This document shows, piece after piece, positions 1 through 64,000 of a DNA stretch of 64,000 nt; position 1 is the first letter of the stretch, and every line of letters begins with the position of its first letter. The translations under genes were made by a program, and so were the position numbers. Below the pieces are notes generated by a model, which saw only the letters and a program-made list of their open reading frames with translations, searched no databases and was not told the origin of the DNA. The DNA is from Croceicoccus sp. (GTDB taxonomy: Bacteria > Pseudomonadota > Alphaproteobacteria > Sphingomonadales > Sphingomonadaceae): positions 342,358 to 406,357 of the forward strand of contig NZMY01000050.1 of assembly GCA_002694745.1 (NCBI GenBank), in the 5' to 3' direction.

Positions 1-2250
1 GTGCGCGTCGCCATGGGACTGGTGTTCGGGCTGGGCCTGATCGCGGGCGCAGAGGCCGCGCATCGCTTCAAGGACCGCGTCGCTGACCCCCGCGTGCCGC
101 AGGCTCTGTCGGGTGCGGGGCTGGCGGTGCTTTACGCCACCGTATTTCTCGCGGGCACGTTCTACGGGTTGATCGGCACAGGCACGGCCTTCGTCGGCCT
201 CGCGCTGGTGACCGCGGCGGCCATCGGCCTGTCGTTCCGCTTCGGCCTGCCCAGCGCGGTGCTGGGCCTTGTCGGCGGTTTCGCTGCGCCTGCTCTGGCC
301 GGGGCGGAGGAATCGAACCTGCCGCTGCTGGCGTTCTATCTCGCGCTGGTCGCGAGCGGACTGGGCCATGCCGGGCGCAAGCAGGGTGCCTTTTCCGAAG
401 GTGGGGGCTGGGCGCATGGCGGCTGGCTGGGGCTGGCGGGTATCGTCGGCGGGCTGGGCTGGGGCCTCGTCATGCTGATCGCGCAGCCCAGCGCGCCGGG
501 CGACGTGGTGGCGACCGGGTTCTTCCTTGTCGTGCTGGGCGCCTTGCTGCCCGCGCTGGTGCTGCCCGATCTGCGCGAAAGCCGCTGGCTGCGGCTGGCG
601 GCAGGCGGCTTCGCCTCGCTGCAGATGGCGGCCCTGCTGGAAAGCAGCGGCTATGAGCCGCTGTCTTGGGGCCTCTACCTGCTGCTGGGCGCGGCCTTCG
701 CGGGGCTGGGCTGGCGAACGTCGGCGCTGCGCGATGCCTCGGCCGTCGCGGGCGGCGTGGGCGCGTGGATGCTGGGTTTCTGGTACGATCCCGATCCGTC
801 GCTGTTCGCCGCGGTGGCCGCGGGGCTGGCGCTGGTGTTCGCGGTTGTGCCGCTGGTGCAGGTGTGGCTGGGCCGGGCGCGGGGCGCCGATGTCGCCGCG
901 CTGGCGGTGATACCGCTGGCGATCATGCTGGCCGCGCTGTGGCATTTCGACAGTCTGGAAGGATCGCAGGCATGGCTGCTGGGTCTGGCCGGCATCGTGC
1001 TGGCCGTCCTTCCCGCGATGGGCGCATGGAAAACGGGGCCGCATGCCCGCTGGCGCAGCGCCGTGCTCGAGGCGTCGGCGGTCTGGACCGCCTATGCCGC
1101 GATCACCCGCTTCCTGCCGTGGGAGCCGCTTGCGTGGATCGCGGCGCTTGCTGCGGTGGCGCTTGCGTTCGGGCTGCCCGACCGGCGCTGGGCCGGGCGT
1201 GCGGCTCTTGCGGTGGCCTTGGTCTGGGCGCTCTGGCCGCTGGGCTGGTGGCTGGGGGCGGCGCTGGAAACTATGTCGGGATCGCCGCTGCTGGTGGGCG
1301 AATTGCCCTCTGCGCAGGATGCCGCGCTTCAGCTGGTGCCGGGCGCGCTCGCCGCGCTGGTGCTGGCGTTCCGCGAAGACGGCAGGCGGGCGCTGGCGGC
1401 GCGCGTGCTGGCCGCCCTGCCAGTCATCGCCGCGGCGCATGTGCTGTTCAAGCAGGTCTTCGCAATCCGTGACCTGACCGAGTTCGCCGCACTGGGCCTT
1501 GCCGAACGCTGCGCATGGGAAGCGCTGCTCCTGCTGGCCGCATTCGCCGCACTACGTTTGCCTGCGCGCTGGTCGCCGCGTCTAGGGGGATCGGCGGTGG
1601 GCTCGGCGGTGGCGGCAGCATTGGCCGGGGCCGCGCTGGCGCATTTCGCCTTCTACACCGGCCTAGTCCACAATCCGCTGTGGAGCGAACAGGCGGTTGG
1701 CCCGACGCCGGTCGCCAACCTGCTGATCATGGCCTATGCCATCGCGGCGGCGGCGGTCCTGCTGCTGCGGCAGGCCTTGCCTCTGCCCCCGGCGATGCAG
1801 CGCCCCTTCCGCGTGGCGAGCGACGCCGTGCTTATGCTGATCATCAGCCTGTTCGCCCTGTCCGAGCTGCGTCAGGCCTTCGCGGGCACGATCCTGCTGG
1901 ACCCGCCCGTCGGTCAGACGGAGGATCTGCTGCGATCCCTGCTGGGCATCGTGCTGGCGGGCGGCTTCCTGCTGTGGGGCGCGCAAAGCGGCACGCGCAG
2001 CTGGCGGATCGGTTCGTTGGTGCTGATGCTGGTCGCGGTCTGCAAGGTGTTCATATACGACACGGCGGGTCTGGAGGGGCTGGCCCGGATCGCCAGCTTC
2101 CTTGCCCTCGGCTTCAGCCTCATCGCGATCGGCTGGTTCTATTCGCGGCTGCTGCGGGTGCCTGCCGATGTGGGACGGGGCGAGGGCGCTATGCCTGTAT
2201 CCCCGCCTGATCCCGCCGCAGTTCCGCCCGGTTCCAGCGCAGCGAGCTGA
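1..2250 (+). CDS. DUF2339 polytopic membrane protein (5' end beyond window)
   Basis: The frame is open from base 1 and encodes 749 residues of almost uninterrupted hydrophobic segments (about 20 or more membrane spans), rich in Ala, Leu, Gly and Trp, with a short polar proline-rich tail. DUF2339 proteins are usually longer, with an N-terminal coiled coil and proline-rich stretch before the membrane part. The GTG at base 1 is therefore probably not the true start, and the N-terminus lies upstream. The function of the family is unknown; an inner-membrane location is certain from composition. The last 62 bases overlap the 3' end of the convergent DUF475 gene. Confidence 0.75.
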   Translation: MRVAMGLVFGLGLIAGAEAAHRFKDRVADPRVPQALSGAGLAVLYATVFLAGTFYGLIGTGTAFVGLALVTAAAIGLSFRFGLPSAVLGLVGGFAAPALAGAEESNLPLLAFYLALVASGLGHAGRKQGAFSEGGGWAHGGWLGLAGIVGGLGWGLVMLIAQPSAPGDVVATGFFLVVLGALLPALVLPDLRESRWLRLAAGGFASLQMAALLESSGYEPLSWGLYLLLGAAFAGLGWRTSALRDASAVAGGVGAWMLGFWYDPDPSLFAAVAAGLALVFAVVPLVQVWLGRARGADVAALAVIPLAIMLAALWHFDSLEGSQAWLLGLAGIVLAVLPAMGAWKTGPHARWRSAVLEASAVWTAYAAITRFLPWEPLAWIAALAAVALAFGLPDRRWAGRAALAVALVWALWPLGWWLGAALETMSGSPLLVGELPSAQDAALQLVPGALAALVLAFREDGRRALAARVLAALPVIAAAHVLFKQVFAIRDLTEFAALGLAERCAWEALLLLAAFAALRLPARWSPRLGGSAVGSAVAAALAGAALAHFAFYTGLVHNPLWSEQAVGPTPVANLLIMAYAIAAAAVLLLRQALPLPPAMQRPFRVASDAVLMLIISLFALSELRQAFAGTILLDPPVGQTEDLLRSLLGIVLAGGFLLWGAQSGTRSWRIGSLVLMLVAVCKVFIYDTAGLEGLARIASFLALGFSLIAIGWFYSRLLRVPADVGRGEGAMPVSPPDPAAVPPGSSAAS

Positions 2251-3286
2251 AGAACGCAAGGCCGATCAGCACCGCACCGATCAGCCCGGTAACGACCTCG
2301 GGGATGTGATATTCGACGTTCAGGAACATGATCGCCGCCAGCACGAGGATCGCATAGAACGCGCCGTGCTCCAGAAAGCGATATTCGCTCATCGTGCCCT
2401 GATGGACGAGGTAGATCGTCATCGAGCGCACGAACATTGCCCCGATGCCAAGGCCGATGGCGATCACGAACAGATTGGTCGACAGCGCGAACGCCCCGAT
2501 CACCCCGTCAAACGAGAAACTGGCGTCTAGCACTTCAAGGTAGAGGAACGAGGCAAGGCCGGATTTCGCGGCGACACCGGTCGTCTCTTCCGGCGCGCCC
2601 AGCACGTCGCCGATCATCTCCACCGCGATGAAGGTCAGCAATCCGAACAGGCCCGCGGTCAGGAAAGTCAGCCGCTCCTCACCCTCCAGCAGGGTCGAGG
2701 TGCCCCAGATCGCCAGGATCATCACCCCGATCTCGAACGCCTGCAGCCGCCCGAACTTCGCCAGCGGCCCCTCGATCACGCGGATCCAGTGGATTTCCTT
2801 GTCGGCGTCGAAGAAATATTTGAGGCCGACCATGCCCAGGAACGCGCCGCCAAAGCCCATCAGCCCGGTATGTGCATCGTTCATGATCCGCGCATAGGTA
2901 TCCGGCTCGTTGATCGCCAGCATCAGCGCGCCCCACGGCCCCAGCGATGCCGCGATGGCCACGATCACGATGGGGAACACGATGCGCATGCCGAACACGG
3001 CGATGGCGATGCCCCATGTCAGGAACCGGCGCTGCCAGATCGGGTCCATGTCCTTCAGCACGGTGGCATTGACCGCCGCATTGTCGAACGACAGCGAAAC
3101 CTCCAGCACCGCCAGCACCGAGCAGATCCACAGCGTGCCCAGCATGCCCTCGACCGTGCCGGAATATTCCCAGCCCACGAAAGCGCCCAGCGCGAGCGCG
3201 ACGATTGTGAAGATGATCGATCCGGTGAAATGTCTGAGCAAGGAAGGCTCCGGCGTGTGGGGGGATTCGGCAGTCGTCCGGATCAT
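2189..3286 (-). CDS. DUF475 family integral membrane protein (TerC-like)
   Basis: A 365-residue polytopic membrane protein. Two family signatures are visible: SLSFDNAAVNA near residues 64-74 and EVLDASFSFDGVIGAF at 251-266. These paired, intramembrane acidic motifs are typical of the TerC/DUF475 superfamily, whose members are implicated in metal-ion (Mn2+) export or tellurium resistance; the exact substrate of DUF475 proteins is not established. The ATG at 3286 is the first start in the frame. The gene converges on the DUF2339 gene, with a 62-bp tail overlap. Confidence 0.85.
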   Translation of the reverse strand: MIRTTAESPHTPEPSLLRHFTGSIIFTIVALALGAFVGWEYSGTVEGMLGTLWICSVLAVLEVSLSFDNAAVNATVLKDMDPIWQRRFLTWGIAIAVFGMRIVFPIVIVAIAASLGPWGALMLAINEPDTYARIMNDAHTGLMGFGGAFLGMVGLKYFFDADKEIHWIRVIEGPLAKFGRLQAFEIGVMILAIWGTSTLLEGEERLTFLTAGLFGLLTFIAVEMIGDVLGAPEETTGVAAKSGLASFLYLEVLDASFSFDGVIGAFALSTNLFVIAIGLGIGAMFVRSMTIYLVHQGTMSEYRFLEHGAFYAILVLAAIMFLNVEYHIPEVVTGLIGAVLIGLAFFSSLRWNRAELRRDQAGIQA

Positions 3287-3374
3287 GCATTCCGGATGTC
3301 ACAAGGCCGCCTAGATACAGACGGCCCGCATCATATCAAGCGCGGTGAGGGCGGGCAGGTTCCCGGCGGGTGCG

Positions 3375-4820
3375 TCAGCCGTTGTCGGCAGGGGTTTGCG
3401 CCTGCCACGCCCCGCCCAGCGCCTTGTACACCGCGACTGCCGCATTGGCCGCCTCGGTCCGCGCAGAAGCCAGCGCCTGCTCGCGCGCCAGCAGTTCCAG
3501 CCGCGCCCGGTCGAGTGTCAGGCGGTCGTCCTCGCCGCGCTCGAACCGCTGGCGCGCCAGTTCGAAGGCCCGCGCCTGCGCTGCGGCCGCCTTGCCCGCG
3601 GCATCCTCGCGGCGTTTGGCCTCCAGATAGCGGTTGATCGCGCCCTCGCTGTCGGCCAGCGCCTCGGCCACGGCCTGCTGATAGGCGGCGGCGGCGGCGT
3701 CCGCCCCGGCATCGGCGGCGCGGATGCGGGCGCGGATCTGGCCGCCCGAAAAGATCGGCCAGCTGAAACTCGGCCCGATGGAAAAGCGGGTGGATGCCGG
3801 ATCGAACAGATCTCCCGCGTCCTGCGCCTGCGTACCCAGCCCGCCCATCAGCGAAAAGCGCGGGAACAAATCGGCGGTCGCGACGCCGATCTGCGCGGTG
3901 GCGGCGGCCAGTTCGCGTTCGGCCCTGCGCACGTCCGGGCGGCGGCGCAGCAGGTCGGACCGCAGGCCGACGAGGATCTCTTCGGGCGCGTCCGGAATGG
4001 GGGCGGCATCGCGCAATTCCGGAAACACCTGTTCGGGCGGAACGCCCATCAGCGCGGCAAGGCGATAGGCCGCGCCCGCCTCGGACGCGCGGGCCTGCGC
4101 GGCGGCATCGGCGGCATTGGCGGCTTCTGCACTCGCGGCTTCGGCCTCGATCCGGTTCGCCTCGCCCGCGGTGTAGAGCTGGTTCGTCAGCGCGGCGAGA
4201 TCGGCGGACGCTTCCTCGCGCCCAGCCGCCAGCGCGCTATATTGCTGCGCCGCGCGCAAATCCATGTAGCCGCGCGCGATCTCGGCCGTCAGCTGGACGA
4301 GCGCATCCTGATATCCGGCCTCTGCCGCCTGCGCCTGTGCATCGGCGGCCTGCGCCTCGCGCGTGCGGCGGCCCCACAGGTCGATTTCCCAGCTGGCGTC
4401 GAAGCCCAGATCGAAAAGGCTGTATTCGGGATCGAAGCCGGGAAAATTGCCCACCGGCAGGAAACCGTTCTCGCTGATCCGGTTCTCGGTCGCCGCGCCG
4501 CTGGCGGACAGCTGCGGCAGGCGGCCGCCCAGCACCGCGTCGCGATTGGCGCGCGCCTCGGCCAGCCGCGCGCGTGCCTCGGCCAGCGTGGGCGCCTCGG
4601 CCATGGCGCGGGTGATCAGCGCGCTGAGCTGCGGATCGTCGAAACGATCCCACCAGGCGGGCTGGATCGCGGCGCTGTTCGCCGGTTCGATCCACGCGTC
4701 CGACACCTCGGCGACAGGCGGTTCATAGTCGGGGCCGACGGTGCAACCGGCCAGACCGGCGCCGACAAGCAAAAGCGGGACAAGGGGCAGAAGCGGGATA
4801 AGGGGGCGGAACATTCGCAT
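3375..4820 (-). CDS. NodT-family outer-membrane efflux lipoprotein
   Basis: A 481-residue TolC-like outer-membrane factor of the NodT/OprM class. It has a lipoprotein signal (hydrophobic stretch then LAGC, lipidated Cys at about residue 26), followed by CTVGPDYEPP, the usual NodT N-terminus. The body is alanine-rich alpha-helical repeats with two duplicated OEP domains and the EILVGLRSDLLRRRPDVRRAER segment region typical of the family. The ATG at 4820 directly abuts the stop of the upstream permease (4821), so it is the last gene of the operon and presumably supplies the outer-membrane channel for the ABC exporter encoded before it. Confidence 0.9.
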   Translation of the reverse strand: MRMFRPLIPLLPLVPLLLVGAGLAGCTVGPDYEPPVAEVSDAWIEPANSAAIQPAWWDRFDDPQLSALITRAMAEAPTLAEARARLAEARANRDAVLGGRLPQLSASGAATENRISENGFLPVGNFPGFDPEYSLFDLGFDASWEIDLWGRRTREAQAADAQAQAAEAGYQDALVQLTAEIARGYMDLRAAQQYSALAAGREEASADLAALTNQLYTAGEANRIEAEAASAEAANAADAAAQARASEAGAAYRLAALMGVPPEQVFPELRDAAPIPDAPEEILVGLRSDLLRRRPDVRRAERELAAATAQIGVATADLFPRFSLMGGLGTQAQDAGDLFDPASTRFSIGPSFSWPIFSGGQIRARIRAADAGADAAAAAYQQAVAEALADSEGAINRYLEAKRREDAAGKAAAAQARAFELARQRFERGEDDRLTLDRARLELLAREQALASARTEAANAAVAVYKALGGAWQAQTPADNG

Positions 4821-5924
4821 TCACTCCATGCGCGCGCGGAACAGCCAGCCGGACACCGCAATGGTCACGAAGCCGATCACGACCAGCGGCCACAGCAGCG
4901 GCAGCATGTCGGCGGCAGGCATGGCCTTGAGGAACTGGCCTATCGATATCTCCATGAAATAGCGCGCGGGGTTGATGTAGGTGATCGCCCGCAGCCAGTC
5001 GGGCATGTTCTCAAGCGGGCTGGCAAAGCCCGACAGCAGGATGACCGGAATGGTCGCGACGAACGACCCAAGGAACGCCTGCTGCTGCGTGGTCGACAGC
5101 GCCGACACGAACATGCCCAGCCCGACCAGCGAGACGAGATAGATCGTCAGCCCGACATAGAACCACGGGATCGATCCGGTGAACGGCACGCCGAATACCA
5201 GCGGCGCGACGACCAGATAGACCGATCCGTTGAACAGGCCGACGAAGAAGGGCGGCACCATCTTGCCGATCAGGATCTGCGGCACGGTCAGCGGGCTGAC
5301 CATCAGCTGGTCGAACGTGCCCATCTCGCGCTCTCGCGCCACGGTCTGCGCGGTGACCGACAGGCACGAGACCGAGACGATCACCACCAGCAGGCTGGGC
5401 ATGTTGAACCAGATATATTCGAGGTTGGGATTGAACCAGTTGATCGCGATCGCGTTCTGCGGCGGCGGGGTCGATGCGGGGCGCAGTTCCAGCCCCGTGT
5501 CGGCCGCGATCCGCGTCAGATAGCCGCCGACGATCTGCGCCGCGTTCGACCGCCTGCCGTCGAGCACCACGCCCACGGTCGCGGTTTCGTCGCGCGCGAT
5601 CCGGCTGTCGAAATCCTGTTCGATCACCAGCGCCGCCAGCACTTCCTGCCGGTCGATGGCGCGGCGCAGCTCTTCCGCCGAGCCGAGGCGCCTGACCTCG
5701 TCGAAGGTTTCCGCGCCCGCGATGCGCTGGATCAGTTCGGTGCTGGCGGTTCCGCTCGACCGGTCGAGCACGCCGATCGCGACATTTTCCACCTGCAAGG
5801 TAACCGCAAAGCTGAAGATCAGCAGCTGGATCAGCGGCGGCAGCACCAGCGTGATGCGCGCCTTGGGATCGCGCAGCAGCTCCCAGAATTCCTTGACGAT
5901 CATCGCCTTCAGCGCGCCGCTCAT
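4821..5924 (-). CDS. ABC-2 type transporter permease (YbhR-like)
   Basis: A 367-residue inner-membrane permease. It has a first membrane helix near residues 24-45, a large periplasmic domain of about 130 residues, then five C-terminal helices with the ABC-2 region (VAREREMGTFDQLMVSPL). The same frame stays open far upstream, but the ATG at 5924 forms a TGATG junction with the stop of the preceding permease and gives the family N-terminus (MSGALKAMIVKEFWELLRDP). It is paralogous to the upstream permease; the two would form the heterodimeric membrane part of an exporter like E. coli YbhFSR. Confidence 0.9.
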   Translation of the reverse strand: MSGALKAMIVKEFWELLRDPKARITLVLPPLIQLLIFSFAVTLQVENVAIGVLDRSSGTASTELIQRIAGAETFDEVRRLGSAEELRRAIDRQEVLAALVIEQDFDSRIARDETATVGVVLDGRRSNAAQIVGGYLTRIAADTGLELRPASTPPPQNAIAINWFNPNLEYIWFNMPSLLVVIVSVSCLSVTAQTVAREREMGTFDQLMVSPLTVPQILIGKMVPPFFVGLFNGSVYLVVAPLVFGVPFTGSIPWFYVGLTIYLVSLVGLGMFVSALSTTQQQAFLGSFVATIPVILLSGFASPLENMPDWLRAITYINPARYFMEISIGQFLKAMPAADMLPLLWPLVVIGFVTIAVSGWLFRARME

Positions 5925-7051
5925 CAGTCCAGGCTCCGCTTGGTCACGCGAATGCAAAGCGCGAAGAAGCCCGCTCCGAACAGCAGCATGATCCCTATAT
6001 TGGGCAGCAGCATCGCCCAGATGTCGCCCGCCAGGAACACCGTCTGCAGCGAGGGCACGAAATAGCGCGCGGGCACGATATAGGTGATCGCCTGGATGAT
6101 CGTCGGCATGGACGAAATCTCGAACATGAAGCCCGACAGCAGAAAGGTGGGCAGGAATCCCGACAGCAGCGCGACCTGGCTGGCGACGAACTGGTTCTTG
6201 GTCGCCGCCGATATGAACAGGCCTTGCCCAAGCGCGGGCATCAGATAGGCGGTCGAGATCGCCATCAGCGCGAAGATCGATCCGCGCAGCGGCACGCCGA
6301 ACATTGTCACGGCCAGCAATGTGCACAGCGCGGTGGATGCCAGCGCGAGCACGAAATAGGGCACGATCTTGCTGATCAGGAATTCGGCCATGTGCATCGG
6401 CGTCGCCATCATCGCCTCCATCGTGCCGCGTTCCCATTCGCGCGCGATGACAAGGCTGGTCAGCAGCGTGCCGATCATCGTCATGACGATGGCGATCGCG
6501 CCCGGCACCAGGAAATTGCGGCTGGTGAGCGAGGGATTGTACCAATAGCGCAGAGACAGATCGATCGGTGGCGCGGGATCGGCCCCGCGCGCGGCGGCCT
6601 CGTTCGCCATCCATGTGTTCAGCAGCCCTTCGGAATAGGACCGCGTAAAATTGGCGGTATTGGGCATCGACCCGTCGGCGATGATCTGCACCGGCGGCGG
6701 ATTGCCGCGCGCATAGCCGCTGCCGAAATCCTGCGGGATGACGACGATGCCGCGGATCTCGCCGCGCACCATCATGTCCTTCAGCGGCTGGACGCTGCGC
6801 GCGGTGACGGCTTCGAAATTGGGATTGTTCTGATAGGCGCCCGCCAGCGACAGCGCCGGCGCGCTCGAATCCTCAAGCGCGATGCCGATGCGCGTGTTGG
6901 TGGAATCGAGATTGAGCGCATAGCCGAACAGGAACAGCAGCAGCAGCGGCAGGATGAAGGCGATCAGGAAGGTCGACGGATCGCGCCGGATCTGCGCCAC
7001 TTCCTTGGCGACCATGGCCGACAGACGCCTATTGTCGATCAGCGCGCTCAT
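5924..7051 (-). CDS. ABC-2 type transporter permease (YbhS-like)
   Basis: A 375-residue permease with the same plan as its neighbour: MVAKEVAQIRRDPSTFLIAF near the N-terminus leading into helix 1, a periplasmic domain (residues about 50-180), then a cluster of helices containing the REWERGTMEAMMATPM element characteristic of ABC-2 permeases of the YhhJ/YbhS type. The start at 7051 overlaps the ATPase stop as ATGA, and the 3' end joins the next permease as TGATG, so translation of all components is probably coupled. Confidence 0.9.
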   Translation of the reverse strand: MSALIDNRRLSAMVAKEVAQIRRDPSTFLIAFILPLLLLFLFGYALNLDSTNTRIGIALEDSSAPALSLAGAYQNNPNFEAVTARSVQPLKDMMVRGEIRGIVVIPQDFGSGYARGNPPPVQIIADGSMPNTANFTRSYSEGLLNTWMANEAAARGADPAPPIDLSLRYWYNPSLTSRNFLVPGAIAIVMTMIGTLLTSLVIAREWERGTMEAMMATPMHMAEFLISKIVPYFVLALASTALCTLLAVTMFGVPLRGSIFALMAISTAYLMPALGQGLFISAATKNQFVASQVALLSGFLPTFLLSGFMFEISSMPTIIQAITYIVPARYFVPSLQTVFLAGDIWAMLLPNIGIMLLFGAGFFALCIRVTKRSLD

Positions 7052-8805
7052 GCCGCTTCACTTTCGGCGCGCCCGTCTTCCTGCGGCCGCTGCGCATCGC
7101 TCGCCTCGATCATGGCGATGAAGGTGTCTTCCATCGTCGGATCGTCGAGATCGGCCATGTCGGCGGCCTGGCTTTTCAGCTCGTCGGGCGTGCCGCTGGC
7201 GATCTGTTCGGACCGGTAGATCAGCGTGATCGCGTCGCAATATTCGGCCTCTTCCATGAAATGGGTGGTGACCAGCACGGCCACGCCCTTTTCGACAAGG
7301 CCGTTGATATGCATCCAGAATTCGCGCCGCGTGACGGGATCGACCCCGCTCGTCGGCTCGTCCAGGAACAGCACCGGCGGTTCGTGCAATACGGCGGCGG
7401 CCAGCGCCAGCCGCTGCTTGAAGCCCAGCGGCAGCGTGCCCGCGGTCGCCTTCAGCCGGTCGCCCAGTTCGAAGATCTCGGTCACCCGCTCGACCGCATG
7501 GCGCGCATCGCGCCCCTCCAGCCCATAGGCGCCCGCGAAAAAGTTCAGGTTCTGCGCCACCGACAATTCGCCATAGAGCGAGAATTTCTGCGCCATATAC
7601 CCCAGCGCCGCGCGCGCCCTGCCGCCGGACGAGCGCAGATCATGCCCCGCCACCGCGCCCGATCCCTCGGTCGGGGTCAAGAGGCCGCACAGCATCTTGA
7701 ACGTGGTCGACTTGCCCGCCCCGTTCGGCCCCAGCAGCCCGAAGATCGAGCCATAGGGCACCGAAAAGCTGACATCATGCGCGGCGGTGAAATCGCCGAA
7801 GCGGCGCGTCAGCCCCTTCGCCTCGATCGCGGGACCGTCGCCCGCCTCGATATTCCGATAAGCTTCGGCCAGCGCGCTGGTGCCCTTGGGCCCGCCGCCC
7901 AGCCGCTCGATAAAGCCGTCCTCGAAACGGGGCTGCGCGGGGGCGATTTCGAACCCGCTCTCGCCCTTCAGCTCGTCCGGCGTCTTCAGCAGCAGGCGGA
8001 CCGAGCGGCCCTGTATCGTCCCGTCGATCACCCCTTCGCGGTCGAGCATCTGCGTCAGCACCTTGCGGCGCCGCTTTTCGAACCCGGTCAGCCGCACGAC
8101 ACGGTCCTCGACCGAGCAGGTCAGTTCGGCCGGATCGCCGCTGAACAGCAATTCGCCTTCGCTCAGCAGATAGACGCTATCGCATTTCTCCGCCTCGTCG
8201 AGATAGGCGGTTGACCACAGCACGCCCAAGCCGTCGGTGATCAATTCCTGCACCATCGCCCATAATTCGCGGCGCGAGATCGGGTCGACGCCCACGCCCG
8301 GCTCGTCCAGCAGCAGCAGGCGCGGCGTTTTGACCAGCGCGCAGGCAAGGCCCAGCTTCTGCTTCATGCCCCCGGACAGCGCGCCCGCGAGCCGGTCGCG
8401 AAACCGGGCAAGGTCGGTAAACTCCAGCAACCGGCTGAACGTCGCCTCTCGCTCGTCGGCGGGCAGGGCGCGCATGTCGGCATAGAGGTCGAGGTTCTGC
8501 TGGACGGTCAGATCCTCGTACAGGCCGAAACGCTGCGGCATGTAACCGACATGCTCCATATCCTTGCCCGGCGCGCCGCCCAGCACCGACACGGAACCCT
8601 TGTCAGGTGCCATCAGCCCGGCGAGGATGCGGATCAGCGTCGTCTTGCCCGCGCCGTCCGGACCGACCAGTCCCGTAACGCGGCCCGTCGGTATCTCCAG
8701 CGACACGCCGTCCAGCGCAGGCTTTTCCGCGCCCTTGAAGTTCTTCACCAGATCCCGGACGCAGGCGACCGCGCCGGAACCGGGGGAGGGCGTATCGCCC
8801 GGCAC
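7048..8805 (-). CDS. ABC transporter ATP-binding protein with two nucleotide-binding domains (YbhF-like)
   Basis: A 585-residue tandem ATPase. Domain 1 has Walker A GPDGAGKT at 48-55, signature LSGGMKQ at 143-149 and Walker B LLLLDEP at 163-169. Domain 2 has GPNGAGKS at 359-366, VLFLDEP at 478-484, and a non-canonical signature LPLGFKQ at 458-464, so one of the two ATP sites has an altered signature, as is common in YbhF/RbbA-type proteins. It lies between the adaptor and the two permeases and overlaps the first permease by ATGA. It energises the predicted exporter. Confidence 0.93.
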   Translation of the reverse strand: MPGDTPSPGSGAVACVRDLVKNFKGAEKPALDGVSLEIPTGRVTGLVGPDGAGKTTLIRILAGLMAPDKGSVSVLGGAPGKDMEHVGYMPQRFGLYEDLTVQQNLDLYADMRALPADEREATFSRLLEFTDLARFRDRLAGALSGGMKQKLGLACALVKTPRLLLLDEPGVGVDPISRRELWAMVQELITDGLGVLWSTAYLDEAEKCDSVYLLSEGELLFSGDPAELTCSVEDRVVRLTGFEKRRRKVLTQMLDREGVIDGTIQGRSVRLLLKTPDELKGESGFEIAPAQPRFEDGFIERLGGGPKGTSALAEAYRNIEAGDGPAIEAKGLTRRFGDFTAAHDVSFSVPYGSIFGLLGPNGAGKSTTFKMLCGLLTPTEGSGAVAGHDLRSSGGRARAALGYMAQKFSLYGELSVAQNLNFFAGAYGLEGRDARHAVERVTEIFELGDRLKATAGTLPLGFKQRLALAAAVLHEPPVLFLDEPTSGVDPVTRREFWMHINGLVEKGVAVLVTTHFMEEAEYCDAITLIYRSEQIASGTPDELKSQAADMADLDDPTMEDTFIAMIEASDAQRPQEDGRAESEAA

Positions 8806-8807
8806 GA

Positions 8808-9809
8808 TCAGTCCTCCGCTGCCGGACGGGCCGCGGGGATGGTCACGGTGACGGGCTGTCCCTGCCGCAGCGCCTCGTCCGGATTGTCGACCACGATGCG
8901 CAGCCGGTAGACGAGGTCGGTGCGCAGATCCTCGGTCTCCACCGACTTTGGCGTGAACTCGGCGCGCGGCGAGATATAGCCGATGGTGCCCTGATAGGTC
9001 TTCGGATTGCCGTCGGCGGTGACCTCGACCTTCATGCCCGGATTGATCCGCGCCATATCGGTCTGCGCGACATAGGCGCGCACCCGCAGCGGCCGGTCGA
9101 TGGCGATGGTGAAGGCGGTGACTCCGGGCGAGACAAGGCTGCCCGGCTCGACCGAGCGGGTGACCACCGTGCCCGCAAGCGGCGCTTCCAGCCGCGTGTA
9201 GTCGAGGTCGGTGTCGATCGCGGCACGCGCGGCGCGGGCGGCCTCAAGCTGTGCGCGGGCGGCGGCGATATCCTCGGCGCGCGCGCCTTCCTGCGCCAGC
9301 GATGCGCCCTGGCTGGCTTCGGCATAGCGCGCCTCGGCGGTGCGTAGCGCGGTGACGGTCTGCTCCCAGACAGCGCGGCTGATCGCGCCCGATTCGACCA
9401 GTGGCTGGCGGCGTTCGTAATCGGCGCGCGCATCGCTGAGCGCCGCACGGGCCGCCGCCTGCTGCGCATTGGCCTGCCGGATTTCCTGCGGCCTGCTGCC
9501 CGCCTGCAATTTCGCCAGCTGCGCGCGCGCCTGCGCCAGCTGCGCATCGGCCTGCGCCAGCCGGTCCTGCGCCTGGCTGGGGTCCAGCACGGCCAGCAAT
9601 TCGCCCTGCTTCACCCGCTCGCCCTCTTCCACCGGCACCTCGCTGACGCGGCCCGAGGCCTGGAACGCCATCTCGACCTCGCGGATGTCGACATTGCCAT
9701 AGAGGGTGAGGGGGCCGTCATCGCCCTTCAGCAGGCCAAAACCCGATGTGGCGATGGCGGCAATGACCAGCGCCGCAAGGGCGATGCCGGCAATGATACG
9801 GCGGTTCAT
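8808..9809 (-). CDS. HlyD/YbhG-type membrane fusion protein
   Basis: A 333-residue periplasmic adaptor: an N-terminal signal-anchor helix (MNRRIIAGIALAALVIAAIA), a lipoyl half-motif (VSEVPVEEGERVKQGELLAVLD), a long alanine/glutamine-rich coiled-coil hairpin (roughly residues 75-190), a second lipoyl half (APLAGTVVTRSVEPGSLVSPG) and a beta-barrel domain. The frame extends 17 codons upstream, but the ATG at 9809, one base after the stop of the TetR gene, gives a proper membrane anchor at the N-terminus. It would connect the ABC permeases to the NodT channel. Confidence 0.9.
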   Translation of the reverse strand: MNRRIIAGIALAALVIAAIATSGFGLLKGDDGPLTLYGNVDIREVEMAFQASGRVSEVPVEEGERVKQGELLAVLDPSQAQDRLAQADAQLAQARAQLAKLQAGSRPQEIRQANAQQAAARAALSDARADYERRQPLVESGAISRAVWEQTVTALRTAEARYAEASQGASLAQEGARAEDIAAARAQLEAARAARAAIDTDLDYTRLEAPLAGTVVTRSVEPGSLVSPGVTAFTIAIDRPLRVRAYVAQTDMARINPGMKVEVTADGNPKTYQGTIGYISPRAEFTPKSVETEDLRTDLVYRLRIVVDNPDEALRQGQPVTVTIPAARPAAED

Positions 9810-9810
9810 G

Positions 9811-10434
9811 TCAGGCTTGCTCCGGCTGGGAGGAAAGGACGCAGCGCGTATTGGCGACAAAGCGTGCGATCAAGGTTTCGGCGGTCGCGGGATCGAGCTG
9901 GGGAACCTGCATCAGGCGGCTCACCGTCGCGCGCGCGGTGCGCAAGGTCAGCGCCTGTCCCCACAGCCCGATGGCGCAGGCCCGTGCCTCGTCCTCCCCG
10001 AAATCGGGCCGCGCCTGGCGGATCAGCCCGACCGCCAGATCGAGCAGGCCGCGCATCCCGCCGATCCACAGCCGCTCGAACGCCTCGGTCGGCGAATGCT
10101 GCTCGCGCACGATGAAATAGGACCAGTTCTCGGACTGCGGATCGAACATGAGCTGCGCAAAGGTCCGAAGCAGGCGGCACAGGGCATCGACGGCGTCTTC
10201 GCCGCTGGCGGGCGGCTGCGATTCGATCATGGCGACCGCGGTTTCGAAACGCTCGGTCAGGCAGGTCGCGATATGGTCGGCGCAGGCAAGGTAGAGCCCT
10301 TCCTTGCCGCCGAAATGATAGGTGATCGAGGACATCGCCGTATCCGCCTCCTTCGCGATGGCGCGCGTGGCGGCACCTGCGAAGCCCTCGCGACCGAAAT
10401 GGGCGATGGCGGTGTCGAGAAGTACGTCCTTCAT
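9811..10434 (-). CDS. TetR/AcrR regulator with CecR-type C-terminal domain, first gene of the exporter operon
   Basis: 207 residues with an N-terminal TetR helix-turn-helix (GFAGAATRAIAKEADTAMSS then YHFGGKEGLY) and a C-terminal ligand domain resembling the CerR/CecR (DUF1956) type. In E. coli, CecR (YbiH) is encoded directly upstream of ybhG-ybhF-ybhS-ybhR and controls that operon. The gene order here is the same, so autoregulation of the exporter operon is the obvious inference. A palindrome lies 20-31 bases upstream of the start. Confidence 0.88.
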   Translation of the reverse strand: MKDVLLDTAIAHFGREGFAGAATRAIAKEADTAMSSITYHFGGKEGLYLACADHIATCLTERFETAVAMIESQPPASGEDAVDALCRLLRTFAQLMFDPQSENWSYFIVREQHSPTEAFERLWIGGMRGLLDLAVGLIRQARPDFGEDEARACAIGLWGQALTLRTARATVSRLMQVPQLDPATAETLIARFVANTRCVLSSQPEQA

Positions 10435-10453
10435 GGCGGCGACTCGTTAATTC

Positions 10454-10465
10454 GTTCGACCGAAC
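10454..10465. promoter_or_regulatory. Candidate operator of the CecR-like regulator
   Basis: A perfect inverted repeat GTTCG-AC-CGAAC lies 20-31 bp before the tetR start, and the symmetry extends imperfectly outwards (TTCG.. / ..CAA). Its position between the start and the presumed promoter fits autorepression. Binding is an inference. Confidence 0.45.
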
Positions 10466-10603
10466 AAGTAAAGATGCCTGAAGGTGCAGGCCGCTTCAGC
10501 CGCCAGGACGGTCGCGCTTACTGACAAAAATGTCGATAATTTGGGGGTTGGTGTGTCCGGCGATTGTCTGGCCTGAAAAGGGCGCAATCGCTGCGGAAGA
10601 ATT

Positions 10604-10680
10604 TGGTCGGGACGAGAGGATTCGAACCTCCGACCCCCACACCCCCAGTGTGATGCGCTACCAGGCTGCGCTACGTCCCG
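10604..10680 (-). tRNA. tRNA-Pro (anticodon GGG)
   Basis: A 77-nt cloverleaf on the minus strand. It has a 7-bp acceptor stem CGGGACG/CGTCCCG, D-stem GCGC/GCGC, anticodon stem TCACA/TGTGG with loop CTGGGGG (anticodon at 10644-10646), T-stem GGAGG/CCTCT around TTCGAAT, discriminator A and an encoded CCA. Confidence 0.97.
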
Positions 10681-10896
10681 ACCGGAGAGCGGCCCTATAG
10701 TCGGGCATTTCCGGCAGCGCAAGGCCAGTATCGACCATTGATGCGACTGTTTGCGCTTTCCCCGGCGCGGGCGGGCCGCGCAGCGCGGGTTTGCCACCTG
10801 TGCGCAATGCTGCTAACCGCCCCGCCATCGTCAGCGCGTGGTGCCACAGGGCTCTGCGCGCGATTCCCTATTTGCGAAAGCATCGGCACGTTTTTC

Positions 10897-11229
10897 ATGA
10901 CCAGCACACTTCTGTTTCTTGCCGCCGCACCCGCCAACGCCGGACCGCCCGTGTGGACCAATTTCGTCCTGCTGGGCGGCATGGCGCTGATCTTCTGGTT
11001 CTTGATCCTCGGCCCCCAGCGCAAGCGGATGAAAGAACATCAGGCCAAGGTCGCGGGCCTTAAAAAGGGCGACCGCGTCGTGACCGCGGGCGGCCTGATC
11101 GGCAAGGTGGTGAAGCTCGACGACGATTACGTCGACCTCGAACTGGCGCAGGGCGTCCGGGTCAAGGCCGTGCGCAGCACCATCGGCGACGTGATCCCCG
11201 CGGGCAGCGCCACTCCGGCGAACGACTGA
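10897..11229 (+). CDS. yajC: Preprotein translocase subunit YajC
   Basis: A 110-residue single-span membrane protein (helix about residues 18-38, ending in FLILGPQRKRMKEHQ, the family signature), followed by a small cytoplasmic beta domain (GLKKGDRVVTAGGLIGKVVKL). YajC associates with SecD and SecF, encoded directly downstream, and forms the accessory complex of the SecYEG translocon. The frame is open further upstream (from 10738), but the ATG at 10897 gives the normal YajC length and N-terminal topology. Confidence 0.95.
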   Translation: MTSTLLFLAAAPANAGPPVWTNFVLLGGMALIFWFLILGPQRKRMKEHQAKVAGLKKGDRVVTAGGLIGKVVKLDDDYVDLELAQGVRVKAVRSTIGDVIPAGSATPAND

Positions 11230-11239
11230 GGCACCCAGG

Positions 11240-12832
11240 ATGCTCGACTTTCCCGCGTGGAAGCGCGTCTGGCTTTGGGGCATCACCCTGCTGGGCGCGC
11301 TGCTGGCCGTTCCGTCGCTGGTGATGCTGTCGGGCGGCGCATGGCCCTCCAGCCTGCCCGATCCCGAAATCAACCTTGGCCTCGACCTTGCCGGCGGCAG
11401 CCACATCTTGCTCGAGGCAGAGACGGACGATGTGCGCGGCCTGCGTCTCACCTCGATGGAGGAAGAAGTCCGCAACGCGATGAGCGGGGCGGGCATCGAC
11501 ATCGGCGACATCAGCCGCGAGAATGGCCGCCTGTCCTTCATGCTGGAAGACGCCAGCGACGTCGACGCCGCGCGCGAGGAACTGCTCCCCATGATCGAGG
11601 GCGTGGGCCTCACGGGTCAGCAGGACTGGGAACTGACGGTCCTCGACGGGCAGCGCATGGTGCTGACCCCGACCGAGGCCGGTCTGACGCAGGCGGTCGA
11701 GAACGCGATGGACACCGCGACCGACGTGGTCCGCCGCCGCATCGACGAACTTGGCACGCGCGAGCCGACCATCATCCGGCAGGGCGACAACCGCATCGTG
11801 GTGCAGGTCCCCGGCCTGCAGGATCCCGAAGCGCTGAAAGAACTGCTGGGCCAGACCGCCAAGCTGGAATTCAAGCTTGTCGACACCGCCGCCCTGCCGC
11901 AGGACGTGGCGCAAGGCATCGCTCCTCCCGGCAGCCAGATCCTGCCCTTCGCGCCCGACGCCGCGCAGCAGGGCGCCATCGCGGTGCGCCGTCTGGGCGG
12001 CATCCAGGGCGACCAGCTGACCAATGCGCAGCAGGGCTATGACCAGAACGGCGCCGCCGTGGTCAACATCCCCTTCAACCAGGAAGGCGGCCGCCGCTTT
12101 GCGCAGCTGACGACGCAGAACGTCAACCGCCCCTTCGCGATCATTCTCGACGGCGAGGTGCTGTCGGCCCCCAACATCAACGAGCCGATCCTGGGCGGTC
12201 AGGCGATGATCTCGGGCGGGTTCGATGTCGACAGCGCCAATAATCTCGCGATCTCGCTGCGTTCGGGCGCGCTGCCCGTCGATCTGGCGGTGGTCGAGGA
12301 GCGCACCGTCGGCCCCGACCTCGGCGCCGATTCGATCGAGCGCGGCGTGCTGGCGCTGATCATCGGCGGCACCGCGGTGCTGGTCTTCATGATCGTCACC
12401 TATGGCCGCTTCGGCCTCTACGCCAATGGCGCGCTGGTGCTGAACGTGCTGCTGATCCTGGGCATCATGGCGCTGCTGGGATCCACGCTGACCCTGCCGG
12501 GCATCGCCGGTTTCGTGCTGACCATCGGTACCGCGGTCGACGCCAACGTGCTGATCAACGAACGCATCCGCGAGGAACGCCGACGCGGCCGCCGCGTGGT
12601 GCAGGCGGTCGAGGTCGGCTACCGAGAGGCGCAGCGCGCGATCTTCGACGCCAATATCACCAATGTGATCGCGGGCGTGCTGCTGTTCCTGTTCGGCTCC
12701 GGCCCGATCCGCGGCTTTGCCATCGTTCTCATCATCGGTATCGTCACCTCGGTCTTCACCGCGGTCACGATGACGCGCATGTGGGTGGCAGGCTATCTGC
12801 GCCGCAAGCGCCCCGCCGACCTGCATATCTGA
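11240..12832 (+). CDS. secD: Protein translocase subunit SecD
   Basis: A 530-residue RND-family protein: an N-terminal helix, a large periplasmic P1 domain containing LGLDLAGGSHILLEAET near residues 45-60, and five C-terminal membrane helices including GTAVDANVLINERIREE. SecD with SecF uses the proton-motive force to pull exported proteins out of SecYEG. It starts 10 nt after yajC with AGG just before the ATG, and secF follows after 13 nt, giving the conserved yajC-secD-secF operon. Confidence 0.97.
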   Translation: MLDFPAWKRVWLWGITLLGALLAVPSLVMLSGGAWPSSLPDPEINLGLDLAGGSHILLEAETDDVRGLRLTSMEEEVRNAMSGAGIDIGDISRENGRLSFMLEDASDVDAAREELLPMIEGVGLTGQQDWELTVLDGQRMVLTPTEAGLTQAVENAMDTATDVVRRRIDELGTREPTIIRQGDNRIVVQVPGLQDPEALKELLGQTAKLEFKLVDTAALPQDVAQGIAPPGSQILPFAPDAAQQGAIAVRRLGGIQGDQLTNAQQGYDQNGAAVVNIPFNQEGGRRFAQLTTQNVNRPFAIILDGEVLSAPNINEPILGGQAMISGGFDVDSANNLAISLRSGALPVDLAVVEERTVGPDLGADSIERGVLALIIGGTAVLVFMIVTYGRFGLYANGALVLNVLLILGIMALLGSTLTLPGIAGFVLTIGTAVDANVLINERIREERRRGRRVVQAVEVGYREAQRAIFDANITNVIAGVLLFLFGSGPIRGFAIVLIIGIVTSVFTAVTMTRMWVAGYLRRKRPADLHI

Positions 12833-12845
12833 GGGAGGAGCCAAT

Positions 12846-13832
12846 ATGAAACTCCTGAAGCTCGTTCCCGACACGACCAACATTCACTTCCTGAAGTGGC
12901 GCGTGCCGTTCTACGTCGTTTCGGTCCTGCTGATGATCGCAAGCTGGGCGCTGGTCGCGACGCAGGGCCTCAACCTCGGCGTCGATTTCGTCGGCGGGCA
13001 GATGATCCGCGCGACTTTCACGCAAGAGGCCGAGGCCCCCGTCGCGGAACTGCGGCGCGAAATCGGCTCGCTCGGCTATGGCGAGCCCGTCATCCAGCGT
13101 TTCGGGCAGCCGAACGAGGTGTCGATCCGCATGCGTCTTCCCGAAACCGAGGAAGGCGCGACCGCGGCCAAGGACCTGGCCGACCGCATGACCAGCGCGA
13201 TCACCGGCAACATGGAGCAGAACCATCCCGGCGTACGCATCGACGGCGTCGATTCGGTGTCGGGCAAGGTGTCGGGCGAATTGTTCGAAACCGGCATGAT
13301 GGCGCTGCTTGGTGCGATGGTCATGATCTCGATCTATATCTGGATCCGCTTCGAATGGCAGTTCGGCGTCGGCGCGATGTTCGCGCTGCTGCATGACGTG
13401 TCGCTCACGCTGGGGCTGTTCGCGATCACGGGGCTGGAATTCGACCTCAACATCGTCGCCGCGATCCTTGCCATCATCGGCTATTCGCTGAACGACACGA
13501 TCATCGTCTATGACCGCGTGCGCGAAAATCTGAAGAAATACCGCAAGATGCCGATGGCCGAACTGCTCGACCTTTCGGTGAACGAGACGCTGGCGCGCAC
13601 GGTGATGACCTCGCTGACCACCTTGACGGTGCTGATGGTGCTGATGTTCGTGGGCCCTGCGATGACCTTCGGTTTCGCCGCCGCCATCGCGTTCGGCATC
13701 TTCGTGGGTACCTACAGCTCGATCTACATGGCGGCGCCGATCCTGATCTGGCTGCGGGTGAAATCCGACAGCTTCGTTCCGCGCGAGAACGAGGCGGACC
13801 GGCAGGAGCGACTGGCGCGCGGGCAGGTCTAG
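12846..13832 (+). CDS. secF: Protein translocase subunit SecF
   Basis: 328 residues with six membrane segments. The N-terminal motif LNLGVDFVGGQMIRATF and the C-terminal GYSLNDTIIVYDRVREN are the SecF signatures. A strong ribosome-binding site (AGGGAGGAG) lies 5-6 nt before the ATG in the short gap after secD. It forms the SecDF-YajC export-driving complex in the inner membrane. Confidence 0.97.
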   Translation: MKLLKLVPDTTNIHFLKWRVPFYVVSVLLMIASWALVATQGLNLGVDFVGGQMIRATFTQEAEAPVAELRREIGSLGYGEPVIQRFGQPNEVSIRMRLPETEEGATAAKDLADRMTSAITGNMEQNHPGVRIDGVDSVSGKVSGELFETGMMALLGAMVMISIYIWIRFEWQFGVGAMFALLHDVSLTLGLFAITGLEFDLNIVAAILAIIGYSLNDTIIVYDRVRENLKKYRKMPMAELLDLSVNETLARTVMTSLTTLTVLMVLMFVGPAMTFGFAAAIAFGIFVGTYSSIYMAAPILIWLRVKSDSFVPRENEADRQERLARGQV

Positions 13833-14168
13833 GCCGCCGCCTCGTGCGGGCAGGCCGGGGCGCGGGGATCGCTCCGCGGCCCGGCCACCCGCAGCGAACC
13901 ACCAGCCGCAAGGGCGCCCGCTCCACCGATTATGGCGGAATTGGGGCGCCTCACCGCGAAATAACTTGCCTGCGCAAGATTATTAACCATTAGGATGGGC
14001 CTGTCGCGCGGCCCTGACGTTGAGACATGCGTTTTTCGGGGCTGTTGGCCTGCCGTGTGAAAACGGCGGGCAAGGGGCCGGGAACGAACGGCCGCTGTGC
14101 GTGTAAACGCGATCGTCGACGACAATCGTCGCGCGTCGCGGATCCTGTCCACAACGTGAGTTCTTGCC
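13833..14168. other. Intergenic region between secF and the glycosyltransferase
   Basis: 336 bases without a convincing gene. A 107-codon minus-strand frame (13829-14152) is Arg/Pro-rich without a ribosome-binding site and is not accepted. There is a small inverted repeat CTTGC-N4-GCAAG at 13965-13978, just before an AT-rich stretch (ATTATTAACCATTAGG) that could hold the promoter for the glycosyltransferase. Several GC-rich stem-loops follow secF, but none has a T-run. Confidence 0.4.
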
Positions 14169-16151
14169 TTGCCGATTCCCGTTCGTGCCGATTTCGACCC
14201 CTGGATGCTGTTCCTCGGCCTGCTGACCTTCCTGATCGCGATCTGGTCCGCCTGGCGGCGGGAAGAGCATGCCGTGCCTGTTCAGCTCGGCGGGTGGATC
14301 ACGCTGAAAGGCGGCCTGCGCATCGGCGGCTATCTGCCGCGCAATATCGCCGAATTGTCGCTGCTGACCGCGCTGGCCTATCTGGTCGCGGGTGCGGCGA
14401 CCGGGCAGTTCTACACGCTGCTGATCCCGCTTGGTGCGTTCATGCTGGCGCTGTCCTTGCGCCAGACGATGGGCTGGCGGCTCAGCCTGCCGGGCATGGC
14501 ATGGCTCAGCGTCGAGGCGCTGGCGATTGCCGTCAGCTGGTGGTGGCTGTGCCTGCTGGTGAACGAAGCGCCGCTGCCGCTGTGGAACGAGGCGGCGCTC
14601 TATCTCGCGATCACCGCTGCGCTGGCGCTGGGCTATCTCGGCTGGATCGAGCGCATCGCGCGCGAGGCATCGCTGACGCACAGCCACTGGCGCCTGCCCA
14701 ATCGCGCGCCCCAGCCGGGCGAGCGTCCTGAGCGTCACTGGCGCTCGGTCGCCCGCGCCTACGCCAGCACAAAGGTTTACGAGCCGCGCGTGTCGGTGCA
14801 CCTGCCGTGCTATGCCGAACCGCCGCATGTGGTGAAGGAGACGATGAACCGCCTCGCCGCGCAGGAATACACGAATTTCGAAGTCATCGTCATCGACAAC
14901 AACACCAAGGACGAGGCGCTGTGGCGCCCGCTGGAAAGCCACGCCGCCGCGCTGAACAAGCGCCTCGGCCGCGAGGTGTTCCGCTTCTTCCACGTCGACC
15001 CGCTCCCCGGCGCGAAGGCGGGCGCACTCAACTGGGTGCTCGACGGGCGCATGGACCCGTCGGCCGAGATCGTGTCGGTGATCGACGCCGACTATCTGGC
15101 CGAACCCGATTTCCTCTCGCGCCTCGTGCCCTTCTTCCGCGACAAGTCGGTCGGCTATCTGCAGACCCCGCACGACTATCGCGATTACGAGGACAGCGCC
15201 TATCTGACCGGCTGCCACTGGGAATACATGCCCAACAACAAGGTCGATATGTGCGGCGTGTCGGAATATGGCGGCGCGTTCACGATCGGCACCATGTGCC
15301 TGCTGCGCGCCGATGCGCTGCGCCGCGTGGGCGGCTGGGCCGAATGGTGCCTGACCGAGGATTCCGAGGTGTCGGTCCGCCTGCGCGCCGCCGGCTATCG
15401 CGGCATGTATCTGGGCGAGACATTCGGCCGCGGCCTGATCCCCGACACGTTCGAGGATTACAAGAAGCAGCGATTCCGCTGGACGGCGGGCCCGGTGCAG
15501 CAGCTGCGCCGTCACTGGAAGCTGTTCCTGCCCGAACCCTATGCGCGGCCCATGCCTGGCTGGACCAAACTGCTGGAAGTGCTGCGCTGCTCCGCGCCGC
15601 TGCAGACGCTGGCGGGTATCGTGCTGGGCCTGATCGGCGTGACCGGCATCGCCATCGCCGTGCTGGCGGGTGCGATGGAGCCGGTCACGCTGGCTCCGAT
15701 CGCCTGGCCGATGATCGCGCTGGGCCTCGGCACCGGTCTGGTGCGCAACTGGCACCGCTATCAGATCACCGGCTGTCACCGCGTGATCGACATGATCCGG
15801 GGCGAAATCGCGCGCGCGTCGCTCACCTATATCGTGCTGGTATCGGGTGTCGCGGGCCTGTCGAACAAGCCGCATGCATGGCGCCGCACGCCCAAGTTCG
15901 GCGCCAGCGGCGGCATCGTGTCGGCGCTGGCCTGCACGATCCCCGAAATGGTGCTGGCCGTCGTAACGCTCGCGATCGCGGGCTTCATGGCGGCATCGGC
16001 GGGCACGCTCGGCGTGGGCTTCGCGCTGCTGGTGGCGATGATCTACGGCTTTCTGGGCCTGCGCTTCCTGTGCGCGCCCTATATGGCGCTGCTGGCCCTG
16101 CGCAAGCCGCAGGCCGAGGCGGAAGGCGCCGGCCGGCAGCTCACCGCCTAG
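14169..16151 (+). CDS. Processive family-2 glycosyltransferase, membrane-bound
   Basis: 660 residues: N-terminal membrane helices (residues 11-27, 58-160), a cytoplasmic GT2 domain from about 205 (RVSVHLPCYAEPPHVVKETM), then C-terminal helices. The D,D,D,QxxRW set of processive beta-glycosyltransferases (cellulose, chitin or glucan synthase type) is complete: DNN near 243, DAD at 306-308, TED at 396-398 and QRFRW at 434-438. It probably makes or exports a beta-linked polysaccharide; the sugar cannot be told. The start is a TTG two codons after the last in-frame stop region; the ATG at 14205 is an alternative. No bcsB-like partner is adjacent. Confidence 0.88.
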   Translation: MPIPVRADFDPWMLFLGLLTFLIAIWSAWRREEHAVPVQLGGWITLKGGLRIGGYLPRNIAELSLLTALAYLVAGAATGQFYTLLIPLGAFMLALSLRQTMGWRLSLPGMAWLSVEALAIAVSWWWLCLLVNEAPLPLWNEAALYLAITAALALGYLGWIERIAREASLTHSHWRLPNRAPQPGERPERHWRSVARAYASTKVYEPRVSVHLPCYAEPPHVVKETMNRLAAQEYTNFEVIVIDNNTKDEALWRPLESHAAALNKRLGREVFRFFHVDPLPGAKAGALNWVLDGRMDPSAEIVSVIDADYLAEPDFLSRLVPFFRDKSVGYLQTPHDYRDYEDSAYLTGCHWEYMPNNKVDMCGVSEYGGAFTIGTMCLLRADALRRVGGWAEWCLTEDSEVSVRLRAAGYRGMYLGETFGRGLIPDTFEDYKKQRFRWTAGPVQQLRRHWKLFLPEPYARPMPGWTKLLEVLRCSAPLQTLAGIVLGLIGVTGIAIAVLAGAMEPVTLAPIAWPMIALGLGTGLVRNWHRYQITGCHRVIDMIRGEIARASLTYIVLVSGVAGLSNKPHAWRRTPKFGASGGIVSALACTIPEMVLAVVTLAIAGFMAASAGTLGVGFALLVAMIYGFLGLRFLCAPYMALLALRKPQAEAEGAGRQLTA

Positions 16152-16164
16152 CCCAAAGGAAGCC

Positions 16165-16737
16165 TTAGAGCGCGCGCACCAGCAGCGCGGCAAGGGCGAT
16201 CCACGCCGGTTCGCGCACCACGATCTGGCGCTGCCCCGCACCGGGCGGGAGCAGCGCCACCGTGTCGGCGGAAAAATCGATCAGTCGCCCGAACGCGAAT
16301 CGCCCGCCGCTGCGGGGGACCAGCACGTCGCGGTTGATCGCGCGCGCACGCTCCTCCGCCGGCAGGTCGCGCAGCCACAGCCGGTCGCCCACCCGATATT
16401 CGCCGACCGCGCTTTCGACATCGAGCACTTGGACCGTACCGTCGCCCAGCATGGCCAGCGGCTCCAGTGCCTCACGCGGGGAGGGCAGGGGTTCCGCCCC
16501 CTCCGACGTCAGCCGCGCCACCACCATCGCGGCATCGCGCTGCTCGCTTGCCAGCAGCAGTTCGGGCGCGACGCCCAGCGCCCCGGCGATCCGGTTCAGC
16601 CAGTCGATCGACAGCGTGCGCATCCCCGTCTCCAGCCGCCCCACCGTCTGCGGCGTCGTGGGCGGGCTGCAGGCGGCGGCCAGATCTGCCAAAGTCATGC
16701 CCTTTTCCTTGCGGATCGTGCGAATGCGGTTAATCAC
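16165..16737 (-). CDS. XRE-family transcriptional regulator
   Basis: A 190-residue protein with an N-terminal Cro/C1 helix-turn-helix (INRIRTIRKEKGMTLADLAA, then TPQTVGRLETGMRTLS, residues 2-55) and a C-terminal beta-rich region resembling an S24-like fold without an obvious protease dyad. The start chosen is the GTG at 16737, preceded 8 nt upstream by AAAGGAA; upstream codons in the same frame are Cys-rich and unlike the protein. It is divergent from the DUF6456 gene and convergent (13-nt gap) with the glycosyltransferase. An inverted repeat overlaps its leader, suggesting autoregulation. Confidence 0.8.
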   Translation of the reverse strand: MINRIRTIRKEKGMTLADLAAACSPPTTPQTVGRLETGMRTLSIDWLNRIAGALGVAPELLLASEQRDAAMVVARLTSEGAEPLPSPREALEPLAMLGDGTVQVLDVESAVGEYRVGDRLWLRDLPAEERARAINRDVLVPRSGGRFAFGRLIDFSADTVALLPPGAGQRQIVVREPAWIALAALLVRAL

Positions 16738-16742
16738 GGCGT

Positions 16743-16769
16743 GGTTCCTTTCGGGAAAATGCAGGAACC
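16743..16769. promoter_or_regulatory. Inverted repeat upstream of the XRE gene (candidate operator)
   Basis: Perfect arms GGTTCCT (16743-16749) and AGGAACC (16763-16769) separated by 13 nt, placed 6 bases before the GTG start of the XRE gene and covering its ribosome-binding site, in the divergent promoter region shared with DUF6456. Regulator binding is inferred. Confidence 0.4.
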
Positions 16770-16840
16770 TATTCGGTTTTATTTTCCTACAAGGCAAGCG
16801 GTCCGCACATCCCCTGCACAGCAATCCAAGGGGACACTTC

Positions 16841-17377
16841 ATGACCGAACAGCAGGATACCGGGCAGCATGATAACGGACACCAGGGACCGGGCGAATAC
16901 GTTACCCGCGAACTCACCAGCGAGGGGCCGCGCCGCATCTCGAAGGATTATCGCGGCGGCGCATCGAAACGCGCGCGCGCGGTTACGGTAAACCTCAAGG
17001 AATCGCCGCTCGGCTGGCTTTACGCGCATGGCCATCTGACCGAACCGCAGTACGAGGCGGGCGAAAGGCTGCGCGCCGATTGGGAACGCGCGCAGATCGC
17101 GCCGTCGATCACCATGCGCTGGGATCCGGTCCGGATCGGCGGCACCAATCCGGACCGCGGGCTCGATCCCTCCGAACGCCAGATCGCAGCCAAGTCGCGC
17201 TTCGACAAGGCGGTGAAGGCGGCGGGGCCGGGGCTGGCCGACATCCTCTGGCGCGTGGTCTGCGCGGGCGAGGCGGTCGGCATCGCGGAAAAGGCGATGG
17301 GCTGGCCCGCGCGCAGCGGCAAGCTGGTGCTGGGGCTGGCGCTCGACCGGGTGGCGGGGTTCTACCGCATCGGGTGA
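16841..17377 (+). CDS. DUF6456 domain-containing protein
   Basis: 178 residues. After a polar N-terminus, the segment from about residue 50 (NLKESPLGWLYAHGHLTEPQ, then YEAGERLRADWERAQIAPSI) to the C-terminus matches the DUF6456 pattern found in alphaproteobacteria, often linked to helix-turn-helix proteins. The C-terminal AADKARFDKAV-like and GWPARSGKLVLGLALDRVA segments resemble a sigma-4-like HTH. A role in DNA binding or regulation is likely but unproven. The ATG at 16841 follows AAGGGGAC at the right distance. It is divergent from the XRE gene. Confidence 0.75.
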   Translation: MTEQQDTGQHDNGHQGPGEYVTRELTSEGPRRISKDYRGGASKRARAVTVNLKESPLGWLYAHGHLTEPQYEAGERLRADWERAQIAPSITMRWDPVRIGGTNPDRGLDPSERQIAAKSRFDKAVKAAGPGLADILWRVVCAGEAVGIAEKAMGWPARSGKLVLGLALDRVAGFYRIG

Positions 17378-17468
17378 AGCCGCGCCGCGGGGCCGCTTGA
17401 TCTTTGGGATGGGCCGTGCAAGCCTCGGTTTCAGTTGAAACCGTCCACGTCAAGCGAGTCCCCCTTTC

Positions 17469-19283
17469 ATGAAGCCAGTTGCCTTGCACCGCCGCCAGTT
17501 CCTTGCCGGAACGGGCACCATCGCCCTTGCCTGTTCGCTGCCCGTCGCCGCCCGCGCGCAAAGCGCGGCCGGCGCGCAGCTGAACGCGGTGATGGACCGC
17601 GTGTTCTGGGGCGACATGCGGCTCAGCCCTGCGCAGATGACCGCACTGGGCATCGATACGGGCAAGAATGCGTGGGCCCGCCACCATCTGGGCGATTTCG
17701 GCCGCGCCGGGATAGAGGCCGAAGAAGCGCATGCCACGCAGATGCTGAATGCGATCCGGGCGATCCCGACCGAGGGGCTGGACGAACCGCAAAAGGTGCA
17801 CCACGCGGTCGTCACCGACATGCTGGAAAAGCGCCTGTGGGGCGCCCCCTTCGGCATGGGCAGCGTCTACAGCCCCTATGTGCTCAGCCACATGGGCGGG
17901 GCCTACAGCTCGATCCCCAGCTTCATGGATACAAAGCACCCGGTCGAAAGCGAGGACGACGCGGTCGCCTATCTGCAGCGCATGGTCCAGTTCGGTCAGG
18001 GGCTGGACGACGAAACCGCGTTGCAGCGCGAGCAGGCGGCCAAGGGCTATCTGGCGCCCGCATGGTCGCTCGACATCGCGATCGCGCAGATCAGGGCGAT
18101 GGCCGAAACCCCGGTGGCCCAATCGCGCCTCGTCACCTCGCTGGCCGAACGCGCCGAGGCCGCCGGCATCGCGGGTGACTGGGCTGCTCGCGCCGCCGCG
18201 ATCATGACCGAGACGGTGAACCCCGCGCTGCTGCGTCAGGCCGCCATGCTGGAAGAGCTGAAGCCCACCGCCGCAGAAGGCGACGGCGTATGGCGCGTGC
18301 CGAATTCGGAGGAGCTCTACCGCCTCGAACTCGCCAATTCGACCACGACCGACCTGACCGCGGAAGAGATCCACCAGATCGGCCTGCGGCAGGTCGCCGA
18401 ACTCAGCGCCGAACTGGAAACGATGCTGGCCGAGGTCGGCCTCACCACCGGTACGGTGGGCGAGCGTCTGACCCAGTTCAATTCGCGGCCCGAGCAGCTT
18501 TACCCGAACACGCCCGAAGGCCGCGCCGCGATGCTCGCGGACCTCAACGCCAGCAATGACGCGATGCAGGCTAAACTGCCACAGGCCTTTGCCACGCTGC
18601 CGACCCAGCCGATCGAGATCCGCGCCGTGCCTGCCGAGATCCAGGACGGCGCGCCGCTGGGCTATTACGAGAGCCCGACGCTCGATGGCTCGCGCCCCGG
18701 CATCTATTACATCAACCTCAAGCACACCGAGGACTGGCCGAAATACACGCTCCCCGCGCTCACCTATCACGAGGCGGTGCCCGGCCATCATCTGCATGGC
18801 AGCCTTGTCCAGCAGGCGGGCGACACGCCGATGCTGCTGAAAAACTATTACATCTCGTCCTATGGCGAGGGCTGGGCGCTCTATGCCGAGCAGCTGGCGT
18901 CCGAACTGAACGGCTATGAGGGCATGGAAAAGGCCGGTGCGCTGCAAAGCTGGCTGTTTCGCGCCGCGCGTCTGATGGTCGACACCGGGCTGCACCACAA
19001 GAAATGGAGCGTCGAGCAGGGCACGCAATATTTCGTCGACACGGTCGGCTTCACCCGCACACGGTCAGAGGCGGAGACGCGCCGCTATTGCATCTGGCCG
19101 GGACAGGCCTGCAGCTACAAGATCGGCCAGAACAAATGGGTCGAACTGCGCGCCAAGGCAGAGGCCGAACTGGGCGACCGTTTCGACATCCGCCAGTTCC
19201 ACGAGATCGTGAAGGAAGGCAACATGCCGCTGAACGTGCTGGAAGCGCGCGTCGACCGCTGGATCGCGGCGCAAAAGGCCTGA
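17469..19283 (+). CDS. DUF885 family metallopeptidase-like protein, Tat-exported
   Basis: A 604-residue protein with a twin-arginine signal (HRRQFLAGTGTIALACSLPVAARA). The zinc-binding motif HEAVPGHH lies at residues 434-441, in the usual DUF885 spacing after YTLPALTY, and the family C-terminus (YCIWPGQACSYKIGQNKWVELR) is present. Members are predicted zinc-dependent hydrolases or peptidases acting outside the cytoplasm; the substrate is unknown. A second, more distant DUF885 protein is encoded at 25733-27538. A short duplication crosses its stop codon. Confidence 0.88.
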   Translation: MKPVALHRRQFLAGTGTIALACSLPVAARAQSAAGAQLNAVMDRVFWGDMRLSPAQMTALGIDTGKNAWARHHLGDFGRAGIEAEEAHATQMLNAIRAIPTEGLDEPQKVHHAVVTDMLEKRLWGAPFGMGSVYSPYVLSHMGGAYSSIPSFMDTKHPVESEDDAVAYLQRMVQFGQGLDDETALQREQAAKGYLAPAWSLDIAIAQIRAMAETPVAQSRLVTSLAERAEAAGIAGDWAARAAAIMTETVNPALLRQAAMLEELKPTAAEGDGVWRVPNSEELYRLELANSTTTDLTAEEIHQIGLRQVAELSAELETMLAEVGLTTGTVGERLTQFNSRPEQLYPNTPEGRAAMLADLNASNDAMQAKLPQAFATLPTQPIEIRAVPAEIQDGAPLGYYESPTLDGSRPGIYYINLKHTEDWPKYTLPALTYHEAVPGHHLHGSLVQQAGDTPMLLKNYYISSYGEGWALYAEQLASELNGYEGMEKAGALQSWLFRAARLMVDTGLHHKKWSVEQGTQYFVDTVGFTRTRSEAETRRYCIWPGQACSYKIGQNKWVELRAKAEAELGDRFDIRQFHEIVKEGNMPLNVLEARVDRWIAAQKA

Positions 19284-19303
19284 TGACACAAAAGGCCTGA
19301 TGA
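19272..19303. repeat. Direct repeat spanning the DUF885 stop codon
   Basis: CAAAAGGCCTGATGA occurs at 19272-19286 and again at 19289-19303 (period 17). The first copy contains the stop codon of the DUF885 gene, so the second copy repeats the last codons and the stop. It looks like a small slippage duplication. Confidence 0.8.
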
Positions 19304-19377
19304 GAAGCGGGGAGGGGCTGGGGCGAAGCCAGCCCTTCCGTCCGATCAGCGAGCGCCCGATCAGCGCCCGTGCCCGA

Positions 19378-19824
19378 TTAGCGCGCATGCGCGATCAGAT
19401 TCGCCGCCGGAAACACGATGGCTTCCTCGGCAAACCCGGTCGATGTCTGCCCATATTTGCGCATCGCCCGCTTGCGCATGGCAAGCCCGACGAAAGACGC
19501 GGCCAGCGCCGTGCCGATTCCCAGCGCCGCACCCGCCATTTGTCGCTTCGGCGGCGAAAGCGCTGCCCCTGCGAAACCGGACGTGATCGTGCGCGCCAAC
19601 AGGCCAAGAAACACGGTCCGGTCGGGCGCGTCCTTCATCTTGTCGCCCGCCATTTCCAGAGCCGCCAATGCGACGCCGCCCGCCGCGATCAGCGGATGGC
19701 TCATCAGCCGCGCCGGGCCATTGTCATAGGGCAGATTGCCATTGCGCGCGGCCCCGGCCAGGGCGGCCAGCGGCGTCATGGATCGTTGTCCGGCGACAAG
19801 GCCCATCAGGATCGGACGTAGCAT
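19378..19824 (-). CDS. DUF4126 family membrane protein
   Basis: 148 residues, starting MLRPILMGLVAGQRSMTPLAALA, the DUF4126 N-terminal pattern, with about four hydrophobic segments and a glycine-rich C-terminal part. The family is small inner-membrane proteins of unknown function. The ATG at 19824 is preceded by AAAGGAG at 6-7 nt; the frame's earlier start at 19851 lacks such a site. It is convergent with the DUF885 gene and downstream of the ABC-F gene on the same strand (57-nt gap). Confidence 0.75.
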   Translation of the reverse strand: MLRPILMGLVAGQRSMTPLAALAGAARNGNLPYDNGPARLMSHPLIAAGGVALAALEMAGDKMKDAPDRTVFLGLLARTITSGFAGAALSPPKRQMAGAALGIGTALAASFVGLAMRKRAMRKYGQTSTGFAEEAIVFPAANLIAHAR

Positions 19825-19881
19825 GAAATCTCCTTTGCGTTTCGCCCTCAACGGGTGAAACGCACCGGAGGTCCTGCCGCC

Positions 19882-21681
19882 CTATCCCTCCAGCGCCTCC
19901 ACTTCTTCAGCCAGTTCCAGCCAGCGTTCCTCCGCCGCGTCCTTCTCGGCGCGCAGCTTCTCCAGCTTCGCGGTCAGCGCGGCGAACTTCTTGGGATCGG
20001 CGCTGTAGAGGTCGGGATCGGCCAGCGCCTCCTCGTTCACCGCGATCTCGCCTTCCAGCGCCTCGATCCGGCCCGGCAGCAAGTCGTAATCGCGCTGATC
20101 CTTGTACGACAGCTTGACCTTCTTCTGCGGCGGGGGAGGGGGCGGCGGCGCGGCCTTCTTCGGCCCGCTGTTCTGCGTGCGGTCCTTGCGCTTCCTCTCC
20201 CAGTCGGCATAGCCGCCCGCGATGATGTCGACCGTCCCGCTGCCGTCGAGGCCCAAAGTCACCGTCACCGTGCGGTCGAGGAAGTCGCGGTCGTGGCTGA
20301 CGATCAGCACCGTGCCGTCGTAATCCGCGATCACTTCCTGCAACAGGTCCAGCGTTTCCAGGTCGAGGTCGTTGGTCGGCTCGTCCAGCACCAGCAGGTT
20401 CGACGTGCGCGCGAATTCGCGGGCCAGCAGCAGGCGCGACCGTTCGCCGCCCGACAAAGTGCCGATCTTCGCCTCGACCAGCCCCGGATCGAACAGGAAT
20501 TCCTTGAGGTAACCCTGGATATGCTTGCGCACACCGCGCACGTCGATCCAGTCGCCGCCCTCGGCCAGCACGTCGCGCACCGATTTCTCGTCCGATAGCA
20601 GGCTGCGCTGCTGGTCAATCATCACGCCCGACAGGTTCTTGGCCAGAATGACCTCGCCGCTATCGGGCTCTAGCTCGCCCGTCAGCATCTTCAGCAGCGT
20701 GGTCTTGCCCGCACCATTGCCGCCGACGATGCCGATCCGGTCGCCGCGCTGGATGCGCAACGAAAAGTCCTTGATGACCGTGCGGTCTCCGTAAGCCTTG
20801 GTGATATGCTCGGCGGTGATGACGCTCTTGGTCTTGCTGTCATCGGCGGCCAGCTGCATCTTGGCCGTGCCCTGCGGGTTGATCATCGCCGCACGCGCCG
20901 CGCGCATTTCCCACAATTTCTCAAGCCGGCCCTGGTTGCGCTTGCGCCGCGCGGTCACCCCGCGCTGCAGCCAGTGCGCCTCCAGCTTCAGCCTTGCATC
21001 CAGCCTTTCGGCCGCGCGGGCTTCCTCGGCATAGACCTGGTCTTCCCACGCCTCGTAACCGCCAAAGCCGACTTCCTTGCGCCGCAAAGCCCCGCGATCC
21101 AGCCACAATGTCGTGCGGGTCAGCCGGGTCAGGAAGGTCCGGTCGTGGCTGATGGTGACGAACGCGCCGGTATAGCGGTTCAGCCAGTCCTCCAGCCAGT
21201 CGATGGCCGACAGGTCGAGGTGGTTGGTCGGCTCGTCCAGCAGGAGCACATCGGGCTCGCTCGCCAGCGCGCGGGCGATGGCGGCGCGGCGCTTCTCGCC
21301 CCCGCTGGCCGCTTTCGGATCGCGCGTCATGTCGATGCCGATCTGGTCGGCGATGGCCTCCACCTCGAAGCGCTGGGGCGCATCGTCGCCGCCCAGCGCA
21401 TAATCCATCAATGTCGCGCAGCCCGAGAAATCGGGCTCCTGCTCCAGCGTCACGACGCGGGTGCCGGGCACGATCACGCGCTTGCCGCGGTCCATCTCGA
21501 CCTCGCCCGAGATCAGCTTCATCAGCGTGGTCTTGCCCGCCCCGTTGCGCCCGATCAGCGCCATGCGGTCGCGCGGGCCGATATGCAGGTCAAGGTCGCG
21601 GAACAGCCAGCCGTCGTTCACGGTCAGGCCGCCCTGCTGCAGGCCGATGCCTTCAAGCGAGAGTACGGGGGGTTGTGCCAT
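19882..21681 (-). CDS. ABC-F family ATPase (Uup-like)
   Basis: A 599-residue soluble tandem ATPase without membrane segments. NBD1 has GRNGAGKTT near 45-53, SGGEKRRAAIARAL and VLLLDEPTNHLDL. The linker between the domains includes RRKRNQGRLEKL. NBD2 has GGNGAGKTTLLKML, SGGERSRLLLAREFA and LLVLDEPTNDLDL. After a proline run comes a C-terminal coiled coil (about 540-599) as in Uup. ABC-F proteins act on ribosomes or nucleic acid-related processes; Uup influences precise transposon excision and ribosome function in E. coli. Confidence 0.92.
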   Translation of the reverse strand: MAQPPVLSLEGIGLQQGGLTVNDGWLFRDLDLHIGPRDRMALIGRNGAGKTTLMKLISGEVEMDRGKRVIVPGTRVVTLEQEPDFSGCATLMDYALGGDDAPQRFEVEAIADQIGIDMTRDPKAASGGEKRRAAIARALASEPDVLLLDEPTNHLDLSAIDWLEDWLNRYTGAFVTISHDRTFLTRLTRTTLWLDRGALRRKEVGFGGYEAWEDQVYAEEARAAERLDARLKLEAHWLQRGVTARRKRNQGRLEKLWEMRAARAAMINPQGTAKMQLAADDSKTKSVITAEHITKAYGDRTVIKDFSLRIQRGDRIGIVGGNGAGKTTLLKMLTGELEPDSGEVILAKNLSGVMIDQQRSLLSDEKSVRDVLAEGGDWIDVRGVRKHIQGYLKEFLFDPGLVEAKIGTLSGGERSRLLLAREFARTSNLLVLDEPTNDLDLETLDLLQEVIADYDGTVLIVSHDRDFLDRTVTVTLGLDGSGTVDIIAGGYADWERKRKDRTQNSGPKKAAPPPPPPPQKKVKLSYKDQRDYDLLPGRIEALEGEIAVNEEALADPDLYSADPKKFAALTAKLEKLRAEKDAAEERWLELAEEVEALEG

Positions 21682-21719
21682 CGCCGCCGCCTAGTCCGCC
21701 CGCGCGCGCCCTGCAAGCG

Positions 21720-21758
21720 CGCGATGGATGAACGCGATGGATGAAGGCAATGGATGAA
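21720..21758. repeat. Three tandem 13-bp repeats
   Basis: CGCGATGGATGAA at 21720-21732, an identical copy at 21733-21745, and GGCAATGGATGAA at 21746-21758. They lie between the divergent ABC-F and SIMPL genes. An open frame starting here runs into the SIMPL gene out of frame and is not considered coding. Confidence 0.85.
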
Positions 21759-21835
21759 CTGGCCCGCGAAGACACGTTCAAGGAACAGCCAGCATGGCTC
21801 CGTCTTTATAGCAGCATAACAACAGGAGAACCGTC

Positions 21836-22573
21836 TTGCTTCCTTTTCGCCGTGCCATCACGAACCTCGCCGCTGCTCCGGCCATTGCCGCGATGGGCAT
21901 TGCCGCCCTGCCGGCCCATGCCGCCGAAGTGGACATCCAGGCCACCGGCCCCGTCGTCGAACTGAGCGTGATGCAGCAGGTCATGGGCGATCCCGACAAG
22001 GCGACCGTCGGCGCGGGGGTCACCACGCAGGCGCCCACCGCGCAGGCCGCGATGCAGCAGAACGCGGCGCAGATGGACAAGGTGCTGGCGCGGCTGGACG
22101 CGCTGGGCATCGAGCGCGACTATGTGCAGACCAGCGGCATTCGCCTGAACCCGCAATATGACTACCGCGACGGCAACCAGCCGCGCTTCACCGGGTACGA
22201 GGCGTCGAACAATGTCACCATCGAACTGCGCGACGTCGACGCAGTGGGCGGTACGCTGGACGCGCTGGTGCAGGCGGGGGCGACGAATCTCACCGGTCCG
22301 AACTGGGGCATCGTCGATGACAGCAACGCCAAGGCGCAGGCCCGCAAGGCGGCGTTCGACCAGTCGATGGCGCAGGCGCGCGACTATGCGCGCATGGCGG
22401 GCTTTCGCGATGTGAAACTGCTGGCCGTCACGGAATCGATGGACATGGCGATGCCCGTGCAGGAACGCGCGGTGATGATCCAGGCGTCTTCGCCTTCGCC
22501 CAAGACCCCGACCCGTCCGGGACAGGTCGCCACGCAGGTGACATTGTCGACGACATTCGAACTTGTTCGATAA
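21836..22573 (+). CDS. SIMPL (DUF541) domain-containing exported protein
   Basis: A 245-residue protein with a signal peptide (residues 1-29, ending PAHAAE) and a SIMPL domain: GDPDKATVGAGVTTQAPTA, AMQQNAAQMDKVLARLDALG, DYVQTSGIRLNPQYDY and the C-terminal TQVTLSTTFELV. SIMPL proteins are periplasmic or outer-membrane-associated, form ring-like oligomers in some species, and are linked to oxidative stress tolerance. The start is a TTG with AGGAG 7-8 nt upstream. A large hairpin follows the stop codon. Confidence 0.88.
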   Translation: MLPFRRAITNLAAAPAIAAMGIAALPAHAAEVDIQATGPVVELSVMQQVMGDPDKATVGAGVTTQAPTAQAAMQQNAAQMDKVLARLDALGIERDYVQTSGIRLNPQYDYRDGNQPRFTGYEASNNVTIELRDVDAVGGTLDALVQAGATNLTGPNWGIVDDSNAKAQARKAAFDQSMAQARDYARMAGFRDVKLLAVTESMDMAMPVQERAVMIQASSPSPKTPTRPGQVATQVTLSTTFELVR

Positions 22574-22579
22574 ATGAAT

Positions 22580-22629
22580 ATGTTGCGTTACGGCCACGGG
22601 ACCCGCTTTCTTATGCCGTAACGCAACAT
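22580..22629. promoter_or_regulatory. Long inverted repeat between SIMPL and PepSY genes
   Basis: Perfect 14-bp arms ATGTTGCGTTACGG (22580-22593) and CCGTAACGCAACAT (22616-22629) around a 22-nt loop, 7 bases after the SIMPL stop and 42 bases before the PepSY start. It lacks a T-run. It may be a terminator for the SIMPL gene or a spaced pair of regulator half-sites controlling the PepSY-response regulator-kinase unit. Confidence 0.6.
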
Positions 22630-22671
22630 TCACGCCTTGTTCAATGCGGCAGGCTTAGGCAGTCTTGCATC

Positions 22672-22995
22672 ATGACCTTGCCTCCTGCCTTCCGCTACGC
22701 GCTTGCCGCGCTGGCCCTTTGCGGTCTTTCCGCTCCGCTGGCCGCCCAGCAGGCGTCGGGAAAGGAACGCGACGGGCAGAGCGAGGCGCGCCGCGAACTG
22801 CGCGCGGGCAATGTGCTCCCGCTGCGCCAGATCGAACGCAGCGTGGTCCCGCACATGGGCGATTCGCGCTATCTCGGCCCCGAATTCGACAGCGCGGCGA
22901 TGATCTACCGGCTCAAGTTCATGGAGAACGGGGGCCGCGTCGTCTTCGTGGACGTGGATGCGCGCACCGGGCGCGTGGTCGGCCGCCGTCGCTAA
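22672..22995 (+). CDS. Exported PepSY-domain protein
   Basis: 107 residues: a signal peptide (FRYALAALALCGLSAPLAAQ), then a PepSY-type domain (NVLPLRQIERSVVPHM, followed by YRLKFMENGGRVVFVDVDARTGRVVGRR). PepSY proteins are periplasmic inhibitors or sensor modulators, often next to two-component systems. Here it precedes the response regulator by 153 nt on the same strand, so a role in the input to the kinase is a reasonable inference. Confidence 0.8.
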   Translation: MTLPPAFRYALAALALCGLSAPLAAQQASGKERDGQSEARRELRAGNVLPLRQIERSVVPHMGDSRYLGPEFDSAAMIYRLKFMENGGRVVFVDVDARTGRVVGRRR

Positions 22996-23148
22996 GGCTC
23001 TCTCGCCCCACATTGCCCCGCCAGTACTTGGCTCTGTGAAGGGCACGCGTCTTGACCGATTCCTGCGCCGACCCCATCTTTTCAGCAGAAATGATGTCTT
23101 AGCCATGTCGGGCCAGCCCCTGTCTGGGCCGCAATCGTCGGAGAGTGC

Positions 23149-23826
23149 ATGCGAATCCTGATCGTCGAGGATGAACCCACGCTGGGCAGCCAGCTGAAGA
23201 ACACGCTGGAGGCCAATGGCTATGCCGTGGACCTGTCCACCGATGGCGAGGACGGTCATTTCCTGGGATCGACAGAGGATTACGATGCGGTCGTGCTCGA
23301 CCTTGGCCTGCCCGAGATCGACGGGCTGACCGTGCTGGGCATGTGGCGCAAGGAAGGCCGCAATTTCCCCGTGCTGGTGCTGACCGCGCGCGACAGCTGG
23401 TCCGACAAGGTTGCTGGCCTCGACGCGGGCGCGGACGACTATCTGGCCAAGCCGTTCCAGACCGAGGAGCTGATCGCCCGCCTGCGCGCGCTCATCCGCC
23501 GTTCGACCGGCAATGCCAGCAGCGAGCTGACGGCAGGCCCGGTGCGGCTGGACACGCGTTCGGGCCGCGTCACGCTCGACGGCGAGCCGGTGAAGCTGAC
23601 CGCGCAGGAATACAAGCTGCTGTCCTATTTGATGCACCACAAGGGCAAGGTCGTCAGCCGAACCGAGCTGATCGAACATATCTACGATCAGGATTTCGAC
23701 CGCGATTCCAACACGATCGAGGTCTTCGTCACGCGCATCCGGAAAAAGCTGGGCGCCGACGTCATCACCACCATCCGCGGCCTGGGCTATAGCCTCGACG
23801 ATCCCGCCGAAGCGCCCCGCAGCTGA
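23149..23826 (+). CDS. OmpR/PhoP-family response regulator
   Basis: 225 residues. The receiver domain has EDE near residues 7-9, phospho-acceptor Asp51 in VVLDLGLP, the Thr79 region (VLTARD) and Lys101 in LAKPF. A C-terminal winged helix (residues about 130-222: LTAQEYKLLSYLMHHKGKVV, then RTELIEHIYDQD and SNTIEVFVTRIRKKLG) follows. The kinase gene starts 8 nt after its stop. The pair resembles PhoPQ/FeuPQ of alphaproteobacteria. Confidence 0.94.
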   Translation: MRILIVEDEPTLGSQLKNTLEANGYAVDLSTDGEDGHFLGSTEDYDAVVLDLGLPEIDGLTVLGMWRKEGRNFPVLVLTARDSWSDKVAGLDAGADDYLAKPFQTEELIARLRALIRRSTGNASSELTAGPVRLDTRSGRVTLDGEPVKLTAQEYKLLSYLMHHKGKVVSRTELIEHIYDQDFDRDSNTIEVFVTRIRKKLGADVITTIRGLGYSLDDPAEAPRS

Positions 23827-23834
23827 CGCGGGCG

Positions 23835-25337
23835 GTGGCGGAGCTTTTCGAAGCGGCACCAGGCTCCGGCACCCGGAATGACAGGGCGCCGGCGAATAAC
23901 GTGCCGCCTGCGCTGCCCGCTCCCCCGTTCCGCCCGCCCGCCCTCGCGCGGCTCAAGCTGAAGGGCGTAAAGCTGGGTGCGGGCCACACCGGCTCGCTGT
24001 CGCGGCGCATGCTGCTGATCGCGATCGCGTGGACGGCGTTCCTGCTGCTGGCGGGCGGCGTGGCGCTCGACCGCGCGCTGACCGGACTGATCACGCGCAA
24101 TTTCGACGAACAGCTCGACTACATGCTGACCGCCATGGTCGCCTCGGCCGAGATCGGGCCGGATGGCGAGGTGTTCTTCTCGCGCCCGCTGGGCGACCAG
24201 CGCTTCCTCGAACCCAATAGCGGCCTGTACTGGCAGATCACGGGCAACGGGCACGAGGATTTCCCCTCGCGCTCGCTGTGGGACCGCACGCTTTCGCTGC
24301 GCGAGGCGGAGCATGTCGAGCCGCTGGTCTATGACAGCGCGCAATTCGACGGCGAACCGATGCGCATGATGCAGCGTCCGATATATCTGCCGGGCAGCGA
24401 CACGCAGTGGTGGTTCGTCGTCGCCGCCAGCCGCGAGGAACTTGACGTCCAGATCGGCCGCATCCGGCAGATCCTTGGCTATTCCTTCATGGCGCTGGCG
24501 CTGGGGCTGATCGCCATGGCGGCGTTGCAGATCTGGCTGGGCCTGTCGCCCCTGCGCGGCGTGCGGCTGGCGATCCAGCGCATCCGCGTGACCGGCGACA
24601 CCCGCGTGACGCAGCCGCTGCCGCTGGAAGTGCAGCCGATGGTGGAGGAGCTGAACGCGCTCCTCGCCCACTCGGAAAAACAGGCCGAGGAAGCGCGCGC
24701 CCACGCAGGCAATCTTGCGCATGCGCTCAAGACCCCGCTGACCGTGCTCAACAATGCCGCGTCTGCCCATGCGGACAATCTGCCCGAACTGGTCGAGCGA
24801 GAGGTCGCCGCCATGCGCCGACAGGTCGACCACCACCTCGCCCGCGCGCGCGCATTGGGGCGCCGCGCGGTCGGCCTGTCGCGCGCCGACGTCCACGAAT
24901 CCGCCGAATCGGTCGAACGCGCGGTGTCGCGCCTTTATCCGGCGGTGCGCTTCGACCTCGACGGCGCGAAGGCGGGCCAGCGGCAGGCGATGGTCGCGAT
25001 GGAGCGGCAGGACCTCGACGAGATCCTTGGCAATCTGATCGAGAATGCCGCGAAATACGGCGGCGGCAGCGTCTTCGTCACGCTGGACGCGGTGCCCGAC
25101 GCCCCGCAATGCCAGATCTGGATCGAGGATGACGGCGCGGGCATCGAACCCGCCGACCGCGACAAGCTGTTCGCCCGCGGCGCGCGGCTGGACACCAACA
25201 AGCCCGGCACCGGCCTCGGCCTCGCCATCGTGCGCGACGTGGTGGAAATCTATGGCGGTTCGGTCGAACTCGACGAAAGCGAGGATCTCGGCGGCCTGCT
25301 GGTGAAGCTCAGCCTGCCGAGAGCGGCGGTGAACTAA
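23835..25337 (+). CDS. Sensor histidine kinase (PhoQ/FeuQ-like)
   Basis: 500 residues with a GTG start. A proline-rich cytoplasmic N-terminus is followed by membrane helix 1 (about 58-78), a periplasmic sensor of about 135 residues, helix 2 (about 214-236), a HAMP-like linker, an H-box AGNLAHALKTPLTVL with His296, an N-box NLIENAAKYG (Asn404), and G-boxes DDGAGIE and GTGLGLAIV. It phosphorylates the regulator encoded just upstream. The input signal is unknown; PhoQ relatives sense divalent cations, envelope stress or osmolarity. Confidence 0.93.
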   Translation: MAELFEAAPGSGTRNDRAPANNVPPALPAPPFRPPALARLKLKGVKLGAGHTGSLSRRMLLIAIAWTAFLLLAGGVALDRALTGLITRNFDEQLDYMLTAMVASAEIGPDGEVFFSRPLGDQRFLEPNSGLYWQITGNGHEDFPSRSLWDRTLSLREAEHVEPLVYDSAQFDGEPMRMMQRPIYLPGSDTQWWFVVAASREELDVQIGRIRQILGYSFMALALGLIAMAALQIWLGLSPLRGVRLAIQRIRVTGDTRVTQPLPLEVQPMVEELNALLAHSEKQAEEARAHAGNLAHALKTPLTVLNNAASAHADNLPELVEREVAAMRRQVDHHLARARALGRRAVGLSRADVHESAESVERAVSRLYPAVRFDLDGAKAGQRQAMVAMERQDLDEILGNLIENAAKYGGGSVFVTLDAVPDAPQCQIWIEDDGAGIEPADRDKLFARGARLDTNKPGTGLGLAIVRDVVEIYGGSVELDESEDLGGLLVKLSLPRAAVN

Positions 25338-25346
25338 GCGCCGCGA

Positions 25347-25673
25347 TCAATATCGCACGATCACGGTCATCATGGCACGCTGGCTGATCGCGCCGTTCAT
25401 GTCGACCGATTCCGCCGTTACGGCCAGGGCCGCATCCTTGCCGATGGCCAGACGAGCCTTGGGAAGGCCGCCCGGTTCGGGCTCGGGCGTTATCGCTTCC
25501 TCGGTTTCGGGCCGATCGGCGCAGACCACGATCTCGCCGCTGTCCGATGTGCAAACGGGCCGCGCAAGGACATCGATCACCACCGATCCGTCATCGCGCT
25601 CCACCGATCCGCCGGAAAGCTGGTCGGATGTCACCGGCGCGGATTGGATTAGAACGGCGGCCAGCAGGATCAT
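25347..25673 (-). CDS. Small exported hypothetical protein
   Basis: 108 residues with a short hydrophobic N-terminus (MILLAAVLIQSAPV), consistent with a weak signal peptide, then a polar domain with two cysteines (VCTSDSGEIVVCADRP, possible disulfide) and a Pro/Glu-rich stretch. No family is recognised. It is convergent with the histidine kinase gene (9-nt gap) and 59 nt downstream of the DUF885 gene on the same strand. The ribosome-binding site is weak. Confidence 0.55.
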   Translation of the reverse strand: MILLAAVLIQSAPVTSDQLSGGSVERDDGSVVIDVLARPVCTSDSGEIVVCADRPETEEAITPEPEPGGLPKARLAIGKDAALAVTAESVDMNGAISQRAMMTVIVRY

Positions 25674-25732
25674 TGTGCACTACTCACAGCAAGGGCGCAG
25701 CCTATCCGCTGCTTGAACCCAACGCCAGAAGC

Positions 25733-27538
25733 TCAATCATAGGTCACGCCCGGCAGTCCCTGACCGCCATCGGCGATGAACGCATCGATCCGCTGCTCCA
25801 GCACCGGAAGCGGCACCGAGCCGAGCGACAGCACGACATCGTGGAACTTGCGAATGTCGAACCCCGCTCCCAGCGCGTCCTCCGCCTTGGCGCGCACGCG
25901 GCGCATGGTCAGCTCGCCCAGCTTGTATGCCAGCGCCTGCCCCGGCCAGCTGATATAGCGGTCCACCTCGGTCCCCACTTCGTGCCGCGACAGCGCGGTG
26001 CGCGAGGCAAGGTAATCGATGGCCCGCTCGCGGTCCCAGCCATAGGCGTGGATGCCGGTGTCGATCACTAGCCGCGCCGCGCGCCACATCTCGTAACTCA
26101 GCCGCCCGAACCGCTCATAAGGCGTGCGATAGATCCCCATCTCCTCGCCCAGATATTCGGTGTAGAGGCCCCATCCTTCGCCGAATCCGCTGAAATAGGT
26201 CTCGCGCCGGAACGCGGGCATTTCGGGCTGCTCCAGCGCGACACCCGCCTGAAAACTGTGGCCCGGACTGCATTCGTGCAGCGTCAGCGCGGGAATATTG
26301 TAAAGCGGGCGCGAGGGCAGATCATGCGTGTTCATCTGGCACGCATCCAGCCCGCCGCGCCCCGCCGTGTAATACGGCGCCAGCGCAGGCGCGACCGGCC
26401 AGATCGCGAAGCGATGGCGCGGCAGAAAGCCGAAATAATCGCCGATCCGCCCGTCGACCCGCTTCGCCACATAGGCCGACACGCCCATCAGCTCATCGGG
26501 CGTGCGCGCGATGAACTGCGGCTCATTGCGCAGCGTCTCGTTGAATTCAGCGATGCTGCCGGAAAAGCCGACCTCTGCCATGATCGCGCGCATCTCGCCC
26601 TCGATCCGTGCGACTTCGGACAGGCCGATCTCATGGATCTGCTGCGCGGTCAGGTCCAACGTGGTGTATTTGCGGATCTGCTGCGCATAGAACGCTGCAC
26701 CATCAGGCATCTCGGTCGCCGCCAGCGAGGTGCGCGTATTCTGCAGATAGTCCTCGCGCATGAACGACAGCAGCTCTGCATAGGCAGGCACGATGCTGTC
26801 CGCGACCGCCGCTTCCGCTTCGGAGCGCAGACGCGCCTGCTCGGCGACAGGGATGCTGGCGGGCATCTGGCCAAACACGGTCAGGAACGGATTGCCCTCG
26901 GCCCTCGTGTATGGCTCGATAGAGGCTTCGCGCCCTTCCAGCGAGACGCGCGGCACGCTGAAGCCGCGCTCCAGCCCGCTGCGCGCATTGGAGACATGCT
27001 CGGCGAAATAGCGCGGCACGTCGCGCATGCGGGCGATATAGTTCTCGTATTCCTCGATGCTGGCATAGGGCGAACGCGCGTCGAGATAGGTCCAGAAGTT
27101 GCTGTCCGAATTGAACGGCATCTCGTGAACGCGATAGTCCGCATCGCCGATCCGCTCCTCCAGCAGAGCGCGGAACACGGCGGCATTGATCTTTTCGCCG
27201 TCCGACAGCTGCCCGGCCGGAATCGCATCCAGCCGCGCCAGCATGTCCCGCGCATGCGCCGCGCGCCGCGCCTCGGCCTCGGGCGTCACCGATGGCAGGC
27301 GCGGTCCGGGCTCGCTGCGCCCGTCCGCTTTCTCGATCCGCTGCCGGTCGGCGATGATCCACGCATGGTCAGCCGCGTACAGCGCCTGCAACCGGGCATC
27401 GGCGCTGGCCTCGCCCTGCGTGGCTGCGGGCTGGGCGCTAGCGGGAAGGGCCGGGGCGGGAAGGGCCGGAACGGAAAGGGCAGGCGTGAGAAAAAGGGCG
27501 GCGACCAGTGCGGCGTGTTTGTGCATAGGCCATTTCAT
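25733..27538 (-). CDS. DUF885 family metallopeptidase-like protein, Sec-exported
   Basis: About 601 residues with a signal peptide (HKHAALVAALFLTPALSVPA). The zinc motif is HECSPGHSFQ at about residues 421-430, followed by FSGFGEGWGLYTEYLGEEMG, the second family signature supplying the distal metal ligand, and ISWPGQALAYKLGELTM near the C-terminus. It is probably a periplasmic zinc hydrolase of unknown substrate. The frame is open upstream, but the ATG at 27538 (or 27526) gives the signal peptide. It is only distantly related to the DUF885 protein at 17469-19283. Confidence 0.87.
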   Translation of the reverse strand: MKWPMHKHAALVAALFLTPALSVPALPAPALPASAQPAATQGEASADARLQALYAADHAWIIADRQRIEKADGRSEPGPRLPSVTPEAEARRAAHARDMLARLDAIPAGQLSDGEKINAAVFRALLEERIGDADYRVHEMPFNSDSNFWTYLDARSPYASIEEYENYIARMRDVPRYFAEHVSNARSGLERGFSVPRVSLEGREASIEPYTRAEGNPFLTVFGQMPASIPVAEQARLRSEAEAAVADSIVPAYAELLSFMREDYLQNTRTSLAATEMPDGAAFYAQQIRKYTTLDLTAQQIHEIGLSEVARIEGEMRAIMAEVGFSGSIAEFNETLRNEPQFIARTPDELMGVSAYVAKRVDGRIGDYFGFLPRHRFAIWPVAPALAPYYTAGRGGLDACQMNTHDLPSRPLYNIPALTLHECSPGHSFQAGVALEQPEMPAFRRETYFSGFGEGWGLYTEYLGEEMGIYRTPYERFGRLSYEMWRAARLVIDTGIHAYGWDRERAIDYLASRTALSRHEVGTEVDRYISWPGQALAYKLGELTMRRVRAKAEDALGAGFDIRKFHDVVLSLGSVPLPVLEQRIDAFIADGGQGLPGVTYD

Positions 27539-27596
27539 GCGCGGGCAGGGCCGCCCACGCAAGCCGGTTGGCGAAAACGCAGGGGGCGCTATCGGG

Positions 27597-28583
27597 TCAG
27601 GCCGCGACCGTCCTCGCCGCGGTTTCTGCCGCCAGCTCGGCCAGCAGAGAGGCAGGCGGCTGGAACACCGCCTTCCTGAACGCGATCCGGCGCGGATCGA
27701 CCGCCAGCGCAAGCTTTTCGGGCATGCGCGCCCTGTCGCTCACCCGCCGGAAATCGCGCAGCGAGGTGCCAGCCGGGGCCGAATCCATATTGGGCGCGCC
27801 CCGGCCGGACTTAACATCGCCAATGTCGATGGTGCGGAAATCGATGCTGAAGCGCGTGCGCCCGGTTTCGTTGGGCACGGTCGAATGCAGCTGCTGACCC
27901 GAAAACAGGATCGCCCCGCCCACCGGCGCGACCAGCCGGACCGATGGCGTGTCCAAAGGCGGCGGATCCTGCGTGATGCGCGGCTGGGGGCGCGTGTCCC
28001 GCTTCACCTGCTTCGCCGCCGCGCCGCGCGCCGTGCGGTTGTATTCGTAATAATCGAACTCGCCCGAGCTGTTCTCGACCGGGCGGTCCCACCATGCCGG
28101 GTGGAACGCCATGGTGTTGCCACTCTCGATCGGGAAGATCGGCAGCCACCAGTTCACCTGCTGCATCGGCGCGGCCCACCAAGTGTCGCGGTGCATCGGA
28201 AAGGCATAGCCGACGCCCGAACTCAGATAACCATGGCTGGTCACCCCGCGCAGCCGCGGCACGTCAAGATAGGTCGCGCGCGGGTCCAGCCCCATGTCCT
28301 CGACCACCGCGCAGATCAGCTCCCAGGTCTGCGGATGATGGATGAAGCGCGGCTTGATCGGTGCGAACAGCTCGACAAAGCGTTCAACCGGAACGCGGTG
28401 CTGCAGCATTTCGAGATCGTCGTCGCCAAACCCGCGAACCAGCAGTTCGCGCGCCCATTCGGTCAGCGCCTGCATGGCAGGGCGCGGCGATATCACATGG
28501 ATGTCGCCCGCATAGATCTGCGCGCGGCGAACATCGTCGACCACCCGCGCATCGTAATGAATTGCCGTCAAGCTCCGCTCCAC
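27597..28583 (-). CDS. Fe(II)/2-oxoglutarate-dependent dioxygenase, phytanoyl-CoA hydroxylase-like
   Basis: About 328 residues. The facial triad is visible as HxD in FPMHRDTWWAAP and a distal His in FSGQQLHSTVPNETGRTRFS, whose downstream Arg would bind 2-oxoglutarate. The surrounding pattern fits the PhyH superfamily. The substrate is unknown. The start is uncertain: TTG at 28619, GTG at 28583 and TTG at 28571 (best preceded by GGAG) are all possible; none is an ATG. It lies downstream of a 300-base gap containing TGTCAC repeats and before the DUF885 gene. Confidence 0.78.
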   Translation of the reverse strand: MERSLTAIHYDARVVDDVRRAQIYAGDIHVISPRPAMQALTEWARELLVRGFGDDDLEMLQHRVPVERFVELFAPIKPRFIHHPQTWELICAVVEDMGLDPRATYLDVPRLRGVTSHGYLSSGVGYAFPMHRDTWWAAPMQQVNWWLPIFPIESGNTMAFHPAWWDRPVENSSGEFDYYEYNRTARGAAAKQVKRDTRPQPRITQDPPPLDTPSVRLVAPVGGAILFSGQQLHSTVPNETGRTRFSIDFRTIDIGDVKSGRGAPNMDSAPAGTSLRDFRRVSDRARMPEKLALAVDPRRIAFRKAVFQPPASLLAELAAETAARTVAA

Positions 28584-28619
28584 GCGAAATTTATCCGCAC
28601 AGGTTGAATGCGCCCGCAA

Positions 28620-28942
28620 AAAAGCGCCAGCGTTCTTCGGGTTAGGCCGAATTCTTTGGAGTTATCCGCTGCGGGAAATATCGGCGGATGGCGCGCCGCG
28701 CATGGCGGCGGGGCAGGTCCTTCGGGCGCGAATTTATTGTCCTACGCCGCGCCATGACGATAATTCGTCCGCTGGCCGATTTCGGCCCCGCCCGCTCTTT
28801 CAGACCGTGAGTTTTCCCGCACCCCCAAGGTGTCACCTTTGGCGTTCAAAGCCGCACGATCGCGTGGCCAGAGGCAGGTGACACGCCCTGTAGGACGTGT
28901 CACCTTTGTCACTTTTCGAAATGCGCAGGCGGCAGGCGCTTG
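28620..28942. other. Intergenic region with TGTCAC repeats
   Basis: About 320 bases between the dioxygenase start and the sufE stop. No gene is supported; a 64-codon minus-strand frame (28642-28836) is Arg-rich and lacks family features. The right half contains GGTGTCACCTTTG at 28829-28841, the hairpin at 28876-28905, and TTTGTCAC at 28905-28912, so four TGTCAC/GTGACA hexamers occur within 85 bases. Confidence 0.5.
28876..28905. repeat. Perfect 10-bp inverted repeat
   Basis: Arms AGGTGACACG (28876-28885) and CGTGTCACCT (28896-28905) with a 10-nt loop. The right arm plus TTTG repeats the element at 28829-28841. It may be a hairpin past the end of sufE or a paired regulator site; there is no long T-run on the sufE strand. 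Confidence 0.7.
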
Positions 28943-29356
28943 TCAGCCCCCCGCCGCGATCCTTGCGGCGGTTTCGCGGATCAGCGCGATCATGTTGGGC
29001 ACGCCCTGCGTCCGGTTGGACGACAGCTGATTGCGCAGGTCGAAGGGCGCCAGCGCCTCTTCGATATCGGTTTCCGCGACTTCGGCCGCCGGGCGGTCCT
29101 GCACCGCCGCGATGACCAGCGCCACGATGCCCTTGGTGATCGCGGCATTGCTGTCGGCCATGAAATGCAGCGCATCGCCATCGGTGCGCGTCGGATAGAC
29201 CCAGACCGCGGCGGAACAGCCCTTCACCTGCGTCGCCTCGGTCTTGAGCGCGGCAGGCATGGGTTCCAGCTCGCGGCCCAGCTCGATCAGCAGGCGGTAA
29301 CGTTCGTCGCCTTCCAGGAACTCGTATTCCTCGGCAATGTCATCGATGGATCGCAT
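28943..29356 (-). CDS. sufE: Cysteine desulfuration protein SufE
   Basis: 137 residues beginning MRSIDDIAEEYEFLEGDE. The sulfur-accepting cysteine is in TQVKGCSAAVWVYP (about Cys46), and FDLRNQLSSNRTQGVPNMI near the C-terminus is the second family signature. SufE takes persulfide sulfur from SufS for Fe-S cluster assembly; no sufS is in the window. The start at 29356 was chosen over an upstream in-frame start at 29407 because it gives the canonical length. It lies 71 nt downstream of the small psp-associated genes on the same strand and could share their transcript. Confidence 0.93.
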   Translation of the reverse strand: MRSIDDIAEEYEFLEGDERYRLLIELGRELEPMPAALKTEATQVKGCSAAVWVYPTRTDGDALHFMADSNAAITKGIVALVIAAVQDRPAAEVAETDIEEALAPFDLRNQLSSNRTQGVPNMIALIRETAARIAAGG

Positions 29357-29427
29357 GCGGGCGGAACTAGCCGCGCCGCCCGGCGTCCGCAAGTGTCTTG
29401 GCCGCAAGTGCCTTACCGGCAGGTGCC

Positions 29428-29679
29428 TTAAAGATCGACGCCGCTGGCGATCGCTTCCAGCTTGCGGACGCGTTCCTTCAGGTCGGCCAGCTCGATCCGC
29501 GCGGCAGCCGGGGCGTCACCCTGATCGCGAAAGGTCGAGAGACCGCCGCCATCGTGCGCCATCTCCGCCTGCCGCATCTTCAGCGTCAGCCAGCCCTGCC
29601 AGCCATACAGCAGCGCGGCGGTGATAATGGTCAGGCCGGTCAGGGCCATCAAAGCCAGTGAACTGATCTCGAAGCTCAT
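29428..29679 (-). CDS. Small membrane/coiled-coil protein of the psp locus (PspB-like paralogue 4)
   Basis: 83 residues: one N-terminal membrane helix (about 6-28), a polar linker, and a C-terminal helix IELADLKERVRKLEAIA. This last motif is shared with PspB and the three other small proteins encoded upstream. The start has a very good ribosome-binding site (AGGAGG). It is the last psp-strand gene before sufE. No experimental function is known to me; a role with PspA/PspC at the membrane is inferred from context. Confidence 0.7.
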   Translation of the reverse strand: MSFEISSLALMALTGLTIITAALLYGWQGWLTLKMRQAEMAHDGGGLSTFRDQGDAPAAARIELADLKERVRKLEAIASGVDL

Positions 29680-29690
29680 CTCAGGCCTCC

Positions 29691-29954
29691 TCAGCGATCT
29701 CGCAGCAGTTCGATTTCTTCGGCAAGGCCCAGCTTCTGGCGCTCGTCGGTGGCGATGCGTTCCAGCACGCGGACCCGTTCCTTCAGCTCGGCAATCTCGG
29801 CGCGAAGCTGCTCTTCCTCGCCGCTGCCTTGCCGCGCGATCGGCTGGCCGTCCTTGTCGGTGGCGAAACCGGCGCTGGCATTATGGCGTGCCCGCATCAT
29901 CTGGGTGACCGCGATGATCAGTACGATGACGACGATGGCGGACCAGAGGCTCAT
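29691..29954 (-). CDS. Small membrane/coiled-coil protein of the psp locus (PspB-like paralogue 3)
   Basis: 87 residues with a single N-terminal helix (SLWSAIVVIVLIIAVTQMM), a linker, then LRAEIAELKERVRVLERIAT followed by a charged tail. The RVxxLExIxTD signature is the one repeated in the neighbouring genes and in PspB. It overlaps the preceding gene by ATGA and ends 11 nt before the next, so it is translationally coupled within the psp operon. Confidence 0.75.
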   Translation of the reverse strand: MSLWSAIVVIVLIIAVTQMMRARHNASAGFATDKDGQPIARQGSGEEEQLRAEIAELKERVRVLERIATDERQKLGLAEEIELLRDR

Positions 29955-30289
29955 TTGAACTGTCCTTCCCTATCCGGAGAACGCGTTTCCGACGCCCTCA
30001 GGGCCTCGATCTCATGCGTCAGGTGATAGCCGCTGTCGGTCACGATCCGCTCCACATTGGCGAGGCGGTCCTTGACCGAACCCAGTTCGGCGCGAAGCTG
30101 CGCGTTCTCCTGGCTGGCGAGCTTCAGGCGCTCGATCGTTTCGGTATCCTTCTTGGGATAGACGGACTTGCCCCAGCTGTTTTCCAGCGGATAGCCATGC
30201 CGCACGCGGATGGCGGTGTTCACGACCCAGGCAATCGCGAAAGAGACGACGCCGATACCAAGGACGGCAGGAGTAAGCAGGTCTTCCAT
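29951..30289 (-). CDS. Small membrane/coiled-coil protein of the psp locus (PspB-like paralogue 2)
   Basis: 112 residues: a membrane helix at about 8-27 (TPAVLGIGVVSFAIAWVV), a basic segment, then a long coiled coil containing LGSVKDRLANVERIVTDSG and HEIEALRASE. The ATG at 30289 is preferred over a TTG two codons earlier because GAGG sits 7 nt upstream, inside the end of the previous gene. It shares the ERIVTD and EIEALR elements with the neighbouring 95-residue protein, pointing to gene duplication. Confidence 0.75.
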   Translation of the reverse strand: MEDLLTPAVLGIGVVSFAIAWVVNTAIRVRHGYPLENSWGKSVYPKKDTETIERLKLASQENAQLRAELGSVKDRLANVERIVTDSGYHLTHEIEALRASETRSPDREGQFK

Positions 30290-30291
30290 TC

Positions 30292-30579
30292 TCAAACCTC
30301 GTGACGCGGATTGACGGGAGCATTGAGGCGCGCATCGCTCTCTTCCTCGCGCAGAGCCTCGATCTGCCGGGCGATATCGGTGCCCTTGTCGGTGACGATG
30401 CGCTCAAGCACGCGAACCCGCTCTTCCAGCTGGGCGGTATGCTGCGCATATTGCGCCGCCTTTTCCGCGGTGGCGTTCATCTTCAGCTCGGCCATCTTGG
30501 ACTGGTGCTTGGTCCACACGATCAGGCAGATCATGATGAAGGGCGCAAGCGGTATCAGAAGGGCAAGTTCGTCGACCAT
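30292..30579 (-). CDS. Small membrane/coiled-coil protein of the psp locus (PspB-like paralogue 1)
   Basis: 95 residues: an N-terminal helix (LALLIPLAPFIMICLIVWTKH), then LEERVRVLERIVTDKGTDIA and RQIEALREEE. Topology and size equal PspB (an N-terminal span plus a cytoplasmic helix with a leucine-zipper-like pattern). It lies 29 nt after pspC and 2 nt before the next gene. AAAGG precedes the ATG. Confidence 0.78.
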   Translation of the reverse strand: MVDELALLIPLAPFIMICLIVWTKHQSKMAELKMNATAEKAAQYAQHTAQLEERVRVLERIVTDKGTDIARQIEALREEESDARLNAPVNPRHEV

Positions 30580-30608
30580 GGTTCAAACCTTTCGTTCGTT
30601 GCGAAACC

Positions 30609-30986
30609 TCAGCGCAGCTTCTCGATCTCTTCGGAAAGCTGGCGATTGCCGCTGACGTAATATTCCTCGACATGGGCAAGGCGGCGGTCGATGTCGCGAA
30701 ACCGAGCCTTCACCTCGCGGGCGGTGCGCGCAGGCGATTGGCGGACGCCCTGCCAGAACTGCTGTTCCTTGCGGTCGGTGTAGAGATGTTCCGGCTTGTT
30801 CGGCGCCATCATGCCCATCGCGATATAGATCAGGATCGGCCAGCCCATGGTGATCGTGGCAATCAGGAAGCCAAGCCGGATCCAGATCGCGTCGATCCCG
30901 GTATAATCGGCCAGACCCGCACTGACGCCCAGGAACTTGCCGTTCACCTTGTCGCGGTAAAATCGGGTGCGTTCGGTCGTGCTCAT
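30609..30986 (-). CDS. pspC: Phage shock protein C (PspC domain)
   Basis: 125 residues. The PspC domain covers about residues 6-66: FYRDKVNGKFLGVSAGLADY, then IDAIWIRLGFLIATI and a second hydrophobic stretch (PILIYIAMGMMAP). A cytoplasmic helical tail (FRDIDRRLAHVEEYYVSG) follows. In the Psp system the inner-membrane proteins PspB and PspC sense envelope stress and release PspA from PspF. It starts with a TAATG junction after pspB. Confidence 0.93.
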   Translation of the reverse strand: MSTTERTRFYRDKVNGKFLGVSAGLADYTGIDAIWIRLGFLIATITMGWPILIYIAMGMMAPNKPEHLYTDRKEQQFWQGVRQSPARTAREVKARFRDIDRRLAHVEEYYVSGNRQLSEEIEKLR

Positions 30987-31273
30987 TATGCGTTCCTTTC
31001 CTTGATCATGCGTTCCAGCTCGGCCAGCTTGACATTGTCGGCCTCCTGATCGGCGATCAGGCGCGGCTTGGAGAATTCCTCATGGTCGGCGGAGACGAGC
31101 CGTTCGACCGTGTCCATCCGTTCGTCGAGGCGGCGAGCGAGCTTGTAGAGCTCCTCCAGCATCGCCTCGTCACCCTCGGTCAGGGTGGGGGCGGTTTTCC
31201 ACTTGGTGACATAGTGGAAGACAAGGCCCGGAAGGACGACGAAGATACAGATAATTGCAAGCACACCTTCCAC
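30986..31273 (-). CDS. pspB: Phage shock protein B
   Basis: 95 residues: an N-terminal span (VLAIICIFVVLPGLVFHYVTKW) followed by the cytoplasmic helix LYKLARRLDERMDTVERLVS, the PspB hallmark, and a longer polar tail than in E. coli PspB (74 residues). The start is GTG at 31273, with AGGAGG located inside the end of pspA, so it is coupled to pspA. It couples to pspC downstream by TAATG. Confidence 0.9.
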   Translation of the reverse strand: MEGVLAIICIFVVLPGLVFHYVTKWKTAPTLTEGDEAMLEELYKLARRLDERMDTVERLVSADHEEFSKPRLIADQEADNVKLAELERMIKERNA

Positions 31274-31276
31274 GGG

Positions 31277-32239
31277 TCAGTCCTCCTTCTTCTCGTCATC
31301 GGCCTGTCCGCCCATGGAGCGCTTGAGCGCCTCCAGTTCCTCGTCGACCTTGTCGACGGCGGACAGTCCCTCGATCTGTTCGGCAAGCGACGGCTCGCCC
31401 TTCATCGCCATGCCCAGCGCATCGGCGTGGCCTTCGGCGTAATCGACGCGGCGCTCCAGCATCTCGAACCGGGCCAGCGCCTCGTCGACGCGCTCGGTCG
31501 TCATCAGCTTGCGCAGGCGAACACGGTTTTCCGCGCTTTCCAGGCGGGCCGCGATCATCGACTGCCGGCTGCGAGCCTCGCGCAGGCGCTGCTGCAGCTT
31601 GGCGATGTCTTCCTCGTTGGCGCGCAGGCTCTGTTCGAGCACGTCCATTTCCTCGGACAGTTGCTTGGCCAGGTCGGTCGCCTTGCGCTTTTCCATCAGG
31701 GCGGCGCGGGCCAGGTCCTCACGGCCCTTGGACAGCGCCAGCTGCGCCTTGTCGGCCCAGTCGGCCTGCAGCCGCTCCAGCTTCACCGCGTGACGCTGCA
31801 TTTCCTTCTGGTCGGCGATGGTGCGGGCGGCGCCTGCACGAACCTCGACCAGCGTTTCCTCCATCTCGACGATGATCATGCGGATCATCTTTTCGGGATC
31901 GTCGGCCTTCTCGATCATGTCCGAGAAGTTGGCGGCAATGATGTCACGGGTGCGTGAAAATATTCCCATCAATTGGGCTCCGTTCTGCCTCAAGCTGCTG
32001 CCGCCGCGAAAGCGGATCGGCTCTTCGTCATCATACTCGCGCTGGCGGCGCGTTTCACCTTTTTCCCGGCGCTCGCGGTCGGTCATCAGGCGGGCGACTT
32101 CGCGCTCGAAGCGCGAGTTTTCGTCGCGCTTCTTGGCGGCCTCGTCATCGGTCCAGGGCGTATCGGCCAGCTTGCGGCCGTCATTGTCGGCGGCGGCCTG
32201 TTTGTCCGTTTCGGGAGAAAGGTCTTTCCTGTCGTTCAT
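31277..32239 (-). CDS. pspA: Phage shock protein A (PspA/IM30) with in-frame N-terminal extension
   Basis: The PspA core begins at an internal ATG at 31969 (MGIFSRTRDIIAANFSDMIE, residues 91 onward here) and gives 230 residues of coiled coil as usual for PspA; a GGAG lies about 8 nt before that ATG. The frame stays open for about 100 codons upstream with host-like GC-rich third positions. An ATG at 32239 (preceded by AGAGG) or a TTG at 32269 (overlapping the stop of the upstream small gene as TTGA) would add a highly charged, disordered extension. Either one long form or two forms may be made. PspA inhibits PspF and supports damaged membranes. Confidence 0.85.
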   Translation of the reverse strand: MNDRKDLSPETDKQAAADNDGRKLADTPWTDDEAAKKRDENSRFEREVARLMTDRERREKGETRRQREYDDEEPIRFRGGSSLRQNGAQLMGIFSRTRDIIAANFSDMIEKADDPEKMIRMIIVEMEETLVEVRAGAARTIADQKEMQRHAVKLERLQADWADKAQLALSKGREDLARAALMEKRKATDLAKQLSEEMDVLEQSLRANEEDIAKLQQRLREARSRQSMIAARLESAENRVRLRKLMTTERVDEALARFEMLERRVDYAEGHADALGMAMKGEPSLAEQIEGLSAVDKVDEELEALKRSMGGQADDEKKED

Positions 32240-32265
32240 ATCGTCCTCTTCGGGGATATCTGCCT

Positions 32266-32451
32266 TCAAGCCAGAACATAGCTCAGGGCCACGGGGGCCT
32301 TGGCCGGCGATACAAGCTTGACGTCGCAGACCGGCGGAAGCGAGCAGGCCATGTCGCGAACAGCATAGGCGCTAAGCGAAAGCATGGCGATCGCGGCGAG
32401 AATGCTGGTGGCTACTGGGCCGATCGGGCCGGATTGGCGAAAACTAAACAT
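32266..32451 (-). CDS. Small membrane protein, first gene after the sigma-54 promoter
   Basis: 61 residues: a polar N-terminus (MFSFRQSGPIGP), one membrane helix (VATSILAAIAMLSLSAYAV), then a short tail with two cysteines (MACSLPPVCDVKL). GGGGA lies 5-6 nt before the ATG. It is the first open frame downstream of the sigma-54 promoter, and its TGA overlaps a TTG of the pspA frame (TTGA). No family is recognised; being in the psp operon suggests an envelope-stress role. Confidence 0.6.
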   Translation of the reverse strand: MFSFRQSGPIGPVATSILAAIAMLSLSAYAVRDMACSLPPVCDVKLVSPAKAPVALSYVLA

Positions 32452-32485
32452 GATGTCCCCACATCTTCGAACTATGCCAGATACT

Positions 32486-32503
32486 ATGCAGGGAGCGTGC
32501 CAA
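32486..32503 (-). promoter_or_regulatory. Sigma-54 (RpoN) promoter of the psp operon
   Basis: On the minus strand the sequence TTGGCACGCTCCCTGCAT matches the -24/-12 consensus (TGGCACG-N4-TTGC) with only one change, and has the GG and GC dinucleotides at the required 10-bp spacing. It is 35 nt upstream of the first psp-strand start and faces away from pspF, the matching enhancer-binding activator. Confidence 0.9.
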
Positions 32504-32603
32504 CGCTAGAAAACGTTTTACTAACAGAGGCTTATGGAAATTTCCTCGAACAGGCTCGCGAAATATTTGCCAAGAGTTGGGGGATTGCGCTAATTTATGG
32601 TCA

Positions 32604-33659
32604 ATGGATCGGGGTAAGCAGTTCGTCGGCCAGTCCAAGGCCATTCTCGACGCGGTCGAACGCGCCAGTCGCGCCGCTGCGCTGTCGCGTCCGGTCCTTG
32701 TAATCGGTGAGCGTGGAACCGGCAAAGAGCTGATCGCCGAACGACTTCATCACCTGTCGGACCGCTGGGGTGAGCCGCTGGTCGTCATGAATTGCGCCGC
32801 CTTGCCCGAAACGTTGATCGAGGCGGAATTGTTCGGGCATGAGGCGGGGGCCTTCACCGGCGCATCGAAAGCGCGAACCGGCCGGTTCGAGGAAGCCGAT
32901 GGCGGAACCTTGTTTCTCGACGAACTGGGCACCCTGTCGATGGCCGCGCAGGAACGGCTGCTGCGCGCGGTCGAATATGGCGAGGTCACCCGGATCGGTG
33001 CATCGCGCCCGACGCAGGTCGATGTTCGCATCGTCGCCGCCACGAACGAGGATCTTCCCGCGCTTGCCGAGCGAGGCGATTTTCGCGCCGACCTGCTCGA
33101 CCGCTTGAGTTTCGAGGTGATCACCCTTCCGCCCCTGCGCGCCCGCGAGGGAGACATCATCGTCATCGCCGACTTCTTCGGCCGGCGCATGGCGGCAGAA
33201 CTGCTTTGGGACGACTGGCCGGGATTTTCCGACAGCGTGATCGACCAGCTTGAAGAGTATCCCTGGCCCGGCAACGTCCGCGAATTGCGCAATGTCGTCG
33301 AACGCGCGGTCTATCGCTGGGACGACTGGAGCAAGCCTGTAGGCACGGTGGTGTTCGACCCTTTCGCCTCGCCATGGGCACCGCGATCCGCGCCTCGGCG
33401 TGAGAGCGGGGGGCGGGTCGAGGCTTTGCCGCCGGTCGAATTGAAGCCTGCCTTCGACTATGCCGCGATCACCGATTTGCGCGCGGCGGTTGACGGCCAT
33501 GAACGGGCCATCGTCGAATCCGCGCTGGATCGGCACCGGTGGAACCAGCGGCGTGCGGCCGAGGCGCTGGGCCTCAGCTATGATCAGCTGCGCCACTGCA
33601 TCCGCAAGCACGGGCTGAACGAGAGCGGCGAAAGCGCCGAGGGCGGGAAGGCGGCCTGA
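32604..33659 (+). CDS. pspF: PspF, sigma-54-dependent activator of the phage shock operon
   Basis: About 351 residues. An AAA+ domain begins almost at the N-terminus, with no receiver or sensory domain, as in PspF: Walker A GERGTGKE, the GAFTGA loop contacting sigma-54 (AELFGHEAGAFTGASKARTG), Walker B GGTLFLDEL, and the sensor and arginine-finger regions (FRADLLDRLSFEV, YPWPGNVRELRNVVERAVY). The C-terminal Fis-type HTH is WNQRRAAEALGLSYDQLRHC. The ATG at 32604 matches the normal PspF N-terminus; a TTG at 32577 is in frame. It is divergent from the psp operon it should activate, and PspA is its negative regulator. Confidence 0.94.
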   Translation: MDRGKQFVGQSKAILDAVERASRAAALSRPVLVIGERGTGKELIAERLHHLSDRWGEPLVVMNCAALPETLIEAELFGHEAGAFTGASKARTGRFEEADGGTLFLDELGTLSMAAQERLLRAVEYGEVTRIGASRPTQVDVRIVAATNEDLPALAERGDFRADLLDRLSFEVITLPPLRAREGDIIVIADFFGRRMAAELLWDDWPGFSDSVIDQLEEYPWPGNVRELRNVVERAVYRWDDWSKPVGTVVFDPFASPWAPRSAPRRESGGRVEALPPVELKPAFDYAAITDLRAAVDGHERAIVESALDRHRWNQRRAAEALGLSYDQLRHCIRKHGLNESGESAEGGKAA

Positions 33660-33807
33660 GCGCTGCCGCTTCCACCTTGCTTTTTCCGGTTTTCGCTCCT
33701 ATCTGACGACTCATCCCGACATTGTCGCGCACAAGGCCGGGACGGTACCGCAGGGTTCCGGCGCGTCTTTCCGTATTCGCGGCACGGGCATCGAACGAAG
33801 GAATTGC

Positions 33808-34383
33808 ATGACCGACATCGCGCGCCTCACCGATCTGATCGAACAGGAAGTCACCGCTTCCGGCTTCGAACTCGTGCGCGTGAAGCTGTTCGGATCGGAT
33901 GACGAACGCACGCTGCAGGTGATGGCCGAGAATCCCGAGACGGGCCAGCTCGTCATCGATCAGTGCATGGCGATCTCGCGCCGCATTTCCGATGCGATCG
34001 ACGCGCGCGAGGAAGCGGGCGACGAGCTGATTCAGGGCGCATACCGGCTGGAAGTGTCTTCCCCGGGCATCGACCGCCCGCTGACCCGCGCAAAGGATTT
34101 CGCGAACTGGGTCGGTCACGAGGCGCGCATCACATTGTCCAAGGACGCAGAGGCGCCCGCGGGTAACAAGCGCACGTTTCAGGGCGACCTGACCGCGTTT
34201 GACGACGGCATGGTGACGGTCGAGGACAAGAAGCTGGGATCGGTGACCATGCCGCTGGCGGACATTCATTCGGCCAAGCTGATGCTGACCGATCGGCTGA
34301 TCAAGTCGACCGTGCCGCTGGATACGACCGGCGCCGACGAAGTTGAGGAAGTCGAGGATATGTCGGAAGAGGACGCCGACTAG
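33808..34383 (+). CDS. rimP: Ribosome maturation factor RimP
   Basis: 191 residues: an N-terminal alpha/beta domain (TDLIEQEVTASGFELVRVKL) with YRLEVSSPGIDRPLTRAKDF, the family signature, followed by an SH3-like C-terminal domain and an acidic tail (EEVEDMSEEDAD) that makes it longer than E. coli RimP (about 150). It acts in 30S subunit maturation. It opens the conserved rimP-nusA-ylxR-infB cluster. Confidence 0.95.
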   Translation: MTDIARLTDLIEQEVTASGFELVRVKLFGSDDERTLQVMAENPETGQLVIDQCMAISRRISDAIDAREEAGDELIQGAYRLEVSSPGIDRPLTRAKDFANWVGHEARITLSKDAEAPAGNKRTFQGDLTAFDDGMVTVEDKKLGSVTMPLADIHSAKLMLTDRLIKSTVPLDTTGADEVEEVEDMSEEDAD

Positions 34384-34465
34384 TTCTGGCGCTTTCGGCA
34401 GCAAACTATTATGCGGCGGGCGACCAAAGGGCCTTAGCCGGGATTGAGCAGGGAAGACGATTAAC

Positions 34466-36196
34466 ATGGCGAATGCGATTTCGGCGAACCGCGCAGAGCT
34501 TCTGGCGATTGCCAATGCGGTGGCCAGCGAGAAGATGATCGACAAGTCCATCGTGATCGAAGCGATGGAAGAAGCGATCCAGAAGAGCGCCCGCAACCGT
34601 TACGGCGCCGAGAACGACATCCGCGCCAAGCTTGACCCGCAGACCGGCGATCTTCGCCTGTGGCGAGTGGTCGAGGTGGTCGAGGAAGTCGAAGACTACT
34701 TCAAGCAGGTGTCTGTCGAGCAGGCGCAGAAGCTGCAGGACGGCGCGCAGGTCGGCGACTTCATCGTGGATCCGCTGCCCCCCGTCGACCTGGGCCGCAT
34801 CGATGCGCAGTCGGCCAAGCAGGTGATTTTCCAGAAGGTCCGCGATGCCGAGCGTGAGCGCCAGTACGAGGAATTCAAGGACCGCGCGGGCGAAGTCATC
34901 ACCGGCGTGATCAAGTCGGTCGAGTTCGGCCACGTGATCGTGAACCTCGGCCGCGCCGAGGGCATCATTCGCCGCGACCAGCAGATCCCGCGCGAGGTTG
35001 CCCGCACCGGCGAACGCATCCGCGCGCTGATCATGAAGGTGGAGCGGTCGAACCGCGGCCCGCAGATCTTCCTGTCGCGCGCGCATCCCGAATTCATGAA
35101 GAAGCTGTTCGCGCAGGAAGTGCCCGAGATCTACGACGGCATCATCCAGATCAAGGCCGCCGCCCGCGATCCGGGCAGCCGCGCCAAGATCGGCGTGATC
35201 AGCCACGACAGCAGCATCGACCCCGTCGGCGCCTGCGTCGGCATGAAGGGCAGCCGCGTGCAGGCCGTCGTGCAGGAACTGCAGGGTGAGAAGATCGACA
35301 TCATTCCCTGGAGCGAGGACACCGCGACCTTCATCGTGAATGCGCTTCAGCCCGCGACCGTCAGCCGCGTCGTCATCGACGAGGAGGAAAGCCGCATCGA
35401 AGTCGTCGTTCCCGACGATCAGCTGTCGCTGGCCATTGGTCGCCGCGGCCAGAACGTGCGCCTCGCCTCGCAGCTGACCGAGAGCCAGATCGACATCATG
35501 ACCGAGCAGGAATCGAGCGAGAAGCGGTCGAAGGAATTCGCCGAACGCTCGAAGATGTTCGAGGAAGAGCTGGACGTCGACGAGACGCTTTCGCAGTTGC
35601 TGGTGGCCGAAGGCTTCACCGAGCTGGAAGAAGTCGCCTATGTCGACCGCGAAGAGCTGGCGGGTATCGAAGGCTTTGACGAAGATCTCGCCGAAGAGCT
35701 CCAGTCGCGTGCGATCGAGGCGCTGGAGCGCCGCGAGGAAACCTTCCGCACCGCTCGCCGCGAAATGGGCGTCGAGGATGCGCTGGCCGAGATCCCGCAT
35801 CTTAACGAGGAAATGCTCGTCGTGCTCGGTAACGCTGGCATTCTGACGCTGGACGATCTGGCCGACCTTGCGACCGATGAGCTTATCGCCAAGCGCCGCG
35901 AGGGTCCGCGCCGCCGCGGTGGGGCTGCCAGCGGTCCGCCGCTCAAGCGCGACCGCCGCCCGGAAGACAAGGGCGGCGTACTCGGCGCCTATGGCCTGAC
36001 CGAAGAGCAGGGCAACGAGATCATCATGGCCGCCCGCGCGCACTGGTTCGAGGACGAGGAAGACGTGACCGAGGGCCAGCCCGCGGACGAGACGATTTCC
36101 TCCGAAGCCGAGGCCGTGACCGACGAAGCCGTGGCCGAGGCGACTGCCGAGGACGAAAACATGCAGGAGGCCGCCGATGCGGACTCCAAGCAATGA
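34466..36196 (+). CDS. nusA: Transcription termination/antitermination protein NusA
   Basis: 576 residues: an N-terminal RNA polymerase-binding domain (1-125), an S1 domain (GEVITGVIKSVEFGHVIVNL), KH1 (IDPVGACVGMKGSRVQAVV), KH2 (VPDDQLSLAIGRRGQNVRLA) and C-terminal acidic repeats, with a low-complexity Asp/Glu/Ala tail. It binds RNA polymerase and modulates pausing, termination and rRNA antitermination. The ylxR gene begins 20 bp before its stop. Confidence 0.97.
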   Translation: MANAISANRAELLAIANAVASEKMIDKSIVIEAMEEAIQKSARNRYGAENDIRAKLDPQTGDLRLWRVVEVVEEVEDYFKQVSVEQAQKLQDGAQVGDFIVDPLPPVDLGRIDAQSAKQVIFQKVRDAERERQYEEFKDRAGEVITGVIKSVEFGHVIVNLGRAEGIIRRDQQIPREVARTGERIRALIMKVERSNRGPQIFLSRAHPEFMKKLFAQEVPEIYDGIIQIKAAARDPGSRAKIGVISHDSSIDPVGACVGMKGSRVQAVVQELQGEKIDIIPWSEDTATFIVNALQPATVSRVVIDEEESRIEVVVPDDQLSLAIGRRGQNVRLASQLTESQIDIMTEQESSEKRSKEFAERSKMFEEELDVDETLSQLLVAEGFTELEEVAYVDREELAGIEGFDEDLAEELQSRAIEALERREETFRTARREMGVEDALAEIPHLNEEMLVVLGNAGILTLDDLADLATDELIAKRREGPRRRGGAASGPPLKRDRRPEDKGGVLGAYGLTEEQGNEIIMAARAHWFEDEEDVTEGQPADETISSEAEAVTDEAVAEATAEDENMQEAADADSKQ

Positions 36197-36971
36197 GACC
36201 GTAGCGTCCGACATCGATGAAAAGGTGCCCGAGTTCGACGAGGGCACCGTCACCCGCCGCTCTGGCGCGCGGGGCGATGGGCCCATGCGCAAATGCGTGA
36301 TCACGGGCCGCATCGCTCCGCGCGAGAGCCTGCTGCGTCTTGCGATGGGGGCGGGGCCGGATGGCCGCTTGGTCGTGCTGCCCGATGCCCACGCCAAGGC
36401 GCCGGGTCGCGGCGCATGGGTCGGCGTCACGCGCGGCGAGCTTGAAGAAGCGATCGCGAAGGGCCATCTGAAGGGAGCCCTGGCACGCGGTTTCAAGGGG
36501 CCGCCGCCAGCCATTCCGGCCGATCTACCCGAACTGGCAGAGCAGGCGTTGTTGCGTGCGCTGACCGATCGTCTGGGCATCGAGTACCGATCCGGCAATT
36601 TGCTTGCCGGGTCCGACCGCATTGCCGAGGCAGCGCGGGCGGGCAAGGTCTGGTGGCTGGGGCATGCGTCCGACGCCGGCGGCGACGGTTCGCGGCGGCT
36701 CGACCAGGCATGGCGCGTGGGTGAGGACGAGGAAGGCTCCGGCATGGCGGGCGAACGCTTGCCTCTGGACCGGGCGGGCCTGTCTGTGGCATTGGGCCGC
36801 GACAATACCGTCCATCTGGCGTTGACCGATCGTGCCGCCGCCGGACGTGTTTCGACCTTGCTTGCAAGGCTCAACCATTACCTTGGCCGCGATGCCGCGA
36901 CCGCCGGTGGCCCCGGGAATGCCGGGTTGGAAAGTGGAGGGCCTGCCGCACAGCGGGCCAGCGAACCGTAG
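36177..36971 (+). CDS. YlxR (DUF448)-L7Ae-like fusion RNA-binding protein
   Basis: 264 residues. The YlxR domain (about 36-110) carries RKCVITGRIAPRESLLRLAM and APGRGAWVGVTRGELEEAI. The second half (about 120-240: LTDRLGIEYRSGNLLAGSDR, IAEAARAGKVWWLGHASDAG, LSVALGRDNTVHLALTDRAA) fits the L7Ae/YlxQ fold. In Bacillus these are two genes, ylxR and ylxQ, between nusA and infB; here they are one. YlxR (RnpM) binds RNase P RNA in Bacillus; whether that holds here is unknown. It overlaps nusA by 20 bp. Confidence 0.85.
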   Translation: MRTPSNETVASDIDEKVPEFDEGTVTRRSGARGDGPMRKCVITGRIAPRESLLRLAMGAGPDGRLVVLPDAHAKAPGRGAWVGVTRGELEEAIAKGHLKGALARGFKGPPPAIPADLPELAEQALLRALTDRLGIEYRSGNLLAGSDRIAEAARAGKVWWLGHASDAGGDGSRRLDQAWRVGEDEEGSGMAGERLPLDRAGLSVALGRDNTVHLALTDRAAAGRVSTLLARLNHYLGRDAATAGGPGNAGLESGGPAAQRASEP

Positions 36972-37071
36972 AGGCGGGCGCGTTCGGCGCACCTGCAGGG
37001 GCAGGCCGCAGCAGATGACGACGCCGTTCGCGGCGTGACGAAGATGATTTTGATAGGGTTTTTTGACCAGT

Positions 37072-39675
37072 ATGAGCGATAACGACAACAGCACCCGGAC
37101 CCGCAAGCCGCTTGGCCTGAAGCGTGCGGTGGACGCGGGCGAGGTCAAGCAGACTTTCAGCCATGGCCGCACCAACAAGGTCGCCGTGGAAGTAAAGCGC
37201 AAGCGCAAGATCCTGAAGCCGGGTGAGACTGCGCCTGCCGCGGCTCCCGAAGCCGCGCCGACTCCCGCCGCTGCTCCGCCCGCCGCACCCAAGCCTGCCG
37301 CGCCGAAGCCCGCACCGCGCCGTCCGTCGCCCAGCGATGAGACGCCGCAGGAGCGTGTCGCCCGCCTGCAGCGCGAGGCCGAGGAAGAACGCCTGAAGAT
37401 GGCGGAGGAAGCCCGCCGCCGCGAGGAAGAGGCCAAGGCAAAGGAGCTGGAGGAAGAGCGCCAGCGCGCCGAGGAAAACCGCAAGGCAGAGGCCGAGGCA
37501 CAGAAGGAAGCCGAGGCCGAAGTCAAGGAGACGCAGGAAAAGCCCGCTCCCGAGGTGGAAGCGGAGAAGCCTTCCGAACAGGAAGATGCCGCGCCGACCG
37601 CAGATGGCCCGGCCGCAGATGGCGAGGAAGAGGGCGAAGCCGTCCCGGCGCCACGCAAGTTCACGCCGGTCAAGCGTCCCGAACCCAAGAAGGTCGAGAA
37701 GAAGCCTGCCGCCGACAAGAAGGGCGGCGCGCGCGATACGCGCGGCGATGCGCGCAGTGTCGATGCCAAGGGGGCAGACCGTCGCCGCGGCGGCAAGCTG
37801 ACCGTCAACAAGGCCTTGAACGACGACGAAGGCGCACGGGCCCGCAGCCTTGCCGCGCTCAAGCGTGCGCGAGAGAAAGAACGCCGCTCGCAATATCGCG
37901 GCCAGCAGCAGCCGCGTGAGAAGCAGGTGCGCGATGTCGTCGTGCCCGAGGCCATTACCGTGCAGGAACTTGCCAATCGCATGGCCGAAAAGGGCGCGGA
38001 TCTGGTCAAGGAACTGTTCAATCTGGGCATGATGGTGACCGTCAACCAGACCATCGACCAGGATACGGCGGAACTGCTGGTCGAACAGTTCGGCCATAAC
38101 ATCGAGCGCGTGTCGGAAAGCGATGTCGACATCGACACCACGGTCGACGTGGATCCCGAGGAAAGCCTGAAAGGGCGTCCTCCGGTCGTGACGATCATGG
38201 GGCATGTCGACCACGGCAAGACCAGCCTGCTCGATGCGCTGCGCGGCACCGATGTGACCCGCGGCGAGGCGGGCGGCATCACGCAGCATATCGGCGCGTA
38301 TCAGATCAAGACCAAGGCGGGTGACCTCATCACCTTCCTCGATACGCCGGGCCACGAGGCCTTTACCGAGATGCGCGCGCGTGGTGCCAATGTCACCGAT
38401 ATCGTCATCCTGGTGGTGGCGGCCGACGACGGGCTGATGCCGCAGACGATCGAGGCGATCAACCACACCAAGGCGGCCGGCGTGCCGATGATCGTGGCGA
38501 TCAACAAGATCGACAAGGACGAGGCGAACCCGCAGAAGATCCGCGAGCGCCTGCTGGAGCATGAGATCATCGTCGAGGCCATGAGCGGCGACGTGATGGA
38601 CGTCGAGGTTTCGGCCAAGAACAAGGTCGGGCTCGACAAGCTGCTCGATGCGATCAATCTGCAGTCCGAACTGCTCGAACTGAAGGCCAACCCCGACCGC
38701 GACGCCGAGGCGACCGTGATCGAGGCGCAGCTCGACAAGGGCAAGGGGCCGCTGGCCACCGTCCTCGTTACGCGCGGTACGCTGCGCCGCGGCGATGTGT
38801 TCGTGGTCGGCACCGAAAGCGGCCGTGTTCGCGCGATGCATGACGACAAGGGGCGTCAGGTCAAGGAAGCGGGTCCGTCGACTCCGGTCGAGGTGCTGGG
38901 CCTTGGCGGTGTGCCCAATGCGGGCGACGTCCTGAACGTGGTCGAGAACGAGCAGCGCGCCCGTGAGGTTGCCGGCTATCGTACCGAAAAGGCTAACGAG
39001 AAGCGCACCGCGATGCCGGTCTCGAACTTCGAGAACATGTTCTCGGCGCTCAAGAGCGAGATGGTCGAGTTCCCGGTGGTCATCAAGGCGGACGTGCAGG
39101 GTTCGGTCGAGGCGATCTCGACCGCGCTTACCCGGCTGTCCAACGACCTCATCAAGGTTCGCGTCCTGCATTCGGGCGTCGGCGCCATTACCGAGAGCGA
39201 CGTGACGCTCGCGGCGGCATCGGGCGCTCCGATCATCGGCTTCAACGTGCGTCCCAATGCCAAGGCGCGCCAGCAGATGGAAAAGGACAAGGTGGAGATG
39301 ATGTATTACGACGTCATCTATCACCTGACCGAGGAAATCGCGAAGCGCATGGCGGGCGAACTGGGTCCCGAGCGGATCGAGAACGTCGTGGGCCGCGCGC
39401 AGGTCAAGCAGGTGTTCCCTGCCGGCAAGAAGGACAAGGCCGCGGGCCTGCTGGTCGAGGAAGGCGTCATCCGCAAGGGTCTGTTCGCGCGTCTTACCCG
39501 CAACGATGTCATCGTTTCGGCCACCTCGATCGAATCGCTGCGGCGCTTCAAGGACGACGTGGACGAAGTCCGCGCAGGTCTGGAATGCGGCGTGGTGCTG
39601 TCCGACACGAACGACATCAAGCCGGGCGACCAGCTGGAAGTCTTTGAAGTCGAGGAGCGCGAGCGCGTTCTGTAA
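37072..39675 (+). CDS. infB: Translation initiation factor IF-2
   Basis: 867 residues: an IF2 N-terminal segment (LKRAVDAGEVKQTFSHGRTN), a long Ala/Pro/Glu/Lys-rich linker (about 60-260), an IF2_N domain (EAITVQELANRMAEKGADLV), then the GTPase with G1 GHVDHGKTSL, G2, G3 DTPGHEAF and G4 NKID, and domains II-IV. It delivers fMet-tRNA to the 30S subunit. ATG at 37072 is taken as the start; a TTG at 37063, closer to AGGG, is the alternative. Confidence 0.97.
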   Translation: MSDNDNSTRTRKPLGLKRAVDAGEVKQTFSHGRTNKVAVEVKRKRKILKPGETAPAAAPEAAPTPAAAPPAAPKPAAPKPAPRRPSPSDETPQERVARLQREAEEERLKMAEEARRREEEAKAKELEEERQRAEENRKAEAEAQKEAEAEVKETQEKPAPEVEAEKPSEQEDAAPTADGPAADGEEEGEAVPAPRKFTPVKRPEPKKVEKKPAADKKGGARDTRGDARSVDAKGADRRRGGKLTVNKALNDDEGARARSLAALKRAREKERRSQYRGQQQPREKQVRDVVVPEAITVQELANRMAEKGADLVKELFNLGMMVTVNQTIDQDTAELLVEQFGHNIERVSESDVDIDTTVDVDPEESLKGRPPVVTIMGHVDHGKTSLLDALRGTDVTRGEAGGITQHIGAYQIKTKAGDLITFLDTPGHEAFTEMRARGANVTDIVILVVAADDGLMPQTIEAINHTKAAGVPMIVAINKIDKDEANPQKIRERLLEHEIIVEAMSGDVMDVEVSAKNKVGLDKLLDAINLQSELLELKANPDRDAEATVIEAQLDKGKGPLATVLVTRGTLRRGDVFVVGTESGRVRAMHDDKGRQVKEAGPSTPVEVLGLGGVPNAGDVLNVVENEQRAREVAGYRTEKANEKRTAMPVSNFENMFSALKSEMVEFPVVIKADVQGSVEAISTALTRLSNDLIKVRVLHSGVGAITESDVTLAAASGAPIIGFNVRPNAKARQQMEKDKVEMMYYDVIYHLTEEIAKRMAGELGPERIENVVGRAQVKQVFPAGKKDKAAGLLVEEGVIRKGLFARLTRNDVIVSATSIESLRRFKDDVDEVRAGLECGVVLSDTNDIKPGDQLEVFEVEERERVL

Positions 39676-39833
39676 CAGGTGGGCGCGGGCGATCCCGATC
39701 AGGAGACGATCGACCGGCGCAGTGATAATGCCGAGGCTACCCTTGGGTGCCTCGGCAAAGCGCTGGGCTGCGCATGGATCGTGTCTGGAGCGGCGTTCCT
39801 CGCGCCTTTCATGTTCTTGATGGAGCGTATCTG

Positions 39834-40370
39834 ATGCCCCGCTATGCCGCTTTCTTCGCCAGCATGAATGTCGGCGGCAACCGGCTCAAAATGACCGATC
39901 TGCGCGACGCGCTGGAACGTGAGGATCTGGAAGACGTCGAGACCGTCGTCGCCAGCGGCAATGTGCTGTTCTCCTTCGACGAGCGGCCTTCCGACGGCCT
40001 GTCGGAAATGCTGGCCTTCATCGTCAAGGATCGCTTCGGTTTCGAGACTTTTGCGGCTGTGCGCAGCAAGGACGAGGTGCGCGCCGCCATCGAGGACAAT
40101 CCCTTTCACGGAGACGGCGAGGACAAGCTTGTCCATACGCTGTTTCTGGATGGGGAGGCCGATCCGGCGCAATTCAACGTGCTGATGGCTGCCTATGAAG
40201 GGCGCGGGCCGGAAAGGATCGCGCTGGGCGGCCGCTGCCTTTATATCGATTATGTCGAGAGCGTTGGTAACAGCAGGCTGACCGGGCCCTTCATCCAGCG
40301 CAAGCTCGACCGGCGCGGCACCGCGAGGAACATGGCTTCGCTGAAACGCATATTGGACAAGATGGACTGA
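39834..40370 (+). CDS. DUF1697 domain-containing protein
   Basis: 178 residues starting [20 protein letters not shown], the DUF1697 N-terminal signature, with [14 protein letters not shown] and the C-terminal [20 protein letters not shown] also matching. The family is cytoplasmic and of unknown function. The upstream part of the open frame (from 39747) lacks family similarity. It is inserted between infB and rbfA, which are neighbours in many genomes, and ends 2 nt before rbfA, so it is in the operon. Confidence 0.85.
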
Positions 40371-40372
40371 CG

Positions 40373-40771
40373 ATGGTGCGCAATTCCAACCCCGAACAGC
40401 AATCGGTTCGCGTCCTGAAAGTGGGCGAGCGGGTGCGGCATATCCTTTCGGAGCTGCTGTCGCGCGGCGAAGTGCATGACGACACCATTTCCGCCCATGC
40501 CGTGAGCGTGACGGAGGTGCGCATGTCGCCCGATTTGCGGCAGGCCAAGGTCTATGTGAAACCCCTGCTGGGCGCGCAGGAAGCCAAGGTGGTCAAGGCC
40601 TTGCAGGTCAACACGGCGTTCTTTCAGCGCGAGGTTGCGGAGCGGCTGGGCCTCAAGTTCGCGCCCAAACTGCAATTCCGCGCGGACGAGACCTTCGACG
40701 AGGCTGGCCGCATCGACCGCCTGCTCGACGACCCGCGCGTTCGCCGCGATGTCGAGGGGGACGAGGACTAG
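40373..40771 (+). CDS. rbfA: Ribosome-binding factor A
   Basis: 132 residues with the RbfA KH-like fold: [57 protein letters not shown]. It acts in late 30S maturation and cold adaptation. It starts 2 nt after DUF1697. Confidence 0.95.
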
Positions 40772-40890
40772 GCGGCTATCGACGGTCTTGCGAATTGCTG
40801 CGTCCGTCGTTGGCAGGAGGAGCGGTAAGATGACCGCGACCCTTGCGGAAACGCTCTGGCCTGAAGCGCCGCGATCGGCATAGTGCGTCG

Positions 40891-41481
40891 ATGGCCAAGC
40901 TCTATTTCTATTATGCCAGCATGAACGCGGGGAAATCGACCACGCTTCTGCAGGCGGATTTTAATTATCGCGAACGGGGCATGGCCACGATGTTGTGGAC
41001 CGCCGCGCTCGATCATCGCGGTGAGGACGAGGGTGGGGACAAGCCGATCCATTCGCGCATCGGACTTCACGCGGACGCGCATCTCTATGATCCCGCGACC
41101 GACCTGTGGGAAGCGGTTGCGCCGCATCATGCGGTCAGCCCGATAGCCTGCGTGCTGATCGACGAGGCGCAGTTCCTGACCAAGGCGCAGGTCTGGCAAT
41201 GTGCACGGCTGGCGGACGAGGCGGGCATTCCCGTGCTGTGCTATGGCTTACGCACTGACTTCCGGGGCGAATTGTTCGAAGGTTCGGCGGCGCTGCTGGG
41301 CATTGCCGATGCCTTGATAGAGTTGAAGGCGGTATGCCATTGCGGGCGTAAGGCGACGATGAACCTGCGCGTCGATGCCAGCGGCAATGCCACCAGCGAG
41401 GGCGAGCAGACCGAGATCGGCGGCAACGAGCGCTATGTCGCGCTGTGCCGCCGCCATTTCGTCGAAGCGAACCGCGGCTGA
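40891..41481 (+). CDS. tdk: Thymidine kinase (TK1-like)
   Basis: 196 residues. The P-loop is ASMNAGKST (residues 9-17), and the catalytic acid is Glu92 in CVLIDEAQFL. The lasso and zinc regions are CHCGRKATMNLRVD and YVALCRRHF, giving four Cys/His ligands. It phosphorylates thymidine in nucleotide salvage. ATG at 40891 gives the canonical N-terminus. It sits between rbfA and the site-2 protease gene, inside what is otherwise a translation operon. Confidence 0.95.
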   Translation: MAKLYFYYASMNAGKSTTLLQADFNYRERGMATMLWTAALDHRGEDEGGDKPIHSRIGLHADAHLYDPATDLWEAVAPHHAVSPIACVLIDEAQFLTKAQVWQCARLADEAGIPVLCYGLRTDFRGELFEGSAALLGIADALIELKAVCHCGRKATMNLRVDASGNATSEGEQTEIGGNERYVALCRRHFVEANRG

Positions 41482-41540
41482 TCCCCGAGCGCCGATACTA
41501 TCGGGTGCAATCGGGCGGCAGGCGTCCTATCTGACCCGCC

Positions 41541-42224
41541 ATGTCAGACACCATAATTCTCGCCGTCATCCTGATTCCCTGCCTGATCGTGGCCATCGTC
41601 TTTCACGAGGTGTCGCATGGCTGGTCCGCACTGATGCTTGGCGATCCCACCGCAAAGGAAGCACGGCGTCTTTCGCTCAATCCCATTCGTCATGTCGATC
41701 CGGTGGGCACGGTGGCGCTGCCGGGCGCGATGGCGCTGATCGGCGGGCCGGTGTTCGGCTGGGCAAAGCCGGTGCCGGTCAACAAATGGCGGCTGAACAA
41801 CCCGCGCTTTGGCATGATGGCGGTGGCGGCGGCGGGGCCTGCCAGCAATTTCGTCATGGCGGGCATTGCCGCGGTCGCACTCGGCCTGCTGGCGCGCAAC
41901 CTCGATCCTGCCAGCGTGTCGGTGTCGATGCAGTGGACCATCACGGGCATCGACTATTTCATCCTGATCAACATCTTCCTTGCCTTCTTCAACCTGTTGC
42001 CGATTCCGCCCTTCGACGGATCGCATATTGTCGAAGGGCTTTTGCCGCCGCGCTGGGCGCGCGCGTATGAAAAGCTGCGGCCGGCGGGGATGCTGCTGTT
42101 GGTGGGCGTGATCGCGCTCAGCTGGTTCTTTCCCGATCTGGGGGTGATCGAGAATGTCGTCTGGCCGCCGGTCGACTGGCTGCGCGGCCTATTCATCGGG
42201 CTTGCCGAAGCGATCGCGTCGTGA
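41541..42224 (+). CDS. Site-2 protease family (M50) membrane protein
   Basis: 227 residues with about five membrane spans. The zinc motif HEVSH is at residues 22-26 and the second ligand is in NLLPIPPFDGSHI (about 157-169). Lacking PDZ or CBS domains, it is a minimal M50 member of the kind often encoded near ribosome or tRNA-modification genes. The substrate is unknown. Its stop overlaps the truB start (GTGA). Confidence 0.9.
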   Translation: MSDTIILAVILIPCLIVAIVFHEVSHGWSALMLGDPTAKEARRLSLNPIRHVDPVGTVALPGAMALIGGPVFGWAKPVPVNKWRLNNPRFGMMAVAAAGPASNFVMAGIAAVALGLLARNLDPASVSVSMQWTITGIDYFILINIFLAFFNLLPIPPFDGSHIVEGLLPPRWARAYEKLRPAGMLLLVGVIALSWFFPDLGVIENVVWPPVDWLRGLFIGLAEAIAS

Positions 42225-43210
42225 CGGAGGCCAAGCCCGCGCCGCCTAGCGGCTGGATCATCCTCGACAAGCCGCTGGAGATGGGATCGACGCAGGCGGT
42301 CGGCGCGGTAAAGCGCAATCTGCGGCAGGCAGGCTATGCCAAGGCAAAGGTCGGCCATGGCGGCACGCTGGACCCGCTGGCGACAGGCGTATTGCCCATC
42401 GCGATCGGCGAGGCGACGAAGCTGGCGGGCCGCATGCTGGATGCGACCAAGACCTATGAATTCACGATCCAGTTCGGCACGGAAACCGATACGCTGGATG
42501 CGGAAGGTGCGGTGGTGTCCACGAGCGACCGTCGTCCACCGGCGGCGGCACTGCTGGCGATCTGCGATGCCTTTACCGGAGAGATCGATCAGGTGCCGCC
42601 GAAATACTCCGCGCTGAAGATCGACGGCCGCCGAGCCTACGACCTCGCCCGCGCTGGCGAGGAGGTGGAGATGAAGCCCCGCCGCGTGACCATCCACACG
42701 CTCGGCCCCGTTGGCGGACAGGGGCAGGGCGCCGAAGTCGACTCGGTCTTCGCGACGACCAGCGGGCGGCCCGACCCCTACGATCCGGGCGCGCCGCTGG
42801 AAATGATGGACAGCGTCACGCTGGAAGCCACCGTGTCCAAGGGCACCTATATCCGCAGCCTTGCCCGCGATATCGCACATGCCCTTGGAACTTGCGGACA
42901 TGTTTCCTATCTAAGGCGTACGCGCGCTGGCCCGTTCGGCCAGGATTCCGCGATTTCGCTGGACAAATTGGACGAAATCGGTCAGGGCGCGCGCCTTGCT
43001 GAAATACTTCTGCCGCTGGAGGCAGGGCTGGACGACATCCCGGCCCTCGATCTCCACCCGGATCAGGCAGAAGCGGTCCGACAGGGCCGGCAATTGTCCG
43101 GGCTGACCATTCCTGATGGAACTGTCTGGGCGAAATGCGGCGGCAAGCCGATAGCCCTGATGGAGATTTCGGACGGCGTGGCCAGGGTCCTTCGGGGCTT
43201 TAATCCGTAA
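42221..43210 (+). CDS. truB: tRNA pseudouridine-55 synthase TruB
   Basis: 329 residues with a GTG start. The catalytic motif GHGGTLDPLATGVLPI contains Asp51. Further signatures are KTYEFTIQFGTETDTLD, PPKYSALKIDGRRAYDLAR and KGTYIRSLARDIAHALG. A non-conserved stretch of about 35 residues (roughly 168-202, Gly/Pro/Asp-rich) interrupts the core before the KGTYIRSL element. It makes pseudouridine 55 in the T-loop of tRNAs. Confidence 0.95.
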   Translation: MTEAKPAPPSGWIILDKPLEMGSTQAVGAVKRNLRQAGYAKAKVGHGGTLDPLATGVLPIAIGEATKLAGRMLDATKTYEFTIQFGTETDTLDAEGAVVSTSDRRPPAAALLAICDAFTGEIDQVPPKYSALKIDGRRAYDLARAGEEVEMKPRRVTIHTLGPVGGQGQGAEVDSVFATTSGRPDPYDPGAPLEMMDSVTLEATVSKGTYIRSLARDIAHALGTCGHVSYLRRTRAGPFGQDSAISLDKLDEIGQGARLAEILLPLEAGLDDIPALDLHPDQAEAVRQGRQLSGLTIPDGTVWAKCGGKPIALMEISDGVARVLRGFNP

Positions 43211-43231
43211 TCGATGTCGCGGAGTGAAACT

Positions 43232-43501
43232 ATGTCGGTTACCGCCGAGAAAAAGCAGGAAATCATCAAGGACAACGCCCGTCAGACCACTGACACCGGC
43301 AGTCCCGAAGTGCAGGTCGCGATCCTGACCGAGCGTATTCGCAACCTGACCGAGCACTTCAAGGATCACCACAAGGACAATCACTCGCGGCGTGGTCTGC
43401 TGGTGATGGTCAACAAGCGCCGTTCGCTTCTCGCCTACCTGAAAAGGACGGATGTAGAGCGTTACAACGCGCTGATCCAGAAGCTCGGCCTGCGTAAGTA
43501 A
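43232..43501 (+). CDS. rpsO: 30S ribosomal protein S15
   Basis: 89 residues, the standard S15 length, beginning [18 protein letters not shown]. It includes [19 protein letters not shown] and [20 protein letters not shown], which bind the 16S three-way junction. ATG at 43232 was chosen over one at 43214 because of length and the GGAGTG just upstream. Confidence 0.97.
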
Positions 43502-43509
43502 GAGTTTCC

Positions 43510-43535
43510 AAGGGCGGTCCCGACGGGCCGCCCTT
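43510..43535 (+). terminator. Hairpin between rpsO and pnp
   Basis: Arms AAGGGCGG (43510-43517) and CCGCCCTT (43528-43535) lie 8 nt after the rpsO stop. There is no T-run, so it may be a weak terminator or an RNA processing site. In E. coli, a terminator and an RNase III-cleaved stem in the pnp leader control pnp; the 165-nt leader here has further GC-rich stems. Confidence 0.6.
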
Positions 43536-43700
43536 GTCGCATTTGGAGCCTGTCATATCGGCTCCGATTCAAGGGCTGACCCCGCAATTCGGCAGGGTGG
43601 CCATGGGGCACGACGAAAAGCCCCGCACCGGACCGGGACGGTATCCCCGGCAGTAGGCCCCGCGCTGCAATACGGCACCGCGGGTTCATAAGGAAAATAC

Positions 43701-46016
43701 ATGTTCGACACCAAAACCGTATCGATTGAGTGGGGCGGAAAGACCCTCACCCTCGAAACCGGCCGCATTGCCCGTCAGGCTGATGGCGCCGTGCTGGCCA
43801 CCTATGGCGAAACCGTGGTGCTTTGCGCCGTGACCGCCGCCAAGAGCGTGAAGGAAGGGCAGGACTTCTTCCCCCTGACCGTTCACTACCAGGAAAAATT
43901 CTCCTCGGCCGGCCGCATTCCCGGCGGCTTCTTCAAGCGCGAACGCGGCGCGACCGAGAAGGAAACCCTGACCAGCCGCCTGATCGACCGTCCGATCCGC
44001 CCGCTGTTCCCCGAAGGTTTCTACAACGAAATCAACGTCATCTGCCAGGTCCTGTCGTATGACGGCGAGACCGAGGCCGACATGGTCGCGATGATCGCCG
44101 CGTCCGCCGCGCTGACCATCTCGGGCGTGCCCTTCATGGGCCCGATCGGCGGCTGCCGCGTCGGCTTCGTCGATGGCGAATACACCCTCAACCCCAAGCA
44201 GGACGCCGCTCTTGAAGAGGGCCGTCTGGATCTCGTCGTCGCCGCCACGCAGGAAGCTGTGATGATGGTGGAATCGGAAGCCAAGGAGCTGACCGAGGAA
44301 GAGATGCTGGGCGCCGTCATGTTCGCGCATGACGCATGCCGCAAGGTCATCGGTGCCATCATCGATCTGGCCGAGCAGGCTGCCAAGGAGCCCTGGGAGC
44401 TGAACGTGGCCGACGACAAGTCCGCCATGAAGGAAGAGCTGCGCGGCCTCGTCGGCGAGGATATTGCCGCTGCCTACAGGCTGACCGACAAGTCGGCCCG
44501 TTCGGATGCGCTGAACGACGCGCGTGCGAAGGCCAAGGCGCATTTCGCCGAGGCCGACGGCCAGACGCAGATGACTGCGGGCAAGCTGGTCAAGAAGCTG
44601 GAAGCCGACATCGTGCGTACCGCCATCCTCAAGGACGGGCAGCGCATCGACGGACGCAAGCTCGATCAGGTTCGCCCGATCGAGGCGATCGCCGGCTTCC
44701 TTCCGCGGACGCACGGTTCGGCGCTGTTCACGCGCGGTGAGACGCAGGCGATCTGCACCACCACGCTGGGCACCAAGGAATCGGAGCAGATGATCGACGG
44801 GCTGGAAGGCCTGACCTATTCGAACTTCATGCTGCACTACAACTTTCCGCCCTATTCGGTCGGCGAGGTTGGCCGGTTCGGCGCTCCCGGTCGGCGTGAG
44901 ATCGGCCACGGCAAGCTGGCATGGCGTGCGCTGCACCCCGTGCTGCCGTCGAAGGAAGATTTCCCCTACACCATCCGCATCCTGTCGGACATCACCGAGT
45001 CGAATGGCTCGTCCTCGATGGCGACGGTCTGCGGCGGCTGTCTGTCGATGATGGACGCAGGCGTTCCGATCGAGCGTCCGGTGTCGGGCATCGCGATGGG
45101 CCTGATCCTGGAAGGCGACGAGTTCGCCGTGCTGTCGGACATCCTCGGCGACGAGGATCACCTCGGCGACATGGACTTCAAGGTGGCCGGTACGGAAGCG
45201 GGCATCACCTCGCTCCAGATGGACATCAAGATCGCCGGCATCACGCAGGAAATCATGTCGAAGGCGCTTGAGCAGGCGAAGGCCGGCCGCGCGCATATCC
45301 TTGGCGAGATGACCAAGGCGTTGGGTTCGGCCCGTACCGAACTGTCGGCGCATGCTCCGCGTATCGAGACGATGCAGATCGACAAGTCGAAGATCCGCGA
45401 CGTCATCGGCACCGGCGGCAAGGTGATCCGCGAGATCGTCGCCGAAACCGGCGCGAAGGTCGACATCGACGACGAGGGCATCATCAAGATCTCGTCCAGC
45501 GATGTCGCGCAGATCGAAGCGGCCCGCAAGTGGATCGAAGGCATCGTCGAAGAGGCGGAAGTCGGCAAGATCTACAACGGCAAGGTCGTGAACATCGTCG
45601 ACTTCGGCGCCTTCGTGAACTTCATGGGCGGCAAGGACGGCCTCGTCCACGTCTCCGAAATGAAGAACGAGCGCGTGGAAAAGCCGACCGACGTCGTGTC
45701 GGAAGGCCAGGAAGTGAAGGTCAAGGTGCTTGAGATCGACAACCGCGGCAAGGTCCGCCTGTCGATGCGCGTCGTCGACCAGGAAACCGGCGAAGAGCTG
45801 GAGGACACGCGTCCTGCCCGTGAACCGCGCGAGCCTCGCGGTGATCGCGGCGGTGACCGTCGTGGTCCCCGTGGCGGCGGCGATCGCGGTGGACGCGGCG
45901 GTGGCGGTCGTGACCGTGGACCGCGCGGTCCGCGCGGCGACCGTGACGGCGGCAGTGGTGAAGGCAAGGAAGGGGGCAACCCCGACCACATGCCCGCGTT
46001 CCTGAAGGACGACTGA
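43701..46016 (+). CDS. pnp: Polyribonucleotide nucleotidyltransferase (PNPase)
   Basis: 771 residues: two RNase PH-like domains ([14 protein letters not shown] region in the first, [20 protein letters not shown] and [20 protein letters not shown] in the second), a KH domain ([20 protein letters not shown]) and an S1 domain ([20 protein letters not shown]). A Gly/Arg/Asp-rich tail (about 715-760) follows. It degrades RNA 3' to 5' by phosphorolysis and takes part in degradosome assemblies. A strong terminator follows. Confidence 0.97.
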
Positions 46017-46037
46017 TCTTTCAGCGGATCGTATGAC

Positions 46038-46072
46038 AAAAGGGGCCGCCGGAGCGATCCGGCGGCCTTTTT
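46038..46072 (+). terminator. Rho-independent terminator after pnp
   Basis: Arms GGCCGCCGG (46044-46052) and CCGGCGGCC (46059-46067), loop of 6 nt, preceded by an A-run and followed by TTTTTC, 22-52 nt after the pnp stop. It ends the rimP-pnp transcript. Confidence 0.93.
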
Positions 46073-46092
46073 CGTGAAGAGGAGGATTTGAG

Positions 46093-46776
46093 ATGCTGGC
46101 GCGCGAATTACTGGGCACCGCGCAGGTGCCGGGGGGCGAGGAACTGCGGCTCTATTCCCATGGCCGCGATTTCATGATCGTGCTCGACCGCAACGAGCTG
46201 ATGAGCACGCGCATGCGCGGATCCGAGGAAGCGCTGGCGGTGATGAGCCTCGAACGGCTTGCCAATGCGCGTGCGCCGCATCTGCTGATCGGCGGCTATG
46301 GCATGGGCTTTACCCTGCGCGCGGCGCTGAAGACGGCGCCTCCCAAGACGCGGATCACGGTGGTGGAACTGGTGCCCGAGATCATCGAATGGGCAAAAGG
46401 TCCGATGGCGGAATTCACCGGAGATACGTTTGACGATCCGCGCTTTACTCTGCGGATGGGGGATGTCGCCGATGTCATCGCCGAGCGGCCCGGACGATAC
46501 GATGCGATCCTTCTCGACGTCGACAATGGCCCGGACGGTCTGGTGCGGGCCGAAAACGACCGGCTCTATTCAAACGCCGGTCTGGCCGCCGCTCGCCGCG
46601 CTTTGACTCCCGAAGGCGTACTGGCGATCTGGTCCGCCGCGCCGGATCAACGCTTTACCAAGCAGCTTGAGCGCGCCCGATTCCATGTCGATGCGGTGGA
46701 GGTCAGCGCGCGCTATGACGCGAACGGCAAGGGCAAGGGTCCCAAGCACGTGATCTGGTTCTGCAGGCCATCCTGA
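46093..46776 (+). CDS. Spermidine synthase-like / class I methyltransferase-fold protein
   Basis: 227 residues with a Rossmann SAM-binding fold in spermidine-synthase arrangement: HLLIGGYGMGFTLRAALKTA (glycine-rich loop), ITVVELVPEIIEWAK, and YDAILLDVDNGPDGLV. The polyamine-site residues of true SpeE are not evident, so the reaction is uncertain. GAGGA precedes the ATG at 46093. It stands alone between two terminators. Confidence 0.8.
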   Translation: MLARELLGTAQVPGGEELRLYSHGRDFMIVLDRNELMSTRMRGSEEALAVMSLERLANARAPHLLIGGYGMGFTLRAALKTAPPKTRITVVELVPEIIEWAKGPMAEFTGDTFDDPRFTLRMGDVADVIAERPGRYDAILLDVDNGPDGLVRAENDRLYSNAGLAAARRALTPEGVLAIWSAAPDQRFTKQLERARFHVDAVEVSARYDANGKGKGPKHVIWFCRPS

Positions 46777-46824
46777 TAAGCTGCCTGCCGAGGCAATGTC
46801 GCTAGCCTACTAGATTGCGGAAAG

Positions 46825-46859
46825 AAAAAGGCCCGCCGGTACGTTCCGGCGGGCCTTTT
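46825..46859. terminator. Bidirectional terminator between the spermidine synthase-like gene and gcrA
   Basis: Arms GGCCCGCCGG (46830-46839) and CCGGCGGGCC (46846-46855), loop TACGTT, flanked by AAAAA on the left and TTTT on the right, so it can serve both converging genes. Confidence 0.93.
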
Positions 46860-46887
46860 CAATTCTCTTAGCTGACGGCTGCGCTGC

Positions 46888-47553
46888 TTAACGCACGCGC
46901 GGACCGCCGAACGGCAGGGGCGGAGGAGGACGGCGGGCACCGCGCGGAAGCTGTGCCTGATAGGCCCGCCCGCAATGCTCGACGCAATAGGGAAAGCCGG
47001 GGTTCACGCTCTGCCCGCAGAAATGGAAGTCCGGTTCGCCCGGATGGCCCATGGGCCAGCGGCAAATCCGGTCGTTTAGGTCGAGCAGGCTAGTCTTGCC
47101 TTCGATCTCGGGGCTGGGCTTTGCGGGCACCAGGCGGCGCGGCGGAGCGGGCGGAATAGGCGACTGCTGATCGCCGGGGCCCTGCCGCAGGAAGCCGCCA
47201 GGGCCGACCGACACGATCCGCGGCTGGTTGCCGCTGGGGGCTGCCGGACGCTGATCGGCCGGAGCCGCCGCAGGGGCCGGGCGCGGCGCGGGGGCAGGCG
47301 TCGGCGCCGGACGCGCCGCCTCCGCCGGCTTGGGCGCCGGGGTTTCCGCCTTCTTGGGCGCCGGCTTTGGCTTTGCCTTGGCGGCAGCCTTTTCCTTTAC
47401 CGGGGACGGGCGCGCCTTCAGGCCAAGGCGATGCGCCTTGCCGATCACCGCGTTACGGCTAACCCCGCCGAGTTCCTCGGCGATCTGGCTGGCGGTCGAG
47501 CCGCTTTCCCACATCTTGGTAAGCTTCTCGATCCGTTCGTCGGTCCAGCTCAT
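46888..47553 (-). CDS. gcrA: Cell cycle regulator GcrA
   Basis: 221 residues. The N-terminal HTH (MSWTDERIEKLTKMWESGST, then ASQIAEELGGVSRNAVIGKA) and C-terminal sigma-interacting domain (RICRWPMGHPGEPDFHFCGQ, then PYCVEHCGRAYQ) are the GcrA hallmarks, separated by an Ala/Pro/Lys linker of about 100 residues. GcrA works with sigma-70 at promoters whose GANTC sites are methylated by CcrM. GGAG precedes ATG 47553; the frame upstream to 47643 is not needed. Confidence 0.94.
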   Translation of the reverse strand: MSWTDERIEKLTKMWESGSTASQIAEELGGVSRNAVIGKAHRLGLKARPSPVKEKAAAKAKPKPAPKKAETPAPKPAEAARPAPTPAPAPRPAPAAAPADQRPAAPSGNQPRIVSVGPGGFLRQGPGDQQSPIPPAPPRRLVPAKPSPEIEGKTSLLDLNDRICRWPMGHPGEPDFHFCGQSVNPGFPYCVEHCGRAYQAQLPRGARRPPPPLPFGGPRVR

Positions 47554-47673
47554 GCGTTCTCCAAAAAATCCGTTATCTGCGCACGGGCGGTATCGTTCCG
47601 TCCGTTTCGGCGCCGATCTTGTTCCGCCGCCTGCGCTTGCCATATCGATAGCCCGCCGTTACGCGAGCAATTA

Positions 47674-48528
47674 ATGAACGACCCCGCACCCGAAACCGCC
47701 GCCAACCCCGCTTTTCACCAGTTTGGCCAGCCAGTCATCGGCCGGGTGAACCGGCTGGGGCTGTGGACCCTCTATATTAAGGAAGTCCGCCGTTTCTTCA
47801 AGGTCCAGACGCAGACGATCTGGGCTCCCGCGATCACGACACTGTTGTATCTGGTGATATTCTCGGTGGCGCTTGGCCGCGGAGGGCGCGAGGTGCTGGG
47901 CGTCAACTTCACCACCTTCGTCGCGCCGGGCCTGATCGTGATGGGCATGATGCAGAATGCCTTTGCCAATGCCAGCTTCTCGCTACTGGGCGGAAAGATA
48001 CAGGGCACCATCATCGATTATCTGATGCCGCCGCTGTCCAACCTGGAACTGCTGGTGGGGATTGTCGGCGCAGCGGTAACGCGCGGGATCCTAGTTGGCC
48101 TTGCGGTGGGCATCGCCGTATGGCTCTATCCGGGTGCGGAGCTTAGCCTTGCGCATCCGGTTGCCATCATCTGGTTCGGCCTGATGGGTGTGATCCTGCT
48201 GTCGCTGATGGGCGTGCTCACGTCGATCTGGGCGGAAAAGTTCGATCACAATGCGGCGGTCACCAATTTCATCGTCGCTCCGCTCGCGCTTTTGTCGGGC
48301 ACTTTCTACGTGATCGACAATCTGTCGCCAGTTTTCCAGACGATCAGCCGGTTCAATCCGTTCTTCTACGTGATCTCGGGCTTCCGCTACGGCTTTCTGG
48401 TGGAAAGCGATATCGGCAATAGCGGACATGCCGTGCTGTGGGCAGGCCTTGGGCTGGGCGTGCTGAACATTGCCATGTTCGTCGTGACTTACATGGTCCT
48501 GCGCTCGGGCTGGAAACTCAGAAGCTGA
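47674..48528 (+). CDS. ABC-2 type permease without adjacent ATPase
   Basis: 284 residues with six membrane helices and the ABC-2 family C-terminus (FNPFFYVISGFRYGFLVESD). NAPAITTLLYLVIFSVALG-like helix 1 begins near residue 45. It resembles the YadH class of exporters, whose partner ATPase (YadG) is usually adjacent; none is here, so the partner must be elsewhere. The start at 47674 follows GAG; the frame upstream overlaps divergent gcrA and is not coding. Confidence 0.85.
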   Translation: MNDPAPETAANPAFHQFGQPVIGRVNRLGLWTLYIKEVRRFFKVQTQTIWAPAITTLLYLVIFSVALGRGGREVLGVNFTTFVAPGLIVMGMMQNAFANASFSLLGGKIQGTIIDYLMPPLSNLELLVGIVGAAVTRGILVGLAVGIAVWLYPGAELSLAHPVAIIWFGLMGVILLSLMGVLTSIWAEKFDHNAAVTNFIVAPLALLSGTFYVIDNLSPVFQTISRFNPFFYVISGFRYGFLVESDIGNSGHAVLWAGLGLGVLNIAMFVVTYMVLRSGWKLRS

Positions 48529-48573
48529 TTGAGGAGGTGAGGGGACCGATCCCGCTTTATCGCGCGACCAACC

Positions 48574-49008
48574 TCAATGCCTCAGGCTGCGGTGCAGTGT
48601 ATAGCGTCCGTCGTCCAGGTCATAGTCTCCGAACACCATGTCGATGGACGGATGTTCGACAGGACCACCAAGGCTGTCCTCGACCAGGTTCTGCTGGCTG
48701 ACATAGGCGATGTAGCTCGATTCCTCATTCTCTGCGAAGAGATGATAGAATGGCTGTTCGCGGTTCGGGCGCATCGCATTCGGAATGGATTCGTACCATT
48801 CCTCGCTATTGGCGAAGACCGGGTCGACGTCGAAGACGACACCCCGGAAATCATGCAACCTGTGGCGCACGACGTCACCGATCCCAAAGCGAGCTTCGGC
48901 GATTTTCGGTGCAGAAACCGTGCCTCCCGCCTGTGGTGAAAAGAACGAGGAGCGTGTATCGCGCTCTGGCGCGCCCTCGTGCGGGATGTTGCGAGAACTT
49001 CCGGGCAT
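48574..49008 (-). CDS. hspQ: Heat shock protein HspQ (hemimethylated-DNA-binding family)
   Basis: 144 residues. The family region begins at APKIAEARFGIGDVVRHRLH (about residue 33), with FRGVVFDVDPVFANSEEWYE, QPFYHLFAENEESSYIAYVS and QNLVEDSLGGPVEHPSI. HspQ is a small factor that in E. coli is linked to DnaA stability and Lon. An N-terminal addition of about 30 residues compared with E. coli is needed because no start codon lies closer; GTG at 49014 is an alternative. Confidence 0.9.
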   Translation of the reverse strand: MPGSSRNIPHEGAPERDTRSSFFSPQAGGTVSAPKIAEARFGIGDVVRHRLHDFRGVVFDVDPVFANSEEWYESIPNAMRPNREQPFYHLFAENEESSYIAYVSQQNLVEDSLGGPVEHPSIDMVFGDYDLDDGRYTLHRSLRH

Positions 49009-49165
49009 GGGCACAATATAGGCCGCGTACGGTCAAGTCACAAGCGTAACGAGGTGGTTAACCCCGAAACGCTGCATTTGCCCCCTTGGCAAGCGCCGAA
49101 TCATCGGCTAACCGCCCGGCTTCCTAAACGACCGGCAGGGATATTTCCCGGCCTGCAGTCCTCGC

Positions 49166-49255
<90 letters not shown>

Positions 49256-49403
49256 CTCATCATCCTTGTTTCACTGCACTTTTCGCTCAGACGGAGAGGC
49301 CTTCGGGCTGCCCGAGTGATACAGCAGGTCTATTGAGGAACCCGCCCCGTCCGCGCCGTGGATGCCCTGCAAGGCAATCGTTTTCCCCAAGGGAAGCGCG
49401 GCG

Positions 49404-49949
49404 TTAAAGGCCGATCTTGCGGACGACGAGGTGGCGGTCGAAATCACCCGCAATCGCGGCGATATGGTCGTAGAAGCCGCGCAGCTTGTCGGTTCCGGCA
49501 TAGAGTTCGGTCATCATGCCGGTCAGCGGCACCGTATCGACGAAGTGGAACGCGAAGCCGTCCTCCATGGTGCCGCGAAAGACGCTAGGATAGCCCGCAT
49601 CCGACCATTCCTGCGCCGCCTTGTCGGCATCGTCGACGAATATGGCGGCGTGATGGGGGCCGAAACGGCCCGAACCTTCGGGATAGATGTCGTGAAAAGC
49701 CGAAGGGCCCGGATTGTTCTGCTGGACGAACTCCACCATCACATCGCCCCACTGGCCATAGGCCGAACTGTGGTCGAGCGTGCCGGGCTTGCCGCGATAT
49801 ATGGCCTCGGCCAGCGGGATGTTTTCCGCGAGAAGATAGGGCCCCGATCCGTGCATGGTATGATGCGACAATGCGGCGGCGTGAGCATCGGGCACGAAGA
49901 ACGCGATCTGCCGGATGGGAAGGGGCGCTGGGGGACGAACTGGGGCCAT
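49404..49949 (-). CDS. VOC (glyoxalase/bleomycin resistance) superfamily protein
   Basis: 181 residues in two betaalphabetabetabeta modules: IRQIAFFVPDAHAAALSHH near the N-terminus, VMVEFVQQNNPGPSAFHD, then FGPHHAAIFVDDADKAAQEW and FHFVDTVPLTGMMTELYAG. His in HHAAIF and Glu in TELYA are plausible metal ligands. VOC members include isomerases, lyases and extradiol dioxygenases, and the reaction is not determinable. It starts in a TGATG junction with the ligase gene, so it belongs to the same operon and presumably the same pathway. Confidence 0.8.
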   Translation of the reverse strand: MAPVRPPAPLPIRQIAFFVPDAHAAALSHHTMHGSGPYLLAENIPLAEAIYRGKPGTLDHSSAYGQWGDVMVEFVQQNNPGPSAFHDIYPEGSGRFGPHHAAIFVDDADKAAQEWSDAGYPSVFRGTMEDGFAFHFVDTVPLTGMMTELYAGTDKLRGFYDHIAAIAGDFDRHLVVRKIGL

Positions 49950-51601
49950 CAGCCCGCCGCCGTCTGGTCACGCTGCGCCAGCAGTTCCTCGCGCAGTTTG
50001 AACTTCTGGATCTTGGACGTCGACATCGGCCATTCGCGCACGAAATGCACGCTGCGCGGCACCTTGAACCCGGCAAGAAATCCGCGGCAATGGTCGATCA
50101 ACTCGTCCTCCTCGCAATTCTTTCCGGCAGCAAGCTCGATGAAGGCGACCGGCACTTCGCTATAGCGCGGGTCGGGAATGCCGACGACCTGCGCGAGCTT
50201 GACGGCGGGATGGGTCTGCAGATGGCTCTCGATCTCGGCGGCGGCCACGTTTTCGCCGCCGACCTTCAGCATGTCCTTGGTGCGGCCGTGGAACATCACA
50301 TTGCCGTCCGCGTCCACGCTGCCGATGTCGCCGGTGTAGAACCAGCCGTCACGGATCGCCTCTGCCGTCTTGTCGGGCGCCTTGTAATAGCCTTTGAGCA
50401 TGTTCGGGCCGCGCAGGACGATCTCGCCCTTCTGGCCCGCGCCGCAATCCTGGCCCGTTTCGGGATCGACGATGCGGATCTCCCATTCCTGCAGCGGTTT
50501 GCCGCATCGTCCCGTGCGGATTTCATAGCTGTCGTCGAGGCGGCTGGTCGATACCGTGCCCGCGCCTTCGGTCAGGCCATAGGTACCGACCTGGATGGTA
50601 TCGGGCATCGCCTTGGCGACGGCCTCCTTGATCCACGCCGGCTGAACCGCGAAGTTCGAATTCATCACCCGCAGGCTGGACAGGTCGGTCTGCTCGAATT
50701 TTTCATGCGTGATCAGGTCCTGCATGATGGTGACAAAGCTGGGATAGGCGATGGTGCCCTTTTCGCGGTCCAGCATGTCGAGCGCGACGCCCGCATCGAA
50801 ATGCGGGACCGTCATATAGGCGCCGCCCCGGTCGAGGATCATCGTCATCGGAAGAATTCCGGCGATGTGATAGATCGGCAGCGGAGACCACACCTTGTCC
50901 TCGCTCGTCACCTCATAACGCGTGCCGAGGTTGCGGCTGTTGGCGACCTGTCCGCGGTGGCTGATGAGCGCGCCCTTCGGATTGGCGGTGGTGCCCGAGG
51001 TGTAGAGGATCATCGCGACATCTTCGTCCTTTATGGCGTCGATGCGTCGGTCGATTTCCTCGTCCGAAATCGCGCGTCCGGCGGCAAGGATCGTGTCGGG
51101 CGAGGTGAGGCCGGATTGGCATGGCGGATCGAGGCAGATGACCTGACGAAGATCGGGCGCATCGGCGAGAGCTAGACTGCCGGAATCCTGCCCCTCTGCC
51201 AGATCGGGGAAGGCCGCCTGCAGCCTTTCGGCGAAATCGACATTTTCGGCCACGCGGCCCGTCGTCACCAGCATCACGAGGTCGGCATCGGCCACCAGAT
51301 AGCGCAATTCGCCCGACTGATAGCGCGCATTGACCGGCACGGCGACGCCGCCCGCCATCATGATGCCGAAAAGAATTTCGAAGAAATCGATGCGTGTGGG
51401 CAGCAATATGCCGACATGCTCGCCCGGCTTGACGCCGGCGGCGACGAACCCCTTCGCCCATGCGCGCGCTGCGCGATAGAGTTCGTCATAGCTGCGCCGG
51501 TCGTCGGGAAAGACCACGGCATCGCTGGGTCCATATGCCTCGGCCGATGCGCGCAGCATCTTGCTCATGGTATAGTTCGGCTGCCCTTGCGCCATAGTCA
51601 T
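49949..51601 (-). CDS. AMP-dependent acyl-CoA synthetase/ligase
   Basis: About 550 residues: an ANL-superfamily enzyme with P-loop motif AMILYTSGTTANPKGALIS, A5 YGLTEGAGT, A7/A8 GWFYTGDIGSVDADG, KDMLKVGGENVAAAEIE and the catalytic C-terminal Lys in TSKIQKFKL. It activates a carboxylic acid to the CoA thioester, the expected entry step of the island. GGAGG precedes ATG 51601. One operator palindrome lies 94 bp upstream, shared with the divergent SDR. Confidence 0.93.
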   Translation of the reverse strand: MTMAQGQPNYTMSKMLRASAEAYGPSDAVVFPDDRRSYDELYRAARAWAKGFVAAGVKPGEHVGILLPTRIDFFEILFGIMMAGGVAVPVNARYQSGELRYLVADADLVMLVTTGRVAENVDFAERLQAAFPDLAEGQDSGSLALADAPDLRQVICLDPPCQSGLTSPDTILAAGRAISDEEIDRRIDAIKDEDVAMILYTSGTTANPKGALISHRGQVANSRNLGTRYEVTSEDKVWSPLPIYHIAGILPMTMILDRGGAYMTVPHFDAGVALDMLDREKGTIAYPSFVTIMQDLITHEKFEQTDLSSLRVMNSNFAVQPAWIKEAVAKAMPDTIQVGTYGLTEGAGTVSTSRLDDSYEIRTGRCGKPLQEWEIRIVDPETGQDCGAGQKGEIVLRGPNMLKGYYKAPDKTAEAIRDGWFYTGDIGSVDADGNVMFHGRTKDMLKVGGENVAAAEIESHLQTHPAVKLAQVVGIPDPRYSEVPVAFIELAAGKNCEEDELIDHCRGFLAGFKVPRSVHFVREWPMSTSKIQKFKLREELLAQRDQTAAG

Positions 51602-51694
51602 CCATCCTCCGTCGGCGCCGAGCGGTTCCGTCCGCATCTGTTGCGCGCATGCCAGAATGATAAGGCCGGGGTACGAGAATGCAAAATAAAAAAC

Positions 51695-51712
51695 AAACTT
51701 TCATGTTTGTTT
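51695..51712. promoter_or_regulatory. TetR operator site A (ligase/SDR divergent promoter)
   Basis: AAACTTTCATGTTTGTTT, centred on CATG, with an overlapping longer symmetry AAACAAAC/GTTTGTTT (51691-51712). It is one of five related palindromes in the island and lies between the divergent ligase and SDR genes. Confidence 0.75.
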
Positions 51713-51796
51713 TGATTCGTGCCATGGTGACGGTGCAAAACAAGGCGTCGGATCCGGTTCGCCGGGTCGCACGGCACTAATATTGTGGAGAGAGAA

Positions 51797-52603
51797 ATGG
51801 CGCATTCGGAAGGGCAGTTCGCCGGGCGGCTGGCGGTCGTCATGGGCGCGGCGGGTGAAGGCAACATGGCGCAGACCATCGCGCGGCGGCTGTCGTCGGA
51901 AGGGGCGACCTGCCTTGTGACCGGGCGGCACCGTGATACGCTGGAAACGCTTGCCAACGACATCGGCGGTCATGCGGCGGTCTGCGACATCACCAGTGAA
52001 AGCGATCTGGCCGCGCTGGGCGATCGCGCGCGCGAACTGGGCGGCGTGGACATTGCCGTCAACGCAACCGGATGGGGCCTGATCAAGGGTTTCCTCGACA
52101 CCACGCGCGAAGAGATCGACCGCATGGTGGCGCTGCAATTCACCGGCGCGTTCCAGTTCTACCAGGCGATGCTGCGCGCGATGAACGACGGCGGATCGCT
52201 GATTCAGGTGACCAGCGCGACGGCCACGATCATGCTGGAGGATCACGCCGCCTATATGGGCACCAAGGCAGGGGCGGATCACGTGCTGCGCTGCGTTGCC
52301 AACGAATTCGGGCACCGCGGCATCCGCGCCAATTCGATCGCGCCGGGATTCACCGCCACCCCGATGACCGAGCGTGCGGCGCGCAACAAGGCGGTCGTCG
52401 ACTGCTTTGCAAAGGCCTATCCGCTGGGGCGCGTGGGGACGAGCGAGGACGTCGCGGCGGGTATCGTCTGGCTGGCATCCGACGAATGTTTCATGACGGG
52501 CGAGACATTGCATGTCAGCGGCGGGCTGCGCCTGCGCCGAAACCCGACCACGGCCGAGATCGTTGCAGCCGCAAAGGCGGCGCGCGAACAGCGTTCGGCG
52601 TGA
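51797..52603 (+). CDS. Short-chain dehydrogenase/reductase
   Basis: 268 residues: a cofactor loop AVVMGAAGEGNMAQTIARRL (a variant of TGxxxGIG), NATG in place of NNAG, catalytic Ser in QVTSATAT and Tyr-X3-Lys in AAYMGTKAGA, so all residues for oxidoreduction are present. It oxidises a hydroxyl or reduces a ketone; the substrate is unknown. ATG 51797 has GGAGAGA upstream and lies 85 bp after operator A. Confidence 0.9.
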   Translation: MAHSEGQFAGRLAVVMGAAGEGNMAQTIARRLSSEGATCLVTGRHRDTLETLANDIGGHAAVCDITSESDLAALGDRARELGGVDIAVNATGWGLIKGFLDTTREEIDRMVALQFTGAFQFYQAMLRAMNDGGSLIQVTSATATIMLEDHAAYMGTKAGADHVLRCVANEFGHRGIRANSIAPGFTATPMTERAARNKAVVDCFAKAYPLGRVGTSEDVAAGIVWLASDECFMTGETLHVSGGLRLRRNPTTAEIVAAAKAAREQRSA

Positions 52604-52609
52604 TATAAA

Positions 52610-52627
52610 AAACATTCCTGCTTGTTT
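52610..52627. promoter_or_regulatory. TetR operator site B (Rieske-thioesterase-MaoC operon)
   Basis: AAACATTCCTGCTTGTTT, 50 bp before the Rieske oxygenase start and immediately after the SDR stop. It shares the flanks AAACA and TTGTTT with the other four sites. Confidence 0.75.
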
Positions 52628-52677
52628 TTTCATCCGGTCGTTGCGATGATCGGGCAAGAGGAAGGAGCGCAAAGGCC

Positions 52678-53898
52678 ATGGAACTCAACCGCGACACGAT
52701 CGCGCAGGTGCAGGAAGTGATGGAATTCGAACGGTCGCGCAAAACGCCGCCCGACGATTTCCCGGCGCTGCCCGATGTTCCCGGATGCCGCTATACCGAT
52801 CCCGCATTCCTCGACCTTGAGGAAGAGCGCATGTGGAAGCGGTCGTGGCGCTATGTCGGACACGCCGATCAGGTGCCCGAAAACGGCAGCTGGTTCCTGA
52901 CGCATGACACCGGATCGCCGATCGTCGTCACGCGCACCATGGATGGCGAGGTCAAGGCGTTCTACAACACCTGCCAGCATCGCGGCGCCCCGCTGGTGAC
53001 CGAGAAATCGGGCCAGTCGCGCGGCTTTGTCTGCGGCTATCACGGGTGGAGCTATACGCTCGACGGGAAGCTGGTGGCGGTGCGCGACAAGCGCGATTTC
53101 GTCGATCTCGACATGTCGTGCCGCTCGCTCGTCGGCGTGCGCTGCGAGATGCTGGGCACGCTGATCTTCCTGAACGAAGATCCCGACGCCCAGCCGCTGA
53201 AGGACCATATCGGCCCGATGGCGAAGGAGCTGGAGCAATACGACCTCGACAATCTGTCGCTGGTCGACAGCAAGCGGTATGATGTCGACTGCAACGTCAA
53301 GGTGCTGCTCGACGCCTTTCTCGAAGTGTATCACATCTCGTCGATCCATCAGGACACGGTGAACCGGTTCCTCGATCATCGCGGCATGATCGTGACGCTC
53401 TGGCCCAATGGCCACAGCCGAATGATGACGCCCAATCGCAGGCCCGACTGGACCGATCCCGGCACGCTGGGCATGCCCAAGATCGAGACGATCACCCCGG
53501 TCCCGGCCGAGAACAATGTCAGCTATCACATCTTTCCGAACCTGGTGATGCCGCCGTCGGACAGCGGCATCCCCGTGCTGCAATTCATCCCGCGCGGGCC
53601 GCGCAAATGCGAAGTCGTGTCGAGCTGGCTGGCCCCCGACCACGACCCTGACGATCCGCACCCCTTGTGGAAGACGCGGATCGATAACTGGACCCGCATC
53701 CTGTACGAGGATCTGCAATATGCGCCGCAGATTCAGGAATCGCTGGAAAGCAGGGGCTTTCGCGGCATGCCGCTGAACTATCAGGAACGCCGCATCTATC
53801 ACTGGCACGAAGAGCTGGACCGGCGCATCGGCCTGAACCAGGTGCCCGAGAGGGCGCGCGTGCAGCAGGTGCTGAAGGATCAGGTCACGGGCGGCTGA
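52678..53898 (+). CDS. Rieske non-heme iron oxygenase, alpha subunit (1)
   Basis: 406 residues. The Rieske [2Fe-2S] ligands are Cys99, His101 (CQHRG) and Cys119, His122 (CGYHGW). The catalytic iron is bound by His219 and His224 in DAFLEVYHISSIH. It is an aromatic-ring- or alicyclic-hydroxylating oxygenase of the single-component-type alpha family. No beta subunit, ferredoxin or reductase is encoded nearby, so the electron donors are elsewhere. Its stop shares a base with the next start (TGATG). Confidence 0.93.
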   Translation: MELNRDTIAQVQEVMEFERSRKTPPDDFPALPDVPGCRYTDPAFLDLEEERMWKRSWRYVGHADQVPENGSWFLTHDTGSPIVVTRTMDGEVKAFYNTCQHRGAPLVTEKSGQSRGFVCGYHGWSYTLDGKLVAVRDKRDFVDLDMSCRSLVGVRCEMLGTLIFLNEDPDAQPLKDHIGPMAKELEQYDLDNLSLVDSKRYDVDCNVKVLLDAFLEVYHISSIHQDTVNRFLDHRGMIVTLWPNGHSRMMTPNRRPDWTDPGTLGMPKIETITPVPAENNVSYHIFPNLVMPPSDSGIPVLQFIPRGPRKCEVVSSWLAPDHDPDDPHPLWKTRIDNWTRILYEDLQYAPQIQESLESRGFRGMPLNYQERRIYHWHEELDRRIGLNQVPERARVQQVLKDQVTGG

Positions 53899-54830
53899 TG
53901 AAGGGCGATATCCCGGCGCGGCAGGCCGCCGAACGGCGGTCCTACACCGGCCCGCCGCGCAGGCTGGAGCGCGAAGGGCTGTTTATGCTGGAGCAGCAGG
54001 GTGACAGCCGCTTCGTCTCGCAGCCCCTGCCAAGCGCGCTGATCCGGCTGTATGGCGGGCAGGTCATGGCGCAGGCGCTTATGGCCGCGCAGCGCACGGT
54101 CGAAGACGGCAAGCGGCCGGCAAATTGCCATGCCATGTTCCAGACGCCGGGCGATATCGCGGTCCCAATCAGTTTCGACATCGAACGCGATTCCGACGGG
54201 CGTAGCTTTTCCGCGCGGCGGATCGTGGCGCGGCAGGGCGATGCGATCATCCTTGCGATGAACGCTATGTTTCATATCGAGGAACCGGATGCGCCTTCGC
54301 ATGGGGCCGCCATGCCGCGTGTGCCCGAGCCCGAGACCTTGACGCCGATGGAAGAGGTGCTCCACGCCTCGACCGAACTGGCAAAGCGGCACGAGCCGTT
54401 CTGGCTGCGCGACCATATCTTCGACTGGCGCCCGGTGCAGACATTTCGCGTAAACACCCGTCCGCCCGAAGCGGGCGAGCAGCAATTCTGGGTCCGGCTG
54501 AAGGAATCGTGGCAGGGGCTGGCGATCGATCATTTTTCGCTGACCGCCTATCTCACCGACCTGCACCTGCTGCATGTCGGGCTTGCCCCGTTGGGCATCG
54601 GGTTCGCGTCGGATCATCTGCAGACGGCCTCGCTCGACCATTCGGTGTGGTTCCACCGCGCCGCCTCGCTCGACGACTGGATGCTCTATTCGCTGACAAG
54701 CCCCTCGGCCGCGCATTCGGTGGCGCTGGGGACCGGGAACCTGTTCACCCGCGATGGACAGATCGTCGCCAGCACGGCGCAATCGGGCCTGATCCGGCTG
54801 CACGACAAGGCGCGTACAGGAAAGCTATGA
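53898..54830 (+). CDS. Acyl-CoA thioesterase II-like (TesB, double hotdog)
   Basis: 310 residues: a first hotdog with LYGGQVMAQALMAAQRTV and SFSARRIVARQGD, and a second with LGIGFASDHLQTASLDHSVW, the TesB pattern whose Asp and Gln/Thr residues form the hydrolytic site. It hydrolyses an acyl-CoA, perhaps to recycle CoA or release a dead-end intermediate. Coupled to the Rieske gene before it (TGATG) and to MaoC after it (ATGA). Confidence 0.9.
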   Translation: MKGDIPARQAAERRSYTGPPRRLEREGLFMLEQQGDSRFVSQPLPSALIRLYGGQVMAQALMAAQRTVEDGKRPANCHAMFQTPGDIAVPISFDIERDSDGRSFSARRIVARQGDAIILAMNAMFHIEEPDAPSHGAAMPRVPEPETLTPMEEVLHASTELAKRHEPFWLRDHIFDWRPVQTFRVNTRPPEAGEQQFWVRLKESWQGLAIDHFSLTAYLTDLHLLHVGLAPLGIGFASDHLQTASLDHSVWFHRAASLDDWMLYSLTSPSAAHSVALGTGNLFTRDGQIVASTAQSGLIRLHDKARTGKL

Positions 54831-55312
54831 CCGGCACCGACCCCAATCGCCCCACGATCTGTTTCGAGGATCTGGAAGTCGGCGATTTCCGCCAGTCGCG
54901 CAGCCGCACGGTCACCCGCGACGAGATCGTCGAGTTCGCGCGGCAGTACGACCCGCAATGGTTCCACTCCGACCCAGAGGCGGCGAAGGATTCGGTCTTC
55001 GGCGAGGTGGTCGCCAGCGGCATCCATGTGCTGGCCATGTGGCGGCAGCTGGATCATGAGATCAACAGCGATATCGATTACGTCTGCGGCATCGGCTGGA
55101 ACGAATTGCGCCTCAACCGCGCGATCAGGGCAGGGGACGTCATTCACGTCACCTCGCGCATAGTGGACCTGATCCCTTCAAAGACGCGCGAAAATCGCGG
55201 GACGGCGCTGACCCGCTATGCCGTTGTGCTGGAAGACGGGACCGAGGCGGTGACATTCACCAGTATCAATCTTGTCTATACGCGTAACGGCCGTCACCGC
55301 GAACGGCGGTAG
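54827..55312 (+). CDS. MaoC-like hydratase/dehydratase (hotdog)
   Basis: 161 residues: ICFEDLEVGDFRQSRSRTVT, then EIVEFARQYDPQWFHSDPEA, the MaoC hydratase motif with Asp and His, and AGDVIHVTSRIVDLIPSKTR. It probably hydrates an enoyl-CoA (R-specific). Overlaps tesB by ATGA and closes the operon begun by the Rieske gene. Confidence 0.9.
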   Translation: MTGTDPNRPTICFEDLEVGDFRQSRSRTVTRDEIVEFARQYDPQWFHSDPEAAKDSVFGEVVASGIHVLAMWRQLDHEINSDIDYVCGIGWNELRLNRAIRAGDVIHVTSRIVDLIPSKTRENRGTALTRYAVVLEDGTEAVTFTSINLVYTRNGRHRERR

Positions 55313-55403
55313 CACTGCCGACCGCCGCTATTTGGATGGAACAGGACCCGAAGGCATCAGTTGGGAAGGTAAGTCAAAGAACTAAGATTTACTGGAGAGT
55401 ACG

Positions 55404-55607
55404 ATGCCAGAAGGCGGATTATTAAGCTCGTTGAGCCTTTTTACACTCATCGGCGTGTTGGTGCTGGCAGGTGTAGCGCTGATCTATTTCATGCGGAAAA
55501 GATCGAACCGGCACCCCATGGATACCCCCGAAGGCAAGCGAGCCGAAGAATTGCGCAGCCGGGAAGCCGAAGAGGAACGTCGCGAGGAAGGCCGGTCCGA
55601 ACTTTAG
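55404..55607 (+). CDS. Small single-span membrane protein
   Basis: 67 residues: one helix (LFTLIGVLVLAGVALIYFM), then a highly charged tail (EGKRAEELRSREAEEERREE). GGAG lies 7-8 nt before the ATG. No family is recognised. It is convergent with the acyl-CoA dehydrogenase gene and 91 nt after maoC; no TetR site precedes it, so it may not belong to the pathway. Confidence 0.6.
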   Translation: MPEGGLLSSLSLFTLIGVLVLAGVALIYFMRKRSNRHPMDTPEGKRAEELRSREAEEERREEGRSEL

Positions 55608-55647
55608 ATCTGGCCACTCGCGCTAGAGTTTGCACCCGACATCCCTG

Positions 55648-56808
55648 TCAACGCCGCTGGTCGAAGCGGCGGCCCAGCATGGCGCTGGCGATGTTCACCT
55701 TCTGGATGTCGATCGCACCGCCCGCGATGCCCCAGCCCCAGCTGTCGCGCAGGCGGCGCTCCATCGGGAAATCCTTGGAATAACCGTACGCACCCATCAG
55801 CTGCATCGCATCGCCGCACACCTCGCGCGCGATGGCGTTGGAAAAGCATTTGCCGGAGGAGGATTCGAGGATCGAGGGCAAGCCGTCCTCCGCGTTCGAG
55901 GCTGCGCGCCAGATCAGCAGGCGGGCGGCTTCGGTCTTCATGTACATCTCGGCCAGTTTCAGCTGCACCGCCTGGAACTCGGCAATGGGTTTGCCGAACT
56001 GGACGCGTTCCTGCACATAGGCTGATACGTCTTCCAGCGCGCCGGATGCCTGCCCCAGCGCCATCGTCGCATTGCCGCAGCGTTCGAGGTCGAAAGCTTC
56101 CATCAGCTTCTTGAAGCCGCCCGCGGGTACGATGATATTGTCCGCCGGAACCTCGCAATCGTCGAAATTGAGGTCGGAGGAGGGGATGCCGCGAAAGCCC
56201 ATCAGCTCTTCATTCGGGCCGAACGACAGGCCGGGCGCGTCCTTTTCGACCAGCACCGCGCCGATGCCCTTGGCGCCCGGATCGTCGGACAGGCGGCAAT
56301 AGACGACATAGGCATCGGCGTGCCCACCGCCCGAGCACCAGCGCTTGGTGCCGTTGATTACCAGCCTGTCGCCCTTCGCCACGCCCTTGGTCTTGAGGTC
56401 GGTGAGCGCGCTGCCTGCGTCGGGTTCGGACATCGAGACGGCAACGATCATCTCGCCGCTGCACACCTTGGGCACGATCCGCTGCTTAAGCGCGTCGGAC
56501 CCGAAATGCTCGATCGCGCGCACCGGGCCTACCGAGGATTCGAAGATCGGGAAGGCGACGGCGGAGGAAATCTTGGCGAATTCCTCCAGCACCACCAGCG
56601 CCTCGATATTGCCGAGTCCGAGGCCGCCCAGATCGCCGCTGACGTTGATGCCAAGGAAGCCCATGTCGGCGTAACGCTTGATCAGCTCGCGCGACGGCGG
56701 CGCGTTGTCGCGTTCCAGCTGCGCGGCGATGGCGGGCAGTTCGGCCCGCGCGAAAGTGCGCGCGGCCTGCTGCAGCTCCTGCTGCTCCTCGGTCAGCCTG
56801 AAATCCAA
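55648..56808 (-). CDS. Acyl-CoA dehydrogenase
   Basis: 386 residues, the usual length, starting LDFRLTEEQQELQQAARTFA. FAD-binding and active-site signatures are VAVSMSEPDAGSALTDLKTK, KRWCSGGGHADAYVV and the C-terminal GAYGYSKDFPMERRLRD. The start is a TTG at 56808 preceded by GAGGGACAGGA; the frame upstream belongs to the Rieske gene in another phase. It introduces a 2,3-double bond into an acyl-CoA thioester; the substrate is unknown. Confidence 0.92.
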   Translation of the reverse strand: MDFRLTEEQQELQQAARTFARAELPAIAAQLERDNAPPSRELIKRYADMGFLGINVSGDLGGLGLGNIEALVVLEEFAKISSAVAFPIFESSVGPVRAIEHFGSDALKQRIVPKVCSGEMIVAVSMSEPDAGSALTDLKTKGVAKGDRLVINGTKRWCSGGGHADAYVVYCRLSDDPGAKGIGAVLVEKDAPGLSFGPNEELMGFRGIPSSDLNFDDCEVPADNIIVPAGGFKKLMEAFDLERCGNATMALGQASGALEDVSAYVQERVQFGKPIAEFQAVQLKLAEMYMKTEAARLLIWRAASNAEDGLPSILESSSGKCFSNAIAREVCGDAMQLMGAYGYSKDFPMERRLRDSWGWGIAGGAIDIQKVNIASAMLGRRFDQRR

Positions 56809-56824
56809 GTTCCTGTCCCTCTTG

Positions 56825-58165
56825 TCAGATGTCGCCGGGCTTTTTGCCGCCCGGTCCGTAGATGTAATCGTCGAGCACCTTGTGGAAGTGCCGGATCCGC
56901 AGCTCCTGATCCCCGATCCACAGGCCGGGGAAGGAGTCGGAATGCATCCCCTTCTGCACGGTCGGCAGGTTGAAGGCATCCTGGTCCAGCACCTGCCCGA
57001 TCGACTTGTCGCCATGCGCGAAGCGGCGGTGCTTCGGGCGTTCGGGCCATTCTTCGCCATCGGGCATAAGTTCCAGCACCCAGATGTCGTAGAGCATCTT
57101 GTTGGGGTCGGTCGCATGGGGCCGCTGGCGGAACATCATCACGTCGTCGGCATGGACGTTGAGCGAGACGTTCGGAAAAATCGTGTAGTGATAATCGTCG
57201 GTCAGCTGGTCGTCGTTGAGGTCGGAATAATCCTTGCCCTGCTCGGGCCCGTGCTCCCGCTTGAAGCGCTGAACGTCGCGGCGGATGTCGCCGACGCGGC
57301 CTTCATATTCGGCTGGGTCCATGCCGGCGGCGCGCATGATGCCGTCGATGGCGGGCGGGATGGCGCTGGGCATCGCGACCCGCGCCGATATGGCGGCGAA
57401 TGGCACCAGATAGCGGCTGTGCTTGTCATAGACGTCGATCTGCGCGCTGGTGTCGTCGAGATACCATTGCAGCTGCGGATGGATGCCCTGAACGTGATAG
57501 ACCTCGCTGAAGGCGTCGACGCTGGCCTTCCAGTTGCAGTCCCACTCCACCGTGACGTCGCGCACCCATGCCATGCGCTCCATGTGATAGGGGTCGAGGT
57601 GCTGCGGGATCATGCCGAGGAAGTCGCTGAGCGGCTCGACATCGCGGTTGAGCGAGAACCACACGAAGCTGCCCCATTCCTCGCAAGGCAGCGGCGGCAG
57701 TGCGGCGCCCTTGGGACAGCCCTGCGGAAACGTGTCCATGTCAGGAATGCGCGTGATCTTGCCCGACCAGTCATAGGTCCAGTGGTGATACATGCACTGG
57801 AAATGCTCGGCATTGCCCAGCCCCTCGGGCCGAAGGCGATTGCCGCGGTGCAGGCAGACATTGGGAAAGGCGCGCACCGATCCGTCGGCCTGCCGCACGA
57901 TGAGGACGGATTCCTTGCCGATCTCGGTGCAGATGTAATCGCCGGGTTCGGGAATGTCGCAGGACCGGCCGCCCAGCAGCCAGACCTTGGTCCAGACATG
58001 CTCCCACTCCAGCTTCATGAAATCCTCGCTGGTGTAGCGAGCGGCTGGAATGATGTCATAGCCGAGATCGGGATCCTCGGCCTTTTCGGCAGGGGTGCCG
58101 TCCGGCCATTCAGCCGGATCGACCCGTTCTATCTTCTGTTCTCGCTTGACGTCCACTTCCCGCAC
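56825..58165 (-). CDS. Rieske non-heme iron oxygenase, alpha subunit (2)
   Basis: 446 residues. Rieske ligands are Cys104, His106 (CLHRG) and Cys124, His127 (CMYHHW), and iron ligands His224 and His229 in DAFSEVYHVQGIH. It is only distantly similar to the oxygenase at 52678-53898, so the pathway includes two oxygenation steps or substrates. The start is GTG at 58165 or, with a better-spaced GGAAAGG, GTG at 58156. Situated between the SDR and the acyl-CoA dehydrogenase in a three-gene operon. Confidence 0.92.
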   Translation of the reverse strand: MREVDVKREQKIERVDPAEWPDGTPAEKAEDPDLGYDIIPAARYTSEDFMKLEWEHVWTKVWLLGGRSCDIPEPGDYICTEIGKESVLIVRQADGSVRAFPNVCLHRGNRLRPEGLGNAEHFQCMYHHWTYDWSGKITRIPDMDTFPQGCPKGAALPPLPCEEWGSFVWFSLNRDVEPLSDFLGMIPQHLDPYHMERMAWVRDVTVEWDCNWKASVDAFSEVYHVQGIHPQLQWYLDDTSAQIDVYDKHSRYLVPFAAISARVAMPSAIPPAIDGIMRAAGMDPAEYEGRVGDIRRDVQRFKREHGPEQGKDYSDLNDDQLTDDYHYTIFPNVSLNVHADDVMMFRQRPHATDPNKMLYDIWVLELMPDGEEWPERPKHRRFAHGDKSIGQVLDQDAFNLPTVQKGMHSDSFPGLWIGDQELRIRHFHKVLDDYIYGPGGKKPGDI

Positions 58166-58171
58166 CTTTCC

Positions 58172-58933
58172 TTAGAATTGCGTGCGGTTGGTATAGGCGC
58201 CGTCGACGACAAGGTTCGACCCGTTGCACCATTCGGCAGCAGGGCTGGCCAGGAACACGATGCAGCGCGCAACTTCCTCGGGCTTGCCCAGGCGGCCCGC
58301 CGGATGCTGGCGCAGCTGTGAATTGTAGAATTTTTCCATCGTGCCCTTGATCATGTCCCAGTTGCCGCCCTCGAACTCGATGGGGCCGGGGGACACGACA
58401 TTGACGCGCACGCCATTGCGGCCATGGTGCAGCGCCAACTGCTTGCCCCAAGTGATGAGCGAGGCCTTCATCGCGTTATAGGCCTGCGGACCGCCCATCG
58501 CCTCGCCTGCGGATGTGGTGGAGATGAGGACGATGGAGCCCGAGCCCTGCTCCTCCATGTGCGGCATCACGACCTCCACCGCGCGGACGGGGCCGAGCAC
58601 GTCGACCTCGAAATTATTGTGCCAGTATTTTTCCGAACCCATGCCGCCGCCGGCCGAGGAGATCGGGATGAGGATGTCGACGCCGTCCAGCTCCTCGATC
58701 GCCCATTCCAGCCATGCTTTGTATTCGTCGGCGGATTTCACGTTGACCGGCTTGCCGACGATGCGGGTGCCATATTTGCCAAGCTCGGCAACCGCGTCCT
58801 TGACGCTGTCTTCGGAACGGGCCGTCAGCGCGATGTCGCAACCTTCGCGGGCAAGGATCTGCGCGACTTCAAAGCCGATTCCGCGTGCGCCGCCGACGAC
58901 GATGGCCTTCTTGCCTTGCAATCCAAGGTCCAA
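58172..58933 (-). CDS. Short-chain dehydrogenase/reductase, first gene of the minus-strand operon
   Basis: 253 residues with the cofactor motif GGARGIGFE, catalytic Ser in LISTTSAGEA and Tyr-X3-Lys in AYNAMKASL, followed by VNVVSPGPIEFEGG. The start TTG at 58933 has AGGAGAG at the right distance and gives the standard SDR N-terminus (LDLGLQGKKAIVVGGA); the frame runs open to 58969 without similarity. Operator C lies 70 bp upstream. Confidence 0.9.
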   Translation of the reverse strand: MDLGLQGKKAIVVGGARGIGFEVAQILAREGCDIALTARSEDSVKDAVAELGKYGTRIVGKPVNVKSADEYKAWLEWAIEELDGVDILIPISSAGGGMGSEKYWHNNFEVDVLGPVRAVEVVMPHMEEQGSGSIVLISTTSAGEAMGGPQAYNAMKASLITWGKQLALHHGRNGVRVNVVSPGPIEFEGGNWDMIKGTMEKFYNSQLRQHPAGRLGKPEEVARCIVFLASPAAEWCNGSNLVVDGAYTNRTQF

Positions 58934-59002
58934 GGGTTCTCTCCTCAATTCAATCCGCTTGTTGCCCAAGGGTTAGAATGCGAGGCGTGGCCACGCAAGG
59001 AA

Positions 59003-59020
59003 AAACATGCATGTATGTTT
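59003..59020. promoter_or_regulatory. TetR operator site C (SDR-Rieske-ACAD operon)
   Basis: AAACATGCATGTATGTTT, with matching outer arms AAACAT/ATGTTT. A further half-site AAACATGCAT lies at 59047-59056. Both are between the minus-strand catabolic operon and tetR. Confidence 0.78.
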
Positions 59021-59089
59021 GTTTATTTCGTTGGCAGTGCAGACGCAAACATGCATAGGGCGGCGTACCACGATTTGCCTATTGACAAT

Positions 59090-59107
59090 AAACAAGCATG
59101 ATTGTTT
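59090..59107. promoter_or_regulatory. TetR operator site D (tetR promoter)
   Basis: AAACAAGCATGATTGTTT, 10 bp before the tetR start. A -35-like TTGACA at 59082-59087 just precedes it, so a bound repressor would cover the promoter. Confidence 0.78.
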
Positions 59108-59117
59108 TCTTTCAGCG

Positions 59118-59756
59118 ATGGCCACGACTATGAACCGAATGGCGGGAACCGCGCGCGCCGATGCAACGCAGACGCAGCAATCGCTGAAAAGCGCGCAAAC
59201 GCGGGCAAGGCTGGTCGACGCCGTCATTCGCTGCATCGTCAAATATGGTTACAACAAGACCACGACGCCTCGCATCGCGGAAGAGGCGGGCCTGTCGCGC
59301 GGCGCGATGCTGCATCATTTCGAGAACGGCACCGCGCTGATCAAGACCACGATCATCGAGCTGCATGAAAAGCGGCTGCGCGCATTTCGCCGCGCGTCGG
59401 ACAGCGGGCACGATCCGACACATCTGGTGCAGGCCTATTGGCGGCAGGTGCAGAAACCCGGCTTCATCGCGTTTCACGAACTGGCGCTGGCAGCGCGGAC
59501 CGATCCCGACCTCGCCAAGATCCTGCATCCGTTGCAGGTCGAATTTCGCGAGCGGTTCCACCAGGAAGCGGTCGAGATGTTTCCCGAATGGCGCGCCGAT
59601 CCCAAGAGTTTCGACCGCGCCATGACCCTGTCACAGGTCGTGATCGAGGGGATGGCCTCGTCGAAGCTGACCGGATCGCTGGACGAGGCGATGATCGAGC
59701 CGATGCTGACGATGCTGGAAGACCAGATCCGGACGATGAAGCCGAAAGGCGGATAG
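59118..59756 (+). CDS. TetR/AcrR-family regulator of the catabolic island
   Basis: 212 residues. The HTH is at about residues 37-70 (CIVKYGYNKTTTPRIAEEAG, LSRGAMLHHFENGTALIK), followed by a ligand domain (AYWRQVQKPGFIAFHELALA). No Shine-Dalgarno precedes ATG 59118, and the promoter may place the transcript start close to this ATG (possibly leaderless); ATG 59130 is an alternative. The matching palindromes at all the island promoters make it the likely repressor, released by a CoA thioester or substrate. Confidence 0.9.
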   Translation: MATTMNRMAGTARADATQTQQSLKSAQTRARLVDAVIRCIVKYGYNKTTTPRIAEEAGLSRGAMLHHFENGTALIKTTIIELHEKRLRAFRRASDSGHDPTHLVQAYWRQVQKPGFIAFHELALAARTDPDLAKILHPLQVEFRERFHQEAVEMFPEWRADPKSFDRAMTLSQVVIEGMASSKLTGSLDEAMIEPMLTMLEDQIRTMKPKGG

Positions 59757-59884
59757 CGCGGCCAAACGCCGCCGCGGCGCGGACCCATGCGGCAAGGTCA
59801 ATCGGCCTGCCCGGTCCCCGCCGGCAGACACAGGAGAGGACGCGAGTTGGCACATCTGCATGAAGCCGGCACCAGGCTGCGGAC

Positions 59885-61123
59885 ATGAGCGGCCGGGGGC
59901 AAGGTCCCTTGGCGGGGGTTAAGGTCATCGATCTGACCAGCGTGCTGATGGGCCCCTATGCGACGCAGATCTTCGCCGATCTGGGCGCCGACGTCATCAA
60001 GGTGGAAAGCGAGCAGGGCGACACGACCCGCGCGCTGCCGCCGGGGCGGGAGCCGGGGCGCGGCGGGATGTTCCTGAACGTCAATCGCGGCAAGCGCAGC
60101 ATCGTGCTGAACCTGAAACAGGCCGAAGCGCGCGAAGCTCTGCTGACATTGTGCCGGGATGCCGACGTATTCGTCCATTCGATGCGTGCCCGCGCGATCG
60201 AGCGGCTGGGCCTGACCTATGACGATGTGCGCGCCGTCAATCCGCGCATCATCTATGCCAGCATGTACGGCTATGGCCGGAACGGACCCTATCGCGACCA
60301 CCCTGCCTATGACGACATCGTGCAGGCCGCATCGGGCGTGGTCGACCTGCAGGCACGGCTCTCGGGCGGTCAGCCGACCTATCTGGCCAATGTGGTGGCC
60401 GACAAGGTCAGCGGGCTGACGGGCACCTATGCCGTCATCGCCGCGCTCTATTCGCGCGAGAAGACGGGCGAGGGGCAGGAGATCGAGATCCCCATGTTCG
60501 AGACAATGGTCTCGTTCTGCTCGGTCGAGCATCTGTGCGGATCGGTGTTTCGCCCACCGCTGGGGCCGCCCGAATATGCGCGAGCGGTTTCCGCCTCGCG
60601 CCGTCCGTACGAGACGGCTGACGGCTATATCGGGGTGATGATCTACAACGACCGGCACTGGCGAAATTTCTTCGACGCCATCGGCAATCCCGAATGGTCG
60701 AAGGACCCGATCTTCGCCACCATGGAAAGCCGGACGCATAATATCACCCGCGTGCTCGACCATGTTGCCGAAACCATGCGTACCCGCGGCACCGACGAAT
60801 GGGTCGCGCTGCTGCGCGAGGCGCAGATCCCCGCGACCGCGATTGCCAGCCTGCAGGACCTTCTGCATGACGAGCATCTCGAGGCCGTGGGATTCTGGCA
60901 GGACCGCGAGACCGATGCGGGGTCGCTGCGCATGCCGGGCATCCCGGTGCACTTTTCGGGCACGCCGGGATCGATCGGCGATCCGGGGCCTGCCCTAGGC
61001 GCGGACGGACGGGAGATCCTTGAGGAAGCGGGCTTCGACGCGGCCGCCATCGAACGGCTGGTTGGCAGTGGCGGCGAGGAAGATCGAACCGCGCAGGCTG
61101 CGCGCAGCGGAGGTGTCCGATGA
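59885..61123 (+). CDS. Class III CoA-transferase (CaiB/BaiF family)
   Basis: 412 residues: AGVKVIDLTSVLMGPYATQI, LGADVIKVESEQGD near the N-terminus and the catalytic Asp143 in AYDDIVQAASG. It moves CoA between two acids. There is no TetR site in the 128 nt upstream, so it may be read through from tetR. It overlaps the DUF35 gene by ATGA. Confidence 0.92.
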   Translation: MSGRGQGPLAGVKVIDLTSVLMGPYATQIFADLGADVIKVESEQGDTTRALPPGREPGRGGMFLNVNRGKRSIVLNLKQAEAREALLTLCRDADVFVHSMRARAIERLGLTYDDVRAVNPRIIYASMYGYGRNGPYRDHPAYDDIVQAASGVVDLQARLSGGQPTYLANVVADKVSGLTGTYAVIAALYSREKTGEGQEIEIPMFETMVSFCSVEHLCGSVFRPPLGPPEYARAVSASRRPYETADGYIGVMIYNDRHWRNFFDAIGNPEWSKDPIFATMESRTHNITRVLDHVAETMRTRGTDEWVALLREAQIPATAIASLQDLLHDEHLEAVGFWQDRETDAGSLRMPGIPVHFSGTPGSIGDPGPALGADGREILEEAGFDAAAIERLVGSGGEEDRTAQAARSGGVR

Positions 61124-61488
61124 CCGGGCCGGAACAGCAGTGGCGCGAGGCGCTGTCCGAAGGACGCCTTGTGTTCCAGCGTTCCCGTGCCAGCGGGACA
61201 GTGTTCTTTCCGCCGCGCATTACCGAACCCGGCACGGGCGATGGTGATTGGGAATGGGTCGAAGCGCCGTCGCCGGCGACGGTCTATTCGGTCACAGTGA
61301 TCCCCTCGCGAGCAGGTCGTGCGACGGCGGTGGCGCTGGTGGATTTCGACGGCGGCGGCCGGATGATGGGCAATGTCGTCGGCATCGATGCCGAAAGCGT
61401 GGCGATCGGCATGCGGGTCGATGTTTTTGTCGACCGGACGGGTGATGCGCCCCGTGTGCAGTTCGACGCAACGAGGGCGGCGCGTTGA
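61120..61488 (+). CDS. DUF35/OB-fold protein lacking the zinc-ribbon cysteines
   Basis: 122 residues. The N-terminal half corresponds to the rubredoxin-like zinc ribbon of DUF35 proteins (LVFQRSRASGTVFFPPR), but every cysteine is replaced. The OB-fold follows (ATVYSVTVIPSRAG, VALVDFDGGGRMMGNVVG, GMRVDVFVD). DUF35 proteins pair with SCP2-type thiolases or Ltp2 aldolases, and the next gene is such a protein. Confidence 0.85.
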   Translation: MTGPEQQWREALSEGRLVFQRSRASGTVFFPPRITEPGTGDGDWEWVEAPSPATVYSVTVIPSRAGRATAVALVDFDGGGRMMGNVVGIDAESVAIGMRVDVFVDRTGDAPRVQFDATRAAR

Positions 61489-62639
61489 CCGCGGGCGCCT
61501 TCCCCCGCGCGCAATGTTCGATTGCAGGCGCCGCGACATGGGGCGTCGGCGAAGCGCCGGGCCACAGTGCCATGGAAATCGCGATGCGGTCCGCAATGGG
61601 CGCGCTCGACGATGCAGGGCTGTCGGTTGGCGATGTCGACGCGGTGTTCGGCTGCTTGCCGGGCGATCTGTTCGCGGGGCTCAGCTTTGCGGAATATCTC
61701 GGGATTTATCCGCGCTTTACCGACAATAACCGCACGGGCGGATCGTCGTTCATCAGCCATCTGATCACCGCCTGCCACGGCATCGCCGCCGGATCGTTCG
61801 AGACGGCGCTGATCGCCTATGGATCGAACCAGCGCACCGGTGGCGGTCGGCTGTCCACTCCGGCAGGCTGGAACGAATGGGACGCCATGTCCGACGGGCT
61901 GTTTCCCGTATCGGGCTATGCGCTAGCGGCGGCGCGTCACATGCACGAATATGGCACTACGCGCACGCATTTGGCCGAGGTCGCGGTCGCGGCACGCAAA
62001 TGGGCGGCCGGCAATCCCGAGGCGTTCGTGCGCGATCCGCTGACCATCGAGGATTGTCTGAACGCGCGTACGATCAGCAGCCCGTTGGGGAAATTTGATT
62101 GCTGCCTCGTCACCGATGGCGGGGCCGCCATCGTCGTGACCTCGACCGAGCGGGCGCGCGACCTTCGTGCGGCGCCCGTGCCGGTTCTGGGCGCGGCGGC
62201 GGCCACCTGGTACAATTCGGTGTCGCAAAGCGGGGATTTGACCACGACGGCCGCGGCTGAATCCGGCCCGCGCGCCTATCGCTGCGCGGGGATCGGGCTC
62301 GCCGATGTCGATGTCGTGCAATTATACGATGCGTTCACGATCAACACGATCCTGTTCCTCGAGGATCTGGGCTTTTGTCCCAAGGGCGAGGGCGGCGCCT
62401 TTGTCGCGGACGGGGCCATTGCGCCCGGCGGACGGCTGGCGGTCAACACCAATGGGGGCGGCCTCTCCTTCGGGCATCCGGGCATGTACGGCCTGTTTAC
62501 CCTGATCGAAGGCGTTCGGCAGATCCGGGGCGAGGCCGCCAATCCGCTGGCCGATGTCGATATCGCGCTGGCCCATGCCAATGGCGGCACGCTGTCGAGC
62601 CAGGCGACGGCGATTCTAGGATCGCTGGCGACGATCTAG
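61485..62639 (+). CDS. SCP2/Ltp2-type thiolase-like protein
   Basis: 384 residues with a thiolase fold: VFGCLPGDLFAGLSFAEYLG, the His motif NGGGLSFGHPGMYGLF and the C-terminal LAHANGGTLSSQATAI. At the position of the thiolase nucleophilic cysteine (about residues 82-90) it has RTGGSSFIS, with no Cys, and in the C-terminal motif Cys is also absent. It may therefore be a retro-aldolase like Ltp2, working with the DUF35 partner. TTG start overlapping the preceding stop (TTGA). Confidence 0.85.
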   Translation: MTAGAFPRAQCSIAGAATWGVGEAPGHSAMEIAMRSAMGALDDAGLSVGDVDAVFGCLPGDLFAGLSFAEYLGIYPRFTDNNRTGGSSFISHLITACHGIAAGSFETALIAYGSNQRTGGGRLSTPAGWNEWDAMSDGLFPVSGYALAAARHMHEYGTTRTHLAEVAVAARKWAAGNPEAFVRDPLTIEDCLNARTISSPLGKFDCCLVTDGGAAIVVTSTERARDLRAAPVPVLGAAAATWYNSVSQSGDLTTTAAAESGPRAYRCAGIGLADVDVVQLYDAFTINTILFLEDLGFCPKGEGGAFVADGAIAPGGRLAVNTNGGGLSFGHPGMYGLFTLIEGVRQIRGEAANPLADVDIALAHANGGTLSSQATAILGSLATI

Positions 62640-62648
62640 CCAAGAAAA

Positions 62649-62666
62649 ATACATTCCTGCTTGTTT
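62649..62666. promoter_or_regulatory. TetR operator site E (SDR-enoyl-CoA hydratase operon)
   Basis: ATACATTCCTGCTTGTTT, nearly identical to site B, 97 bp before the SDR start and just after the thiolase-like gene. Confidence 0.72.
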
Positions 62667-62762
62667 TTTACCTTGCCATCCAGCATCGAGGTTTGACACG
62701 ATAACCGAACCGGCGCCTTCTTTTCGAGCGTTCGGGGTGGATGCAGGTTGAGAAGGGATCCC

Positions 62763-63668
62763 ATGAACGAACCTCGGATAATCCGGCCCGATCCCAACGA
62801 TCCCACTCGGCCCAAGCGCGGGCTGCACGAGGACGATCTCGCCAGTTTGCCAACCGTCTTTCGCAGCGATCTGCTGGCCGATCACGTCATACTGATTTCC
62901 GGTGGCGGCAGCGGCATGGGCAAGGCGATGGCGTTCCTCGCCGCAAGGCTGGGCGCAACGGTGATCATCTGCGGCCGGACCGAGGAAAAGCTGGAACGCA
63001 CGCGCGATGCCATTGCGGAAAAAGTCGGTCGCGAGATCCATTTCTACCCGACCAACATCCGCGACCCCGATGCGGTGGAGGCGATGATCGCCGATGCATC
63101 CGACCGGTTCGGCGGGATCGACACGCTGGTCAATAATGCGGGCGGCCAGTTCCCGCAGGATGCCATCGATTTCAGCCGCAAGGGCTGGAACGCGGTGATC
63201 GACACCAATCTCAACGGCACGTGGTGGATGATGCAGGAGGCCGCGCAGCGCTGGCGCAAGGACGGGCGCAAGGGCCATGTCATCAATATCGTCGCCAATG
63301 TCGAACGCGGCATGCCGCAGGCGGCGCACACCTGCGCGGCGCGTGCGGGGGTGATCTATCTGTCCAAGACCGTCGCGACCGAATGGGCACCGCACGGCAT
63401 ACGCGTCAATTGCATTGGCCCCGGCGTGATCGAGACCGAGGGTTTCGCCGTCTATCCCGAGGAAGCGCTGCAGCGTTTCCACAAGGCCAACCCCATGAAA
63501 AAGCGTGGCAATGCGTGGGACGTGGCCGAGCAGGTGATGTATCTGGCATCCCCTGCCGCCGATTTCATAAACGGCGATCTGATCATCATCGATGGCGGAC
63601 AGGCGCAATGGGGGGTCGTCTGGCCCGGCGGCATGCCCGACTATTTCGACGAGGGCGGGGCGGCCTGA
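62763..63668 (+). CDS. SDR resembling 2,4-dienoyl-CoA reductase
   Basis: 301 residues: cofactor motif SGGGSGMGKA, NNAGG, and in place of the usual Tyr-X3-Lys the sequence AAHTCAARAGVIYLSK, then TEWAPHGIRVNCIGPGVIET. This arrangement is that of DECR-type dienoyl-CoA reductases, which lack the catalytic Tyr. The AGAAGGGA site precedes ATG 62763. Reduction of a dienoyl-CoA would fit the CoA pathway. Confidence 0.85.
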   Translation: MNEPRIIRPDPNDPTRPKRGLHEDDLASLPTVFRSDLLADHVILISGGGSGMGKAMAFLAARLGATVIICGRTEEKLERTRDAIAEKVGREIHFYPTNIRDPDAVEAMIADASDRFGGIDTLVNNAGGQFPQDAIDFSRKGWNAVIDTNLNGTWWMMQEAAQRWRKDGRKGHVINIVANVERGMPQAAHTCAARAGVIYLSKTVATEWAPHGIRVNCIGPGVIETEGFAVYPEEALQRFHKANPMKKRGNAWDVAEQVMYLASPAADFINGDLIIIDGGQAQWGVVWPGGMPDYFDEGGAA

Positions 63669-63672
63669 TACC

Positions 63673-64000
63673 ATGGCAGGCCTGGTCGAGGAGCGTCGCG
63701 GAGCCATCTGCATCCTGACGATCGACCGCCCTTCGCGCGCCAATGCGCTGGACGCCGCGACCTCCGCCGCTTTGGACGAGGCAATCACCCGTGCCGAAGC
63801 CGATGAGGCCATTGGCGCGGTTCTGCTCTGCGGCGCGGGCGACAGGGCGTTCTGTTCGGGCATGGACATGAAGGAAGCGGCGCAGGCGGGCGTCGGGCAG
63901 GGCCTGATCCCCGGCCGCGGGTTCGGCGGCATTACCGAGCGGCAGCGCAGCAAGCCCCTGATAGCGGTGGTGAACGGCGCGGCGGTGGCTGGCGGGTTCG
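63673..64000 (+). CDS. Enoyl-CoA hydratase/isomerase (cut by the window end)
   Basis: The first 109 codons show a crotonase fold: AICILTIDRPSRANALDAAT, the oxyanion-hole segment DRAFCSGMDMKEAAQAG and KPLIAVVNGAAVAGGF. The gene starts 4 nt after the SDR stop and continues beyond the window. The active-site glutamates cannot be assessed. Confidence 0.88.
   Translation, partial: MAGLVEERRGAICILTIDRPSRANALDAATSAALDEAITRAEADEAIGAVLLCGAGDRAFCSGMDMKEAAQAGVGQGLIPGRGFGGITERQRSKPLIAVVNGAAVAGGF

Follow-up and report, generated by a model that had tools for sequence, protein, structure and literature searches.

SmeT of Stenotrophomonas maltophilia is described as an autoregulated TetR-family repressor that serves divergent genes (smeDEF/smeT) and acts by blocking RNA polymerase (PMC3128119). 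In mycobacteria, KstR and KstR2 are reported to be regulators of the TetR type that govern a large catabolic regulon through many operators (PMC3068626), as is proposed here. In a related bacterium, Caenibius tardaugens, the bsd I bile-salt cluster is reported to have a local TetR and proposed palindromes (PMC12882949). Our literature search, in which subscription journals were mostly outside the scope, found no paper on the present TetR or its operator in sphingomonads. The autoregulated TetR regulon is of an ordinary kind and this case is apparently undescribed, provisionally so because the search was partial.

The locus was analyzed in a window of 64,000 nt of contig NZMY01000050.1 (Croceicoccus sp.); coordinates are window positions unless prefixed C. 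The 18-bp palindromic consensus AAACAnnCATGnnTGTTT is very probably the operator of the TetR encoded at 59118-59756, through which repression and ligand release would control a catabolic island as a unit.

Island genes and their palindromes

The genes of the island were assigned as follows.

49949..51637, minus strand: acyl-CoA ligase (Pfam AMP-binding)
51797..52603, plus strand: SDR1 (Pfam)
52678..53898, plus strand: Rieske1 oxygenase alpha subunit (Pfam; PDB relatives)
53898..54830, plus strand: TesB-type acyl-CoA thioesterase (Pfam; tesB model under its cut-off)
54827..55312, plus strand: MaoC-type hydratase (Pfam)
55648..56808, minus strand: acyl-CoA dehydrogenase, ACAD (Pfam)
56825..58156, minus strand: Rieske2 oxygenase alpha subunit (Pfam; PDB relatives)
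58172..58933, minus strand: SDR2 (Pfam)
59118..59756, plus strand: TetR-family regulator (TetR_N; homologue loci; start codon 59118 or 59139)
59885..61123, plus strand: CoA-transferase family III, CaiB-like (Pfam; 128 bp behind tetR)
61120..61488, plus strand: OB-fold protein, ChsH2 C-terminal type (Pfam)
61485..62639, plus strand: thiolase-like protein related to Ltp2-type aldolase (Pfam; PDB relatives 4u4e, 6ok1)
62763..63668, plus strand: SDR3 (Pfam)
63673..64000, plus strand: start of an enoyl-CoA hydratase-like gene, ECH (gene call; crosses the window end, to 64443)

The last assignment rests on the syntenic gene of Croceicoccus marinus (C. marinus below), which is annotated as enoyl-CoA hydratase-related. 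The island probably degrades an organic acid. A steroid or bile-acid island was considered in view of its Rieske proteins, its parts resembling Ltp2 and ChsH2, and published work on bile salts in sphingomonads. This assignment was unsupported because the best PDB and NCBIfam relatives of the Rieske proteins were carnitine/glycine-betaine monooxygenases and aromatic dioxygenase alpha subunits, and these proteins reached no equivalog cut-off in NCBIfam.

The initial annotation had described five palindromes and a half-site, all of which were found.

51695..51712: operator 1, between acyl-CoA ligase (minus) and SDR1 (plus); PWM 27.9, C. marinus counterpart 25.4
52610..52627: operator 2, ahead of Rieske1-TesB-MaoC; PWM 28.9, C. 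marinus counterpart 25.9
59003..59020: operator 3, ahead of SDR2-Rieske2-ACAD (minus strand); PWM 30.3, C. marinus counterpart 21.5
59047..59056, plus strand: half-site AAACATGCAT
59090..59107: operator 4, ahead of tetR; PWM 31.3, C. marinus counterpart 27.1
62649..62666: operator 5, ahead of SDR3-ECH-SDR4; PWM 25.9, C. marinus counterpart 22.4

Using a PWM built from the five sites, these scored 25.9-31.3, followed by shifted registers of the same sites at 19.9 and lower. Within the window the motif thus occurs only in the island, as had been suggested, since the best unrelated position (42888) scored just 9.2. With at most one mismatch, AAACA-N8-TGTTT matched six times, always at the five places: exactly at 51691, 52610, 59003 and 59090, and with one mismatch at 51695 and 62649. 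In 100 shuffles, the mean was 0.29 matches and the largest number 2. The palindromes are thus real and far above chance. At up to two mismatches the result was less clean, with 11 matches vs 4.69 expected and one shuffle in 100 reaching 11. The supposedly shared arms AAACA and TGTTT are approximate, as one arm reads ATACA at 62649 and AAACT at 51695. The half-site is present; its AAACA arm is absent from C. marinus and it is probably non-functional.

Operator 1 has an overlapping register at 51691; only 51695 contains the CATG core, and it is the better register. A promoter-like TTTGCA-17-TATCAT for the ligase adjoins it; in the sigma-70 scan overall, promoter-like sites were at chance level and not in excess. 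Operator 4 starts 2 bp past TTGACA (59082-59087), and C. marinus keeps both elements, which bears out the placing of one site at the tetR promoter.

The island extends beyond the end of the window, where the same contig carries three more strong operators (window-equivalent 66814, 72267 and 72387), giving 8 operators and about 21 genes. The earlier figure of about 15 controlled genes was therefore too low: the regulon is larger than could be seen because the cluster continues. The regulon list should also include the genes that immediately follow tetR, for the CoA-transferase, the OB-fold protein and the thiolase-like protein. The site at 72387 precedes ABM genes and is the strong site nearest to HlyD-AcrB-OEP genes at window-coordinate 74725-80253. 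At E 1e-25, the proteins of this RND pump had no homologue matches in the homologue loci that were fetched, and the pump is unsupported as a regulon member.

Own-genome candidates were taken as pattern matches with up to two mismatches, PWM scores being computed on fetched stretches only. Genome-wide, this pattern alone was unspecific: 26 forward matches and 27 reverse ones were obtained, against 14 and 9 for the reversed control. One site on another contig, C5:50123, precedes a fourth Rieske gene. Because of at least this further site, the regulon is not local in the strict sense that had been proposed. C15:432566 (PWM 20.1, near tsf) and C14:1820 (18.2) are probably chance sites.

The regulator and its homologues

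The N-terminal HTH of the TetR matched TetR_N (PF00440) at 40.8 bits against a cut-off of 24. Its predicted structure consisted entirely of helices (pLDDT 88.1), in agreement with the all-helical TetR fold with a C-terminal ligand/dimer domain, and the best 50 PDB matches listed were TetR-type regulators by description (TM 0.44-0.66 by query length). The best PDB sequence match was TtgR (residues 24-138, E 3e-11), to which the predicted fold had a TM of just 0.44; SmeT showed only weak sequence similarity, in the HTH region (E 2.5e-6). The AcrR family model NF007949 gave 33.1 bits, under its cut-off of 271, and control of an adjacent RND efflux operon, as in the TtgR/SmeT/AcrR group, was not found. 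Membership of the TtgR/SmeT subfamily was rejected: the operator is alike, but family model and fold do not put this TetR in it.

A local TetR regulon would entail motif and TetR in the same genomes, sites before the same genes and a site at the tetR promoter. Among 249 family genomes, 19 carried the exact palindrome, 19 encoded a close TetR homologue and 18 had both (p about 3e-25); the reversed control motif occurred in none of the 249. The criterion for a close TetR was fixed after viewing the best E per genome, which drops from 9e-68 (G103) to 7e-29 (G038), and in many genomes just 12 candidates were scored. All 34 exact sites in the 18 shared genomes lay on the same contig as the tetR homologue and at most 15.7 kb from it, 16 of them within 300 bp. 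G173 has the TetR with a weak site only (14.0). G011 has the motif, and no such TetR was found among the 12 of its 47 candidates that were scored; its site, between convergent genes by gene caller, is probably a chance one.

In 28 of 47 homologue loci, a strong site lay at most 320 bp upstream of tetR, vs an average of 0.4 for 300 permuted matrices. All of these were kept, and their maximum of 25 of 47 loci at PWM 20 arose from permutations nearly restoring the motif. Nineteen of the 47 loci lacked a strong site immediately ahead of tetR, and six had none anywhere in the fetched stretch. Of 100 strong sites in these loci, 94 were just upstream of island homologues and none was inside them, compared with 18.4 for random placement; this held although gene order was reshuffled. 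For this test, 33 of 200 permuted matrices with correlation >0.5 were excluded; the remainder gave 0.2 sites on average and 17 at most. Homologue matches with <50% coverage, or <40% identity unless TonB, were left out. The loci include near-identical species, and the two sets are not independent because some assemblies occur in both. C. marinus has counterparts of all 8 operators, seven at PWM ≥21.5 and one weaker (those of the TonB and ABM1 sites were taken from a PWM scan), and keeps sites where flanks diverged.

Sites, positions, motif-TetR co-occurrence and conservation in relatives are thus observed, and the initially proposed TetR regulon gains support from the 18 genomes with both, from sites before the same genes in relatives and from the site at tetR. 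Operators stand at tetR and seven other places, and similarly in relatives.

Proposed control and its alternatives

Comparative genomics ties the palindromes strongly to this TetR. Binding by TetR, repression rather than activation, a ligand and the operon boundaries are inferred. Without ligand, the dimeric TetR would sit on operators at or close to promoters, keeping expression of its own gene and of about 20 genes for catabolism and uptake low. Binding of a ligand, probably a pathway intermediate, would release TetR and switch the island on together. Because the pairing of TetR and operator recurs in related bacteria, the pathway is probably switched on and off as a unit.

It is unlikely that the operators belong to a different regulator, such as another TetR elsewhere in the genome, with the island tetR as a mere target. 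The genome does encode a 34%-identical paralogue (C35:80487), a strong site (C35:186273, PWM 24.9) adjoins and precedes an unrelated TetR gene, and in several Novosphingobium loci the island or its vicinity contains two TetR homologues. However, across the 249 genomes the motif tracks the island TetR, 14 further genomes have distant paralogues (30-43% identity) without the exact motif, and in the island genes covered by Pfam scans no second DNA-binding regulator appeared. Slightly less probable still is that TetR activates at these sites, or that the sign is mixed by operator position. Divergent-spacer operators at varied distances from gene starts would suit activation, and the promoter scan leaves promoter places unfixed, but the conserved position of the tetR operator directly behind TTGACA is the layout of a steric repressor, and SmeT, with nearly the same operator, is described as blocking RNA polymerase (PMC3128119).

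That the palindromes lack a regulatory role, being either a dispersed repeat or AT-rich sequence arisen by chance, is exceedingly improbable. Operators 2 and 5 agree at 17 of 18 letters, possibly by copying; nonetheless, sites are kept while flanks diverged, none of the relatives' 100 sites lies inside island genes and 94 stand in promoter position, and only 0.4 sites of PWM ≥20 are expected per 4 Mb. This origin was rejected on the shuffles, the chance expectation, site placement and motif-TetR co-occurrence.

The proposed control by the island TetR provides a regulon and an operator for a catabolic island that is widespread and apparently uncharacterised. From the operator, members beyond the neighbourhood are predicted (a TonB receptor, a PQQ dehydrogenase, the ABM pair and the Rieske gene on the other contig), and the tetR promoter offers a simple reporter for inducer screening, hence for finding the substrate.

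Comparison with known operators

The operator is not a new code. It has the form AAACAnnCATG with a near-palindromic second arm found in the TtgR/SmeT/AcrR group. The published 30-bp SmeT operator oligo contains AAACAAGCATGTATGTAT, which agrees with the motif at 13 of its 14 fixed positions and has PWM 27.4 (PMC3128119), and the reported TtgR operator of Pseudomonas putida contains AAACAACCATGAATGTAA, with 12 of 14 and PWM 18.8 (PMC4538802). The PmeR operator scored only 8.1 with the window matrix.

Tentatively, and less probably than not, this SmeT/TtgR-like, efflux-type code could act as a common control language for a modular catabolic island across sphingomonads. Because each operon has its own operator copy, modules that are reshuffled, duplicated or moved between replicons might stay in the regulon, the fourth Rieske gene on C5 being a possible example of a moved one. 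Two TetR paralogues might read one code in Novosphingobium, and the island might degrade a polycyclic acid along a so far undescribed route that employs 3-4 Rieske monooxygenases together with an Ltp2-like aldolase.

The regulated functions differ. SmeT controls an efflux pump, whereas the Croceicoccus TetR would control catabolic and uptake genes; TtgR is likewise an efflux regulator, and its ligand domain is unlike that of the island TetR (TM 0.44, predicted fold). KstR and KstR2 belong to hosts of another phylum, and the likeness to them is one of regulon type. The palindromes proposed for bsd I of Caenibius tardaugens, ATAGGGCCATTG and GCATGCGGGATGC (PMC12882949), are unlike the Croceicoccus motif.

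Predicted operators on contig C15

A search of the window for AAACA-N8-TGTTT with at most one mismatch gave six matches, all within five sites; shuffling predicted 0.29 matches, with a maximum of 2 in 100 shuffles. A symmetrised matrix (PWM) built from these five sites scored them at 25.9-31.3. The next-ranked positions were shifted registers of the same sites, followed by a score of 9.2 at 42888, and the top score anywhere in 30 simulated windows was 17.7. Both analyses thus bore out the five palindromes at the positions named in the initial annotation. The site in the ligase/SDR1 spacer is present as claimed, its register being better placed at 51695, with a CATG core, than at 51691.

The operator cluster extends beyond the window, which occupies C15:342358-406357 in a genome of 4.02 Mb. 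Under a Markov model, 0.4 sites of PWM ≥20 are expected per 4 Mb.

Operators on contig C15 and the regulator gene (window coordinates)
51695, palindrome, ligase/SDR1 spacer
52610, palindrome, Rieske1
59003, palindrome, SDR2
59090, palindrome, tetR
59118-59756, + strand, tetR, TetR-family regulator gene
62649, palindrome, SDR3
66814 (C15:409171), palindrome, between Rieske3 and the VOC protein, PWM 25.7
72267 (C15:414624), palindrome, between the TonB receptor and two ABM genes, PWM 25.7
72387 (C15:414744), palindrome, between the TonB receptor and two ABM genes, PWM 25.2

A PQQ dehydrogenase gene lies behind the TonB receptor. The predicted regulon on this contig spans 23 kb, with about 21 genes under 8 strong operators. 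The initial proposal of a local regulon was right in essence, and the predicted regulon is larger than could be seen in the window.

Several other features were observed. Operators 52610 and 62649 share 17 of their 18 letters and also resemble each other in their A-rich and T-rich flanks, perhaps through a copy event. Rieske3 (65345-66710; L068:1345-2710) is split into two reading frames here, whereas the corresponding position in Croceicoccus marinus has a single gene of 450 codons; the split is due to either a frameshift or an assembly error. A 67-residue ORF without a Pfam match lies between MaoC and ACAD (55404-55607); in C. marinus, this junction is occupied by genes that include a P450 and an IS5 transposase. 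A DUF418 gene follows the island, together with an RND efflux operon (HlyD, AcrB, OEP; 73338-80253, L068:9338-16250); neither was found in the fetched homologue loci.

Conservation of the operators with the regulator

The exact palindrome AAACANNCATGNNTGTTT occurred in 19 of 249 family genomes and its reversed control in none. A TetR homologue (best E <1e-50, 54% identity or more) was likewise found in 19, and 18 genomes had both (Fisher p about 3e-25, which overstates independence as the genomes are related). In these 18, all 34 exact sites were on the contig of the tetR homologue, at most 15.7 kb away, and 16 were within 300 bp of it. The exceptions were G011, where the motif lies between convergent genes, no TetR homologue was found among the 12 of 47 candidates scored and no island homologues were found in the 20 kb fetched, and G173, where TetR is at a contig end and its upstream site scores only 14.0.

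Among 47 homologue loci, 41 had at least one site of PWM ≥20 and 6 had none. Such a site lay ≤320 bp upstream of tetR in 28 loci (mean for permuted matrices, 0.4); several of the remaining 19 have tetR elsewhere in the island and sites ahead of other genes. Overall, 94 of 100 sites preceded an island homologue by ≤350 bp, versus 18.4 expected from random placement, and none was inside one. Operators keep with their genes despite differences in gene order. In some Novosphingobium loci (L043, L044, L048, L055), a second TetR homologue with the same operator code precedes SDR3.

Genes adjoining sites in the 47 loci (a site in a divergent spacer was counted for both genes)
TetR, 41
SDR2, 19
ABM1, 15
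TonB, 15
Rieske3, 13
Rieske1, 12
SDR3, 8
SDR4, 5
VOC, 4
ligase, 4
SDR1, 2
CaiB, 2

Plasmid pCME4A9I of C. marinus carries a largely syntenic island with a 92.5% identical TetR. Each of the eight operators is matched there by a counterpart site: that of 72387 scores PWM 16.6, and the other seven reach ≥21.5. Five of six spacers aligned at 53-61% identity, the operators being among the best-kept stretches. The block upstream of tetR is kept, with TTGACA directly ahead of the operator; the half-site at 59047 was not kept in this spacer comparison. In a TetR tree (39 rows), the window protein grouped with a Croceicoccus MAG, and the TetRs of C. ponticola, C. sediminis and C. gelatinilyticus with Novosphingobium. 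This grouping and the plasmid location in C. marinus suggest that the island moved horizontally. The same matches make it likely that the window genome is a Croceicoccus.

Sites outside the island

At C5:50123 (PWM 20.5), a site ends 46 bp ahead of a fourth Rieske oxygenase gene. This gene is probably a detached regulon member, as a search of 18 TetR genomes yielded five close homologues (67-79%), each sharing a contig with tetR at a distance of about 13 to 49 kb. Counting against membership, the 1.5 kb fetched upstream of each homologue contained no site in three cases; there was one strong site (L089, 0.6 kb) and one weak site (L088, 0.7 kb). A near-identical palindrome at C35:186273 (L072:6274-6291, PWM 24.9) is flanked by genes for a TonB receptor and for a TetR that is not related to the island regulator, and a PQQ dehydrogenase gene adjoins the locus. 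It may be the neighbouring TetR's own operator; cross-talk or a convergent operator is possible. Sites at C15:432566 (PWM 20.1, near tsf) and C14:1820 (PWM 18.2) were left out of the regulon.

Proposed regulation and related systems

In the proposed mechanism, a TetR dimer would sit on operators at or near promoters, repressing its own gene and the operons until a pathway intermediate frees it from DNA. The genes suggest that the TonB receptor imports the substrate, that the ligase and a CoA-transferase activate it with CoA, that several Rieske oxygenases (alpha subunits) hydroxylate it, that ACAD, MaoC, ECH and SDRs catalyse beta-oxidation-type steps, and that an Ltp2-related protein acts with its ChsH2-like OB-fold partner in cleavage. 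In the region that holds the nucleophilic cysteine of thiolases, the aligned thiolase-like protein has GGSSF, which suggests that it is an aldolase.

The island TetR matched the Pfam model TetR_N above the cut-off, scored below it for the C-terminal model TetR_C_31, and failed the AcrR family model. Over residues 24-138, its closest PDB sequence was TtgR, a Pseudomonas putida efflux-pump repressor. The predicted structure (pLDDT 88) resembled TetR folds as a group; its match to TtgR was poor (TM 0.44). The operator oligonucleotide of SmeT, an efflux-pump repressor of Stenotrophomonas maltophilia, as given in PMC3128119, scored 27.4 with the window PWM; the TtgR operator, from PMC4538802, scored 18.8, and the PmeR operator 8.1. 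Based on these scores, the putative island operator follows the known efflux-repressor layout. Sequence comparison points to a TetR-controlled regulon that shares its operator layout with efflux repressors but has catabolic genes as predicted targets.
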